A stretch of DNA of 64,000 bases. Source: Polytrichum commune (taxonomy: Eukaryota; Streptophyta; Polytrichopsida; Polytrichales; Polytrichaceae). The DNA lies in NCBI GenBank assembly GCA_950295325.1, contig OX485803.1:61643554-61707553 (forward strand), in the 5' to 3' direction. Numbering within the stretch: the stretch's first letter is position 1; every line of letters begins with the position of its first letter. The notes beneath the pieces were generated by a model, which saw only the letters and a list, made by a program, of their open reading frames with translations, was not told the origin of the DNA and did not search any database. Position numbers and translations under genes: made by a program. Of the stretch, positions 1-64,000 are shown piece by piece.

Positions 1-475
1 TGTTGAAATGGCCAATTTTCTCTGCCATGTGTCAAGTATCAAACTCACAGCTCAAATTTGTAATTTCCTCTTGCTCTCATAGCTACCCTGTATACCGGAT
101 TATTCCTTCAACAGGATGGCGATCTGAAGCTCAATGTGCTGCCTTCTTGAATGAGAAATTTGAGGGTATCAACTCAGCTCAAATTAAATATGCATAACTT
201 GTTTTACGCAGCGTCTTGCCAACACGGTGCATTTTTATCAGATCCGAGCAGACCGGATTTCAGTTTCATGACTTACGTTGTAGAATTCATTATGCATCCT
301 CTCTGACAGCTCTCTTTCATTTTCATGATGCACAGAGGCACATTCATGAATTGGTGGGTCTGTGCATAATAAAAAGATCGCATGTAAGTAAAAATGACAG
401 TAAACTGTGAAATCTACCCGGACATGCATGATGAAGGTACAAATCCTGTGAAGGCAATAACAGAATTCCACATCC
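1..475. other. intergenic, nothing recognised
   Basis: AT-rich sequence with only short open frames on both strands and no recognisable protein motif. A short sequence resembling AACTCA(CA)GCTCAAATT occurs twice (near 42-60 and 170-186). No gene is supported. Confidence 0.5.
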
Positions 476-561
476 GCGAATGTGGCATTAACCTTCCTTT
501 GTGCTTTAATTCCACATTCGCCCAAATTTTAAAATTAGAGCACAAAGGAAGGTTAATGCCA
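476..561. repeat. foldback with two competing hairpins
   Basis: Two 29-base arms (483-511 and 533-561) are inverted copies with a single mismatch, separated by a 21-base loop. They begin TGGCATTAACCTTCC and its complement. A second 10-bp pairing, GCGAATGTGG (476-485) with CCACATTCGC (512-521), overlaps the first, so the two structures exclude each other. It could be a MITE remnant or a small-RNA precursor-like foldback; expression is unknown. Confidence 0.7.
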
Positions 562-606
562 ACTCACCAAGATACCAAAAGGAAACATCCAGTTCTCGAT
601 CTGTAA

Positions 607-1029
607 GGGTGAGTTTCCATGTAGGCCACTCGCCCACTAGATTCTAGATAATAGTGGGCCGGAGGTGTTTGCATGTAGTTAAGCACAAGCCATTATCCAA
701 CCACATTCTTGTGGTGTGCTAGAATGTGGAGGGCAGTGGACACGGGTCACTAGACTTCCCTATGCCCACTAAAGAATCTTCAACCTACATGTGCTAGTCA
801 CCGAAGGATTATAACCGATTGAAGACTCAAGAGAACCAATGTTGGTTTAGAACTCCAATCTTGGTAACCAGGAGGAGGAGGTTAGTAGGTAGGCCAAGAT
901 TTGAGAAGGTGGGAGTAGCTAGTTGGCACATACGAACCCTACCCCACCAGATTCCCTCTACATTTGGGCGGGTTTATCCTCATTCACACTAGAATATGGT
1001 GGGTGGGTGGCCTACATGGATACTCACCC
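607..1029. mobile_element. MITE, Harbinger-like, family H5
   Basis: A 423-bp non-coding element with terminal inverted repeats of about 30 bp. The left end reads GGGTGAGTTTCCATGTAGGC and the right end is its complement with a few mismatches (GGGTGAGTATCCATGTAGGC). The flanks are TAA on the left and GAA on the right, consistent with a decayed 3-bp TAA target duplication of the PIF/Harbinger type. No coding potential is seen, so it is a non-autonomous element. Confidence 0.7.
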
Positions 1030-2030
1030 GAAGTCAACCAGCTCAACACTGAGTGCCACCAGTTATGTTGAATAATGGCATGTGCAGAGGCCCATTATCA
1101 CTTTGCCACCATCCCAAAAAAAATCGATAACGGGCCTGCATAAAAGTCATACCTATAGGTTAACACATGTTCTTCTCACGAGTCAATTCATTCATCTTCC
1201 ACTATGTTATGACATCCAACCTGGCTATGGCCAATTTGTCTCCTACACAATCAGGCTTTGCAAATTAAAGCTCGTCCTGAAAGCTGATGGAGTGTTAATT
1301 TGTTGGTCGCTCATTGGTGATTCCAACAAGGCTCCAATGCCCAACAAACACCCGCACATGGAGCTTGTGTGTCGTAGAAGTATAAAGTTGTTAACTTAGT
1401 ATCCAACACCTCCATCTGATTGAAAAGCTCTGCGCTTTCGCCATCGCCATGCAGAGCATTGAATATGCACAGCTTCCAACCATTGTTTATTGGACTTCGT
1501 GTCCTGTGAGAGACTAATAATTATATCTCAGTATCAAACGTCCACACCTGTCTTCAACTCGAATATGTAAGTTATGCGAGCCTGTTCACTTCCACTACCT
1601 TACCAACTTCTAAGATACTTGCTCTCGACCAATCTAAGTTGTGGAGAAGCTCAAAAATATGTTGGTGTGTTTATGTAGGTGGATCTCGATACGACATTCT
1701 CCTAATTATCAGGGTTCGTGCTATAGATCGTCTTTTTACTGTCTGAACAGATGCTGCAGGCAGATCATCATCATCATCTTGTTTCTCAACTCCCATCTTC
1801 CACTGTAGAGAGCCATTCTTCATAATGATTTCCAATAAGATAGATGTGTGTTTTTTGGATACTTCTCTCTCTGCACCACTTCTTGTAAGATATGAAGCAC
1901 AGAGTATTGTGAGATGATTCAAGAATCCAGATTGTGCCCATTGTTATTTGCCTCATGATTTTCGGAGCTCATGTGAATGCCTTGTTCATTTTCAACGTGA
2001 AGATTCTTGTGCTCATTAAGTGTTCATATA
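1030..2030. other. intergenic, nothing recognised
   Basis: Only short open frames without known motifs. A minus-strand frame (1671-1922) has a run of five Asp residues but no family resemblance I recognise. No gene is supported. Confidence 0.5.
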
Positions 2031-2215
2031 AGTTTCTCCAATCATGTCGATTATCAAACTTAAAACGGTTAGTATATTTTGAGCACGTAATTTAATTTCT
2101 CTTGAACACGTGTCTTTTTGGTGTCCGTTCTTAGATCCACACCTAACCACATACCACTCAGGTATAGGTGTCCAAATTATTGCTATGTTGGAATTGGGCA
2201 CGTCTACCTCAATCC
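2031..2215 (-). repeat. dispersed repeat R1 copy
   Basis: The reverse complement carries the R1 core: a GGTAGACGTGCCCAATTCCA-like start, then GGACACCTATA, a GAGTGGTATGTGGTTAGGTG-like segment, GGACACCAAAAAGACA and a GTGTTCAAGAGAAATTAAAT-like tail. Related copies lie near 7.2, 16.6, 17.9, 49.4 and 57.6 kb. The family is not identified. Confidence 0.6.
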
Positions 2216-4560
2216 ATTACCACAGTTATTGAAAGATCTACCATACATTCATGTCTGTTTGGGCATCCCTATGCCTATATTCAATGTCCAAGTCATCTTT
2301 CCAAGCAATCACATATTGACATGTGGCATTTAAAAGAAAATGGGGTCAAGGTTAATTAATTTACATTTTGTGGTAAATGACCAATTATCTGTTCATAGCT
2401 TGGTCATAGCAACAACTTCTGTGGCATTTATTACACTACAGTAGTGGACATTGGCTGTAGATAAAAATTTACACGTTGGGGGCACGTCATCTCTCAAGAT
2501 ATGCCATTCAAGAGGTCTCATCTACTAAACTTCTAGTAGAAATATTGACAATAAATCTTCAAAACGATTGCTTGTGTTAAGCATAGAGGGTCATGGATGT
2601 CGGCATGTAAGGTGTAATTTAATTAGTATAAGGTAGAGGGTGCTTAAACCAACACTTTAAGCTATTGCACATACATATGGTTATGTGGTGAGTATATATA
2701 TAAGCCTTCAGGATAAATATAGGCATAAAGAAGAAGAATTTTTATTTGCTTCAATTGGATGAAACTTCAAAGTCAAAATCATTAGCTTCCTTGAACGATC
2801 CCTAGGGTCCTTTGTATGACGAGTTTGCATATGATGAGGACTCCCACCTTCATTGTCTAGAATCAACACAACATAGTTGAGTACTAGACCCAAGCTAGAT
2901 CAACGTCCAAGATGGCCACCTCCATGATCCCACCTAATTTGGTTGTAGAACCGCCCCCTTGCATTCCGGGTACCAACCCCCTTGACTTTGTGGGCTTGAA
3001 CCGTTCATCCTGAAAATAAAATGGCTAGAATAGGCATTGACAAGCCACCCTAAATCCACCTTGAACCGACATGAGATAGAGTTGAGCTCGTAACCTACCC
3101 AATATGGAGGTCGTGGAGGTTGATATGTGGTGGTGCCACTAATGACACCTAAACTTGTCACTTCATAGGCCTAGGCACTCCTTTTCCATGGGGAACGGCT
3201 CAAGAGAATAGAGTGTTGATGATTGGGAGCAATTATAGGTGTTGCTTTTGGTTAGGATATTGGTTTTAGCATCCTCTACCTTAATTAATTATTATTTGAT
3301 TCAAAAGAGTGGCACTTAAAACACTATGAAGCTACCACTTTGAAGCCATTTGACACTTCTTTGATGGCAACCCTCATGGCATAAAAATCTCTCTCTCTCT
3401 CTCTCTACCTAGCTCTAGGCCAAATTTTAACCAATTGATACCACTCAGTAATATGTACCCTAAAAAGTGTTACCTCAATACTAGACAATAGCCAACTAAG
3501 GGTAAACGACTGTAGATCTGAGACTGAAAATGTACGGTCCTAATTGTTTACCTAACCATATATTAAGAGGAAGCCCACTTGAGTACTTCCTTTCCAAGAG
3601 TAAGCCGCGGAAGCAATTTACCTTAGGTAATTTTTGAGGTTAGGGTAAACAAGGAGGGGGCTTGTTGGAAGTGAATGTGCCTTACTACAAGCTGTAGATT
3701 CTCAAATGGCCAAGGAACAGGTAGAATACTCATTGAAGATAGTGAGTATTTTTGGATACAAAATATATGGTTATGCCTCATGTATTTGTGTGACATAGAT
3801 AACAATTGGGTTCTGCTGTTATTCACCTCGTGTACGTAACTAATCCTCAATTATTTGTTGGTTGGTTGCATGGGCACAGGTGAGGCAGACCCTTCACAAA
3901 CTTGACGGCCTTATTAGGTTTTGTATACCATCTTTTTACGAAATAGTGTGTGTATAGAGGAAGTAAACATTCTACAAGTTAGAAAGCATGTTTTACAATG
4001 ATACCTTGTTATTGACTTCAAGAGGATATTAGGACGTCATGTTAAACTTGATTTAGCATATGATGGACTTAGGTTGCAAGTTGGTTTGGAAAGGATTTAC
4101 ACTTGCTAACTTTAGGGATGTGAACACTCCAAAGTTACACATATTGCAAGTTTTTTCAAAATGCTCCAAAGTGTGAAAGTTAAACTGTGCAATGTACTTA
4201 CATGGAGGGAAGATCCCACCCACCCTCCCGGGTTTGGATAGATACATAGATATATGAAAGAATGGAATGGCCTCTTGACAAGAGGATGTTGTAGAAAGAA
4301 ATATGCTTGAAAGTAAGCATAGCTTCACTCAAGAAATGCCCAACTCTCTGTCTCTCTCGCTCGCTCGTTGGGACTAAGTTGTTAGGAACAAACACTGTGC
4401 TAGTAGTGAAATTCTTTTGTGTTACATGTCGAGCACAAGTCAATCTAGTTCAAATAATACTCCACAGTGCATTCACCTTGCAAGCAATAAATGTCACAGT
4501 TCTTCTCAATGTCTTGCACATGCCACTACATACAAGCTGCATTTTCTAGTACCTGTAGAG
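2216..4560. other. intergenic, nothing recognised
   Basis: AT-rich sequence with scattered short frames. A phrase resembling TTGGTTTTAGCATCCTCTAC near 3260 recurs near 17.0 kb in altered form, so pieces of old repeats are present. Short CT runs occur at about 3390 and 4340. No gene is supported. Confidence 0.5.
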
Positions 4561-4880
4561 TGTTTTATCTGGTTCAACACTTTGATTGCTATAATCTGAT
4601 TTCCATGTCGGATTGAACAAGGCATTGACGGATGGATATGACAGGTGGAATTTCACTAATGTTTTTGTCAAACCAGACTTCACTCTACAGTAGGGCCTGT
4701 GCACTCTTGTTGAATATGTTGATGATTTTGCACGTTATCTGGTGCTATCTAGCTCAACACTTTGACTCGCAATAGCCAATTTACACATTGGGTTGCACAC
4801 ATATTGAACAACGTGGATACGACATGTGAAAAAATTCATCTAGAAAACAATAATTTTGTGTCAAACCAGACATCACTCTG
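4561..4880 (+). repeat. imperfect tandem duplication
   Basis: Two diverged copies about 180 bp apart. Each runs from TATCTGGTTCAACACTTTGA (or TATCTAGCTCAACACTTTGA) to GTCAAACCAGACTTCACTCT (or the version with ACATCACTCT), followed by (A/G)CAGTAG. The spacing between matches differs, so the duplication is old. No coding role is seen. Confidence 0.55.
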
Positions 4881-7090
4881 CAGTAGTGACATCCTGGATA
4901 TATCATACTGCACATGTTGATGAATTTGCACATTCTTCATGCAGGTGACAAGTTGCACCTGTAAGAAGTTACATGCATGTTGGCCACCATCCTTAATTTC
5001 AGAATCTCTTACACCGTAATACCTCGCAACCTTATCTATCAGTTTCGGAACTACAAGAGAATCATTTGTATTTGGTTTTGGCATTGTTGTTGTTGTTGTT
5101 GTTCATTTACATGTTCCAACTCCTTTATATAAAAACCCTCACAAAGAAAACATCTGCCCACAAGCTTGCAAGTGGTGTAATTCCATTGTGAATATCAATT
5201 TGGACGCTTGACATGTATCATGTTGTGATCAATGTGAAAGGTAGATTATGTGTCTTTCATTTCTATTGACATTGATAATCATTTCACTTCTATAATTTTC
5301 AAAAAAAAATTTAATTAGGAGAATTTAACCCCTAAAAGGGAGCAAGCACAGTCAAGTATACATGAAAAGTATTTTGGTATACTAAAACCTTTTTTTTGAA
5401 ACACCTATAAATAGTAGTAAAGTGTTATTTAAATTGGATTTTTTTTCATGGCGCCCTTTGTTGTTGTGTTAAGTACTCAAATATAGAATATCAAGATGAG
5501 ATCTTCAAAACTTATCATTAAAAGTACTGCTCAAAAGGTAATGGCTGAATTTTGTTTTGGAGGTAGATTTCATGACCTTAAATATTTTGAGGTTGGATTC
5601 TCTTCATATTCCTTGATTTCATTATAAACTTGAGGTCATCATTACAAAAGTCTTGAGAAAAACATCAATTTTATGTAATTCTATCATGTTTAGAACAAAT
5701 TCTAGACAATTACGTGTTCAAAATATCTCCTTGCACTACTTGCACCGTCGTCAAAAATATGTAGGCTTGTCTTGAGATTTTACTTGTCACCATAAATTGC
5801 TTGGCTTTGTAGATCAATTTTTTTTTCAAATGTTTATGGTTTTTTCCTTCACAACATTCAAAGTTAGTATATAGTTTTGAATCACCTTCACTTAAATTTA
5901 TGCATGGTAATGGAGTTGTGGACTTGACCGTGCTTGCGCCCAAAATCCAAAACAAAATCTTTCCAAAAAAACATTCAAAACGGCATAATCCAATTTAGAA
6001 ACTTATCAATGAAACATAGTTCCTTTTATGGTAGATCTGACCATACGGATGATGTCTTTGTAAAGTTAGGATTGTTTACACAATTTTTCAACTGTTCATG
6101 TGTGCAAAATCAGAAGAGTATAACACAAGCATGTACATTGGTGTGGTCCGACAACGATGATTGCCTACACAAAAATGTGGATGTTGTTTTGGACACAAAT
6201 ATTCCAAAACATTTGTGAGCAGATCACAGACCTGCAATAAATAGCAACCCTCATAAAGCATCTGCCCATGAGAATAGTACAGTTCCACTGAAACTATCAG
6301 TTGACATATATATATACATGTCATGAACAGTTTGCATTGTATAAGTACATGTTTTTCTTTCTCAGCTCTCATGATGTGCTGATGAATTGTCATGAGAAAT
6401 AGTATTTTTTTCTGAGCATTTAAGCTACATCGCAGATATTGCACTAGACTTCTGAGAACACTTGGTTGTATTTGTCCACTAAAGTTGGAATAATCACACA
6501 GGCTAAGGAAAGTAAGAGTTACTCAATGACAGGAGACCATTAGGATATTGTTGTTGAGTCCCCTATTGAAACTTGATTCATTTGCACTAGTAACCTTTTT
6601 CATGCCAAAAATGTTAAGCAACGAAAAGAAAATAACAAGGGTTTCATGTCATGACAAATGAGCAAGTATCATGGGAGTACTTGTTACCTAGTCACATGGC
6701 TCGAGTGCAAACTTGTGAATGCATAAGTGCAAAGAAGACGTTTCCTTGAAGGAGGTTGTTATCTTATACCTTACACGTACACAATTGCCTATTGGAACAT
6801 CACATAACTGCAAGTACAATGAGGCACCTACTTGGTGTTTGCCTTTCATTCTCAAATATCGAAATCTTATAGCAACACAACATGGGTGCACTTTTTTGTT
6901 CATTGTGGGTAATTATCCACATATTAGTTCAAGTTCACCTAGGAAGGGGTGCCTCCTCCTTATTGTTTGCATGGTGAAATGAACTAGTGACCAATGAAAG
7001 ACATTTTTTTTCTTCACTTCTAGTGCCTCTATTTTTTTAATTTTTTTAATTAGCATGAACTATCATTGGGACCTCCTATGGCAATGCCTT
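4881..7090. other. intergenic, nothing recognised
   Basis: AT-rich. A phrase resembling AACCCTCA(C/T)AAAG..CATCTGCCCA occurs at about 5125-5160 and again near 6247-6270, which indicates an old duplication. A (GTT)n run lies near 5085-5102. No gene is supported. Confidence 0.45.
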
Positions 7091-7380
7091 GCTAAGTGAC
7101 CAGTAGCTTGAAGTGATGATTGTTCAAGGTTCGAGTATCACTTACTTTGTGAACTCTTAAGGTGTGTGGACCTTATATTGGCATGGTATTGTCACCTATA
7201 TTGTCCCCTATATCTAAGTGGTATGTGGCAAGGCTCTTAGTAAGAATATACACTAAAAAGACAAGTGTTACAATGAGATTGGACTATGTGTTCAAAAAGC
7301 AAACAACATTCTAGGTTCAACAATCAACACAAAGGGAGGACCTATGGGATTGTTTAAAAAAACATAGAATCTTCACTTTG
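7091..7380 (+). repeat. R1-related repeat with a pol III box-B-like site
   Basis: GGTTCGAGTATC at about 7130 resembles a pol III B box, and TAGCTTGAAGTGA about 30 bases earlier is a weak A-box candidate. The R1 core (TCTAAGTGGTATGTGGCAAG, then ACTAAAAAGACAAGTGTTA) follows. This could mean R1 is a tRNA-headed SINE, but other copies do not clearly show the boxes. Confidence 0.4.
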
Positions 7381-7446
7381 ACCTCTTACATTTTTGCATT
7401 TCAACTCTAATTTTGTGACTTGAAAGGTCGGTAGTCAACTATCACA

Positions 7447-7653
7447 ATCTCCATTGATAAACGATTGTGCCAACTTTGCTTCAAAAGCGAGGCACAGTTT
7501 GTGTTGAAGTGTCCCCTCTACAACCCCATAAGATTTCTTTCCCTATGTCAGAATGTAGAACTAGGCAGTTTCAAGTCTTTCTTCCAACTAGATCATCAAG
7601 TCGATAGCAACATCTCACTAAGGCCATTGCACTCCATTATTTTAAACAATTAA
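7447..7653 (+). pseudogene. LINE ORF2 C-terminal fragment
   Basis: The frame reads a CQLCFKSEA..QFVLKCPLYNP motif followed by an SFKSFFQ segment. It resembles the CxxC...HFxxxCPxY zinc-knuckle-like C terminus found after the reverse transcriptase domain in many non-LTR retrotransposons. No reverse transcriptase is open upstream, so only a short 3' scrap remains, and the usual Glu-His before Phe is lost. The identification rests on this short motif alone. Confidence 0.4.
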
Positions 7654-7963
7654 CCTTTTTGACACCATCTTGATGTATATCTAATCTCATAAGCCATTTG
7701 GACTTCTTGAACTATGAAATCAATTTCGTTTCGTTCACAGTTGCTAACCATATGAGACAATTCTCAATCCAATCCAAACCTCCAGCCAAATTGTATGTGA
7801 AGTTGAAAACACCCACAATAGGTCCACACACCTTATTGTAAGATCCATAGGATGCGTGCTTATTGACAACCTGATGGAGTAGCTCTCAATTTGTACCACG
7901 TCACATTTCATAGAAACTCTCGGGAGCATTCATGCAAACGAAAATGATCCCGGAACAGTGTGT

Positions 7964-8141
7964 GGGGAGATATTTTAGCAAAAATTGGTCGAGATCCTAG
8001 TGTTTCCAAGTCCAACCGGTTACATGTTGACATCTTCTTGTATTTATTTATTTATTAATTTGAGGTATATCCTCTTAATTCCTCTAAAATGATTGGTAAT
8101 TATCTTGAAGTCTTGAACTTCGACCAGTTACAATCCTACCT
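7964..8141 (+). repeat. dispersed repeat R-C, left part of an interrupted copy
   Basis: The copy contains GAGATCCTAGTGTTTCCAAG, TCCAACCGGTTACATGTTGA and TTGAACTTCGACCAGTTAC, in the same order as in the copy at 63.06-63.26 kb. The continuation (TTTCTCAAACTCGACCGGTT) resumes only at 9133, so about 990 bp were inserted. Confidence 0.6.
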
Positions 8142-9132
8142 CTTTAATATGACACGTTTGGGAAATGAGAAAAATCGTCGTATAATCGAAGTGTCACAGA
8201 GTCAATAATATGACAAATTGGACCTCTTTGTGAAAATAATGAGGTGAATCATAGAAACGCGCGCGCATTAGATATTTTGCCACATATATGAAATAAACAT
8301 TCTCTCAAATATTTTTACAAATACACAAATTTGTCTCATGAAATCTACGTGGACTTGAAGAAGGACTCAATAGTTCATTGATGTTGATGCTTCAAATTAG
8401 CAACATATATCTTATTGCGCTTCAACTTGAAATCAACTTCTAAAACTAAACTAGCCTCCAAATGGTCATAACTCTACCTAACACCCAAAGAAGCACAATT
8501 TAAATAGCTTTTCAACAATGTGTAGAATAGGAATATCCGATCAAAACTAACCTCCAAATATGCAAAAGTAGATCGATGATTAGAAATCAACCGCAAAAAC
8601 TTAATACAAATATGCCTTCACATGCTCATAACTTTGCCAATACAACTCAAAATCCGACAAAACTACTACCACAAGAAGTGAAACATCAAGAGCTTTCCAA
8701 CAACATGCATATCAAAGCAATCTAATAGATATTGAATACAAAATGTTCGAAAACAGATTGTGCACCTTGATTAGGGTGTAGGTGAAAATATGTTTCAAAA
8801 ATGACAGATTCTAACGAGTTTCTTGACTAGGTTTTGAGATAGGGAACCTAGTTCCATAAGTTCCCATGTTTTAACATTATTTGACATTGAAATTTCCTAT
8901 ATCCACATTTCATATGTGAAAGCTACATAAAATTTAATATCAACTCCGTAATTATACCCGTGTGGGTAGCATTTCTATGATATGACATTTTGGGAGTCTA
9001 AAGATGTTGTACTGACAATGTCACAATCGTGTCATAGAGGTAAATTTTAACTAAAAAGTTTGGTTTCCAAAATTTGTGGCATTATATCGAGGTTGTCGTA
9101 TTATCAAGTGCCGTGTGAAAGAGGAAGGACTG
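8142..9132. mobile_element. insertion inside R-C, class uncertain
   Basis: About 990 bp separate two halves of an R-C copy that are contiguous elsewhere. The two ends are weakly inverted copies: the left has CCTACCTCTTTAATATGACA and the complement of the right has CCTTCCTCTTTCACACGGCA. Similar CCTCTTT and GAGGT pieces recur inside. No open frame is recognisable, and no target duplication could be fixed by eye. It is probably a non-autonomous DNA element. Confidence 0.45.
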
Positions 9133-9190
9133 TGTTTCTCAAACTCGACCGGTTTGTCCGGAACTAGCAGTCGATGCTCCCCATTCATTG
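9133..9190 (+). repeat. dispersed repeat R-C, right part of an interrupted copy
   Basis: TTTCTCAAACTCGACCGGTT and the following bases continue the R-C unit that broke off at 8141; compare TTCTCAAACTCAACCGGTTC near 63,216. Confidence 0.55.
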
Positions 9191-9299
9191 TGCCGGAAGT
9201 TCCGGGGTTAAGTTACTTAACTTATAGGCACTAGCATTCGAACTCGAGAGGAGAAACATTCAACTGTCACTTGCTACAGACTGATTTGTTTGGCAGACA

Positions 9300-9322
9300 C
9301 TATATATATATATATATATATA
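9300..9322. repeat. (TA)n microsatellite
   Basis: About 11 TA units lie just left of the H1 MITE. Confidence 0.9.
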
Positions 9323-9346
9323 ATGAATGAGGGCCCCTGTGCTTTA

Positions 9347-9843
9347 GGGCCACTTCACACACGAGCCAAGAGCCGTGACCATGAAATTGTGAGAGCCCAC
9401 AAGAAAGTGTCCAAAGGTCGTCCAACACACCTCCAAAACCATGGAGTGAGGGCATGGGTCCTCAAGTGTATTGTGAAGCCGTATGTAACCGGGCCCTCAA
9501 CCAAATGCTATTTCAATGAATTTCTATTCATATGGGTCCTCACACATGATAAAATCAAATAAATCAATGGATGTGAGCATTTGGAGTACCACGGTCTCCC
9601 TGTTTTGTGCTAGGCCTACTTCCAAGAGGTGGTTTTTGAAAATAATCCAAGTGACCACGATACATGATCCATTGGATGCCATGTAGGAATCCATGTAGAC
9701 TTTACATCCATATTGCACTCACTTACTCCGTTGGTCCCTCAAGCGTAGTGTGAAGCGAACTTGGACTGGCTCTGTCTTTTCCACCGATGAGAGTCCTTGA
9801 AGTTGATGGTCACAGGCTCTCAGTCTCGTGTGTGAAGTGGCCC
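9347..9843 (+). mobile_element. Harbinger-like MITE, family H1, copy 1
   Basis: A 497-bp element with perfect 19-bp terminal inverted repeats GGGCCACTTCACACACGAG and a TTA duplication on both sides (9344-9346 and 9844-9846). A 3-bp TTA/TAA target duplication and a GGG-starting terminal repeat are typical of PIF/Harbinger elements. The interior has no transposase. Copies at 35.5 and 44.4 kb are similar throughout, and one at 18.6 kb is inverted. Confidence 0.88.
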
Positions 9844-11459
9844 TTAGATGGGGCTCATGGGAAATTAAGGCAAGTGGAAGAATAGAGTAGAGGCGCCCAT
9901 AACCGATCACTCAAGAGATTTTACGCCAAATTTGGAGAAGTATAAGGCAATGTAATTTTTTTCCCCGTGTAGGAAGATAGAGATCACGAGAATTGCAAAA
10001 AATTGGGTAATTTTATTCTTTGAACTAAATCACCGTGATTTTTTGAAGCCAAAAGTTGCCTCAATATATTACCAATATGTAGAGTCTACCATAACCGCAC
10101 ATTTTAACTGCTCGTCCCTCCTTACTTCGGCACTCAAAGCCAAGACATGTGTCGTGGCACTATTGGTTCCGGCCCAATCAAAACTTAGTCCCAACCTTAT
10201 CAAAAATTTAATCCTAGTGTGATCGAAATTGTTGTACCCTAAAGATTGTCCGATGGGGTCTTGATCGGGAATAGGCGCCTCTACTATATACAAGGGGATA
10301 TAGTTCTTCCTGTAAATCTTCCTATACAATTCCTAATAAATTATGGTGATCAACTCGGGTTGAAAACTCTTAAATGTTCCTTGTTTGAGTATACTAGAAG
10401 GTCTTAAAGCGTTTCTTTGAGTTTCATCTTTTACAACTAAAGAATCTTCAAACATTTTGCTTTGCCGCGCCGCCTAGATGCACATGCTTATCTAAGCATG
10501 CTTTGTTCCTTTCACTACTTGTGTACTCCCCAAATAGAGTTAGACTCGAGAAAGGAATTCAGAAGTTTCTCAAAAAATTTACTCTTGGAATAGAAGCAAA
10601 TGGAGTTTGTTGCCTTGTTTTTTTAGGTCACTTACACAAATGCTGGAAGTGACAAAAATAGGAGATTCGTTCAAAATTGACATTTTTCTCATACCCACTT
10701 TTGGTGACTTTACGGTTAACATTAGTATCTCATATTCTTATTGTCAAGCTGAGAAAGAAGGTCAAAACTCCCAACACCAAAATGACACAAGAAGACATGG
10801 AGGTTACGAGAACAATGTTATGAATAATCGGCACTCCAAACGCGGGAAATAAGTTGGTGGGTGTAGCCTTGTAGGCGGGGGATGTGTTTTTTGCGACCTC
10901 AAACTTAGGATATGGTGGACTTTGAAACTCCACCTCAGCATCAAATTCATACGTATATATATAGAAGTGCCTTTGTCCAACGAACAAACATGCTTATGGG
11001 AGACTGAGCCAACGACCAATTCCAAATTAGGTGGAGGGTGCACCTCGAGATGGAGGCCCGCCACGAGGCAACTAACTTATGTTACTTGTCCTTATCTCCC
11101 GCCTCCATTAATGAACCCCCGCCCCCCATAGTACACCCTCCAACGTACCCCTCAATTTCACCATGTGTGTCCCTTGCAAACCTCTGTTGTCTTAAGATGT
11201 TGCAAAAGTTGGTAACTTAACCCCCCCCCCCTTTCTTCTTCAATTCATTTTAAGCAATTACCATCCATATGTGATGATATGGATTATATTGTTACGCTCT
11301 TTATTTGATTGGTGTCACTTGAATGATGCGTAAAAATAATGAAAAGTAGAAGTTGGTGGAAACTTCACATGAACAAACCAAACCCTCAGTTTGATAGCTT
11401 AGCTGGAGAGTACAACAACAATTTCAAGGATTATGTGGCCTCTATGCTTAATATGAATG
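9844..11459. other. intergenic, nothing recognised
   Basis: No gene is supported. A run of 11 C lies at 11221-11231, and the region around 11,040-11,160 is locally C-rich. Open frames here are short and carry no known motif. Confidence 0.5.
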
Positions 11460-11614
11460 ATGGCAGCAAGGTTCACAAGATCTTCATTGTAGCTCTTAGG
11501 CCGTTCACCCTCCTTGGGGTTCTGTCGTTCAACCAAGTGCACCCAAGAGGATTTTTCAACTTGTTTTCTTGGGTTCCAGTGACCTTGTATGTTTCTTTGA
11601 TAAAGGAATGTTTG

Positions 11615-11615
<1 letters not shown>
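11460..11615 (+). repeat. dispersed repeat R-E copy
   Basis: It resembles 55,370-55,545. Shared pieces include GCACCCAAGAGG (or GCACCCGAGAGA) and TGGGTTCCAGTGACCTTGTA (or TGGGTCCTGGTGACCTTCTA), followed by TGTTT and an A-rich tail with a GAATG or GAAATAAAG. It may be the 3' end of a non-LTR element, judging only by the A-rich end. Confidence 0.45.
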
Positions 11616-11674
<59 letters not shown>

Positions 11675-11680
11675 TGTGTG
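11615..11680. repeat. (TA)n(TG)n microsatellite
   Basis: A TA run followed by about 25 TG units, interrupted by one TATG. The Cys-Val run in an overlapping open frame is an artefact of this repeat. Confidence 0.95.
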
Positions 11681-12665
11681 AGTGCACGAATGGTGTCGTT
11701 CTTAGCAATTTGACGTCAAGATTGTTCTCAATCTCCCTCCAGAATCATCCACCCTTTAACTTCCAAATTACCATTATTAGGACATAAAATCTCTAAGCTT
11801 CTCAAAATGAGGCATACCGAGTTTCAACATGTGTTCTAGAATAGCCTCTAACCCAAGACAAGTGAAATGGGTGTGAAATGGATAACTAACTCCCACCATG
11901 TAGCATTGAATAAATACACAACACATATTCTCTTTATCGTGGATAAAGGTTAAATTGTCCTAGAACCAAAATGTTTGCATATTGCATTATGCATTGCTCA
12001 ATTTTAGCATGAATATCCAATCTACGAGGAGGCTTGATGATGGATTGGATTGTCCTGGAACCAACCTCTCTTACAAATCCTTTAAGGTACCTCAATCATC
12101 TTCTATCTATTGCAAAAGATGATAACAAAAAATTCACCCCCCCCCAAAAAAAAACAAAAAACAAAAAAAACCACATTACTTAGTGAGTAATACATGCTCT
12201 TTGGATCACAAATCAAGGTTATATTATCCTCTACCATAGAATTTAGATCATTTGGCCAAGAGATAACATGTCCTAGTGTAGACACGTCAACGCAAGGCAT
12301 GTAGAGCGGGGCTTCACATATCATCAGTTTGAAGCATATCAACATGTCAAAGTCAGGAAGACTAGTATAGGTTTTTGATGGCACTACATGCATATCATCC
12401 TCCTCCTCTTCACAGTCGGTGTGTCCCTCATTTCTTCCCAATCAATAGTAGCGTAAGCATTGAATTTCCTCTCTCTCCCAAATACGGTTGTTCCTCTATA
12501 TGAAGTCTCCAATTCTTTCAAGGTAGAGTTAACAACCTCTATGCTTGAGAGAAGAATGAACAATAGCATTTTGAACATAGGCCCATGCATTGATGAGAAC
12601 CCCCAGGGTTGGACCTTTCATGCCACGTACAAACTACTAGAGTGTAAAAATGGGTATTAGTTCAA
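11681..12665. other. intergenic, nothing recognised
   Basis: No gene is supported. A C9 then A-rich stretch lies near 12,138-12,170. Two overlapping minus-strand frames (12,103-12,590) contain an acidic stretch but no recognised domain. Confidence 0.5.
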
Positions 12666-13293
12666 GCATTACCCGTACATAGTATACATAAGGGGGAGGC
12701 ATTAGTTTTCTCTAGTGTGTCCATTTAAAAAGGTTATCAAGAATTATGAAGTAAAGGTAAATATACAAAACGGGGTTGTAAGGTTTAGAGAAAAAAAATA
12801 ATAATTAATGTGTTAGTTTCATCCAGTTCACATTTTTAGTCCATTTTTGTCATATGGTGAGTCCTTGATGACTACCATGTCCTTCCTTGTTAGGGTTTGC
12901 ATTTGAGTTCAAGGTTTTTAGATTGGAGCATTTGTCAATTCCCTTGAATTTTTCTCTATAGATTGTGGCTAAGTTAGCGTACTCTTGTCTTTGTTTGTTT
13001 GATACTATTGTTGAGTTACATCCTATGGGCTAAAAGTGTTTAATGGCTTTCTCATTGGAAAGTGAGAGTGCATTGTATGTGTAATAAAGGCCTATTAATT
13101 TCATGATTTATATTTTGTATATATAAAGGAGGAATTTTGTGATCTTAAATTAAAAATCTTGGGATAAATACATGAGTCCATTTTCTAGCCTACCATTACT
13201 ACGTACACGTTTGTTTTTCTCTATAAAAATTTTGTATATTGGGGATCTACTTTCTTAGTGACCCACACACATCATTTAGATTTCCAATTGATG
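12666..13293 (+). repeat. dispersed repeat R-A, copy 1
   Basis: This stretch of about 630 bp matches 48,199-48,833 in the same orientation along its length. Shared blocks include TGTCCATTTAAAAAGG (or TGTACATTTAAAAAGG), TATGAAGTAAAGGTA, GTTTCATCCA, GTAATAAAGGC and CATTTAG(A/G)TTTCCAAT. The right end lies in an open frame, but both copies are riddled with stops. The class is unknown. Confidence 0.65.
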
Positions 13294-14877
13294 GAACACA
13301 TCATGTGTATCCACAAGTAGGATTGTCACATGGAGTGGACTACAAGGTAAAAAATTGCATTGGTCAATGTCAATCAAGAATGTGCACATTGTGTGATGTA
13401 CATAAAAACATTTTTATTTTAATGTTTTGTCCAACTCACATGAGTGCCTATCAATGCCATAGCCTCGTTTAATGCTTGTAGTTGATTCCGTACTTCTTGA
13501 AAGCGATTGTGGTCTTCTAGTTGTTCGATCCCTCTTTGCAAGTTCCTCAAGCCCATATTCACCATCCTTCAAAATGGAGCACATGTGAGTTAGAGTAGCT
13601 TGACATAAATGAGCACAACAAACGAGTCATGTTTGATTGCAAACATAGCAAGTTTGAAGAGGGATTTCATTGCTAACCTCTATCATTTGTAGCATCAATT
13701 GTCCACAAAGGTTTGTTTGGAGCTCGTGTGGATCACCATGTTGCAACATCAATGCCCTCCAACATGTTGTCAATGTGAACGAATGTAGCGTCGAATACAA
13801 GCCAACACGATAGAACTGAAGCGAATACATGTATTGTTTTCAAAGTCAAGAGGATAAAAACACATTAAGATTGTAGAGTCGGGTGGTGCATGTCTCCTTC
13901 GCCGACATGGCTCACACGTACCTAAATATGCCCTTAACGTACCGTAAGTTAAGTAAAGGTAGAGATACCCATATCCCACCACCGAACCTCAAACCCACAC
14001 CTTCTACAGAAATATACACGTGGTATCTAAACGACACCAACCATCTAACATGTAATGACCAAACTGACACCAAAACATGTCGCTAGGGTCAGTCTCCTAT
14101 CAGATTGGTCGTGTCATATACTAGCTACCAATCATAGACTTCTTCCAATCACTATACAACACAATCAAATATACGAAACTCCAGAATGTTCGCGTGTAGT
14201 ACAAAGTGTGTGCGTTTTAAGATGGGTGTTTGTTTGGGTAAACGTGTCTATCTTACCTCAACCATATCGCATCCAAAGCGACAAGGGAGACGGGCGCTGC
14301 AACCTGGCAAAGTCCCAGGGAGCATTATTGGGGGCATCATCTTCTTCCTTCCTTCCTTTCTTCCTTTCTTTCATGCAGCCTCAGCAGCGGCAGCGGCAGT
14401 GGCCCCAGGACACATGACACCTTGCATAATGTCGCCTGCCATAACTAAAAACAACAGCCAAGCCTGAGCAAATGAATCACATGTTGATGGCTGCATTATA
14501 AGATCACGTCTTGGACGAGCACAATTCTCCACTGCATACCTTCGTGCATGGACATTAACATACTATAAGAGCAATATAGTGCTATAGTGCTTATAACATA
14601 GTTAGCTTTACCTATAGTGCCATGCAAAGGAGAAGCCTGCCATGTCATCAACCACACCCCTTTTTATAATGTATACATACATTGGTACCAGTATTAATTA
14701 GCAGGCGGCTGACATGTGGCATGACTGCATCAAACATGCATCCTTCCCACTTGGCCCCAACGGCCGAGGAGAACCAACTACAGTACTCTATCTCCCGCTT
14801 AATTAAGTACACATCCCGGTTAAGTGCGCAATTCTTTTGACAAAAAACACGGTTCACACTTTATTGTTTGAACATGT
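13294..14877. other. intergenic, nothing recognised
   Basis: A short GC-rich patch near 14,280-14,420 follows a CTTCCTTC run and contains CAG/CGG triplets, but no splice-bounded exon or family match is seen. No gene is supported. Confidence 0.45.
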
Positions 14878-15320
14878 CATGCAGAGTCATGTTCTGCAAA
14901 TGCATGAATTTTTTTACGCTTGACATTCAGTGTCAGTTTGTTAACGTTTCGTTGAAACATCTCAAACGTCTCAAACGATCGTTGGAGTTCATCATATGTT
15001 TGTCGAGCTTCCGTTTGGTCGTCGATGTCGAGGACAGTGTTCTGTAGAGTTTCAAAGCCTTTGAAGTCTGTAGCACTTTTGGATTCAGCAAATGTCTTGA
15101 TAGGCTTTTGCAACATAATAAATATTAATTTTTGTTTTATGTTCTCCCGATTGTCTTAGACTTTTTGGATGGCGCCTTCACTGACTTCATACTCCCGCCC
15201 GAGCGCCTGCTTGCTCGGCACGTTCAGCTTGCTCAACTTTACAATGAATTCACATCGCTAGGCTTCGGTCAAGCGGGTTGCCTTAGGTTTCATCCGTTTC
15301 CTATTGCGTATCATCGAACC
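14878..15320 (-). pseudogene. decayed pogo/Tigger-like transposase fragment
   Basis: On the minus strand a Lys/Arg-rich start (RKRMKPKATRLTEA) leads into RCEFIVKLSKLNVPSKQALG and REYEVSEGAIQKV. This has the spacing of the psq/CENP-B-type helix-turn-helix at the N terminus of pogo/Tigger transposases. A second open part (minus strand, 15,116-14,877) ends in FEMFQRNVNKLTLNVKRKKI and a stop, and looks like a transposase C terminus. The DDE core is absent, so the element is internally deleted. Two in-frame stops interrupt the N-terminal part. The superfamily call rests on the helix-turn-helix pattern. Confidence 0.5.
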
Positions 15321-15424
15321 AGAGGGTCCTAAAAGTGATATGAGTAAAGTACGCACCTACCAACTAAGTCCACACCAATAGCTCAGGTTCAAAGTGTGTA
15401 CGTAAGTGGGAGATTATTGTACTT

Positions 15425-15635
15425 AGTTACAGATGAACCGGTTGAGTTCGAGAAATAACCGGTTGAAGTTCAAAACTTCAAGGAAAATCACCCACCACTT
15501 TAGAGGAATCTACGTACAGAATATGCCTCAACCTAGTAAAGAAAAACCAAAAGATCACGACATGTAACCGCTTGGACTTGGAAACACTAGGTTTCTTTTT
15601 TTACTGGCTATGCCCAAAAATCTCCCCAAGACACT
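15425..15635 (-). repeat. dispersed repeat R-C copy
   Basis: The reverse complement contains GTGTTTCCAAGTCCAAGCGG, TTGAACTTCAACCGGTTATT and CGAACTCAACCGGTTCATCT, the full order of the R-C unit. The left limit is set by the match to the copy at 63.2 kb. Confidence 0.6.
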
Positions 15636-16599
15636 GCTTTGCCCAATTATCAAATCTCACAACCGAATGTTTGAGTCCCCAACTCCACCAAGATGAACAT
15701 TTCTAGTTTGGTTACTTGTCTTAATCGAACACCTATGTTTGAGTGGTGTGTGATTTTGTGTGGCCTCGAGAGGTGCATTCATTGTTAGAACCAAGGATCA
15801 TGTGCGTGCATGATTGTGAAAATTAATACCCCTATATACAAGATAACCCTCCCTCCCCCCTCCCCACCCTCCTAAAAATTATATACATACAAATATGTAG
15901 CTAGGAAATTCCTTCAAATACATACACAAGTGAAACACAAATAGTAATATAGACCCAAATCATATGTATATGCCGAAGAGTTCATGTGGAAAACATGGCT
16001 AAAATACTCGTAGCAAGACGTATTTATTTATCATGAATGAAATCATGAAACACTCGTTCATCCAATGGATGTTACTCACACAATTTTTTTTTACAATACA
16101 AGTTATTGTAGCCAATGCAACGATGGTATCTAACTCTATCATCAAATGATATGTCAAATCATAAGTCAACATAGACCCATTCTTATTTTGATACCAACAT
16201 GACCCTATTTCCATGTTGAAAGGCCAGTCCAAGAAGTCAATTATTTGTTGATACTCAATCCACCTATTGCCAATTTTGCAGTGCATCCTATAAACCCTTT
16301 TCAAATATCAAGTCTTGATGGTCAATGTTTTGGCCTATTTTTTATTTTTTATTTTTTAAATCCCCCCCCCCCACCCCCCCCCCCCCACTTTACTTCACTT
16401 GTTCAACTATTGCTTGAGAGACAAACGCACCATGACATCCCAATTTTAATGACTAATCATTATTCGTAGCTCTCATGAATATCAAGTTATACATTAGTGC
16501 CACAGTGAAGGTTCTTCGACTTATCAAGTGGTCATAATATTACGTCCCTGCAATCATTTTCAACACTAAGCCTAGAATAGCTACCATATTTTTAGCATT
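15636..16599. other. intergenic with poly-C tracts
   Basis: C11 (16,362-16,372) and C13 (16,374-16,386) are separated by one A. No gene is supported. Confidence 0.55.
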
Positions 16600-16745
16600 T
16601 AGTCCCATCTCTTTTAACACATGTATTTTAGGTGTTCGTTCTAAGATTCAGACCTAACCACATAGCGCTCAACAATAGGTGTCCAAATTATTGCTATGTT
16701 TTATTTAGGCATGTCTACCTTAAGGTAGATGGTGCTAACATCATC
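16600..16745 (-). repeat. dispersed repeat R1 copy
   Basis: The reverse complement carries GGTAGACATGCCTAAATAAA, ATAGCAATAATTTGGACACC and a TATGTGGTTAGGTCTGAATC-like block, as at 2.1 and 49.4 kb. Confidence 0.55.
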
Positions 16746-17892
16746 GCTTTGAGTGTTGAGTGTATATTATGTTATAAGATTGATAACATTCTAGATGCTT
16801 CTTGTTAGAATACTAAGAGGGGATTCCAATGCACCAAAGTATGTCTTATCAGTTGCGCTTTGTATAAAGATGTTATAAAGGTTCAAAGTTTTGTTGGTGG
16901 ATGGCACAAAACCAACATGAGAGCTAAATGTTAAGGCGGTCAACGTTCTCAAAGTCAATCAATCAATCAATCAATAATATATATAGTGCAAGATTTTAGG
17001 GTGTTGATTTTGGATGTGGTGGTAGTGGTTTTAGCATGCTCTTTATTTTATGTTTAATTTAATGTGACCCACACTACTCATCATCATCTTACATAAATGA
17101 TCTTACAATCACTAGGTGACAACCAAAGAAGGGAGCACATGACGCTCGTTACTACAAGACAAACCATGGTGCATCAATTTTTATGCCACACAAAATCATA
17201 TATGTATTGTAAATGTATGCCTCGCCTCAGGCTTGCCTCTTACACATTTAAGTATTTGATATTGAATTTGAGCAACCTTATGCAAAAATCTCATCAATAA
17301 ATGATCATGCTTTCAATTTACATGTAGATTGGTTAAATGATATACAAGCCTCAATGTAGAGCATACTTGATGGCAAGACATGATGCCATCAAGATTATTT
17401 GCATTACACCAAATATTTGTGGCAGCCATGTAAGTTGAGAGTGAGAAGGTTGGGAGCCTTGTCCAACTCGGATTTTGTCCATTTGTTTAAAAGTGATTAA
17501 ACCCTGAATATCTAAAACTTTGAGTATATCTAAGGAGATTAAGTTAGTATGAATCAACCATACACCTATAGGGGTTGAGTTGTCATAAAAATCCCTAATA
17601 AGGTTGCTACAAATCCTGAGCTGAGGAGAAGGAAGGAGGCTATTTGACACCTTTAGTTTCATAACACCTACCCAAGAGGTAATAGTATAGACATGGCAAT
17701 TTTCTACCCCCTTATAGGTTAGTTATTGATTCATACCAATGTAAGCTCACTAGCTACTTTGGGTCTCTAATCTTGATTCAAATGGTAATTTGGTTTAAAG
17801 TAGAAATCATTGGTGTCTACAATGGAAGTCAATATTTCCACCCTTCCTCTCCCCTGATTCACCCTTATGAACATTCACCCCTTTTTGAGACT
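16746..17892. other. intergenic, nothing recognised
   Basis: A (CAAT)n run lies near 16,958-16,976. A phrase like TGGTTTTAGCATGCTCT near 17,027 echoes one at about 3260. No gene is supported. Confidence 0.5.
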
Positions 17893-18125
17893 TCAGGAAG
17901 GCTAAGGTAGACGTGCCTAATTCCAACATATCAATAATCTAGACAACTATATTTGAATGGTAATTAGGTGTGGGTCTAAGAACTGACACCAAAAAGACAC
18001 CTGTGCAAAAGAGATCGAACTAAGTGCATAAACTATGTTAAGCACTCTAAGCTCAATAGTCAACATGATTGGGGAAACATACATGTCCACTTAGCATGAG
18101 AATCTTCACTTCAATAATGAATAAG
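17893..18125 (+). repeat. dispersed repeat R1 copy
   Basis: GGTAGACGTGCCTAATTCCA, an ACACCAAAAAGACACCTGTG block and GAATCTTCACTT..AATGAATAAGATATTCATA match the copy at 49.36-49.60 kb over more than 200 bp. Confidence 0.6.
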
Positions 18126-18277
18126 ATATTCATAGTGAGCTCCCAAATTCGTATGAGGCAAATGGTTGTGGGCACGATATGGGCTTGCTAATCACCTCAC
18201 ACTTATATTCTTGTGCTCCATATCCTACGAGAAGTGGTACAAAGCGAAAAACATTTATCTAAGACATGTCAACCTTA

Positions 18278-18596
18278 TGGCCACTTCCCACACAAGCCAA
18301 AGGCCCCGACCATGTGATTGTGAGGACCCATGATTCTCACCCAAACATTGTATCATTAATATTGTTTGCCATATAATCTACATGAGGCCTACCTCTTAGA
18401 GGTGGATATTGATTCTAGTAGACCATGAAACCTTATTCATAGTATAATATGTAGGGAATCCATGTAGACTTTTCATCCATGATAATTTTCTTTGGGCTCT
18501 TAGGCCTTCACCTTCTAGTGTGAAGTGATCTTGGACGGTCTCGGCCTTCTAGACCAATGAGATATTAGAATCAATGGTCATGACCCTTGAATCTCA
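18278..18596 (+). mobile_element. Harbinger-like MITE H1, truncated copy
   Basis: It starts TGGCCACTTCCCACACAAGC after a TTA (18,275-18,277) and follows the H1 interior in diverged form. It stops where its own right terminal repeat should begin, exactly at the start of the inverted copy at 18,597. It is more diverged than the other copies. Confidence 0.65.
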
Positions 18597-19088
18597 AGGC
18601 CACTTCACACACGAGACTAAGAGCCCGTGACCATTACACTTCAAGCACTCCCATTGGTGGAAAAGGCAAAGCCGGTCCAAGTTCGCTTCACATTACGCTT
18701 GAGGGATTAACAGAGTATGTGAATGCAAGATGGATGTAAATTCTACATGGATTCCTACATGGCATCGAATGGATCGTATTCCATGGTCCCTTGGAATATT
18801 TTCAAATACCACTTCTTGAAGGTAGGCCTAACACAAAACCGGGAGACCATGACACTCCGAATGCTCACAATTCCATTTTCTCATGTGTGAGGACCCACAC
18901 GAATAAAAATTCATTGAAATAGCATTTGATTGAATGCCCGTCACATAGGACTTCAAACTACACCTGAGGGTCTGTGACCACACTACATGGCTTTGGAGGT
19001 GTGTTGGGATGACGGCCTTTGGACATTTTCTTTTGGGCTCTCACAATTTCATGGTCATGGCTCTTGGCTCGTGTGTGGAGTGGCGGCC
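18597..19088 (-). mobile_element. Harbinger-like MITE, family H1, inverted copy
   Basis: It begins AGGCCACTTCACACACGAG and ends CTCGTGTGTGGAGTGGCGGC, so both terminal repeats are present but mutated. The interior is the reverse complement of the copies at 9.35, 35.5 and 44.4 kb. The target duplication is not clean (TCA on the left). It abuts the truncated copy on its left. Confidence 0.75.
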
Positions 19089-22000
19089 ACTCTTCGGGGA
19101 GAACCGACGGCTAGTTCATTATCAGCCGATGGATTTCCCCTCATGGCCGGTCCAAATTTCCAACCATCGGATGGCAATCCGACTGTAATTTCAATCCTTC
19201 GGCGATTAGCCGATGAACCAGAAAATGTCCCGGAAATGTAGCCTATTCTTCTTGTGAGTTTCTAGATTTCAACCGGAAGCATCCAGAGCGCTATTTGTCT
19301 AGGGCATCTGATGATGCACTTGAGGAAGTACCCTAAACCTTAAACTTTTTGAATTATGCAACCTTTCCATGATCAAATCCAATTGCTTCTATGAAGAATT
19401 GGGGGACCCTTGGCCTTCAAGCAGTGAAGGCATTGCTAGGTTCAATTTCTGCCAAGGATATTAACTCTTCAAATTCAAAGTTTTGAACATGCCTTTCTTT
19501 TCACTTATTCAAGATTATGTACTAAGAAATGATTTCTAATAACTTTTCATACATATTTTAAACAAGTAGTGCTGATATGAATTCCATTTAGTCGGATATT
19601 GGCCAATGAAAATATGAAAATATAGGCAATTGGCTGATTGATTTTACAAAAGACCGGCTCTTGCCGATGTAAATTGGAAAAAATCCGACCCTTCGTAGCA
19701 ACTACCGGCAATTAGCCACTAAGGCTTCAAAACTTCCCGAACTCTGGAGTGGCCCTTGGTACTGGAGATTCAGTACTAGAGATAGTAATTTCTGGCTCAA
19801 TGCTTTTCTATAAAAGCAAACCTCTGTGTGTGTGTGTGTGTGTATATATATAGCACACACTTACATGACTTTTTCAATGCCATTTTACAAGATGATAATA
19901 TAAGGAGGCCCAAGAACATGGTCGGAATATATTCAATAGAAGCATCTTATTTGGGCGCTCAAAAGTGAGTCCCCTAAATCATTTGCTTGAAGCCGGGACC
20001 ACTTCTCTATTGCCATGGTGACCACAAATCACTACAAACAAATTCCACCGGGCAAATTTCAAAGATAGCGGTTCAAGTCGGCGGCGTTGACATAAATTAT
20101 CATGTTGTGCAATAAACTTCATAATAAGAAACTTCTTAGAACTAAAGAAGTAATAACAACAACGTTGCAGTTGCATCAATGAGCTTGATGACAAGTTGGT
20201 GACAAGGCTTAATAAGTTAGTATTGTCAAAAGGTCTCGAGTTCAAAACTTTGTTGGGGGGGTATCATTCTCATATTGATGATTATATTCAATCTCATCTC
20301 TTTGGGACCTTTTGTGTATTGATGTACAAATGATTAAATTATGGTTGCTCTTTCTTTTTGGCATGAGTCAACCATGTGTGTTTTATAACTATCTACACTT
20401 CCCATAACAATATGGTGAACCTCCATAGATACCCTTCACTTAATATTGAGATTTGTGTGAGCATATGTTTGCTTCATGTGTTGTTTTGAAGGCAAGTTGC
20501 AAACCGAAAGTTGTGTTCTAGTTGACTGATTTATCACATCTATATAATTTACTTGGTAGCCGACATATAGAAAAAGTTAAGAAAGAAGTAGGCATGTCTT
20601 TATAGATTGGATTTTTCCCCTTAGAATTCTTTGAGGCTTCCGACCAACACTTCACATAAAATGAAATTCACTAGCATTATTATATTATTATATTATCAAG
20701 GCACTTGATTTCTTTTGTAATTTGTTGCCACATCATGATTTAAACATGAGCTACGTATAATGTGTTGTGTGTTCAAATTTGATTACTAGCCATTTTTGGG
20801 CGAAGTTTCTTCATATTCATATATCTTGTGTCAAACCACTCATTGAAGCATAAGTTGTCAATTGAGAGTGAGAATACTACATTTGGAAGTTAGAAAAACT
20901 CACTCTTAAGTATTGAAATTCAAGAACTTTAGCTTTCTCTCTGTATCAACATGAAATATGCTATGTATAAGAGGCCTAAGAAATAAAAATCCACCATTGC
21001 AAATGAGAATAATAGTTTTAGCATCAAGGCGTTGGACCTCATTAAAGGCTTCAATAGCATTACAATGCATGTGTAGAAAGAGAGACAATCGTTATGGAAG
21101 TCTTAGCCTTCACATGGTTGGAGGAAGCATTCTATTTTGCATAGAGGTTATGTGTCTTCCAATCAATGTATGCTCTTGAGGGATGTTTCCATGTGTTGGT
21201 CAAGTTGGTGAAAATCACTAAATAACAAAACGATTACCCCCTCATACACATAAAAGTGTGCTTAATATGGAGAAAGAAAATTGTTGAGAGGCCTAATTAT
21301 AGGTGAGGGTTGAAGTTTAAAGAGAGGAGCTGACCGCCTTTCTGTTTTAGAAGCTGAAGTTACTTTTATTTGAGTAGAAACTAAATGATCTACAGAAATA
21401 GATTGGTGTGAATATAGATTGTCATGTTCTACATGGGATTTTATTTCAAGTTTTAAAATTTTGTGGAGCTAACATGTTTTAGGATTTGTGCCTTCTCCAA
21501 CGATGTCATGTTTTTCTAATGCAGGTTCTTATTATAAACATGGAGTCATAAAGCTCAACAAATTCACTCATGTGACATTCAAGAATGAACAAGTGGGCCA
21601 CATGTTGGTTTTGCATGTTTGACAACAATACAAATCTACTATATGATATGTTGAAATCCCTACTCAACATGAATTGCTCAGCAAAAGAAAAATGGTTAAG
21701 AGAACCCATCCAAAACTTTGTTGACATTGGTGAAGTCTAATTTCTTTTGCCAAAATAGCTCGCACATGGAAGTGTGCCCTTTGGCCATCCAAAGTCTTGC
21801 CAATGATTGTGCAATGCTTTTGCATACAATGCACATATACGAATAAGTTAAAGGAAAATGAAAATCAAGTTGACCATCAAACATACAAAAGGAAACATGT
21901 CACCATTGTAAAACTTTGTACTATAGAGTATGCTTTTGGAATGATATATAAAGTTACTCACTCAATCAATCATCTACACTCATAACAAACTATCGTGTCA

Positions 22001-22299
22001 TATGCCAATGAGCACATTATTCCCTCCCCCCACCTTGGTCCAAATTTTGATGTTCTTGCAATGGCCACTTTGCATGATAAACATGCTCTAGCAAAGGCCT
22101 CCTTTATGACAAAGACATTGCCACTACAAGCATGTGAGACGTGGACAACACGTCACGTGCAACTATTTTGGCTTTTTACAAATCTTCTACAATGGTAGAT
22201 TCACAAATATTTCAATGACACAAGGCAATTTCCATTGATTCTAGTTGTGTTACCCAAGTTTCATACAGTTGTAGTGGGAGTCAATGTTTGAGAATAATT
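19089..22299. other. intergenic, nothing recognised
   Basis: A GT/TA microsatellite lies at about 19,825-19,851. At 19,085-19,758 the ends GGCCACTC and GAGTGGCC face each other, but no further symmetry is convincing. Minus-strand open stretches at 21.5-21.9 kb have no family I recognise. No gene is supported. Confidence 0.45.
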
Positions 22300-22375
22300 T
22301 GGACGAAATTTGTCGAGATCCAAGTGTTTTCAAGTCCAACTAGCTACATGATGGTATCCAGGGGATTTGTTTATT
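22300..22375 (+). repeat. dispersed repeat R-C fragment
   Basis: TCGAGATCCAAGTGTTTTCA then AGTCCAACTAGCTACATG matches the first part of the R-C unit. Confidence 0.45.
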
Positions 22376-22703
22376 TATTTTATGTTAGAATAGAGAGCCC
22401 TCTATGGTACCCTAGTTGCTTGCCTTGTTACATGGGACATGCTTGTGAAGTTTGCAAGTATTGACTAACTCTCAAAACCAAGTTAGTGACTCACTGCATC
22501 AATTTTCACACACAATGCAAACCAAATCAAAACAAGAACATGCAAACTTTCACTTGTGTAAGTTAATAGTCATAGTCTAGTACATCATATCCAAAGTCTC
22601 ATGTTTATTGAGAAACTACACATGAAGAAACAATGATATGAAGATAACTATATACATTGACTCAATTTTATAACTTACATCTACCTATAGATCAATAATT
22701 TGT
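22376..22703. other. intergenic, may hold the Tc1 3' flank
   Basis: No gene is seen. It lies on the C-terminal side of the Tc1-like transposase and may include its non-coding end, but I could not match it to a terminal repeat on the other side. Confidence 0.4.
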
Positions 22704-23750
22704 CTACCCTCCTTTAGAAGCTAAAATATCTTGGATACGATTGTGCATGCTATGATAGAACTTTGGACGTTGCTTAGGAGTGATGGAATGGAAAGAAGTT
22801 TGTGCACGCTCCCGCAATTGAAGCATTCCTTTGGCTAGTGTTGGACACTTCTTTAATTTCCATCTCCCTAGTGCCCACACATGCTCGATTGGATTAAGGT
22901 TAGTTGATTGAGGAGGCCAAGTAAGTGCATCAAATTTTGCATTGGCAACCACTGCTTAACTAATTTTGTAATATATTTAGGATCATTATCATGTTGAAAC
23001 ATGACACAAGAAAGGTTGAAATGATACCATTTAATTATCCTCATGACCCCATCTTGAAGAATGCTAACATATAGAGCTTGTGTCATCTTCCCCTCTATCT
23101 TGCACATGTAATCCATGCCATGGGAAGTCATATAACCCCGCACAAAAATTGTATCAACTCCATGTTCAAGTGTTTGATTCACATAATGAGCTTGTAATTG
23201 AGGTTCTCCATCCCTCACCCAACACCAAGTGCGATCATTAGATTGAAATCGATTGATCTTAGTCTCATCACTAAAAATCACCCTATATTAATCACGAATA
23301 GTTCAATCTTGATGACGTTGAGCAAATTCCAACTTGCAACACACATTCTTGGTTGTGAGTAATGGATTTTTTTTGCTTCTCTAATGACCCAAGACATGCT
23401 TCATGAAGTGCATGCCTCACTGTGTTGGTGCTCACTGCTCACTACCACATTCGAGTGCTCACTCAAAGCATTCCTCGTGCTTATAGCATTATCTAGCCCC
23501 ACCAATTGTGATGGCTCTTACACACGCTCGTCATTGAGTAGGGGTGATGTTTTTTGTGCGCCCTCCGTTTGAAGGCTCCATATGAGGAACACACCCTTTA
23601 CAAGTCCCAGAATTTGTAGATTGAGAGATACCCAACAATTTTGACACTTCATGTGTGCTATGTCCATGCTACAATAGGGCTATAGCATTCAACCTCTTCC
23701 TCTGGTCATGCTCTCATGGGCAAAGAAAACCTTCATAGATGTAAGAGAAA
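22704..23750 (-). pseudogene. Tc1-like (DD34E) transposase, decayed
   Basis: Read on the minus strand, the parts appear in the order of a Tc1 transposase. First is a helix-turn-helix (RLNAIALL, HEVSKLLGISQST, about 23,600-23,720), then a second one near SVRNALSEHSNVVV-like sequence. Next come KLEFAQRHQD and IFSDETKINRFQSNDRTWCW (first Asp), QHDNDPKY (second Asp), and TWPPQSTNLNPIEHVWALGR with the catalytic Glu. The second Asp to Glu spacing is about 34, hence DD34E. The gene is broken by several in-frame stops (two where Trp is expected, just before IFSDET) and at least two frame changes. No intact copy or clear terminal repeats are in the window. Tc1-like DD34E elements are typical of animals and fungi, so a plant copy is notable. 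Confidence 0.85.
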
Positions 23751-26700
23751 ATGTCCTAGGAGACCACATTACTAACTAGATGTGAGAGGAAGAGCCAATA
23801 GACCTAAGGTCATTCAATTTGTAATTACTCTCTTGTTGGCACAATACGTTGAAATTTGGAAGGATGATATCCAACTTAGTTGCGCATCTGACCCAATTTA
23901 TGGTTTGGCAAAAAAAATCAATATTCCTCTACATATGGCTACCTGAAAGTTGTTAGTTTGTTGATTGACTATGTTTTGAGAGTCAGTTTATGTGCCATAA
24001 TTTGCACGAAATACATAGCATTAAGTACTGACACACATGTTGGGCAATTGTGGCTTGTTGGCACAAGTATATAAAGAATGCATGCGAGCCTGACTCCATG
24101 GACCCCGCTTATTGGCTAGTAACAGAGCCCCATTTGTTGGTTGACCTATGTAAAATGAGCAAAACTGAAGTTGTGTGTTGTTCATTTTGCAAGGATGACC
24201 CACATAAGCGAGGTATTATTCTCTACAAATTCTCAAAATCCCCAACACTAAGGGAGCATCGCCTTAGTGCCGCGTAAAATTACATACGCCTCCAATGATA
24301 AACTTGTAAAGATTATTTGTTCGCTGCAAGCATAACATTCTCTAGTCTCAATGTGAGAAATATCCGGGAATATTTCGTGGAATGATGCCAGTCCCACAGA
24401 ACATTGTTATGGATTTGAAGAATGTTATGAGTACCAAACATAAGTGGCAAAGTTAGTTTTTTCTAAACTTGGTTTCCTATTTGCCGCCGGAGGTCCCCCA
24501 AGGCTTCATTTGATAGATGAACATGGATGAAATCCATCCAAAAGACCCAAACACACACACACAGCTGGCAATGCACACTAGGCCGCCTGGCACTTTACTT
24601 TTGGGCTTGGCATGATGGGACCGACCAGGAGAACTTTTGTGTTTTTGTTGCTCTCCTTTGGCCTGACCGTAAGAATCCCACATTCACGAATATTATGTGT
24701 TTATTTATGTATGCCCAAGTATTGAGTGAGTGAGTGAGTGAGTGATTGATTGGTCGATTGTATCATTATTTGCACGCGTTGTGACTCCCCACTTGCCCCT
24801 CCAAATCAAAACGGGCGGGATGTTTTTTCCCATTTAAATAAATAAACAAATATGATAAGGACGATGCTAGAGTAATTGCATCAATTGATATGTAACAATG
24901 AATGATGTTGACGTTTTTTTACATGTTGGTTGGCATTGATTCCACGACATTTAACTATCGTACATGGTATTGCAAGATAGATAGATAAATAGATAGATAT
25001 GTCAAGCCAGCATGAGATGAGGGAGGGCTAGGGATTGGTGGCGTCTACGTAAACTCATCGATTGCGTAGGTGAAAATGCAATGAATTATATTATAGCTTG
25101 TAAACAAATTTGATCCGAAAAGAGAATCATAAATTCCAAATTAATGTAGTAGAGTCTAGATAGGATGACCGAGCTCTCAAATTTAGAGGGAGCTTGTTTT
25201 AACTAGAGTCCCTTCATCAACAACGGATGAGTTCACACATACGCCACAAATCCCAAGCCATGAGGAAACAAGCACGGATAAAGAGTTTTTTTTTTCCCAC
25301 GTACAAGTTCTTGTCCCCCTTCGGAGATGGGTTTTATGCAAGGATTGACAACTGGAAGATGACAGGTCAAAGAGCACGAAGAGAGCGGGGAGGGGACTTT
25401 AGGAGATGTATGTGAGGTTTGGTCATCTTTGAGTTGCGAGGGTCAGTTCGTGAGGGGTCAAGAGTTTGTGAGAGTTGAACATTCAGGTTCAAAAGCTTGA
25501 GAGGCCATGAAGAAGCTCCACCTTTCTCACCTAGTAGCATGGCCCACTATAATTTTGACATACCACAATTTTGGTCAATGTTGTATCTTTTCTTGTGCCA
25601 ACAACATGTCAATGTTTTGTTGTAACTATTCATGATGTGTTGTGCACAATATCATATGTTTAGAACTAGGAATACATGGAAGTAATGTTTTGTTCACAAC
25701 CATGAATTCATGTGGCTTGAAAAATAGGATATCAAGTGTTTTGTTAATACGCTATCAATTTATATTTGAACATTAACGAATTGTTAATCTATAAAGTCGC
25801 TTTAATTCTCAACCCACACATAGAATACAATGCTCTACAATGTTTCCTACCCATCCTAACTTCAACCCCACATACGTGTGTGATCCATATAGTGAATTTA
25901 GAAGAAGAAGAAGAAAAAAACACAAATGCTCATCCCCTACCATGTTATGACAACTGAGGGGGCATGTTATTGTATCATCAAACGTCATCGGATGATAAAG
26001 TGAGACAAATGGAAATAACTTTCATTGGAAAAGTGAGAAGGTGCTCAAACATAGCACCTCACCAATAATGTATACACTCAACAAAGTTATCCCGCCTCCA
26101 AAAAACACCCGGTGACCTTAAAGGGTTACACCACAATGGCCATAGATGACTCAAGATACATACTTGAGACGAAATTAGTTCAAATAAAATGCTTTGTTGT
26201 TAGCATGGGAGGCTTCCATCCACCTCTCTTTATAGTAAAGGTCATGTAGCAGACAAAGATGCCTATACCTATCCTCTAGGGCATGATAGCAACAAGAAGT
26301 TGGCACCACACTTGATGTCCGTGTATTTATTGCTCTCCCCTTCTTTGGCATATGTGTGTGAATGCACGAGAAGCCCGTTCCATTTAACTCTAATGGTTGT
26401 ACACATATTTTTTGGGGCAATAGAGTTATTTGTGAATTAGAGGAGATGAAAACATGGGTTTAGTCCCAAACCTTGAGTTTATGAGAATTGAAGTACAAAG
26501 TCGGCCTTGTTTTTTTGGTGTTTAAATTACTATACATAAAGAGTGGTGCCAGGATGTTTAGAAATCGATTTTCTAGCTTTGTCCTACTAGGATGGGTGGG
26601 CCAAGCTAGCCTTACATAGGCCGCTCCGGGAATAAAGATAGCAAGTCCCATGCGCCTACACTATTTTAGATCTTAAAATTCTTTCAAAGTTTGAGGTGGA

Positions 26701-29700
26701 AAGAGGAGGTCCCAAAAGTTTCACCCAAATCTCAAAATATTCTCTAGCCTCCAATGTACAATGAGCTAACGAGCTCTTAATAGAATGTTTTTTCCTCGAA
26801 GAAGGATGAAGCCCACGGTCTCGTCCCCCTTTGAGGGACTTTATAGATAACTATGTTGAAATATGGAATTATGTGGTCAGAGTACAGTTGGATATTCTCT
26901 TTGCATGCACAACACAGTTGTAATTTCTTTGAAGGATCGTCCCTAAAAAACATGAAGGGTAAAGAGTTTTTGAAGACGTGTTACAAAATAAGGATTTCTT
27001 GAGAACTATTACAAGAGAGAAGTTGTGAGACACTATCAATGATCACATCCACAAGGTTTAATAATATAACCCAAAAGAAAGAAATCGTGCTTCTATATAA
27101 TGAAAGAAAAGTGAAAAAAATGAAATTCACCACAATGATAAAACTTACAATTTCGATTAGGAACTTGGCAAGATCATTTTGAACGGGCGGAAAGTTGCAA
27201 GCCATAAAAGCATCTTGAAGTGATCAAATTGTTAAAATGTCTTTTCCGATGCAAGTGCTTTGTGAAGTGTATAGAGACAACGATGTGCATAAGTTCATGA
27301 TTGAACTTTTGGAGAGATTAGACAACTTCAACAACTGCATCTAGATGTTTTTCTTAAATGCTTTAAAATACATAGTTTTAAAGCAAGAACCAATCATTCA
27401 TAATCCAGAGTCCCATTTTGGTACATTTAGGCCATTCAAGGGAGATGAAGAGTTTTTTTTTTTTCTTTCCTACCTTTAGAGTTATGTTTGTGACCTTTCT
27501 TTATTTGAATCAAAGTCAAACTATTTCTCGAATCAAAGTTAAAAGTGTAGCATGTTAAAGGATTTTGGCTTCATCTCTAGTAGTAATTTTTTCGAGTGTT
27601 CGATGGGGAAATATGGTTGGAGATGCCAATAATTTGGCAGCCAACACAAGAGAAATATCAACTATGGTAGTGCCATGGCAGTTTTAATTGTTACTTATAT
27701 TATTTGAGGATTTGTAGGAAATTTTGGAATTTGTTGTTGTATAAAAGTTCACTTTCATAAGGAAATGGAATCTTATAATATTCTTACAAGGGAACACTAG
27801 GAGTCTAGCATATTTGTTCATAAATTTGCATGAATTAGTTAAGGGCAGTGTCTAAGTTAATTGTAACCGCCATAGATGAAATTAGGAAAACCATTCATGA
27901 ATTATAGAAATGAATTGGATGAGCGTCTAACTTATTTTAAATTACCTTTTGAATATGCCCAAATTTCAGTTTTTTTTCTTCTAGATTGCTTAACTTACTT
28001 TCACACTTTAATTAATTATTAGGCAAAAAGGTGCCCAAGCTGCTAGAAACCTACGGTTGATTTGTTGATAACAATCACCAAAAGCCAATTGAATGGGATT
28101 GGACAACACATGATGTGCACGCCGTCATCATAAAGACGTCAAAAACTATGTGTCTTCTCCCTTTTCCCCTTTTTGGTCTTTGGTGGCATTGAAGGAGGTG
28201 AATAATGGCCATCGGGATCCTTCCTTGCTTCCCAATAATGAGGGGAGGGAGCTCATCACACCTTTTTATGGCGATGGGTTCCCTACTTCAACCATATTAT
28301 CTAACTTGAACTCCTAGTGTTGCAATTCAAGGTTGTCGTCCTTGTGTGTTTGGTTCTACAACATCAAGGACCAACTACATGTACTTGTTAATTAGGAGGA
28401 TGATACAATTTAGTTTTTGGTGCACTTTACATTAGTAGCATGTGCAAGATGTGCATCATTGATATGGGAAGTTGGGTTTGACTAGGGTAGGCTTGGTTGG
28501 CAAAAACACCCATGGAAGCATTCAACGAGGCTCCACCAATTGCTACCAAAGAATTGCGGGCATATATAGCCCAATTGGTGTGTTAAGGGGACAATTGCAT
28601 GTAGATGTAATTTATGGGATTGTTTTTTTTTTCTTTTGGAGAATTACAAGTCAACTTGTGGGTACAATATTGTATTCTTTGCTCCTCAAGGGTAGGGCAT
28701 GGTTTGTGTGTCCTTGCTCGTTCGATTCTATAGCAATAGGGCCCAATTGTATGTGTTTTCTAGGAAGGTGGTAGAAGTTTTAAATGAAAGTTGTGACTAG
28801 TTATTAAGCCCTAAATGGTCAAAGGGAGGGGGGGGGGGGGGGGTGAACACTTCACAATGACTCATTTGAAAGCGATTGCTTTACATAGGGTTTTTTTTGA
28901 GAGGTATTGAAAGTTTTTTTGGGGGGAATATGAAACCCCATGGAGATGAAGAAAGGGAAGTGTAGAATTTCATCGGTTTTTTCCAAGTGTACATGAGTTG
29001 TGTTTGTGGAAAATGCGATAGATATGTGGGTGGTGGGTGATGTTGCGTAGCACTTATCACGGAGGAGAGTGAAAATGTTGATTGCTAGGTTTATTTTTGG
29101 CCAAATTGATACTTGAATTAGGGTTAGAGTTCTTGAATTATTCAAGTGAGCTTAACTTAGGATGAATCAACAACAAACATATAATGACATGTTTTTACCA
29201 CGTTCCATTATGACTAATGTTAGGAAAAATCCATGGGTGTTGGTTTGCTTTGAGTAATACCGGAGCTTGTTTTTTAGGGTAAAAAACATATAAGAACTTG
29301 ATAGAAAATTATGAAATATTTCCAAAATTGGCAAGGGAGCAATATATGAAGACATTCCCTTTCAAATTCATACACAATCTATATCATTCCATTTCGATAC
29401 GTTTTTTCTAGCAATGCTACACACCACTCAAATATAAGTGTCCGTCTAAGGTGACGATGCAAATTAGGCTTGCTTGTCTTATGACAATATCCAACCAAGG
29501 ACCTTGAACACTTGAATTGTGTGCTAACAACAACCATGCGCATGATTTGATGAACAAGCACCCCATGATAGTGGTAATCAAACATTGACATTCCCTTCTT
29601 TCTTTTCTTTCTTTGTGTGGTGGTGATGGCAATGGTTCCCCCAATCGTTGTTGGCGTTGGCACACCAAGCAAGGATGTTGTTGAGTTTGGTGAATGGCGG

Positions 29701-30334
29701 ACTTCCCAATGGATATTCTACCCTAGCTATTGACCCTCATAGGGCAACAAAAAGTCGACCATCGAGCTTGAGTTCCCAATTTCCAAAAGAATCGTCAATA
29801 ATTGCTTTTGGGGCCACTTTTGATGCTTTGCACTATCAACATGAAGTTGCACATCACATGATTGAGAATTCCCCTCAAACACACCCGTTTTGTGTTGCCT
29901 ACTTCCAACACACATGCCCTCGTATACTAGCATTCAATGAACGGAATCGAGGAGGAGACTCGTGAACCCAAATTTGATGTCCTTTCATATGAGCCAAGCA
30001 TCCCAAACTCAAAAGTATTTGGCATGGTGTTTTGATGGCAAGCCCATTGGTCGCCTTCCTTTGGGTGGTTTACACCTTTTATGATATTGATGAGTGTTAC
30101 GTATACTATTTGTGAAAGGGCTAGAGTACATTGTTTACGACTCTAGAAATGTGGTATCCATCGACCGTCAACATAAGGCATGTGTGTCTTATTCAGATTT
30201 TGGTTATGTGTTTCAATCGGACACATGTGTTTGATTGTTGTGTGATTAGGTTACATCTATGAACAAATTCCAACAAGACATTAGTTGAAAAGAGATTAGA
30301 TTACATATTCAAATTTAGTCGATCATTGTAAACT
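23751..30334. other. long intergenic block, nothing recognised
   Basis: Short tandem runs occur (GAGT at 24,724-24,741, GATA near 24,985-25,000) and G16 lies at 28,828-28,843. Open frames up to about 100 codons (for example 28,472-28,774 and 29,648-29,965, + strand) carry no motif I recognise and have no splice context. No gene is supported. Confidence 0.5.
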
Positions 30335-30351
30335 CAATAGTCGACACAATT

Positions 30352-30514
30352 TTTATTTTTATTTATTTTTTGGAACACAGGAGACACATGACCACCTGAT
30401 TAATTTTCTGTCAAGTAGAGAGACGATTTCACGGCCGGGAATCAAACCGCCAACCACTCCGTTCAGTTTGGTTGCCTCTCCATTGTCATCTAGTAGTTTA
30501 GGGTCATCTCAGAC
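30352..30514 (-). mobile_element. SINE with 17-bp target duplication
   Basis: A 163-bp insert is flanked by CAATAGTCGACACAATT (30,335-30,351) and CAATAATCGACACAATT (30,515-30,531), a 17-bp duplication with one change. Read on the minus strand, it has a pol III B-box-like GGTTTGATTCCCGGCC (30,448-30,433) and ends in an A-rich tail (AAAAAATAAATAAAAATAAA) next to the left duplication. These are the marks of a tRNA-type SINE inserted by LINE machinery. The A box is weak or lost. Confidence 0.75.
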
Positions 30515-30531
30515 CAATAATCGACACAATT

Positions 30532-31054
30532 GGGAGGGGGAGGGGCCTATATATTTATTCAAATATTCAACACACATGCACCATCAAAATCAAAAGAAGT
30601 TTGTTATTTGTTGATGGTTTATCAAAGACTTGCCAATGCAACACAAGCTTTGTCACATGAATTTGATTGGTAGAAGTTGAAGAACATAAAATGAGATGGT
30701 AGTTTTGTGAAATAGTTTTTTGAAATTAAAATTTTGAGTGAATAAGGAGTGAGGTGGTAGCTTGAGTTTGGTCCATCACATGTGAATGACCTCTTCAAGT
30801 TTACCATGCAAGTAGTCTACGCAAACATGAAGATTATGAGTGGCATTGGATTTCTATACAAGTCACATGCCTCTAACCTAATCATACATTAAGGCTTCTA
30901 TGTTGACATCCATGCATATGCCTAGACCAACCTAATAGGACAAATTTACGAGGTCACCTCAATATTTCCTAGTGATAACCTCTCAGGCGAAATTTTGACA
31001 AGATGATAAGGTAAAGCACATTCACAAGAAAATGAGTTACTTGGCATGCATAAG
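30532..31054. other. intergenic, nothing recognised
   Basis: No gene or repeat was recognised. Confidence 0.5.
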
Positions 31055-31480
31055 GTTGAGGCATCTATAACTAATAAAATAAGAGAATTTGCATATGTTT
31101 AGGAGGAGTAATAGCAGGGATTTTTCTTTTCTTTTCTTGCAAAGAGAAACAGATTCTAAGGAGATTGTAAAAGAAATCAATTTTTTCTAATCAATATGGA
31201 ACTTGCTACAAATTTTGAAGTTATAAATCTAGCAGAACATATAGTGGGTTTATAGGTAAATAACCCATACCCACTCATCTAAATGTGAATGCTTGGCTAC
31301 AATAATTGTCAAAACTCTTATGAGGGCAATCAATCACAAGCCACTGTCACATAAACCTTAGCTTCGTTTGCCTTAAAAATATAGATCTCAACCATCTCAA
31401 CATTTACATGACCTTAGTGAGTTGTTAAATGGCCATGGTCGACTATGGATACCTTGACCTTACATCTTTTGATAAAGCTC
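31055..31480 (+). repeat. dispersed repeat R-B, copy 1
   Basis: It matches 46,331-46,720 in the same orientation. Shared blocks are GTTGAGGCATCTAT, CATCTAAATGT(G/T)AAT, CACATAAACCT(T/C)AGCT and AAAATATAGATCTCA. It is diverged, at perhaps four in five bases identical by eye. It keeps an uninterrupted GTTGAGGCATC where copy 2 carries an inserted element. Confidence 0.6.
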
Positions 31481-31975
31481 ACATGTCGTTTAGAACTTAT
31501 ATGATACCAACAGCCTTCCTAACATACACCGTCACCTATGATTGATAGCTTCTCACAATATTGTACCAACCCTTCTATACACAAAAGCAAAAAATCTTGT
31601 ACAAATATGCTACCCATAATGTTGATTTTGATGTCTTCATTATAACTCCATGCACAAATAGAACAAGGACATATCATTGTGGGCAAGAAGGAATTGTCAT
31701 ATATAAACTAATTGGGAGGGATAAATAATCTCCAACAAGCTTTGCTAGCCTCATATTGGGGTTGTCAGGGCAATTGGCCAACTTAGTCTCGAGCATGTGC
31801 ACACCTTGTGCAATATGGCATGCTGCCAAGGTCTAGGGTGGTTGAAAAGTCCATTGACAAACAAACACAAGTGTGGGTCTTAGTACAAACATCCACAAAG
31901 GATGTCATGCATCGTTTTTAAAATAATTTTTTATTAAAAAGAGACCCCACATTTTTTAATCTCATTTTTGAAATT

Positions 31976-32034
<59 letters not shown>

Positions 32035-33709
32035 CTCTCAGACATGCAACATAAAAGATTTGATATAGTATGTAGTAGCCCAAAGGCCCCCCAAAGGTTA
32101 ATAATTTTAGTTGATTTTAAGCCTTGACAATGGAACTAGCGTTGAAGACCCCAAAGTAATGTAGTGCAAGTCATTGGGGAGGAATTGGCCACAAACCTAT
32201 AGTGGGTTGAGTTTTATGTTGAATGTATGAGAGGTGAATTTGTATGCAATAATTCCCTCTCTCCTTGAAATTATAGTTAAAGATGTAAGCACCCCTGGCC
32301 ATGTTCATGCACACATAAATTTGAGCTTTGAAATACATTATTGGGGGACATTGTCTTGCATGTTCCACGTGGACTTAACCCATATTCTTTGGTGATAGTT
32401 GGGTTGAAATTTATTACAAGATCAATTTATTTTTGTTTCTCATAATAGATTACCAATAAAAACATGCATGGGTTGTGGAAGTGGTAGTTTTCATATAATT
32501 TGGCAATTGTGAGAGATAAGGAAAATAATTGTGGGGAAAACATTCAAAAATGTTTTGCATCCATTTTGAGAATGATTGGGGGTTATCAAACAAGACTATT
32601 TACTGCACGTACCTCATGTATTGAGCAGACAATGTCATGCATGACATTCTTGACTCTTAAATTTAGAATCATAATGAAAAAAATTAAATTCCCTTGCAAT
32701 GTGCATGCAAACAACGTCCTCAACAAAAAATTTAAATCACAATCGCAAATAGAATGTTCGAACAATGTTACATTGTGAGAAAGTTTATCATTATCATCAT
32801 TGCGATTCAAGATCTGAAGTCTAAGAATATCAAACGCGAGATAGCTTGTGAGAATACATAGTTTGCACATCACATACTTTCAATGTGTTTCCCATGTCCA
32901 TTTTATCTGTATTTCATAATTGTCAGAATATGTGATTCCACAACTGCAGAGCGTTTTGTTGGTAGTCCATCACGAGAGATGGCAAAAAAAATTTGTTGTA
33001 AAAAGTTTCCCACGTCCATTTTATTTATCTTTCATAACTAATAAAATGTGTAAAAAACACAATTCCACAAACCATGTTGATATTTTGTTGGTAAGCCATT
33101 CTGAGAGATGATGAAAAATGGTTGCTCTTGTTAAAAGTTCTCAACATGTTTTTCGAAGCTTAGATTCATGTGTGCATGTAGATTGCTCGAGGGGCTCAAT
33201 TTTTTCACTGCGATTCCACATATGAGATCCAATCATGTAGGGCCATATGTAGTTTGTGCAAAGCATTCTAAAATAATTGTTCATTAAGAAATTGGACTCA
33301 ATGCATGACAATATTTGTAGAAACACAAAAGAATATAAGTGCACAACACAAGTGCACTTTCTAACCACTTCCTAGACCTTGGTGGCATGTCATGATGCAC
33401 AACCTAGAAACTAATATTGGCCCGTTGTTGCCCCCCCCCCCCCCTCATATGAGGCCAGTATAACACGTTGGGGGTATTTATCCCTCTCTCAAACCTATCT
33501 CTCAATCATCCAACATAAAAGATCAAAAATCATATGCATCCTAGAGTTACTCCTTTACTTGATTTGAAGTAGTATAAGCTTCAAAAACTTCAAATTATTC
33601 TAGTCCAAGTTAGTTGAGATGAATCGGCCACATATATAGCTACATAGTTTCAATTTTTGGCAAAAAGTAATAAATAAACTGAGTGCACTTGGCAACAACA
33701 AATGGAGCT
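31481..33709. other. intergenic, nothing recognised
   Basis: It contains the GA microsatellite listed separately and a C14 run at 33,431-33,444. Two phrases like GAGAGATG(A/G)..AAAA..TTGTTG(T/G)AAAA near 32,970 and 33,100 hint at a local duplication. No gene is supported. Confidence 0.5.
31977..32031. repeat. (GA)n microsatellite
   Basis: About 27 uninterrupted GA units. Confidence 0.97.
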
Positions 33710-33783
33710 GTCTGGTTGGTGTAGTTGGTCATCACGCTAGTCTCACACACTAGAGGTCCCCAGTTCGAACCTGGGATCAGACA
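33710..33783 (+). tRNA. tRNA-Val (CAC)
   Basis: A 74-base gene without intron. The acceptor stem GTCTGGT pairs with ATCAGAC (one G-T), A is the discriminator base, and CCA is not encoded. The D arm contains GTGTAGTTGGTCATCAC (A box). The anticodon arm is CTAGT-CTCACAC-ACTAG with anticodon CAC, reading GUG valine codons. The T arm is CCCAG-TTCGAAC-CTGGG (B box). It closely resembles plant nuclear tRNA-Val. Upstream CAACAACAAA fits the CAA-rich start region common before plant tRNA genes, and T runs follow. It appears intact and likely functional. Confidence 0.95.
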
Positions 33784-33912
33784 CAGCCTTTTGCTTTTTA
33801 ACATAGATGGAATGCTAACATTTCATACTTTTTTCTTTTTTTCTTTTGGTTTATGCAGACACATCCTTTTCCTTTTGACATATATGGAATGGTAACATTT
33901 CATACTTTTTAT
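33778..33912 (+). repeat. tandem duplication of the tRNA 3' flank
   Basis: CAGACACAGCCTTTTGCTTT..ACATAGATGGAATGCTAACA and CAGACACATCCTTTTCCTTT..ACATATATGGAATGGTAACA lie 78 bases apart, both ending CATTTCATACTTTT. The unit includes the last bases of the tRNA and its terminator region. Confidence 0.75.
33789..33799 (+). terminator. pol III terminator T runs
   Basis: TTTT (33,789-33,792) and TTTTT (33,795-33,799) lie 6-12 bases after the tRNA-Val end, the usual place for RNA polymerase III termination. Confidence 0.75.
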
Positions 33913-34889
33913 TTATTTATTTAGTCTTTGCCCTTTCCATTATAGCCTTAAACTGGGTGGCAGGATTGGAGCCTAACCCTAAGTGTTGTGAATAGCGATG
34001 TCTGGCAGGATTAAAGTTCTTACAATGTAGAGCAGGCAAACCCACTTCCAATAACTTCAGCAATATCGCATAAGTGTAGTATAGGTGTGACACTCAATTG
34101 ATTTTTCATCGATTTGGAAATTGATGTCACAATGTTTAACAAAAGAATCATAATTTATTTTAAGTTTTGAATTACTATAAATTTTCAAAGGTTGGATTCT
34201 CTCCCACCTCATACTCACAGCTAGGTCGACCTATTTCTGATAATTGGGAAATGGAAACTTGGGTATGATTAGTGCCGTTTTCAAGGAACCCCAACCCGTG
34301 CCCTTGTAACTTACTTCTTTTCTCACGCCAAATGAGACGACTACATGTGTGATTCTTCATGACTTATTCCACCACATTAGATTTCTACACATGTATGTGC
34401 AATTAGGTTGCCTTCATGAATAGGCAACCTCTTTACCCATGCAAATTGACTTGGGTCAGAATCAAATTACATAAAGTTGTAGTTTGGTTTTGACCATAGC
34501 AACCCCACTAATGGATGGATGGATGAGAGATACACTCATTTGTGATAATTTCCTCTCACTGTCATTATGCCATTTTTACAAGCATGTTGTTTAGATCTGT
34601 GTTATTTGAAACCATATATTCTACTACACCATTTATGGTATTTACTGTCACATATATAATGAATGCAATATTATGTGCGATAATAGAGAAAATAGTGTAG
34701 TGTGTGGCATTATGGAGCAATGCCGAACTTGATGATTCCATACATGGGACATTGATAATGCCAAGATATGCACAAAAATCTCCCTGCACACATGTTCAAA
34801 GCCACCACTAGTTGCACACGAACTAGTCAAAATCCTCCCTGCCACAAACTCAGGCACTGCTAGTGACACGTGCACCAATTGAGTTTGAG
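33913..34889. other. intergenic, nothing recognised
   Basis: No gene or repeat family was recognised. A GGAT run lies near 34,513-34,523. Confidence 0.5.
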
Positions 34890-35045
34890 AAGTAACTAGT
34901 TCATGTTCAACACTTTAGCAATCAACGTAGAGGAATTTGTGGAGTATGCCCCAAATGAAAACTGAAATATCACCACATTCAACTTGTTGGGCTTGGAAAC
35001 ACCATGAGGATTTGCCCAAAAACCTCCCTAGACATGACTCAAATA
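34890..35045 (-). repeat. dispersed repeat R-C, diverged copy
   Basis: On the reverse strand, GGGAGGTTTTTGGGCAAATC, GTGTTTCCAAGCCCAACAAG and a GAACATGAACTAGTTACTTC block follow the order of the R-C unit. It is clearly more diverged than the copies at 15.4 and 63.1 kb. Confidence 0.45.
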
Positions 35046-35464
35046 GAATAAGCTCTCAACCTAAGCACCAAACACCAAACCGGTCCTAACTTTACTATAA
35101 CATCAATTGATGTGCTTGGAACAAGAAAAACACCTTCGCAAATAGTGTACATGACAATAAACATTATAGTACTTGTCTTTAGGAAAAGACATTAGACATA
35201 CACATGTTCATGATGAGGTTAACTATGTTCTCAAACTACAAAACATCATTCTTGGATCAATAGTCAACACTCTTGAAACTGTCTATGTAATCATTCAAAG
35301 GGAAACAAGATCTTTTGTTTTGATTGTTTATGATTGTTACATATCAACTCCAACTATGAAACTTACAATGACAATCTTCCCAATTACTAACCGGATGGGA
35401 CAATACCCGAGCCAAATGCAACCACCCAAAATCCTTATGGAGTAGGAAGTGCCCAGGGGCCTTA
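35046..35464. other. intergenic, with weak R1 resemblance
   Basis: Fragments such as AGGAAAAGACATTAGACATA and a phrase near GGATCAATAGTCAACA resemble R1 tails. No gene is supported. Confidence 0.4.
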
Positions 35465-35968
35465 GAGCCAAGGGCTTCACACACGAGCCAAGAGCCATGA
35501 CCATAAAATTGTGGATAGCCCAAAAGAATGTGTCCGAAGGCCGTCCCAAGGCACCTCCAAAATCATGTAGTGTAGTCACGGGCCCTCAAGTGTAGTGTAA
35601 AGTCATATGTACCGGGGCCCTCAACCAAATGCCATTTCAATGAATTTCTATTCATGCAGGTCCTCACACATGATAAAATAGAATAAATCAACGGTTGTGA
35701 GCATTTGGAGTGCCATGGTCTCCCGGTTTTGTGTTGGGCCTACCTCCAAGAGGTGGTTATTAAAAGTAATCCAAGTGACCATGAAACATGATCCATTCGA
35801 TGCCATGTAAGAATCAATGTAGACTTTACATCCATCTTGCATTCACATACTCCGTTGGTCCCTCAAGCGTATTGGGAAGTGAACTTGGACCGGCGCCACC
35901 TTTTCCACCAATGAGAGTGCTTGAAGTGTAATGGTCACCGGCTGTCAGTCTCGTGTGTGAAGTGGCCC
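35465..35968 (+). mobile_element. Harbinger-like MITE, family H1, copy 3
   Basis: The right end CTCGTGTGTGAAGTGGCCC is intact and followed by TTA (35,969-35,971). The left end is disturbed (GAGCCAAGGGCTTCACACAC) but preceded by TTA (35,462-35,464). The interior matches copies 1 and 4. There is no coding capacity. Confidence 0.82.
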
Positions 35969-36327
35969 TTACTCAAATAGCTTTTATGTATTTCATTAGT
36001 TTTTGGCATTTTTTTCTTCTTCTAGCAAATAACAATATTGGCAAACCTATCAATGCCCCCCCCCCCCCCCCCCAAGCCTGACAAGTGGGGCACAAGAAGA
36101 AAACTACAAGCTCACCGTACGTTCGAATGGAAGGCCTAAGTCACCCACCGTTCCTAGCTCCGTGCCTTTTGACGATGTCAAACTAATTGATTTTCCTGCA
36201 GCCCACGTGTATCACTCTTGCAAGCTAGGAGTAAATGATAGTGACATGGCCTTAGAATAAGAAGAGGAAAAAGGAACTACGGTGTTCATGGCATTCCATA
36301 CGACGCCGACACTAAATAGTCATGTTA
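35969..36327. other. intergenic with a poly-C tract
   Basis: C18 lies at 36,056-36,073. No gene is seen. Confidence 0.55.
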
Positions 36328-36714
36328 GAGCATCACCACCCATCCTACAAAATGCAGGGTGGATCATCCTCACAATAAGTTTAAGTCATCCGGTTTGCAA
36401 GCCGGGTGACCCACCCATGACTTGTATACAAGGTGATAAAACAACGAAGAAACAAAAGCAAGATGAATCTCTTTGGCACCTTGGAAATTGGAGAGGAATA
36501 TGGAGTTTGTCCTTTGTTGTTTAGGGGGCTCCTTTTATGTTTTGGGGGCGGAGCTCCGACTTGCAAAATGACCCCAATTTGCAAGCCAACCTCAACTTCC
36601 AAGCCGGTCCTACCAACAAATCATCCGTTTTGCAGGATGGGTGGGGCACTTTTGCAAGCCGCCTCTCACAATATAAGTTCAAGTCATCCGTTTTTCAGGA
36701 TGGTGGTGATGCTC
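36328..36714. mobile_element. Harbinger-like MITE, family H4
   Basis: A 387-bp element with terminal repeats GAGCATCACCACC..CATCCT on both ends and a TTA duplication (36,325-36,327 and 36,715-36,717). GAGCATC-starting ends with TTA/TAA duplications are common among plant Harbinger MITEs. The interior contains repeated sub-blocks (AAGTCATCCG three times, GCAAGCC several times). It is non-coding. Confidence 0.82.
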
Positions 36715-39700
36715 TTAGTATGGGTGGGGAAATTAGTGTGGAAATAATACATGTGGGCCACTCGTCTTGTCTAGTCAACGCGGAAACAACGCAAGTCCTT
36801 TAAAGTTGGGTCTCTGCCTCAACCTTCCTAGAAACTTCTGACCAACAACTTGCAAAAGATGGAATCGTCACCTTACATCAAAAGTAGCATAAAATGAAAC
36901 CATCACCCACATCAATTTCCTAGAAATCTATGATTAGTATATATGGCCCGCGCTAAGTTTGAACTAGAGATTTGACATGGGTTGAAAACTGATGTGGGGC
37001 CCACGTGATTACTATAGCACATGCTAACAAGATTACGTAGTGGAGTGACACCATTAGATCATGCCACCCACAACCCCTAGAAAATTAAAACTACATGCAT
37101 TAAAACTATTTCCATTAGGTTGAGCCACACTATCATCTGAAGGCCCGTTGAGTGCACCACAATTTAATGTATGGCGCGTCCCACAAAGTATGCTAATGAA
37201 AGGTGACAAAGAAAAATCTTATTCACAAAATGTTGGGGTGCTGGAATGTTCTCATGTATCATTATTATTGTATTGACATGGGGGTGCACTCTATGTATTA
37301 CTAGCATGCAACTTGAGACAAAAAAAAGCGATTTCCAAGGGGGTATTATTCTTTCCCAACACAATTTAAGGCATGCTATTGCTACATACTATTCTAAAAC
37401 TATGTTTTTTTGTTGGGGCCCTTTCATTAATTGTAATGTCTTCAAAAAAATTTGTTGGAGTGCTATCTTTATTATAATGTACGATGTATTGCCTGCACCA
37501 CTTCATAGCATATAAACAACAATAGCCAACAAGCATACAAAGCAAACAAAAGCATACTTCCATATAGAAACAAACATGCCACAAAACTAACAAAGAGTTG
37601 CATAATGAAACAACATTGCATTCATGAAGGCCAAAAGTTAGTGTTCATAATCATTTGTTTTCTAAGTAGGCCTTTGAAAAGGTTCCACAGTGACATTACA
37701 TTTACATGCCAAAGTTTAGGCTTAAGTTGTTATCAAGGATCATTTGACATTACAAACCTTGTTCTATACACACACAAACATTAGTCCAAGTCACAAGGAA
37801 TCAACCTTAGCCAAGTGTGATATGCTTCAAGGATTGAAATCACACTCACAACTCACATCTCTCACGTACAACCCTCAATTGCCACTTTAAACCCTGACCT
37901 TGTGCTACTCTTAATGGGATGCATTTTGTTGGAGTCACCCATGATGGCAACCTCCCCAAATTGTGATGCCATTGCAGCACCTCCAAGTTGAAGTATGATA
38001 GCATCAATGCATCGCGAAGACAACCTACATCATGGGTGGAAAATTTCCACAAATGTATGCCATACAACCTGCAGGGAATCACATGCGACACTCTACGTGA
38101 GTTGTTCAACCATTTTAGATTGTCTGCAAACTAGAATGCGCAACGCTCAAATTGGGGAAGTGCAAAATACACAAACTAATTGGATTTAGCGGTGTTTGCC
38201 CTTGCCAATTGTAGTGTTGCATACTTTGTGGATGTATACACTATGTTCTTCTAGCAAGTGGATGTTTGCCTTAAGGTAGGCGACTGCTCCATCAACTCCA
38301 TGTTTTTTTTTGTTGTTGTAAGTCAATTACTTGGATCTACATGGCCAAGAGTCCTCAAACATGTAGCCACAATATAGGTTTTGTGTAACCCCATTTGATA
38401 AAAAAATCCCATTAATCCTCATCTAACATTGTGATTGACTCTCTTGCTTGCTAACCCTTCTCTCTTTGTGTGCCTCAAAAATGAACTTTTAAGCTATTGA
38501 TGAATCCCTCTCCCAATCTTAGATCCCTCTCAACCTCTGCAAACTCTCTTGTTCAAGCAACTTTTGCACCTTCACTACATATCAAAGGAAGCTAAGACAT
38601 GAATGATGAGCATTGAGCAGTGAGCGGTAAGCGGTGAGCGATGAGCAACAAACGATAGCGATGACACATGAGCAGTGAGCAATAACATGTGAACAATAAG
38701 TCAAAAATAACAAAATTCCACAACTATAGAGGTCATGACTTAAATTTGGTACTATATTTATTTATTTAATTCAATATTATGGTACTGACATTTCAAAATT
38801 TGAGAACATAAGGGGCCTATTATCACGGAATACTAGAAACTATTCAATCAATTGTTGTAATAATCCACAACATTGTTGCGTGCAACCAAAGTAGACTAGA
38901 AATAATTAATGACATCAACCGACATTTTTGAAACATTACAATGAATACTATACTAGTATCACTACTTGTGTTCAATAACATTGACAAGCTCAAGTAGTCA
39001 CATGTCCTCATTGTAGGTGTATGTTGGAGCATGAATGAACTTGACATTATTGTCATTCACCTTGCATAGAAATATGAACTCATAGTACAATTGTTTGCAA
39101 TACACCTATTTTCCTTTCTTTCCCAAAGCCATGAAAGACAAATTGATGAGGTCCAAGCTTGTGCATTATGGAAAGCCACCAATTGTGACATAGTAGGAGT
39201 ATCCTTCTTGAAGACAATGTTGATGATCACTCCAAATCCTATATATGGAATGTTAGTGATTCCAACAACATAGTATCCATCCATAAGTCCGTCACTCTCC
39301 CATTTGTTTTTGCAATATGTTGTTGATGTTGTTGGATTATGCACTATATTTCAAAATTTGGAAGTTGGGTGGGCATCATGATTTAGTGGGATACAAAAAA
39401 TATAAATGAGGGATGGGGAGTGGTGATTAACTCTTCGAAATGGTGCCCACATGTGGTGCCCAAAATGGTGCCCACATGTGGTGATTAACTCTTCGAAACC
39501 AATTTTAGTTTGACTTTGATGTGTTATGATTATTCACAAAGCATAAAAAGAGTGAAGTGTGGTTTGGATTTAAGTTTAGGCTTTAGAATGTGTTGGGTGG
39601 TTATTTCAAGGGTTAAGTTCAATAGGATAATGCCTTGATTATGTGAGTAGGGGGTAAGGTGAAGCAAGGTGAGCTCCGCGGGTTAAATGCCCACTTTTGG

Positions 39701-40161
39701 ATCCACCTTGTTAGTTTAGGAAGAAGGAAGCTTGGTGGATGGGGATTAGTCCCTACTTTAGGGGTGAAGGTTAAGGGATTGTGATTGGAGGTGCTAATCC
39801 TCTCACCCTATCCTCACCTCTCTCTCCCTCTCTCCCTCTTTGCTACTTAAGGTGTTTTCTCTCTCATTTACAACTCTCTCCATCAAGCGCTCTTAAGGGA
39901 GCAAGTCCTCAAGAGCTTGAGCCACGTGTGTAGGTTATTAGTTTTAGTGGAGTTAATTAGTTAAGCTCTCTCTCTCATTGTTTCTAAAGGGGGTGAGCTC
40001 TTAGAGCTTGAGACAAGGTGTGTGAAGTAAGTAGCTCTTAGAGTAATGTGTGTCAGATTAGTTTAGTTCATTAGCGGTGTAGGTTAGCTCATTTAGCCAA
40101 AGTGCAAGGAAGAAGGAATTAGTGGATGGTTGATTAGCACCTAAGGTGGTGTCATTTAAGG
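36715..40161. other. intergenic, nothing recognised
   Basis: There is a local duplication near 39,420-39,500 (GTGGTGATTAACTCTTCGAA twice, AATGGTGCCCACATGTGGTG twice). From 39,800 to 40,160 the sequence is CT-rich and then contains AGAGCTTGAG repeats. No gene is supported. Confidence 0.5.
38605..38690 (+). repeat. degenerate short tandem repeat
   Basis: Repeats of about seven bases with the sense TGAGCAG / TGAGCGG / TGAGCGA, interrupted. Confidence 0.6.
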
Positions 40162-40495
40162 GGGGCAGCTAGCTGACTTGCTACCAGATACAACTCTGCT
40201 GGCCGAAGCCCAACTGGGGCAGCTAGCTTACTTGCTACCAGATACAACTCTGCTGGCCGAAGCCCAACTGGGCAGCTAGCTAACTTGCTACCAGATACAA
40301 CTCTGATGGCCGAAGCCCAACTGGGGCAGCTAGCTTACTTGCTACCAGATACAACTCTGCTGGCCGAAGCCCAATTGGGCAGCTAGCTGACTGGGCTACC
40401 AGATACAACTCTGCTGGCCGAAGCCCAACTGGGGCAGCTAGCTTACTTGCTACCATATACAACTCTGCTGGCCGAAGCCCAACTGGGGCAACTAG
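40162..40495. repeat. 53/54-bp tandem array, six units plus a partial
   Basis: Each unit runs from GGCAGCTAGCT to GGCCGAAGCCCAACTG and contains CTACCAGATACAACTCTG. Units 1, 3 and 5 start with GG and have TGACT or TAACT after GCTAGC. Units 2, 4 and 6 start GGG and have TTACT. The true period is therefore a dimer of about 107 bp, a higher-order repeat. A seventh, partial unit ends in CTACTGGGCC. An open minus-strand frame runs through several units, but unit lengths not divisible by three argue against coding. Confidence 0.9.
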
Positions 40496-40777
40496 CTAAC
40501 TCTACTGGGCCGGGGCAAATCTTGGATTAAGCTCGGGCTAAGCCTTGTTAGGCCTTCACTTAACGAATCAATACATAGTAACCTTAGCGGCCTCACCACA
40601 AATTAACCTTAGACCACAATAGATTATTTTAGAATATCTTAGGCCTTAGGTAAGTATTGGATTCATTAGGTTAGGTAGGGCATGTGTGATTTTTGAATGT
40701 ATTGGTGCTTGAACCATTGATAAAAGTGTTTTTCAACACTTGAACCTATTGGTCAAAATAAATCACTTGGATTACTA

Positions 40778-41002
40778 ATGGAGAAGGTGGAGGACATCTG
40801 CGGTGGCGAGACGAAGGAGGTTAGGCCGATGGAGAAAGTGGAAGACTCTAGCAATGGAAAAGTGAAGGAGAGGATAATCAAAGGCCAAAGGGGAATATTT
40901 TTGAGAGCTTGTGTTGCCAAGGCCGCCGGTTGGACCCTTGAGAAGGCCAATTCGGCTATAAGTCAAGAGGCTACCATTAATAAACAAAGTGATTCAAAAT
41001 GA
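40778..41002 (+). CDS. small open frame, unknown
   Basis: A 74-codon frame starts MEKVEDICGGETKEVRPMEK. Its first third is two near repeats of MEKVED, and it is rich in Lys and Glu. It follows about 250 bases after the 53/54-bp array. No domain, signal peptide or membrane segment is seen. It is GC-richer than its surroundings, which is the only reason to list it. It could equally be chance. Confidence 0.2.
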   Translation: MEKVEDICGGETKEVRPMEKVEDSSNGKVKERIIKGQRGIFLRACVAKAAGWTLEKANSAISQEATINKQSDSK

Positions 41003-44000
41003 CATAAATGCCTTGGGGTGTGAAGGGAGCATTTTCAATACACAAACAATACATGTGATTCTCAAAACCATTACCCGGACTAGGACGCTTAAGGGTGGTG
41101 GGTTTGGCCTCACAGAGTGTCCCAATTGTTGAGAGCCTAGAACAAGGCAAAAGTGCCTCCCTTTGCTACAATTACAATTGACATGCTCTAGTGACAATAC
41201 CTTCTCCCTTGAGATAAAGATTCTTATCTTTAGTGGCCATATTTTAGATACTATGGACCAGTCCATAACATATTCATTTTGTTGCCATTCACACAAAGCT
41301 TGATGTTGTCATGGCAAAACTAAAACCCATGCTCCACATTGTTGGTGAAAGGAACTTCTTCTTCGTCTCTTTGTATGTTAGAGTAGAGGTGTCATATTTG
41401 CGGATTCCCACTTTGGTAGTGCACAAAGTCCTTGTAATGGCTTGCATTGCCCAACATTTTCTGGTAGAGTTGGGTGGCAACCTTATAATGTGCCACTAGG
41501 AATTAGGGCCGTCAATCTTCAATATTGACATGGTATGTTCTACACCATGCCCTACATAATTCAATGACTCCTCTATGCATGGTTTTTCTTGCCCTAATGT
41601 TTGGGCAAAGAATGGAGTAGTTCACTTTGTCGGGTCAATGTGAGTTGCTTTTGGCACCATGTGGCAAGTCGAGTTTCTGTTGGTAGAACCAAACAATTTT
41701 GTGCCCTCCATGGCATAATCCTTGATGTGAAGAGCTTCTACCCTTAGAGACTTCATGGCCTTTGCCATTGGCCTTGGATCTCCACATTTGGCAATAGCCT
41801 TAAGTTCCACTAATGTTGAATCATGGCCTTTACTAGTAGACCACCTTTCATGCATGACCTATACTTCGCAATCTATATGAAGGCTTGGATCAAATCATCC
41901 ACTTATGCCTTCGTAAAGACAACTCATTTGTGTCTTGGGTTGTTGAAGCCACTTGTTGTGGACCATTTTTGCAAGGTTTTATGTTGGAATCTACATACGT
42001 CTATGGTCATGCATTGCATAAAAGAAATAACATAAAATGAGACAACTACGATAGGTTTCAAATTAATAGCGGTGACGTTTGGAATTTGGATAATGGACAT
42101 GCCACACTTGATTGTTAAAATAATAATAGGAGCTTGCATCTGGGAGTTAGAAATACATATAACTCCAAATGAATAAGGACCCAAATTCGAGATAAAACCA
42201 TCATCGCTATTCTTCTTTTGCATCAAAATGATTTTCATACACCTCTCCATCTGTAGAGTGTATTTCTTGCTCAACATACATGATCCTATCTAGGTTGAAT
42301 CTTACACTAAGTAAATCTTTGGAGACACGAGAGCATCCATCATTTTTTATGGGCAAAGTGAATGGCACAAATGATTCAAAATCTTGTACGTAGGTCTAAG
42401 GACATAGTGCATATTTAAATAAGCCCTCACATGTTTGCTTGGAGTGTCCATTCATGTGTGAAAATGACGGGGGTAGGGTTGATGGCTCCCCTTGCCACAC
42501 CAAATTGGCCTCTTAGTAGAAATTTTATGATCAACTTGTAATATCCAAATTATGGCATAATAACTTCAAATGATACAAGTATTCTTGTCATTAGTATCCC
42601 ATTGGGATAATTGGAATCCAACATTCTTAGATTTAATTTCATTTATTGTTCTAGTTCAACATTGAATTTCGTCCTTGCTTACCATCATTGGACTAGGTAG
42701 TTGTTTTAGAGAAAGATCCCTTTCTATTAAAAGAGTGACAACTCCAAATGATGAGGATTAGCCTTAATAGGCTAGTAATGTCTAATTTTCTTATACTAAT
42801 CCACTCGAGGATAAATAATCTTGTGATATAGTTTGACCCAAGGTAATTTGCAAGGGTATATAAGTAACCTAATCGTGAAGGTAGTCTATCTCCACATATT
42901 AGAGTAGAAGTTAAACCTGTGAAGTATGGTACTTAAATTTAAACTCGCCCCCATGTAGTTTGGGCAATTCAAGCAACCCGTAAAAAATTACACAACATGG
43001 GGTTTTCAAAAAAATCCTTAACCTAATTGTGACAAAAAGAACTTGGTTATGGGGACCACCACTCCACAAAACTAGAATTACCCAAACATAAGCGTGTTCA
43101 TGAAATAGCATTCTTATGAAATGATATGATATCTAATAATGTAGCGGGTGTTGAGATTAGCACCCTTTACCTTACAACACAAGTTAGATCTACCTCCAAG
43201 CTCCAAACAATGTATAAGTTTTAGACCCAGTCTATAGACTATTCAACATCATGGCATTGACATTTGAGAATCATTTCTCTGGTGACAACAACACGGTTGT
43301 ACAATGTTGATTTTTGTCACGTACTCTCCCCTCCCTCCCTTAATGTAGACACACCAACAACCGCCAATTATGGTCTCTAAGTGTATTAATGCAATCATTG
43401 AAATATATATCTTAATGGCATGACCTTGTGAATCCACAAGCCAGTGAGTTGTTTGGGGTTGTTTGTTATGACACCTTGTCGCGTCATCTCGGTTGCATGT
43501 GCCTCATGTCATGTGAATCCCTAAACTACTGACCCCCCAAGTGATTTTAACGTCCGGGAATCCAAAAAGCTTACGAGACTAAAAGCAATACACCAAGATG
43601 ACAGTGACAAGAAAGCTTATCCCTTGGGGTAATGGAGTGCACACAATATACCATTCAATGACATTCAATGTCACTTCCTATATGAAATTATGCACTCTAA
43701 TAACTTCTTGCTCTAGACTTCAATCTTTGCTAGCAAATGTAGTTTGAATATTCTAGAACTCAAACGACTGTGCTTGGTGAAGTATGACAATCTCAGTATA
43801 TAGTCACACACAGCAATTTGTGACCCCAAATAATGACTTTAAATACCCGTGAGACGAATCGACAAAGGCCCACATATACACTAACACTTGAACACTTCCC
43901 CTTTCGTCAAAGACTAAATAAAGACTAAATTGGGGATAGGATTGAAACAAAAGAACAACGCACCTCCTCCTATTGTGACAATAACTACTAACTGATCGAT

Positions 44001-44432
44001 CTTGATATATATATATGCCACCAATTCAACAACTGCCAACAATAAACCAATAATTAATTTATTATTGGCTCATCCTACGACATACATGTGGACTTTGATC
44101 TTATCATATGATACTTGGAGGGGAATATTCCAAGACTTTATCAACAGGAACATGCCAATTCTAGCACCAACAGTATGAACATGCAAGTTTTGGGACTTTT
44201 GGGGGAAAAAAACTGACAATCATGGAACTTAAGGGCAATTTCCCACCCAGTGTTGTATGGAACTTCAAGGGTGCTTCTACTATATATAACAGGATTTGGG
44301 ACGCATGGTGAGTCCCGGAATGAATTGTAAATCAATTGTTACTTAAACCACAAAGAGCTTCAATTGTATATATGGGCTGCTTGTGGTACACCATGTTGGA
44401 GTTGGGTGAATGTGATTGCTGTTACTTAATTA

Positions 44433-44937
44433 GGGCCACTTCACACACGAGCCAAGAGCCGTGACCATGAAACTGTGAGAGCCCAAAAGAAAAGTGTCCA
44501 AAGGCCGTCCCGACACACCTCCACAATCATGGAGTGGGGTCACGGGCCCTCAAGTGTAGTGTGAAGTCATATGTGACCGGGTCCCTCAACCAAATGCTAT
44601 TTCAATGAATTTCTATTCGTGCAGGTCCTCACACATGATTAAATAAAATAAATCAATGATTGTGAGCCGTTCAGAGTGCTATGGTCTCCTAGTTTTGTGT
44701 TAGGCTTATCTCCAAGAGATGGTTTTTGAACATGGTCCAAGTGACCATGAACTATGATCCATTGGATGCCATGTAGGAATCTGTGTAGACTTTACATCCA
44801 TCTTGCATTCACATACTCCGTTGGTCCCTCAGGCGTAGTGTGAAGCGGCGAACTTGGACCGCCTCCGGCTTTTCCACGAATGAGAGTGCTTGAAGTGTAA
44901 TGGTCATGGGCTCTCAGTCTCGTGTGTGAAGTGGCCC
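44433..44937 (+). mobile_element. Harbinger-like MITE, family H1, copy 4
   Basis: A 505-bp element with intact 19-bp terminal repeats GGGCCACTTCACACACGAG and a perfect TTA duplication (44,430-44,432 and 44,938-44,940). The interior is closely similar to copies 1 and 3. It is among the youngest-looking copies here. Confidence 0.9.
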
Positions 44938-45096
44938 TTATGCACTACTACACAGCAGAGCACTTGTTTATGTGTTGGGTGTTGCATGGGGTCAGCATGC
45001 GAAGCTGATTTCCTCTCATGATATTGTGCAAAACTAAAATTATTTACACATTGACTGCTCAACTTATAGTTGATGTGTGTGATGAGTCTCGCTTTA

Positions 45097-45560
45097 GGGA
45101 ATGAGATGGTGTTTGAAACAATGGATGAATTACACTAATTATCCCAATTAGTTAGGGAGGGCTGATAGTGAGTGTGGGAAATTAGAGAAGGTGATACTGA
45201 ATTTCTTTATGCTTTGAAATTAGTGCCACCAAAAGATTTAGGAGACACTAATCACCAAAAATATCATTCATAAACAACACTATTTGTAGCTGAAAGTGCG
45301 GGCACTGGTCACTTTTTCATATATACAGTATTTGCTTATCACTCTACAAACACCTTAGAACATGCACTAATTCTCTTGAAATGTATGGTAAATGAGCACG
45401 TATCCATGAATTTGGTACCACTCAATAAAAAGTTCAGCCCTCACTAATTTGGAGACTTGGCAAAAATAGTGTTTGTTTTGGGAATTAGTGCCACATACAC
45501 TAATTGGGATGATCAATGTACTGTAGTCACAGTTTATTTGACTGTCATCTTGCATTCTGG
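45097..45560. mobile_element. inverted-repeat element, family R-D
   Basis: The outer arms of about 55 bases are imperfect inverted copies: the left has TACACTAATTATCCCAATTA and the complement of the right has TACATTGATCATCCCAATTA, with GAATG..AGATG at the outer ends. A partial inverted copy lies at 61.29-61.45 kb. No coding capacity. The target duplication is unclear, so the superfamily is open. Confidence 0.55.
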
Positions 45561-45989
45561 ATTTAATTTAATTTAATTTAATTTTTGTTGGGTGGGTGGG
45601 TGGGCCTGAAGTTCTTGAGGTTTATAAATAGACTTCTCTCGAGTCTTTTTTTAATACAAAACATCGAATCCCTGCCTACTTGCCCATCCTCGTGAATCGC
45701 ACCTTAACAAACCAACCCTCATGGGTTTCTTACTTAGGACTTCATGGATATACCTAATCCTGTCAAGCATTCAATTATGTGAAAACTGAGCGTTTTTGAA
45801 ATGTAATATTCCCAAAGTGAACAAATTTTGACCGTCCATACCATGACTTCATCATACAATTTACTAAATCTAAATAAATTTACGCCCTAGGTAAGGTTCA
45901 TAACATTATTAAGATCCATAACAATGTTATGTGGAATATTGTTAGTCTCACATAATATTGTTATGAATATGAATTATGTTATGTTGAGG

Positions 45990-46330
45990 CGCCCTGGGCT
46001 AGATCACATCTTCATTTTGCTAGGTCATGCCCCTCCCACGCCTCCTTCACTGCCCGTTCTTCTTGCTCGCACCTGTGTGGGAGCTCTTCCCCATTGGGAA
46101 CTAATGTGACAATACCCAGTCACTTAAGCCGTTAAGCTCCTTTGGCATGTGAAGGAACTCCATCAATTAACTTTGGAATAATAAAAGTGATGTCAACTTG
46201 AATATTTGTAATTTTGACTAGGTGTTGTCACATTGGTTCCCACACATGCGCGGGCAGGAGGACTGGGCAGCGAAGGAGGCGTGGGAGGGGCGGGGCCTAG
46301 CCAAATGAAGATGTGACCTAGCGTGGGGCG
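45990..46330. mobile_element. long-inverted-repeat element with 7-bp duplication
   Basis: Arms of about 110 bp (about 45,990-46,115 and 46,224-46,330) pair along most of their length, for example CCCCTCCCACGCCTCCTTC with its complement. GTTGAGG stands on both sides (45,983-45,989 and 46,331-46,337). The related R-B copy at 31,055 has a single GTTGAGGCATC, which looks like the empty site. The GC-rich arms contrast with the surroundings. Long arms and this duplication length are closest to Mutator-like or foldback elements. Confidence 0.7.
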
Positions 46331-46720
46331 GTTGAGGCATCTATGTTATCAATAAAATGAGAAAGTTTGCGTCTGTTTAGGAGTTATTCTTCTTGCGGAG
46401 AGAAACAAATACTAAGGAGGATAAAATTTTAAATTTTTTTGCATGAATATGTAAATTGTTATAAATTTTGAAGCGGTATAGATCACTAGAACACATAGTC
46501 AATTTGTAGGTTAATTCATAACCGTGCATCTAAATGTTAATTCTTGGCTAAGACATTTGTCAAAGCTCTCATGTGGGTAATCAACCACAAGCGGCCACCA
46601 CATAAACCTCAGCTCCGTTCGCCTAAAAAATATAGATCTCATCCATGTTGGTATTATAGACGCCCTAGTGAGCGGTTAAATGGACTGGGTCAACTATGGA
46701 TGCCTCGATTTTGATAGAGA
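46331..46720 (+). repeat. dispersed repeat R-B, copy 2
   Basis: It matches 31,055-31,480 in order and orientation. Its left edge is occupied by the 341-bp inverted-repeat element. Confidence 0.6.
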
Positions 46721-47533
46721 CCCATAAACCCCGGCGATGAAGGGAGAGAATTAACTTGAGTCAACTCGGTCCCTTACCCATGCTTCTTTACTATCAATTT
46801 CAATCGTATATTATAATACTTTGTGTTTGTGTTTGTATTCTGTGACTTTACTTGAAACTAAAAAATAAATCATAGATTGGCGAGCTGTATGGAGTCCTAA
46901 CTCCAAGCAAAAAATACTAATAAACAAATGAACCGGTTTATAACATGCAACACCGTTAAACATAAGGAAGGCGTGCCTAGTTTGGTTACTAACTTTCATC
47001 CGACACCTATAGTTGAGTGGCACAACTACCTTAGCGTCTTTACCAAATCTCCACGTTTATTGAACGCCATGAGAAGAATGAACGCATCCAAATTAGTGTA
47101 CGCATCCCATAAGTTTGGAGCGCTTGAACGTTGTTTGAGGTGGATAAGAAACCTTTCCCGAGACTTCTACTACGGCTTGCATTATTTCACCCTCACGGCA
47201 TGAGTGTGAGGCATTGATTCACCATGGCTAAGGCCGTGTGAGCGTTTGTTCACGGATGAGGTCGAAGGACAAGCTCATTGAGCCTCGGCAATTGGGGTGC
47301 GGATGCATTTGCGTGATTGGTGGGTCCTTTCCTTCCATGGAGGCCGGACCCTCCATTTCATGACAATGACTGCAATGTGATCACATGAACCGGACCGAGT
47401 CTCCCACAATGCAAAGAAAAAGAAAAAAAGAAAAAAGAAAAAGAAAAGAAAAAACTACATGGTGCTCCTTGTAGGGTATTTGTGAGCACATATTTGCATA
47501 CTCCTCTTGTTCACATGATTGGGGGATGGGGGG
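46721..47533. other. intergenic, nothing recognised
   Basis: An A-rich purine tract lies at about 47,414-47,453. The stretch 46,928-47,203 is open on the + strand but has no recognised motif. No gene is supported. Confidence 0.45.
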
Positions 47534-47537
47534 TTAA

Positions 47538-47770
47538 CCCTTAAAGGACATATGCTTTCCTGATACCACACCCAAAATATCTTTTAAAATTCATTTTAAG
47601 CATGATTAACCAATTAATTTACATAGGCTCTATTCTAAAGAAGTATAGATCTTGCTAAGGTGCTCGATTTGGCATTCTAAAAACCCCATTTGGTGCAATG
47701 GAGTAGAAGTTTTGAACAAGATTCTCCAAAAATAATACCAAGCCCGTGGGGCAGAACTGTCCTTTAAGGG
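47538..47770. mobile_element. 233-bp MITE bounded by TTAA (piggyBac-like)
   Basis: GTTAACCCTTAAAGGACA and its exact complement face each other, an 18-bp perfect inverted repeat. Taking TTAA (47,534-47,537 and 47,771-47,774) as the target duplication leaves ends CCCTTAAAGGACA...TGTCCTTTAAGGG. This agrees with the piggyBac rule of TTAA followed by CC/CCC. Because the outer GTTAAC is itself a palindrome, a TA duplication of Tc1/mariner type is also possible. It is non-coding. Confidence 0.6.
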
Positions 47771-47774
47771 TTAA

Positions 47775-48198
47775 CTCTCTTGTAGAGGTATGAACAACAC
47801 GTGATAACGTTGAATGGGGTATTATCAAAGGGGTTATGAATTAATGTACATATTTAAGGGATATCTGACATATTTGGTGAATATTATCAAATATATGGAA
47901 TATTTTCAAACCAGATGTTAGTACACGATTGTTTTCACTTATTTCTTCAAATTATGAGAGCTGTTTTTCATCATACCGAATTTTTTAGTGGAACATTGGT
48001 TATCGAATACTAAGGGATATTTTAATTATCCAAATTGAATTTTGAAATAGGTGTGGAAGAAGTGGTCCAAATGGATGTTGTTTATGTTCTGTAGTATCAC
48101 TCACTATATAGAGTCACACAATCCATGCTACACTTGGGGGAAGGACTCTTTACACCATGTATGAACTAACGTGACTATGAGAAGGTGTGTTATTTGAG
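47775..48198. other. intergenic, nothing recognised
   Basis: AT-rich, with no gene or repeat recognised. Confidence 0.5.
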
Positions 48199-48833
48199 GC
48201 ATGAGCGTACATAGAATACATAAGGGGAGAGGTAATATTTTCTTCTAGTGTGTACATTTAAAAAGGCTATTGAATTTTATGAAGTAAAGGTAGTTGTGCG
48301 AAAGGGGGCCGTAAGGTTTAAAGAAATTTTTGACAATAGATGTGTTGGTTTCATCCACTTCGCATTTCATTCATTTTTTTTTCATGTGTCATAGGGATCA
48401 AGGAGCACCTTGTAAATTCTTTTTGTTAGGTTTTGCATTTGAGTTCTAGGTTCTAACTAGAGGCTCTTGAAGCTTGCATCATGGGCTTCCTTTAGTTTCG
48501 CTCTCTAAATTGTGGCTAAGTTATTATGCTCTTTTGTTTGTTTGATATAATTGTTGAGTTACATGCTATGGATGAAAAAATATCAATGACTTCCTCATTG
48601 AAAATTGAAAGTGGAGTTTATATGTAATAAAGGCTTATTTAATCCATGATGTATAGTTTGTGTATGTAGTGGAGGCATTTCTTACATTAAATTAAGAATC
48701 TTAGTATAAATATATGTGTCCGTTATTTAGCATGCCATTAGTACGTATACATCTATTTTCCTCTATAAACTTCTCACATGCAAGGGGTTTAATTTCATAG
48801 TGACCCATGCACGTCATTTAGGTTTCCAATGAA
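48199..48833 (+). repeat. dispersed repeat R-A, copy 2
   Basis: It matches 12,666-13,293 along about 630 bp in the same orientation; see that entry for shared blocks. Confidence 0.65.
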
Positions 48834-49354
48834 GAATGCAGCCCCGGGAGGCTAAAAATGTTTATTTAGAATGTAAAATTTACCAAGAAAAGTTGATCTT
48901 ATTCCTATAATGTCCCAAAAACTTGTTTGACCATTGTTGGTAAAATATGATATCTATACAAGAAAGTCATACATAAAATTACTCAATCCCTTCTTAACTT
49001 GGCTCCTAAAAGAGAGAGGAAGAAAGGCTGACATAAGTGGGACCATTCTATGAGTTGGTTGGGAGTAGAATGAAATTGCAAGCACCTACATGGCATGTAA
49101 GCCAACATCATACTCACCAAAATTCCATACTTGACACCATAGTGGCTTTTAGAAATGTTGCATCCATGTCTTACTCTTGATTCTTGGATTAGGTACTAAT
49201 GGTTGTTATTAACTGCAAGATAGTGAGCAATACTTAGACTGAGTACACACAGAATGTGGAGGGAGCCTAGACTAAGAAGGGGATAATGCTCTAGAACTTC
49301 TTGACCCCCTTGGAACATTGATGCACAACTCAATAATGTTATGCAACATTGTGT
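48834..49354. other. intergenic, nothing recognised
   Basis: No gene or repeat was recognised. Confidence 0.5.
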
Positions 49355-49605
49355 GAGGTAGACATGCCTAATTCTAACATAGCAAATAATTTGGACACCT
49401 ATAATTTAGTGATACATGGTTAGGTGTGGATCCAAGAATGGACACCAAAAAGACATATGTTTAGAAGAGATTGGAATACATGCTCAAAATATGCTGACAT
49501 TTCTAGGGTCAATAGTAAAAATAATGGACGGGAGGCAGAAACCTATTATGATCATTTATTGAGAACAAAAATCTCCACTTTGATAATGAATAAGATATTC
49601 ATATG
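49355..49605 (+). repeat. dispersed repeat R1 copy
   Basis: GGTAGACATGCCTAATTCTA, GGTTAGGTGTGGATCCAAGA, GGACACCAAAAAGACATATG and AATGAATAAGATATTCATA follow the same order as at 17.9 kb. Confidence 0.65.
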
Positions 49606-49753
49606 AGCTCCGATAATTACGACCTCGAATTGGTAACTTTTCCACCCAGCCCACTTCTCTTAAGATGTGAAACACACAATTAGTGCAAGATGGCTAGCAA
49701 ACCCAAATCAAGACCCATCCATCTACCTCAATGCAAATCGCAAGGGATGCTAA

Positions 49754-50236
49754 GAGGCGGTTTACACTATGGACCATGAAGTCGTCCCACGGCCGTCTAA
49801 GCGATGTGATTGGACGTTGAAGTCGTCCCGGGACGACTTGGGTTTACACCAAGGAAAAAATGGCAGAGTGACCACGGAGGTTGAGGTCCACAAATTTGTT
49901 TTTTTAAGCCTGCTCTATCCACTGCCATGGTCCAACGGGTTTTCCGTTGGGACAAGCAAAAGAGGTGGTCTAGGAAAAATAGCAAGGGCCCATGTCAGAA
50001 AAATGCCGTTTTAATGATTTTTTTGGATTTTTTTAATGATTTTTTTTCCAACTTAGTTAATGACTCCACTTTTTGGTGCATGGTCATTCTTCATGGTCCA
50101 CATTCGGTTTACACCTAGTGAAGGGCCCACGAACCATGAAAACTAATATTTTAGTAACTCGGACCATGGAAGTCGTCCCACGCAAAATAGGCCTCTTACG
50201 TGGGACGATTTCATGGTCCATAGTGTAAACCGCCCC
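49754..50236. mobile_element. Harbinger-like MITE H3, just upstream of the patatin gene
   Basis: A 483-bp element with terminal repeats of about 36 bp. The left runs from GAGGCGGTTTACACTATGG to GAAGTCGTCCCAC, and the right is its complement with GGGGCGG at the tip. TAA flanks both sides (49,751-49,753 and 50,237-50,239). Inside is a perfect 20-bp palindrome AAGTCGTCCCGGGACGACTT (49,820-49,839). It ends about 256 bp before the start codon of the patatin-like gene, so it may form part of that promoter. Confidence 0.88.
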
Positions 50237-50492
50237 TAACTAACATGGACGGTGTAGGCCCGGGATGATAAACATGGGATGGATGAGGGGGGTAGAAAGT
50301 GGATGAAAAGCAGAGCAGCAGCCAGCCAGCGCCCGCCCGCCCGCCCGCCCGCCCGCCCGCGCGCGTCGGTCGCCAACAAATACAGGCTCTCGCACGAGGC
50401 AATGTTCTTCGGTGTCGACGACTCCCGAACGGCGATTGTTGTAGTTGGATCGCTGGTGCTCGAGTTGTAATCGGGTTCGGAGGAGGGTCGCC
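50237..50492 (+). promoter_or_regulatory. promoter/5' leader of the patatin-like gene
   Basis: A GC-rich stretch lies between the H3 MITE and the start codon, in contrast to AT-rich flanks. It contains a (CCCG)n run at about 50,331-50,366. No clear TATA box is seen, and the transcription start cannot be placed. With so little space, upstream promoter elements probably lie inside the MITE. Confidence 0.5.
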
Positions 50493-50627
50493 ATGCCGAT
50501 GGGGTTCATGGGGCAGCAGGCCAAGGGCCAGGTGGGCAAGCGCATCACCATCCTCAGTGTCGACGGCGGCGGGGTCCGCGGCCTCATTCCTGCCACCATC
50601 CTGGCGGAGCTCGAGGGCAAGCTCCAG
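50493..50627 (+). CDS. patatin-like gene, exon 1
   Basis: 45 codons, [12 protein letters not shown] to ELEGKLQ, with the glycine-rich DGGGVRG loop. The donor is CAG|GTACTC, phase 0. Confidence 0.92.
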
Positions 50628-53600
50628 GTACTCACTCGCAACATTCTCACCCCAACAATTGTCAGCTACGACCATGTACAAAACGTCTACAGCCTTCTGC
50701 AGGCATCCACCTAGTGCTTAGTGGGGAGAGTGACTTCTCTTAGTTGAGATTTGTGGGAGCAAATGCTGGGAGGTGGAGTGGAGGTGGACAGTAAGTAGGG
50801 GGAGCAGCACTGCAATGTGCACTAGAAATCAATTAGCACTAGAAATCAAGCCGGGATCAACAGTTGTCTAGAGCCTTCCCCAACCTCCTACAACCCCCTG
50901 CAGTGGGAGAGGCACCTTAGCTAAGGTTTGTGGGCCTGATAGTTTGTCGAGCATTGTGGTTCGATGGTGGGGGTTTCTTGTTGGGCGGAGAGTAACGGAC
51001 GCGGTACTGTGATGAGATCCGGATGAGTTAGCACTAGAAATCAAAGTGATTTGAGCAATTGCCTAGAATCTTCTAGAGCTGCAGGCAGGCATCCATCATC
51101 TAGTGCTAGCTAGTGGGAGAGATGACTTAGATTTCTGTACCAGGAAGAGGGATTGGGTTGTGGGAGCACTGTGATAATTTAGCATCTGAGTCGGTTAGCA
51201 GTAGTTAGGATGTATGATGATTGTTGTGGGACTTGATGGAGTTGAGGACTATTCTAGGATTGAATGATTGGATTCTTGGTGGAGGTGAAGGTGGATGTTC
51301 TGGTTCAGAGAGGCTGTGTGAAAATGTGGATGAGAATGGGGGATGTAATGCAGAAATACGTGTTTGCGGTCAAAGAGTTTCAGGTGTGGGTTGTCAGTGG
51401 GTTTCAGTTGTTGTTGAGCAAGTTCTGGGATATGCGTCCAAGTGGGGGATTGTAGTTTTCCAGCAGTCGTCTTGGCTGTGTAGGATTTGTGAGTCATGTT
51501 GTGCGTTGAAGAACCCAGGTAAATTCGGAATTAGTTGTTGTGCTGCTGATCTGCACCTAGCTCGGAGGGATGGATGAAGAAATCCCTTAATTGAGCTGTC
51601 TGTCTAAGTGGATAGTTTGGTTGGAATCTTGGGAGCACCAGAGCACTGCCAATCTAGGTGGGAAATATGAACTTTTTTCAGGCTGGGTGTCAGAATAATG
51701 TTGCAGGTCTTTGTACCTAATCCCAACAGGCCCCTCCGTACTGAGTTTTACAAGACTCCAGGAAAATACCTCAGTTCCTTTCGAAATAAAAATGTAGGAC
51801 TTCTTTTTTTCTTTCTTTGTTTCACATGTGTCGAATCTCAGGACAATTACTCGCAGGCCACGTGTTGTTTTGGATTTCCTCCGTGCTCAAATCACCAATG
51901 ATCACTGTTTCTTTCCCGGTGATGCAGAGACTTGCAGTGCTTCGAGTGTGGTCAAGTAAGAGTGATTAATTTTTCAGGATAGAATTAGAGATGATGTAGG
52001 TTCCAATTGCAGTTCTGCAAGTTGCCGCAATACAATTGATGCACCACAATCACAAGCCCCAGCATGTACATTTAGCACTTTGCACTGCTCACCTTTCGGC
52101 GAGATTAGAAAACATGAAGAAAATGGTTCAGAACAAATATTGGTGCTTGTGTGATATTCTGCAGTGTGATATTCTGATGTACAACTATCTCTAGATATGA
52201 GTAAGCAAAGCAACTCACCAAGTCGCTTTTCCCATTCCTCTTGACCCAGTCGTCAGGCTGATCTGATTCGGTGCTGGACAAGGCCCACACATATTGAGCC
52301 ACAAATATCTGTTCCAAGTTTCCACCATCCAACTTCCCTGCACTGATTGGGGATAGAAGCCAGGACAGGGTCGATGTCAACTCATTAAAATACTGTTACA
52401 GCAGAAGAATCACATTGATTCCTAAGAATCTTTATCACAGTAAGTAAATCACAGCACGAAAGCTTTCTGGAAGGGAGGTTTTTGACAGCTGTCCTTTCGT
52501 TTTCAGATTTGTACTGTTATACTTCTTATGCCAAGCCACAAATGAAGTCTGAAATCCACAACCACTTTTGTGAAGATTGTAAACATTGTGTGTATATACT
52601 CCATAGAATTACAAAGGCCATCGGCATTGTTTACCAAGCCCTCAGTTATTGCACTCCATAGAAGAGAGATCGTCACCATTCATCCTCAGAGATTTGGATA
52701 GCGATTATGATCTATTGGACTATTTCTAAAACCTAGCATTCGGGAAGATGGGTCACTGAATTCCATTAAGAATCAGATTCAAATGCTGATGCCCCGATCT
52801 GTCTCTGTTGCCTACACTGACTGTCATTGATATTTTGCATGTGAAGGTTATGATTTATCCATGTGTGAGGTCCAGAATGCCGGGAATTTAAGAATGAGGG
52901 ATATGAAAAATGCAATCTCTAGTGCATTTCACTGATATGCATATTTTTGCGACAGAGAATTGATGGGCCAGAAGTCCGGTTGGTAGACTACTTTGACATC
53001 ATTGCGGGCACCAGTACAGGTGGTCTTATCACCTCCATGCTCGCAACACCGAGCAGTGACAACTCTGACCGTCCGCTGTTTACAGCAAAGGATGTCGTGC
53101 ACTTCTACCAAAAACATGCCAGCAAAATCTTCTCCCAAAACAGGTACTAATGATTTTTTTCCCTAACCTCATTTCATTGCATGAGCTACAAATCAATCAC
53201 CCTCTAACTTCACAAAATCTTGAACCAGAATCTTATTGAAAGGGAAAATATTGATGCAAACAAGGGGGTGGGTGGGGTGCATAGAGGACCATTTGGGCAG
53301 ACAAGAAGGGGTTTCATGTCTTCTGGGCCCAAATACAAGCCACGTGGATTGCAACGCCTGCTGGACCAGTACTTTGAGAGCAACCCACATCTCGACCGAG
53401 CGCTCACATCAATTATTATCCCTACTTTCGACACCAAAATCCAACAGCCTGTTATCTTCTCATCCTGGAAGGTGTGCACAAAGTAGCTACCAATACATAT
53501 GTATTTGTCAATCTGAAATATAAGATTTCTATCTTATAAGGTAGGCATACCCAAACCCAAAACCAACACTGTATTACAATTATACATTTGAACTCCCCAT

Positions 53601-56600
53601 ATGTACGACCTTGGTACATAGTGTTGCTTTGGGGTATACGTATCTTACACCAAAAATTGAACTTCTGAATTATACGCAACAGATTCAAAAAGCTGCACCT
53701 CATGCTCTGTACTTGATGAGGAAGGAGGGTCAAAAATGACCATTGTCAAGCAATTTGTCTTGTGATCATTTTTATATCATGGATAAAAAAATGTAAACAG
53801 CTGTGCGCTCTAGTCTGCCCTCATCAATGTGCAGATCGCAATGATTGTGTAGGCAGTCATTCAATATAATGATATGTCACTAATTTGTGTGGAAGTCTGG
53901 ATTATGTTGAGCTAAATTGGATGTTTGTCGCAACTTTAGGCAAAGAGGGAGCCTCTTGATAATGCGCCCATCAAAGCAGTGTGCCGGGCCACAACAGCAG
54001 CTCCCACTCTCCTTCCACCTGTTCAATTCACCCTGACAGATGTCAGTCGGGAACCCCCTCAATCACGTGAATTCAACTTGATTGATGGAGGTGTGGTCGT
54101 GAACAACCCGGTAAGCTCCAATTCCAACATTATCTTTCTCTTTGTCAGCATCTAGTAAACTTCACACAGCACAGAATTAACGAAATGGGGATAAGGAAGA
54201 GGAATATTCATCTTCATGATGCCTTCAAACTCTTTGATCTGGGAGCTTAAGTGGTTTGAGGATTAATAACTGGAAATAACCCATTAAAGTGATATGATGG
54301 GCAAGCAGGTATTACCAGACTCAATGCCTGCAGAATAGGGTTTGCCAATAAAGAACTCTAATAAAGATCACATGAAAAATGCGGAGTCAAATCAAATTTA
54401 ACTATATGTATGTGTACAGTAGTTTAAGAAATTGGAAAGTTTTTGTCCTTTATATTCATCCTAATGTGTGGGAGTGGCTTGGTGAATGACTTCAAGCCAC
54501 ATTGACATTGATGTTTCACTGTTTAGTTGTCCTTTTCATTTCTGAGGTAAATTTCATTGTAGCAATTACTCACGGCGGGTAAGTCCAATATGGGTGGAGC
54601 AGACATACTTGGCGATCACACAGGCGGTCAAGGAGGTCCAAACGGGAGGCCCACTGGCAGAACGAGTAGACTACTCTGTGAGTACCCTATTTGCTTGAGA
54701 AATACGTAACCACCTGCTAGTGGCTGCACAATATGTAGAGAACTGCCTCAAATTATCACCAAGTGGTGCATGGGCCATGATGGCCTGGCTGATGACTGAA
54801 TACTTTTGCAGTTTTTTGATTGCTTACGCGTCTATTAGATGTTCTCATACTTGAGCTGGGTTTAATCACATGTAGACGTACAGCGATATCTTGGTACTCT
54901 CCCTGGGGACAGGCCAGCATACGACTGGCTATGATGCCAAAGAAGTCGCGAGATGGGGGGCCAAGGATTGGTTGACCAACAGGGGCGAGGTGCCCTTGGT
55001 GGACATGGTTTTCAATGCCAGTGCGGAGATGGTGGACTACAACCTCTCCATCATCTTCCAGTCCCAACAATGCTCTTCAAATTATCTCCGTATTCAGGTA
55101 CCTATTTATGATGACCTACATTACCTTGCATGCCTAAAAAACATGAGATCATATACAAAATTGCAGAATCTAGAGGAAGCTGCTAAGATGTTGGGTAAAT
55201 CACAAAGAGTCAGCGGCAATGATCCGTGATCCGTGATTTGTGATTTGGACACCTAAATTCTATGTTGTAGTGGCAGAGAACCAGTAGAAACAACCGGTAA
55301 TGTTTGTAGTGAAAGAACACACCACATTCCATATATGCAATATCTAATTGACTCAGGGATCACTACAAAAGGGAAGAATTGCTTAGGAATCATCTTATTC
55401 CTCTTGGGCTTGCTTGGTATCATATTGTGCACCCGAGAGAGTTGGCACCCTCTCTCTTTTGGGTCCTGGTGACCTTCTATGTTTGTTTGACAATGAAATA
55501 AAGTGTTTCATTTGTCGCAAAACGAAACCAATCAAATCAAATCAACTGGAAGGAATGCTCAGGTGAGTCCAGTGTGGGTGACAAGTTAATTTTGGTGTTC
55601 AAATGCAGACTGACAACTCCAATGGACCTCTCGCATCTGCCGATGACTCGTCAGAGACAAACTTATGGAAACTGATGGCCACTGGGAAGCACCTCCTGGA
55701 TGAGCCGGTGTCGGAGCGTGACTTTGAAACGGGAAGACTAACCTCTATTCCTCACAGTGGCACCAACCGAGAAGCCCTCTACAGGTAGGTTCCCAACATA
55801 AGTAACTTAATACCCGGTGGTTCAGGAGGGAGGGATTGCTTGCTTGCTTGTTGTCATCATCAATGTCCAAAGGACCTTGGTTTTACGTTGTGAACTCCAC
55901 CAAATGTCACCACTTGCGACTCACCGGCAGCTGCTCGGGATCTTCAAAGAACCCTGAAACTCTTTACACCAAGTAAAACTCGATCTTAATAGTACTTGTT
56001 TAGTGCTGCTATCGCAAACCAATCACGCAGGTCTTAGAAAGTACATCTGGGCCTCCAAGGGTTGATGAACTCTTTGTGCTTTGTTAATCACAGATTCGCA
56101 GAGTGGCTATCGGAGGAGCGGAAGACGCGAATCGCAAACGCCCCTCCCCCTCCCCCACCCCCCGTGGAAGCCCCTGCCCCTGTGGTCGTGGAAACCCCCA
56201 GTGAGCCCGGCTCTCCGCCCGCTGAGGAGGCCCCCCCCGCCCCCACCCCCACCCCCGCAGCAGAGGAAGAAGCCAAGGCGGAAGAGCAAGCCGCTGCTGC
56301 TGCCCCTCCTGCGGAAACCAAAGCCGAAGAGACCACCCCCGCCGCCGAAGAACCCCCCGCCGCCGCCGCCGCTCCCGAGGAGGCCACCCCCGCCGCCGCG
56401 GCCGAGGAGAAGCTCGGCGAGGATGCGCCCGCAGCCGCAACGACGACCGAAGAGAAGGCGAGCGCCTACATGACGTTCCCGTACGTGCCCCGGAGCGCGT
56501 ACTATGAGGGCCCCTTCCACACCCGTCGGATCGACTCCTCATCCTACGCCCCCTATAGCACGGACCCCGCCTACGGGTCCTCGTATACCTCAACCCCCTC

Positions 56601-57162
56601 CTCCCGCAACTACTACTCCGACTCCTCCTCCTACAACGCCGCCTCCTCCTACAACTCCGCCTCCTCCTACAATGCCGCCTCCTCTTACACGGCGTCCTCG
56701 TACATGCCCTCCCCGTTCGAGGAGACCCACCCCCCGGCGAAGTCCTCGTATTATACGCAGCCCCGGTATGCGTCCTCCTCGTACGCGGAGCCCCGGTACG
56801 CAGCGTCCTCGTATGCGTCCTCGTACACGGAGCCCCGATATGCGGCGTCCTCGTACGCGTCCTCGTATGCGGGCGAGCCCAAGTACGCCCCAGACACCTC
56901 CGTGCGGGCCTCGGCGTACGAGCGGCCCGCGTACGAGTCCTCGTACACCTCGTACGCGGTGCCTGAGCCCACCCAATACACGGAATACGGGGAGTCCTAC
57001 GCGACGCCCGAGCCCTCCAGCTACACGTCCTCGTACAGCGAGGCATACTCGTCTTCGTACTCCTCGTATTTGTCGTCGTATGCGAGGGTGGAGTCGAGAT
57101 CGAATGGAGCCGCCACCGGCACCTCGAACGCGTACCCGGACCTGTTTGGCTTCTTCTCGTAG
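50493..57162 (+). CDS. patatin-like phospholipase with long C-terminal extension
   Basis: Eight exons joined by GT-AG introns: 50493-50627, 52956-53143, 53285-53471 (or from 53243), 53940-54110, 54603-54677, 54876-55097, 55609-55784 and 56094-57162, giving about 740 residues. The family hydrolyses acyl groups of galactolipids and phospholipids with a Ser-Asp dyad. Seen here are the oxyanion loop DGGGVRG (24-30), nucleophile Ser65 in GTSTG, Asp219 in LIDGG followed by VVNNP, VLSLGTG, YLRIQ, and the usual end [11 protein letters not shown] near residue 387. Plant relatives normally stop soon after that. This protein goes on for about 345 residues, first Pro/Ala/Glu-rich, then Tyr/Ser-rich. No signal peptide is evident, so it is probably cytosolic or membrane-associated. 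The start codon has a good context (GTCGCCATGC), and the N terminus has the usual length. The exon 3 acceptor is uncertain; both options keep frame. Confidence 0.93.
50694..51150 (+). repeat. three diverged tandem units inside intron 1
   Basis: CTGCAGGCATCCACCTAGTG..TGGGGAGAGTGACTT, CTGCAGTGGGAGAGGCACCTT and CTGCAGGCAGGCATCCATCA..TGGGAGAGATGACTT recur about every 180-190 bases. Each of the first two is followed by TTAGCACTAGAAATCAA. This is an old internal duplication of the intron. Confidence 0.55.
52219..52392 (-). other. exon-like antisense segment in intron 1
   Basis: On the minus strand, an acceptor with pyrimidine tract (TTCTTCTGCTGTAACAG) and a donor (TTG|GTGAGT) enclose exactly 174 bases. 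They are open for 58 codons in phase 0, starting [16 protein letters not shown] and ending KRNGKSDL. The amino-acid composition looks protein-like, and Trp and Gly codons are well spaced. I do not recognise the family, and no partner exon was found nearby. It could be a gene fragment carried into the intron or a chance frame. Confidence 0.3.
52956..53143 (+). CDS. patatin-like gene, exon 2
   Basis: From [20 protein letters not shown] to KIFSQN; carries the GTSTGG nucleophile elbow. Acceptor GCGACAG|AG, donor ACAG|GTACTA, leaving two bases of a split Arg codon. Confidence 0.92.
53285..53471 (+). CDS. patatin-like gene, exon 3
   Basis: It encodes [20 protein letters not shown] through [13 protein letters not shown] is a family landmark. 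Two acceptors fit the phase: CATAG|AGG at 53285 (chosen, since it gives the usual spacing) and GAAAG|GGA at 53243, which adds 14 residues and has the better pyrimidine tract. Donor GAAG|GTGTGC. Confidence 0.75.
53940..54110 (+). CDS. patatin-like gene, exon 4
   Basis: 57 codons, [20 protein letters not shown] to [11 protein letters not shown], including the catalytic Asp in DGG. Acceptor TTTAG|GCA, donor CCG|GTAAGC. Confidence 0.93.
54603..54677 (+). CDS. patatin-like gene, exon 5
   Basis: 25 codons, [16 protein letters not shown] to RVDYS. The short exon continues the conserved NNP-T-LA segment. Acceptor GAGCAG|ACA, donor TCT|GTGAGT. Confidence 0.88.
54876..55097 (+). CDS. patatin-like gene, exon 6
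   Basis: 74 codons with the conserved [10 protein letters not shown] and the end NYLRIQ. Acceptor TGTAG|ACG, donor CAG|GTACCT. Confidence 0.93.
55370..55545 (+). repeat. dispersed repeat R-E copy in intron 6
   Basis: Resembles 11,460-11,615; GGTGACCTTCTATGTTTGTT followed by GACAATGAAATAAAG marks the A-rich 3' side. Confidence 0.45.
55609..55784 (+). CDS. patatin-like gene, exon 7
   Basis: 58 codons plus two bases. It contains [20 protein letters not shown] and ETGRL, followed by GTNREALY, all landmarks of plant patatin-like proteins. Acceptor ATGCAG|ACT, donor ACAG|GTAGGT. Confidence 0.92.
56094..57162 (+). CDS. patatin-like gene, exon 8 with low-complexity tail
   Basis: 355 codons and stop. 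After [12 protein letters not shown] the frame enters a Pro run and about 105 residues rich in Pro, Ala and Glu, then about 235 residues of Tyr/Ser-rich sequence. The latter includes SSYNAAS repeats, three near copies of (A/T)EPRYA(A/S)SSYA, and many SSY steps, ending DLFGFFS. No membrane segment or known domain. It is very GC-rich with G/C-ending codons, unlike the other exons. Long frames in the other registers and on the antisense strand are by-products of this composition. Confidence 0.9.
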
Positions 57163-57964
57163 ACCCGTTTATGATCGATCTTTTATCCTGGTAATAACGC
57201 TTTTATTATGTTATTATTATGGGGGGGGGGGGTGAAGCGGAATGGGATACGGAAGGGACCTACCCAATTTAGAAGTTATACAGATCGTTGAGAAGACAGG
57301 TTCTTAAGTAAGTAGAGACACATATGTGATTTATTAGGGTAAAGAGTCACATGAGTATAGGCCCTACTAACATGTATACTACATAGCAATAAGCTCATGT
57401 GTTAGGGACGACGGGTTGGATTGAGCCCGGAATACTTCTTCACTAACTTATACGTAGGATCACTAGTAGGTCCAGGAGTCTCAGCAATAAGATGTTGTAA
57501 TCTATAGGAGTAATAAAGTATGTGGTCTGGGTCGTAAGGCCTCCATATTTTACTGACCTAAAGATGTGTGTCATCTGGTTTGCTCACTCTTCTCAATTGG
57601 GGGAGTTGTATTTGAGTGGTATATGGCAAGGCTTGTAGTCGAGTATGGATAGATGTAAAGACATGTGTTAAGATGATGTTGAAATAAAATAAAAATAAAT
57701 GGGGGGAGGGGGGGGGGCGCAATCTTCCTTACCTTGATCGTGCTTGATCAAGCTCCTTGCATTCGAAGGTAGGCTCCTTCCGTGGCATGATCGAGTTTGG
57801 TGGGTCCACAGGGGGTTGTTTGTGTTCGAGATTTCATTTGTTTAAAACTAGATATGTGAAATATTGTATGGAGATCAGGTGTACATGATTCATGGTTTTT
57901 TTTAAATAAAATAAAATGAAATTCATTTGAAGGTATGTTGAGGTTTTAATGCTTATATTTCTTA
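57163..57964. other. 3' flank of the patatin-like gene
   Basis: No canonical AATAAA lies close to the stop; TAATAA and ATTATTATTAT occur within 60 bases. G12 follows at 57,221-57,232 and another G-rich run at 57,701-57,717. A fragment of repeat R1 (GAGTGGTATATGGCAAGGCT) lies at about 57,612-57,680. No gene is seen. Confidence 0.5.
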
Positions 57965-58485
57965 TGCCCCCTTCCCACCTGACTTTAGTTAAGACCCAAA
58001 GTATTTCCTAAAAACCGGGTAAAGCTCCCTCGGTTATAGCGGAGGCATCCGACTATCCCAATGCACCTACAAGAACTTGCTCCGGAGATTTTCAAGTAGG
58101 TTTTAGTTAAGTAGCTTTCACACATGTTCATGGTTTTATCTACCAAGTAATGAATGTTGGGTAGTTTTTGCCCCATCCCCAAATGCCTTACTACTCACCT
58201 ATCTTACCATCGGTTTTTGTTAATGGGGCTCCTCGTGCCCTCATAGCTAAGACTAAAAAGCAACCAACCACAAGGGTGGGAGGCGACACTTTTAAAGCTC
58301 CTATATTCTTGCCTCATGTTTAGGTACCGATGGGAGGGTCGGTGGTTGAGGCTTAAAACCTCCACTTTTAAGCCATGCCACATCATTTGCCAACTAGGCT
58401 CGGCATTAGATAATGTCGATGGTGTGAAGGCCGGTTTGTTAGAACCAACTTTTGGTCTTAGCTAAAGTCAGGTGGGAAGGAGGCA
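57965..58485. mobile_element. Harbinger-like MITE, family H6
   Basis: A 521-bp element with terminal repeats of about 35 bp. TGCC(C/T)CCTTCCCACCTGAC is followed by TTTAG(T/C)TAAGACC at both ends, and TTA flanks both sides (57,962-57,964 and 58,486-58,488). No coding capacity. It lies about 800 bp after the stop codon of the patatin-like gene. Confidence 0.85.
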
Positions 58486-59576
58486 TTACTCATGGTCGGT
58501 TCCTCTTACGCCAATTATAATGGTGATAAGGGGGTTCACCTTCCACCCTGCAAATTCGAGTGTCTGGATGAGTGGGTTGTACTTGTTGGGTTTTTCTTTG
58601 GTGGCAGTGGTGGCAAATCTATCATGGCAATATGTGAATTCTATGAACTGGATATTATTTGGTGGGGTTGAACTTAATGATGGTTGACCATCATTGGGGG
58701 CTCCTAGTATACATAGGATATTTAGTCACATACAGGCCATGCATGTACATGGGGGTGGGGAGGCATGTGCATTTTAGTAACCGATTTGATACCCTTATAT
58801 CTTGATGTTGAGAGTTTGATTTCCTAAATTAATAATATTGTAGAGTCTTGTGTGTTTGGTTCGATTGAAGTGTATGTATTGTTTGATGGATGGCTTAATT
58901 ATGGCGAGCTCTGCGGAGTCTTTTTATTTGTTGGTTTGAGCATATGGACAACTATTGTGACCATATGTTAGTTGCGTTGTTTGAGCACAATGCACATTTC
59001 AAATTTGGATGTGTAAGTGGCTAGAAGATGTTTTTTCACTAGTTGCCCATGTATTGGATGTAGCGGAATTTTAGTGTTTGTGTGATTTGTACAAAGAATA
59101 GGCCAAGGGCCTTCCATAAGTGGTTGGATGGTTCATGGTGATTTGGTCATTGGAGACCCATTTGTCTACGTATGCAAATTTTTGTTTGGGCAAGGGTTGG
59201 TTCAACGTTTGTGTGTGTGTGTGTGTATGGGTGAAACAAACCTCTCACAGGTTTGTCACCAACTTTCATAGTAACACTTATCAATCAAAACGATTAGTTG
59301 AAGAATTCAACTTATTTTCCTTGTAACGTCAAATTACAATTGTAGACCAAGTAGGTCTTGGTCTAAGCTCAACCACCCGACCATAGGAGAGAGATCAAAA
59401 AGATCCTCTCCCCTCCCCCGAGCTTCCTCTTATGCCACATGCACTAATTCTACTTCTATTTTCACATATAATAAAAGTATTATATTCATAGCTCTATCTC
59501 TTACTACTATTATAAATCTTCTATCTTTGGTTTTTTTAGAACCTTCAGCCATCTTTTAATTCAATCTCATTCTTCC
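58486..59576. other. intergenic, nothing recognised
   Basis: A (GT)n run lies near 59,209-59,227. No gene is supported. Confidence 0.5.
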
Positions 59577-59985
59577 AGTTGGAACTGTCTAATTCCAACT
59601 AGATTCATCTATCCTTCCTTCTAGTTGGAACTGTCTAATTCCAACTTGATTCATCCTACCATTCTTCTAGTTGGAACTGTCTAATTCCAACTTGGTTCAT
59701 CCAACCATTCTTCTAGTTGGAACAATCTAATTCCAACTAGATCTATCTATTCATTGAGAGTTGTCTAATTCCAATAAATAACATTCATCTTTCCAATTTT
59801 GGAGTGATCTAACTCCACTGCACCTCATCGAGAGCTATCTAACTCATGTGCACATGTTCTCAATATGGAATGGTCTAATTCCAATGCACTAAATGCGGAG
59901 CTATCTAACTCCAGTGCACATGTTGTCAATCTGGAGTTGTCTAACTCCAATCCATCCATCTTCAATTGGGAGTTGTCTAGCTCCC
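59577..59985. repeat. tandem array of 11 hairpin units with covarying stems
   Basis: Units 1-4 repeat every 46 bases. Each contains AGTTGGAA, an 8-base loop ending TCTAA, then TTCCAACT (arms at 59,577/59,593, 59,623/59,639, 59,669/59,685 and 59,715/59,731). Seven further units at 30-43-base spacing keep the TCTA loop but change the stem: TGGAGT/ACTCCA (59,800), TGGAAT/ATTCCA (59,866), TGGAGTT/AACTCCA (59,932), GGGAG/CTCCC (59,968). Units near 59,757, 59,832 and 59,897 pair less well. There is no coding frame through it. Confidence 0.85.
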
Positions 59986-61285
59986 GTCATCCTCTGCTTA
60001 CACATTGGCACATGTGGTTAGAATATTCAATCATTCATCAAAATTTCTAGTTACCTTACAGTGTGTGTGTGTGTGTGTGTGTTTTATTTATTTATTATTT
60101 AATTAGTTTTTATATTTTATATTTTATATTTTGAGGGGGGGAGGGGGAAGAGGGTTTATTAAAGCATATAGCTTTTGGATGTGTCCTTAATGTTCTCTTG
60201 TTGGGACTCCATTGGAGCCAATATGGTGTGGTATGTGCTACGTGGATGTGAGGTTGGTATTGTCATTTGCTAACCCATTGGCTATTTGATTCCATATGAT
60301 GATGGCAACCAGTATGCGCTCTAATTTTTTGTCTTGTTATCTTATGATTTGGTCAACTATGTCCAAGATGACTACTTTATCATGATGGTTATGTTGGATG
60401 AGGGGTATCTTATTTGGTTATTTATGAGGTATATATTGTATTATTGAGGTTGTACATGCAAATGAAGATGTCGTGTCTATAGTATTCATGTTGCATATGG
60501 ATGTGGAAATGGTGTTTAGTTTATTTTGAGTATGTTGAGTAGTCCGGGGAGTTTTTTTGACATATGGAGGTCATAGTTTGGGTTGTAGACTCCAGATCCA
60601 ACAACATTACCAATGCCATGTTTGTCTAGAGGGATGAATGAGTTGTTCATGTATACGCACATTTATGATTTATGTTTAAAGGGGTAAGTAGTATGTAGTG
60701 TGTTAGATAAGGGAGGTATATGGTTGTTGTTTGCAACATTGGTGGCTTTTGAGCTTGTTCTCCATTTCTTGGTGAATTTGATTTTGTATACAAGGGGCAT
60801 GCCGTGCATGTGGTTCGGTTGAACAAGCACATTGTGGAGTTCAAGCATGATAGTTGTGAGTGTGTTTAAGATTTGTTGAGACTTCTTTGGTTGTCAATAC
60901 ATAAGATGGTTATCTAATTGGGTTCATATGTGTGTAAGTATATATTTTGGCTATATGGGTGTAGGGTTGTACTTGATGGTATTTGGTGGGATGGTAAGGA
61001 TTGTATCTACATCTTTGTGGTGCATTTGGAAAGTGGTTTTTTTGCTCAGTAAGACTATAGTTACATTCTTGATGCCTTTGTTACAGCCATTCATGCCCAA
61101 TGGATTGTTGCTATTGCGAGATTGAGGTATGGATGGTGGGTTGGTCCCAAGGATTTCATGTCAATATTCGTCACGTTGCGCCATGTCCTATGATGGTAAC
61201 CTAACATTGGACCCAAAAATGTCATATGCCAGGAGGAACAATGCCAATACATTCAATGAATAATGTTGCTATGAGTAGTGCCAGG
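59986..61285. other. intergenic, nothing recognised
   Basis: A (GT)n run lies at about 60,060-60,082 followed by TTTAT repeats and a G-rich stretch near 60,134-60,152. Numerous short frames without motif. No gene is supported. Confidence 0.5.
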
Positions 61286-61450
61286 GTAGATCTTTTGGTG
61301 GCACTAATATCATAGTGTAAAGAAATCTAGTATCACCTTCACTAATTTCCCCCACACACACACACTATTAACCCACTTTCACTACTTGGGATAATCAATG
61401 TAGTATCATGGTCAACTAAATCAACAAACTTGAGGACTTTGCATTCCATG
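61286..61450 (-). repeat. partial R-D copy
   Basis: TCTTTTGGTGGCACTAAT, AGTATCACCTTC and TTGGGATAATCAATGTA match the reverse complement of about 45,097-45,250. Only the outer part of the element is present. Confidence 0.5.
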
Positions 61451-63061
61451 TGATATTGGAGATGGGCCAACAATGAAGGAGATTGTTTATTTTTGGCTCC
61501 CCATATCATGTCGAAGTTATCGAAGCACGTCTAGACAAGATGAACAACAACAATCAGGGGAAAATATGGATTTCCAACACCTTCTCATCCAGTCTTGTCA
61601 AGTAGAATATGTTTTCCATGGTCATGACATACATAGCCAAAATGTTGTTTTTCACCGGGCAACATCGAGCCATGTTGACTGCTATGGAATAAAATGTGAG
61701 AGTTGACATCACATGAATTTTGGAATATCAAAACATTATTATTGCAAATGTGGTGCTTGGAGGGCAACCGACTCCAATTGCAAAGACAGCGGCAACTCTC
61801 TCCTTGTCCACATACACATATGATTCACTCTAGTTTGGGCGATGTGGTCGTCTAACATCCTCCACATATGTTGTGCCCCTATTGTGGCAAAAATAGTTGC
61901 ATGGACTTTGTACATGCTGATTGTGCCCGCTTATGTGCTTATGTTTTCTAGATGGTTGGCATCATTGTTGTTATGAATAAGGTTGGAATGTGCCAAATGC
62001 TATGCGCATTTCTTTCAATTTTTTTCTCTTATATCACTATTGTCATTACCATCAACTACTCCGCAACCGTTTTACAACATTTTTGTGCGGCACATCCATG
62101 TGCACAAGGTTACAATCTACTCTAACCATATCTGCATCAATATGATTGCAATTACCCTAGCAAATCCTTCCCTCGCCATTTGGGCTCCATATGTTACTAT
62201 GCATTGTGTCCAACTGTACAAATGTTTTCTTCAAGCATTTCGATGTCTATCATCCTCAATGTAGATTGCAATAACCATTTTCCACGAGTACATGTGAATG
62301 AAAAAATATACCATTTGCTTAGATATTGCAAGCATCCACTTTATTTATACATTTATAGCCATACATGCATGGATGTATATTTAAGAAATAAAAATACACA
62401 CATAGAACTTGCAAACAACAATACAACACATCTTTGCAAATATCATGTGTGCCTTTAAATTCTTAAACACATGTTCTACTGCTTTCTATTAGTGTTGCAA
62501 AATACCCCATGGTGGTCACTGTCAAAATTTTACTAAACCACGTGAGAAAGAAATATAGGGTACATTTATTTCATTGGAGCAAAAATTTATGCAAATTTTG
62601 GAAATACCACAGCTTGGATGAAATGGCCCATATAATTACAAATAAAACAGGGTAGGTGAAAAATGTAGGTAATATTTTTTAACCAATAAAATAGAGTCTA
62701 TAATATTTGGAGGAATGAAGAATTTATGTGAGGTCCAATGAAAGTCTTTGGATTGGATGACAAATCGTCTCAATTGACGAAGAGTCATCGAAATTAGTCA
62801 TTGGCTATGGATGAACCAAAGATGAACCGAAAGTTGAATTATTTGACTTACGGGAAAAGTCTCCTCGTGACAAATCTAGCATCAGGTGACTGATGAGGTT
62901 CACGAATTAGGGCGGGGTGGTGGCGCCGCAAAGCTTCCTCTCACAACACCATTTCTTAATTTCACAACACCCTACCATCGGAGCTTGCATTTAGGGTTTC
63001 AGTTTTGGATGATCCTAAGAACCCTGTTGTTTGATTCTGAGCAATGATCAGGGAGGATTTT
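61451..63061. other. intergenic, nothing recognised
   Basis: Short frames only. Around 62,900-63,000 there is a slightly GC-richer patch with GCATTTAGGGTTTCAG, but no frame to go with it. No gene is supported. Confidence 0.45.
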
Positions 63062-63260
63062 GGGCGGGCATAATCGGTTGAGATCCTAGTGTTTGCAAGT
63101 CCAACCGGTTACATGTTGACATCCTCCGGTTTTCCTTTATTAAATTGGGGTATATTCTTTAAATTCCTCTAAAATTATCAGTAGTTTTCCTGCAGTCTTG
63201 AACTTCAACCGGTGACTTCTCAAACTCAACCGGTTCATCCGTAACTAGCTGCTGGTTCTC
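63062..63260 (+). repeat. dispersed repeat R-C, most complete copy
   Basis: GGTTGAGATCCTAGTGTTTG, AAGTCCAACCGGTTACATGT, GTCTTGAACTTCAACCGGTG and CAAACTCAACCGGTTCATCC occur in order. Three ACCGG boxes per unit are characteristic. It serves as the reference for the other copies. Confidence 0.65.
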
Positions 63261-63347
63261 CTTGATCGTTGATTTTGAGTATGCTTCAGTTGCATTAGGG
63301 GTGGATTTTGTTGCTGGAATGAACAAGAGACGACGGGGCATGAATAA

Positions 63348-63741
63348 GGGCAGCTTTACACCTAGAGGCCGGGCCGATTTGGTGGTATGAAATTTTAAAT
63401 CAAAAAATGCATGTTCTGACATGGCCCGAGATCATTAAATTGGGTGCACCCAAAATGGAGGGCCAATGTCAAATTTCAATAAAAAGTTGTTTCTTAAACA
63501 AAACATGATTTTTTTTAAGCGAACCAAATCCGTTGAATTGTGTGGAAATCCAAGCGACTCTATGCTAGATTATACTAGATCCGTTGGATTATGTTAGATT
63601 TATTGAATCGACCTAGCTTCTTGGCCCTAAAACCTTTACAGCTGGGAAAATTGGCCCCCGTTCTAATCTTATTGTAATGTGTAGTTGAGGGCGGCCTCCA
63701 ACCCAAAAGGGGCTAAAATTTCTCTACATGTAAAGCGGCCC
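63348..63741. mobile_element. Harbinger-like MITE, family H2
   Basis: A 394-bp element with ends GGGCAGCTTTACACCTAGAG (left) and, as complement of the right, GGGCCGCTTTACATGTAGAG. TAA flanks both sides (63,345-63,347 and 63,742-63,744). The interior has no frame of note. The tip resembles that of H1 and H3. Confidence 0.85.
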
Positions 63742-63918
63742 TAAGTATTGGAGTTTGTCTTCCTCCCAACCGCGTCGCATCATCCCCTGGTTGCATGACG
63801 ACTCTTCTCCCGGGCCAGTCTAAATCCCAGGCAGGAGCAAAACATGCATGCCCTACTCTTATTTTCTGCACAGCCAACACAACCACCAGGCTTGAGGCTC
63901 GTCAAAAGCATCATCTCC

Positions 63919-64000
63919 ATGGCCAGGGATCCAGATCTGTTGAAGCCATGGCGAGGCTTGGCTTGGCTTGGCTTGCAAGTTCACTCTCACCACACTTTCT
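63919..64000 (+). CDS. possible start of a gene cut by the window end
   Basis: The last 250 bases become GC-richer, and two ATGs with good plant context appear: 63,919 (TCTCCATGGCC) and 63,948 (AAGCCATGGCG). The second frame reads MARLGLAWLASSLSPHF, with the Arg/Ser/Leu character of an organelle-targeting peptide; the first reads MARDPDLLKPWRGLAWLG. A CTTGG repeat lies inside. A CATGCATG motif is at 63,843-63,850. The product cannot be told. Confidence 0.25.
   Translation, partial: MARDPDLLKPWRGLAWLGLQVHSHHTF

What the first reader, a model, noticed from the sequence alone, without database searches (positions are those of the whole stretch)
59577..59985. Tandem hairpin array whose stems covary
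Eleven units, four of them in exact 46-bp steps, each form an inverted repeat around a conserved TCTA(A) loop. Between units the two arms change together: TGGAAT/ATTCCA becomes TGGAGT/ACTCCA (A-T to G-C), and TGGAG/CTCCA becomes GGGAG/CTCCC (T-A to G-C). The loop stays the same while stems vary, so pairing rather than sequence seems to be kept. This could be a structured RNA array, a protein-binding DNA cruciform array, or arms equalised by hairpin-templated repair during replication.
Basis: seen in the sequence. Interest (0 to 1): 0.75.

Follow-up and report, generated by a model that had tools for sequence, protein, structure and literature searches.

The report
Palindrome array in a transposon relic
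A run of eleven short mirror-image DNA motifs in a plant-like genome sits inside what looks like an inserted 837-base transposon remnant (most likely a lone LTR), so it is probably the element's own switch region rather than a new RNA gene.

Summary
The array is real: 11 same-strand units (59577-59985), TCTA in 11 of 11; the core pattern exceeds all 100 shuffles (which sees 10 of the 11). Covariation is real but modest: it rests on about three paired changes, units 5 and 7 are broken, and the innermost pair fails in 6 of 11. A tree-based null gives P 0.003-0.02 for double differences but 0.07-0.18 for the number of doubly changed pairs. The larger finding is the setting: the array fills half of an ~837-bp block (59224-60060) of opposite skew to its immediate neighbours, abutting (TG)n on both sides, reading TGTATGG...CCTTACA, with three more hairpins left of the array. 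Best reading: a transposon insertion, most likely a solo LTR, whose palindromes are regulatory boxes like those of Sirevirus LTRs (PMC2829016). Sirevirus membership is not supported: no CGG-CCG core, no CpG island. Orientation is unresolved, and the LTR assignment needs other copies, which no collection here could supply.

The parts
59224..60060 (.). inferred inserted element, most likely a solo LTR (TGTATGGG...ACCTTACA), inside a (TG)n tract; orientation unresolved
   Evidence: best-fitting base-composition segment 59234-60059 within 58300-61250; skew reversal; ends; no second copy in the window
59210..59226 (+). left (TG)n tract abutting the element; overlaps its first bases, so the exact end is ambiguous
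60061..60082 (+). right (GT)n tract abutting the element
59236..59256 (.). hairpin, 8-bp perfect stem, 5-nt loop
59296..59312 (.). hairpin, 7-bp perfect stem, 3-nt loop
59343..59365 (.). hairpin, 9-bp perfect stem, 5-nt loop
59386..59411 (.). imperfect hairpin (10 bp with one bulged base, AAAAA loop)
   Evidence: seen in sequence; in the predicted fold
59577..59741 (+). units 1-4 of the palindrome array, 46-bp steps, perfect arms of 8 bp (11 bp in unit 4) around an 8-nt loop
59753..59985 (+). units 5-11, steps 44, 30, 36, 30, 36, 36 between their starts, degenerate; units 5 and 7 broken, unit 9 without its outer pair
59511..59517 (+). TATAAAT, the only perfect TATAWAW on either strand of the block; about one would be expected by chance (hand estimate, no call), so weak

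Best explanation
The array is the palindromic repeat region of an inserted transposable element, most likely a solo LTR of 837 bp (59224-60060) that landed in a (TG)n microsatellite. A 46-bp unit was multiplied in tandem inside the LTR; other units have shorter spacers and have diverged, while the 18-bp palindrome with its TCTA centre was largely kept. In the living element the palindromes would be DNA sites bound by a host factor that drives transcription (enhancer boxes), and the same sequence, when transcribed, would fold into hairpins. Shown: the palindromes, their excess, the composition edges, the extra hairpins. Inferred: that the block is an insertion, that it is an LTR, and that the motifs are regulatory.
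For: The best composition segment within 58300-61250 is 59234-60059, within 10 bp of both (TG)n edges. GC skew is +0.22 to +0.43 in the eight 200-bp windows starting at 58401-59101, -0.19 to -0.56 in the six starting at 59301-59801, and +0.24 to +0.56 in the ten starting at 60001-60901, as if the two flanks had once been one piece. TG...CA ends with 6 of 8 bases inverted-repeated. Hairpins (perfect stem of 7 or more, loop 3-10): 8 of the window's 65 fall in 836 bp, 0.35 expected, 0 of 200 shuffles; 5 of the 8 are array units, and the 347 bp left of the array alone hold 3 against 0.16 expected, 0 of 200. Fold z -8.6 (+) and -7.4 (-), 20 shuffles each. Precedent: 13 of 21 Sireviruses examined carry 8-32 palindromic repeats per element (3-14 of them in the 3'LTR), most LTR copies starting 200-400 bp from its start and spanning 300-500 bp (PMC2829016, parts 2 and 3). 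Palindrome regions of maize Sireviruses are reported as small-RNA hotspots (passages of PMC5311732 and PMC10760457).
Against: No second copy of the block in 64 kb and no whole genome held, so the edges rest on composition. The skew also changes sign nearby without an array (-0.04 to -0.14 in windows starting at 57901-58201; mostly negative, to -0.42, at 62001-62401). In a coarser scan of 41 stretches (12 best printed) the block scores 51.5, close to its right flank (51.4) and to 50161-50920 (50.2), and well below the exon at 56.1-57.0 kb (103.8). The terminal inverted repeat is the best of 20 TG...CA combinations near the edges, so 6 of 8 is not surprising, and the left TGT may be microsatellite. 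The duplication GTGTG is uninformative in (TG)n. If the LTR lies on the minus strand no perfect TATA follows the array (only 2-mismatch ones); on the plus strand the perfect TATA lies upstream of the array, which would put it in R-U5 instead of U3.
Confidence: 0.5

Rival explanations
1. The block is another kind of element (non-autonomous DNA transposon, foldback or Helitron derivative) whose palindromes are transposase-binding sites or hairpin ends.
For: Hairpin-rich block without a recognised protein; the TG...CA evidence is weak. The window holds a four-copy ~500-bp family with terminal inverted repeats, so such elements occur here.
Against: No inverted repeat between the two ends of the block; the inverted matches reported were all within the array. 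No Helitron-like end seen by eye (CTAG at 60047-60050 lacks a GC-rich hairpin before it; criteria recalled). The array is in one orientation only.
Confidence: 0.2
2. A plain degenerate minisatellite seeded by a palindrome, in which the arms stay matched because replication or repair copies one arm from the other (quasi-palindrome template switching); no function.
For: Tandem 46-bp and 66-bp repeats; decay in units 5, 7 and 9. Mutations that extend identity between arms of imperfect inverted repeats, attributed to template switching, are reported in yeast (start of the abstract of PMC3820800 in a search listing). Palindromes were proposed to help start plant minisatellites (passages of PMC2820488).
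Against: Does not explain the extra hairpins outside the array, the composition block around it or the asymmetric invariant TCTA.
Confidence: 0.17
3. A structured RNA (leader or small-RNA precursor) whose stems are conserved by selection on pairing.
For: Strong folding; more double differences than a tree-based null (P 0.003-0.02), and more Watson-Crick cells (P 0.01-0.07 for 8 pairs, 0.0003-0.03 for the 5-bp core).
Against: No Rfam match at gathering score; the innermost pair does not covary; neither strand clearly pairs better; the number of doubly changed pairs is not significant.
Confidence: 0.08
4. A repeat-encoding protein exon (E-L-S-N-S on +, E-L-D-N-S on -).
For: Units 6-11 are spaced by multiples of 3 and lie in open stretches of 80 aa (+) and 53 aa (-).
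Against: Units 1-4 are spaced by 46, so the frame shifts; a TGA lies in frame in unit 6 on + (by hand) and a stop ends the 53-aa stretch on -; no Pfam match up to E 1 for either.
Confidence: 0.02

Closest known systems
Palindromic repeated motifs (RM) of Sirevirus LTRs (Ty1/copia; PMC2829016)
   Same: Clustered palindromic copies in a TG...CA LTR with divergent spacers and short arms around a few bases; here 11 copies over 409 bp of 837 bp
   Different: Motif core is GGAA/TTCC or GGAG/CTCC, not CGG-CCG; no CpG island; the block is shorter than 18 of the 21 LTRs in the paper's table; the array begins 75 bp (minus reading) or 353 bp (plus reading) from the start, against 200-400 bp there; no genes, PBS or PPT found beside it
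Tnt1 box I and Drosophila copia 5'UTR activator (named in PMC2829016, part 4, as symmetric regulatory sequences)
   Same: Symmetric DNA boxes near an LTR promoter; copia's lies in the 5'UTR, as here if the element is on the + strand
   Different: Fewer copies (recalled); no sequence relation tested
Palindrome-associated sugar-beet minisatellite BvMSat05 (PMC2820488, passages)
   Same: Palindromes linked to tandem arrays in plant DNA
   Different: There the palindromes flank the array on one side; here each unit is one

Membership tests
LTR (solo) of an LTR retrotransposon | TG...CA ends with short inverted repeat | tested here: inconclusive
   TGTATGGG / TGTAAGGT, 6 of 8, best of 20 TG...CA combinations near the composition edges; left TGT may be microsatellite
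LTR (solo) of an LTR retrotransposon | 4-6 bp target-site duplication | tested here: inconclusive
   GTGTG on both sides, but both flanks are (TG)n
LTR (solo) of an LTR retrotransposon | second LTR or other genomic copies | tested here: inconclusive
   none in the window; whole genome not held
Sirevirus LTR | cluster of palindromic repeats in the LTR (3-14 in the 3'LTR, at least 8 per element, in 13 of 21 elements of PMC2829016) | tested here: met
   11 units, two of them badly broken; rests on the block being an LTR
Sirevirus LTR | CGG-CCG core in the repeats (12 of 13 in PMC2829016) | tested here: not met
   core is GGAA/TTCC or GGAG/CTCC in the intact units
Sirevirus LTR | CpG island over the repeats (most of the 13) | tested here: not met
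   CpG observed/expected 0.27 in the block; 2 CpG in the 409-bp array
Sirevirus LTR | TATA box shortly after the repeats | tested here: inconclusive
   minus strand: no TATAWAW, only 10-mers with 2 mismatches at 59539 and 59491 after the array; the perfect TATA is on + upstream of the array
Sirevirus LTR | AGGGGGAG PPT and ATTGGTATCAGAGC PBS at the junctions | tested here: not met
   octamer only at 12691, 30535, 50797 and (reverse) 56144; no PBS with fewer than 3 mismatches reported. Both would be missing beside any solo LTR
Sirevirus LTR | polyC-rich integrase signal near the LTR end | not tested
   sequence of the signal not in the text read; one search shows no run of 4 or more C near either end
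Structured RNA family | match to a curated RNA family | tested here: not met
   0 Rfam matches at gathering score in the window

The most novel reading that the evidence does not exclude
The element lies on the + strand, the TATAAAT at 59511 is its promoter, and the hairpin array is therefore transcribed as the R-U5 leader of a retrotransposon RNA. Its stems would then be kept by compensatory change, for packaging, translation control or as a source of small RNAs, unlike the palindromes upstream of the TATA box in Sireviruses.
Probability: 0.12. Interest if true: 0.5.

Novelty: new variant of a known kind. Interest (0 to 1): 0.3.

Why it matters
If it is an LTR cis-region, it would be a palindrome array of the Sirevirus kind without the CGG-CCG core. 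That would help test whether the symmetry itself or the CpG-rich core is what such arrays are kept for, and whether paired arms arise by selection or by template switching. As it stands it is one relic, probably of a common class, and of modest interest.

Tried and rejected
Coding repeat: rejected (frame shifts, in-frame stop, no Pfam match). Rfam RNA: none. Second copy or LTR partner in the window: none. Exact 20-mer in viral contigs and exact 24-mer in prokaryote genome contigs: 0 matches each; a plant sequence was not expected there. Primer-binding site: TGGTATCAGAGC and its complement gave one 2-mismatch hit each, at 24117 and 54928, far from the block; the longer ATTGGTATCAGAGC gave only 3-mismatch hits, one of them (59872, minus) inside the array. 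Helitron ends: not seen, by eye only. Literature: searches; two searches returned 0 papers. I do not claim from these that nothing is in print. The paper on palindrome evolution in maize Sirevirus LTRs (Genome Res. 2016) is not held and is known here only through passages of two later papers.

Tree-based test: neighbour-joining tree of all 11 units from the same 26 columns, three assumed root sequences, two rate models, 3000 simulations each. The tree uses the tested columns, and the statistic counts pairs of units that differ on both sides of a Watson-Crick pair, so the P values are rough. Identical rows were counted once (10 of 11 rows). The 5-bp core was chosen after the data had been seen.

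Full report
What is there. The window looks like plant DNA (inference): a reading at 54876-55226 matches patatin in the PDB (E 6.3e-7), and the patatin motif GGGVRG occurs in the reading at 50445-50711 (motif recalled; Pfam gave no match to either). No genome is held for it. Between 59577 and 59985 lie eleven same-strand units, with starts of the 18-bp core at 59580, 59626, 59672, 59718, 59756, 59800, 59830, 59866, 59896, 59932 and 59968. Units 1-4 step by exactly 46 bp and have perfect 8-bp arms (11 bp in unit 4) around an 8-nt loop. Units 5-11 step by 30-44 bp and are degenerate; units 6-7 and 8-9 form two 66-bp copies, 76% alike.

Is it more than chance? Yes. The pattern gives 32 matches with up to 3 mismatches, against 11.6 expected and at most 21 in 100 shuffles. 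Ten of these are array units, 7 are the same sites read on the other strand, and 15 lie outside; unit 7 is too diverged to be counted. All 8 matches with 0 or 1 mismatch are in the array. In the 18-bp core 8 columns are invariant, among them TCTA, while none of the six columns on either side is.

Do the stems covary? Partly. For the 8-bp stem on the + strand 75% of cells pair (1 of 500 shuffles), the covariation score is 0.253 against 0.150 (3 of 500), and 3 pairs have double changes (212 of 500); sliding the partners by one column also gives 3. On the - strand 80% pair (0 of 500), the score is 0.281 against 0.224 (39 of 500), and 3 pairs have double changes (175 of 500). A 5-bp core chosen after seeing this gives 92%, 0.329 against 0.150, and 2 doubly changed pairs (201 of 500). 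Pair 4-13 is A-T in units 1-4, G.T in unit 5, G-C in units 6, 7, 9, 10 and 11, and A-T again in unit 8; pair 0-17 becomes G-C in unit 11. Against this, pair 5-12 is C.A in six of eleven units, and units 5, 7 and 9 have broken outer pairs. A simulation on a tree of the units gives P 0.003-0.02 for double differences and 0.07-0.18 for the number of doubly changed pairs. So the signal is real but rests on about three events.

The setting. GC skew reverses around the array: +0.22 to +0.43 in the windows starting at 58401-59101, down to -0.56 inside, and +0.24 to +0.56 in the windows starting at 60001-60901. It also changes sign at 57.9-58.2 kb and 62.0-62.4 kb, so a reversal alone is not proof of an insertion. 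The best-fitting segment of 58300-61250 is 59234-60059. In a coarser scan of 41 stretches the block scores 51.5, next after the exon at 56.1-57.0 kb (103.8) and close to its own right flank (51.4) and 50161-50920 (50.2). Both edges coincide with (TG)n tracts. With the microsatellite trimmed the block reads TGTATGGG...ACCTTACA. It also holds three perfect hairpins left of the array, where 0.16 are expected (0 of 200 shuffles), so that 8 of the window's 65 hairpins fall in 836 bp; control stretches held 2 (58300-59200, reached by 7 of 200 shuffles) and 0 (60085-61200). Folding energies are far below shuffles on both strands (z -8.6 and -7.4, 20 shuffles each).

Interpretation. A block with TG...CA ends, dense in palindromes and set in a microsatellite, is best read as a solo LTR. 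Palindromic repeat clusters are known in LTRs: in PMC2829016 (parts 1-4 of 7 read) 13 of 21 Sireviruses carry 8-32 copies per element, 92% of the 3'LTR copies lying in its upper half, upstream of a TATA box, with a regulatory role proposed but not tested. Passages of PMC5311732 and PMC10760457 say that the palindrome regions of maize Sireviruses are small-RNA hotspots and probably cis-regulatory. The array here works like these in layout. It is not shown to be one of them: the CGG-CCG core and the CpG island were tested and not met, the TATA position is inconclusive, and the PPT and PBS signals are absent, as they would be beside any solo LTR.

Limits. The inverted ends and the GTGTG duplication are weak evidence because of the microsatellite. 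Orientation is open: the only perfect TATA motif (59511, +) would make the array part of R-U5, whereas the minus reading gives the Sirevirus-like order but has only 2-mismatch TATA-like sites after the array. Function is inferred throughout. Without other copies neither the LTR assignment nor the cause of the paired changes (selection, or template switching as in PMC3820800, start of abstract) can be settled.

Noticed in passing
9344-9849, 18591-19084, 35475-35971, 44430-44940: Four copies, 84-88% alike, of a ~500-bp family (second copy inverted); the first copy shows ~40-bp terminal inverted repeats. Looks like a MITE family.
   Followed up: no
40162-40501: Tandem array, period about 54 bp, copies 93-96% alike in self-comparison.
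   Followed up: no
50445-57162 +: Patatin-like gene (PDB match E 6.3e-7 for 54876-55226); an open stretch at 56038-57162, perhaps its last exon, encodes a long tail rich in P/A/E and then SSY repeats; no Pfam match.
   Followed up: partly
22871-23287 -: 139-aa reading that looks by eye like a decayed Tc1-type DDE transposase; Pfam gave only a weak match to another family, below its cut-off.
   Followed up: partly
57221-57232, 57701-57717, 60133-60154: G-rich runs (12 G; GGGGGGAGGGGGGGGGG; GGGGGGGAGGGGG) downstream of the patatin-like gene.
   Followed up: no
58400-59200 and 60085-61000: The two flanks of the block share strong G and T excess on the + strand, as if one T/G-rich sequence had been split.
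   Followed up: partly
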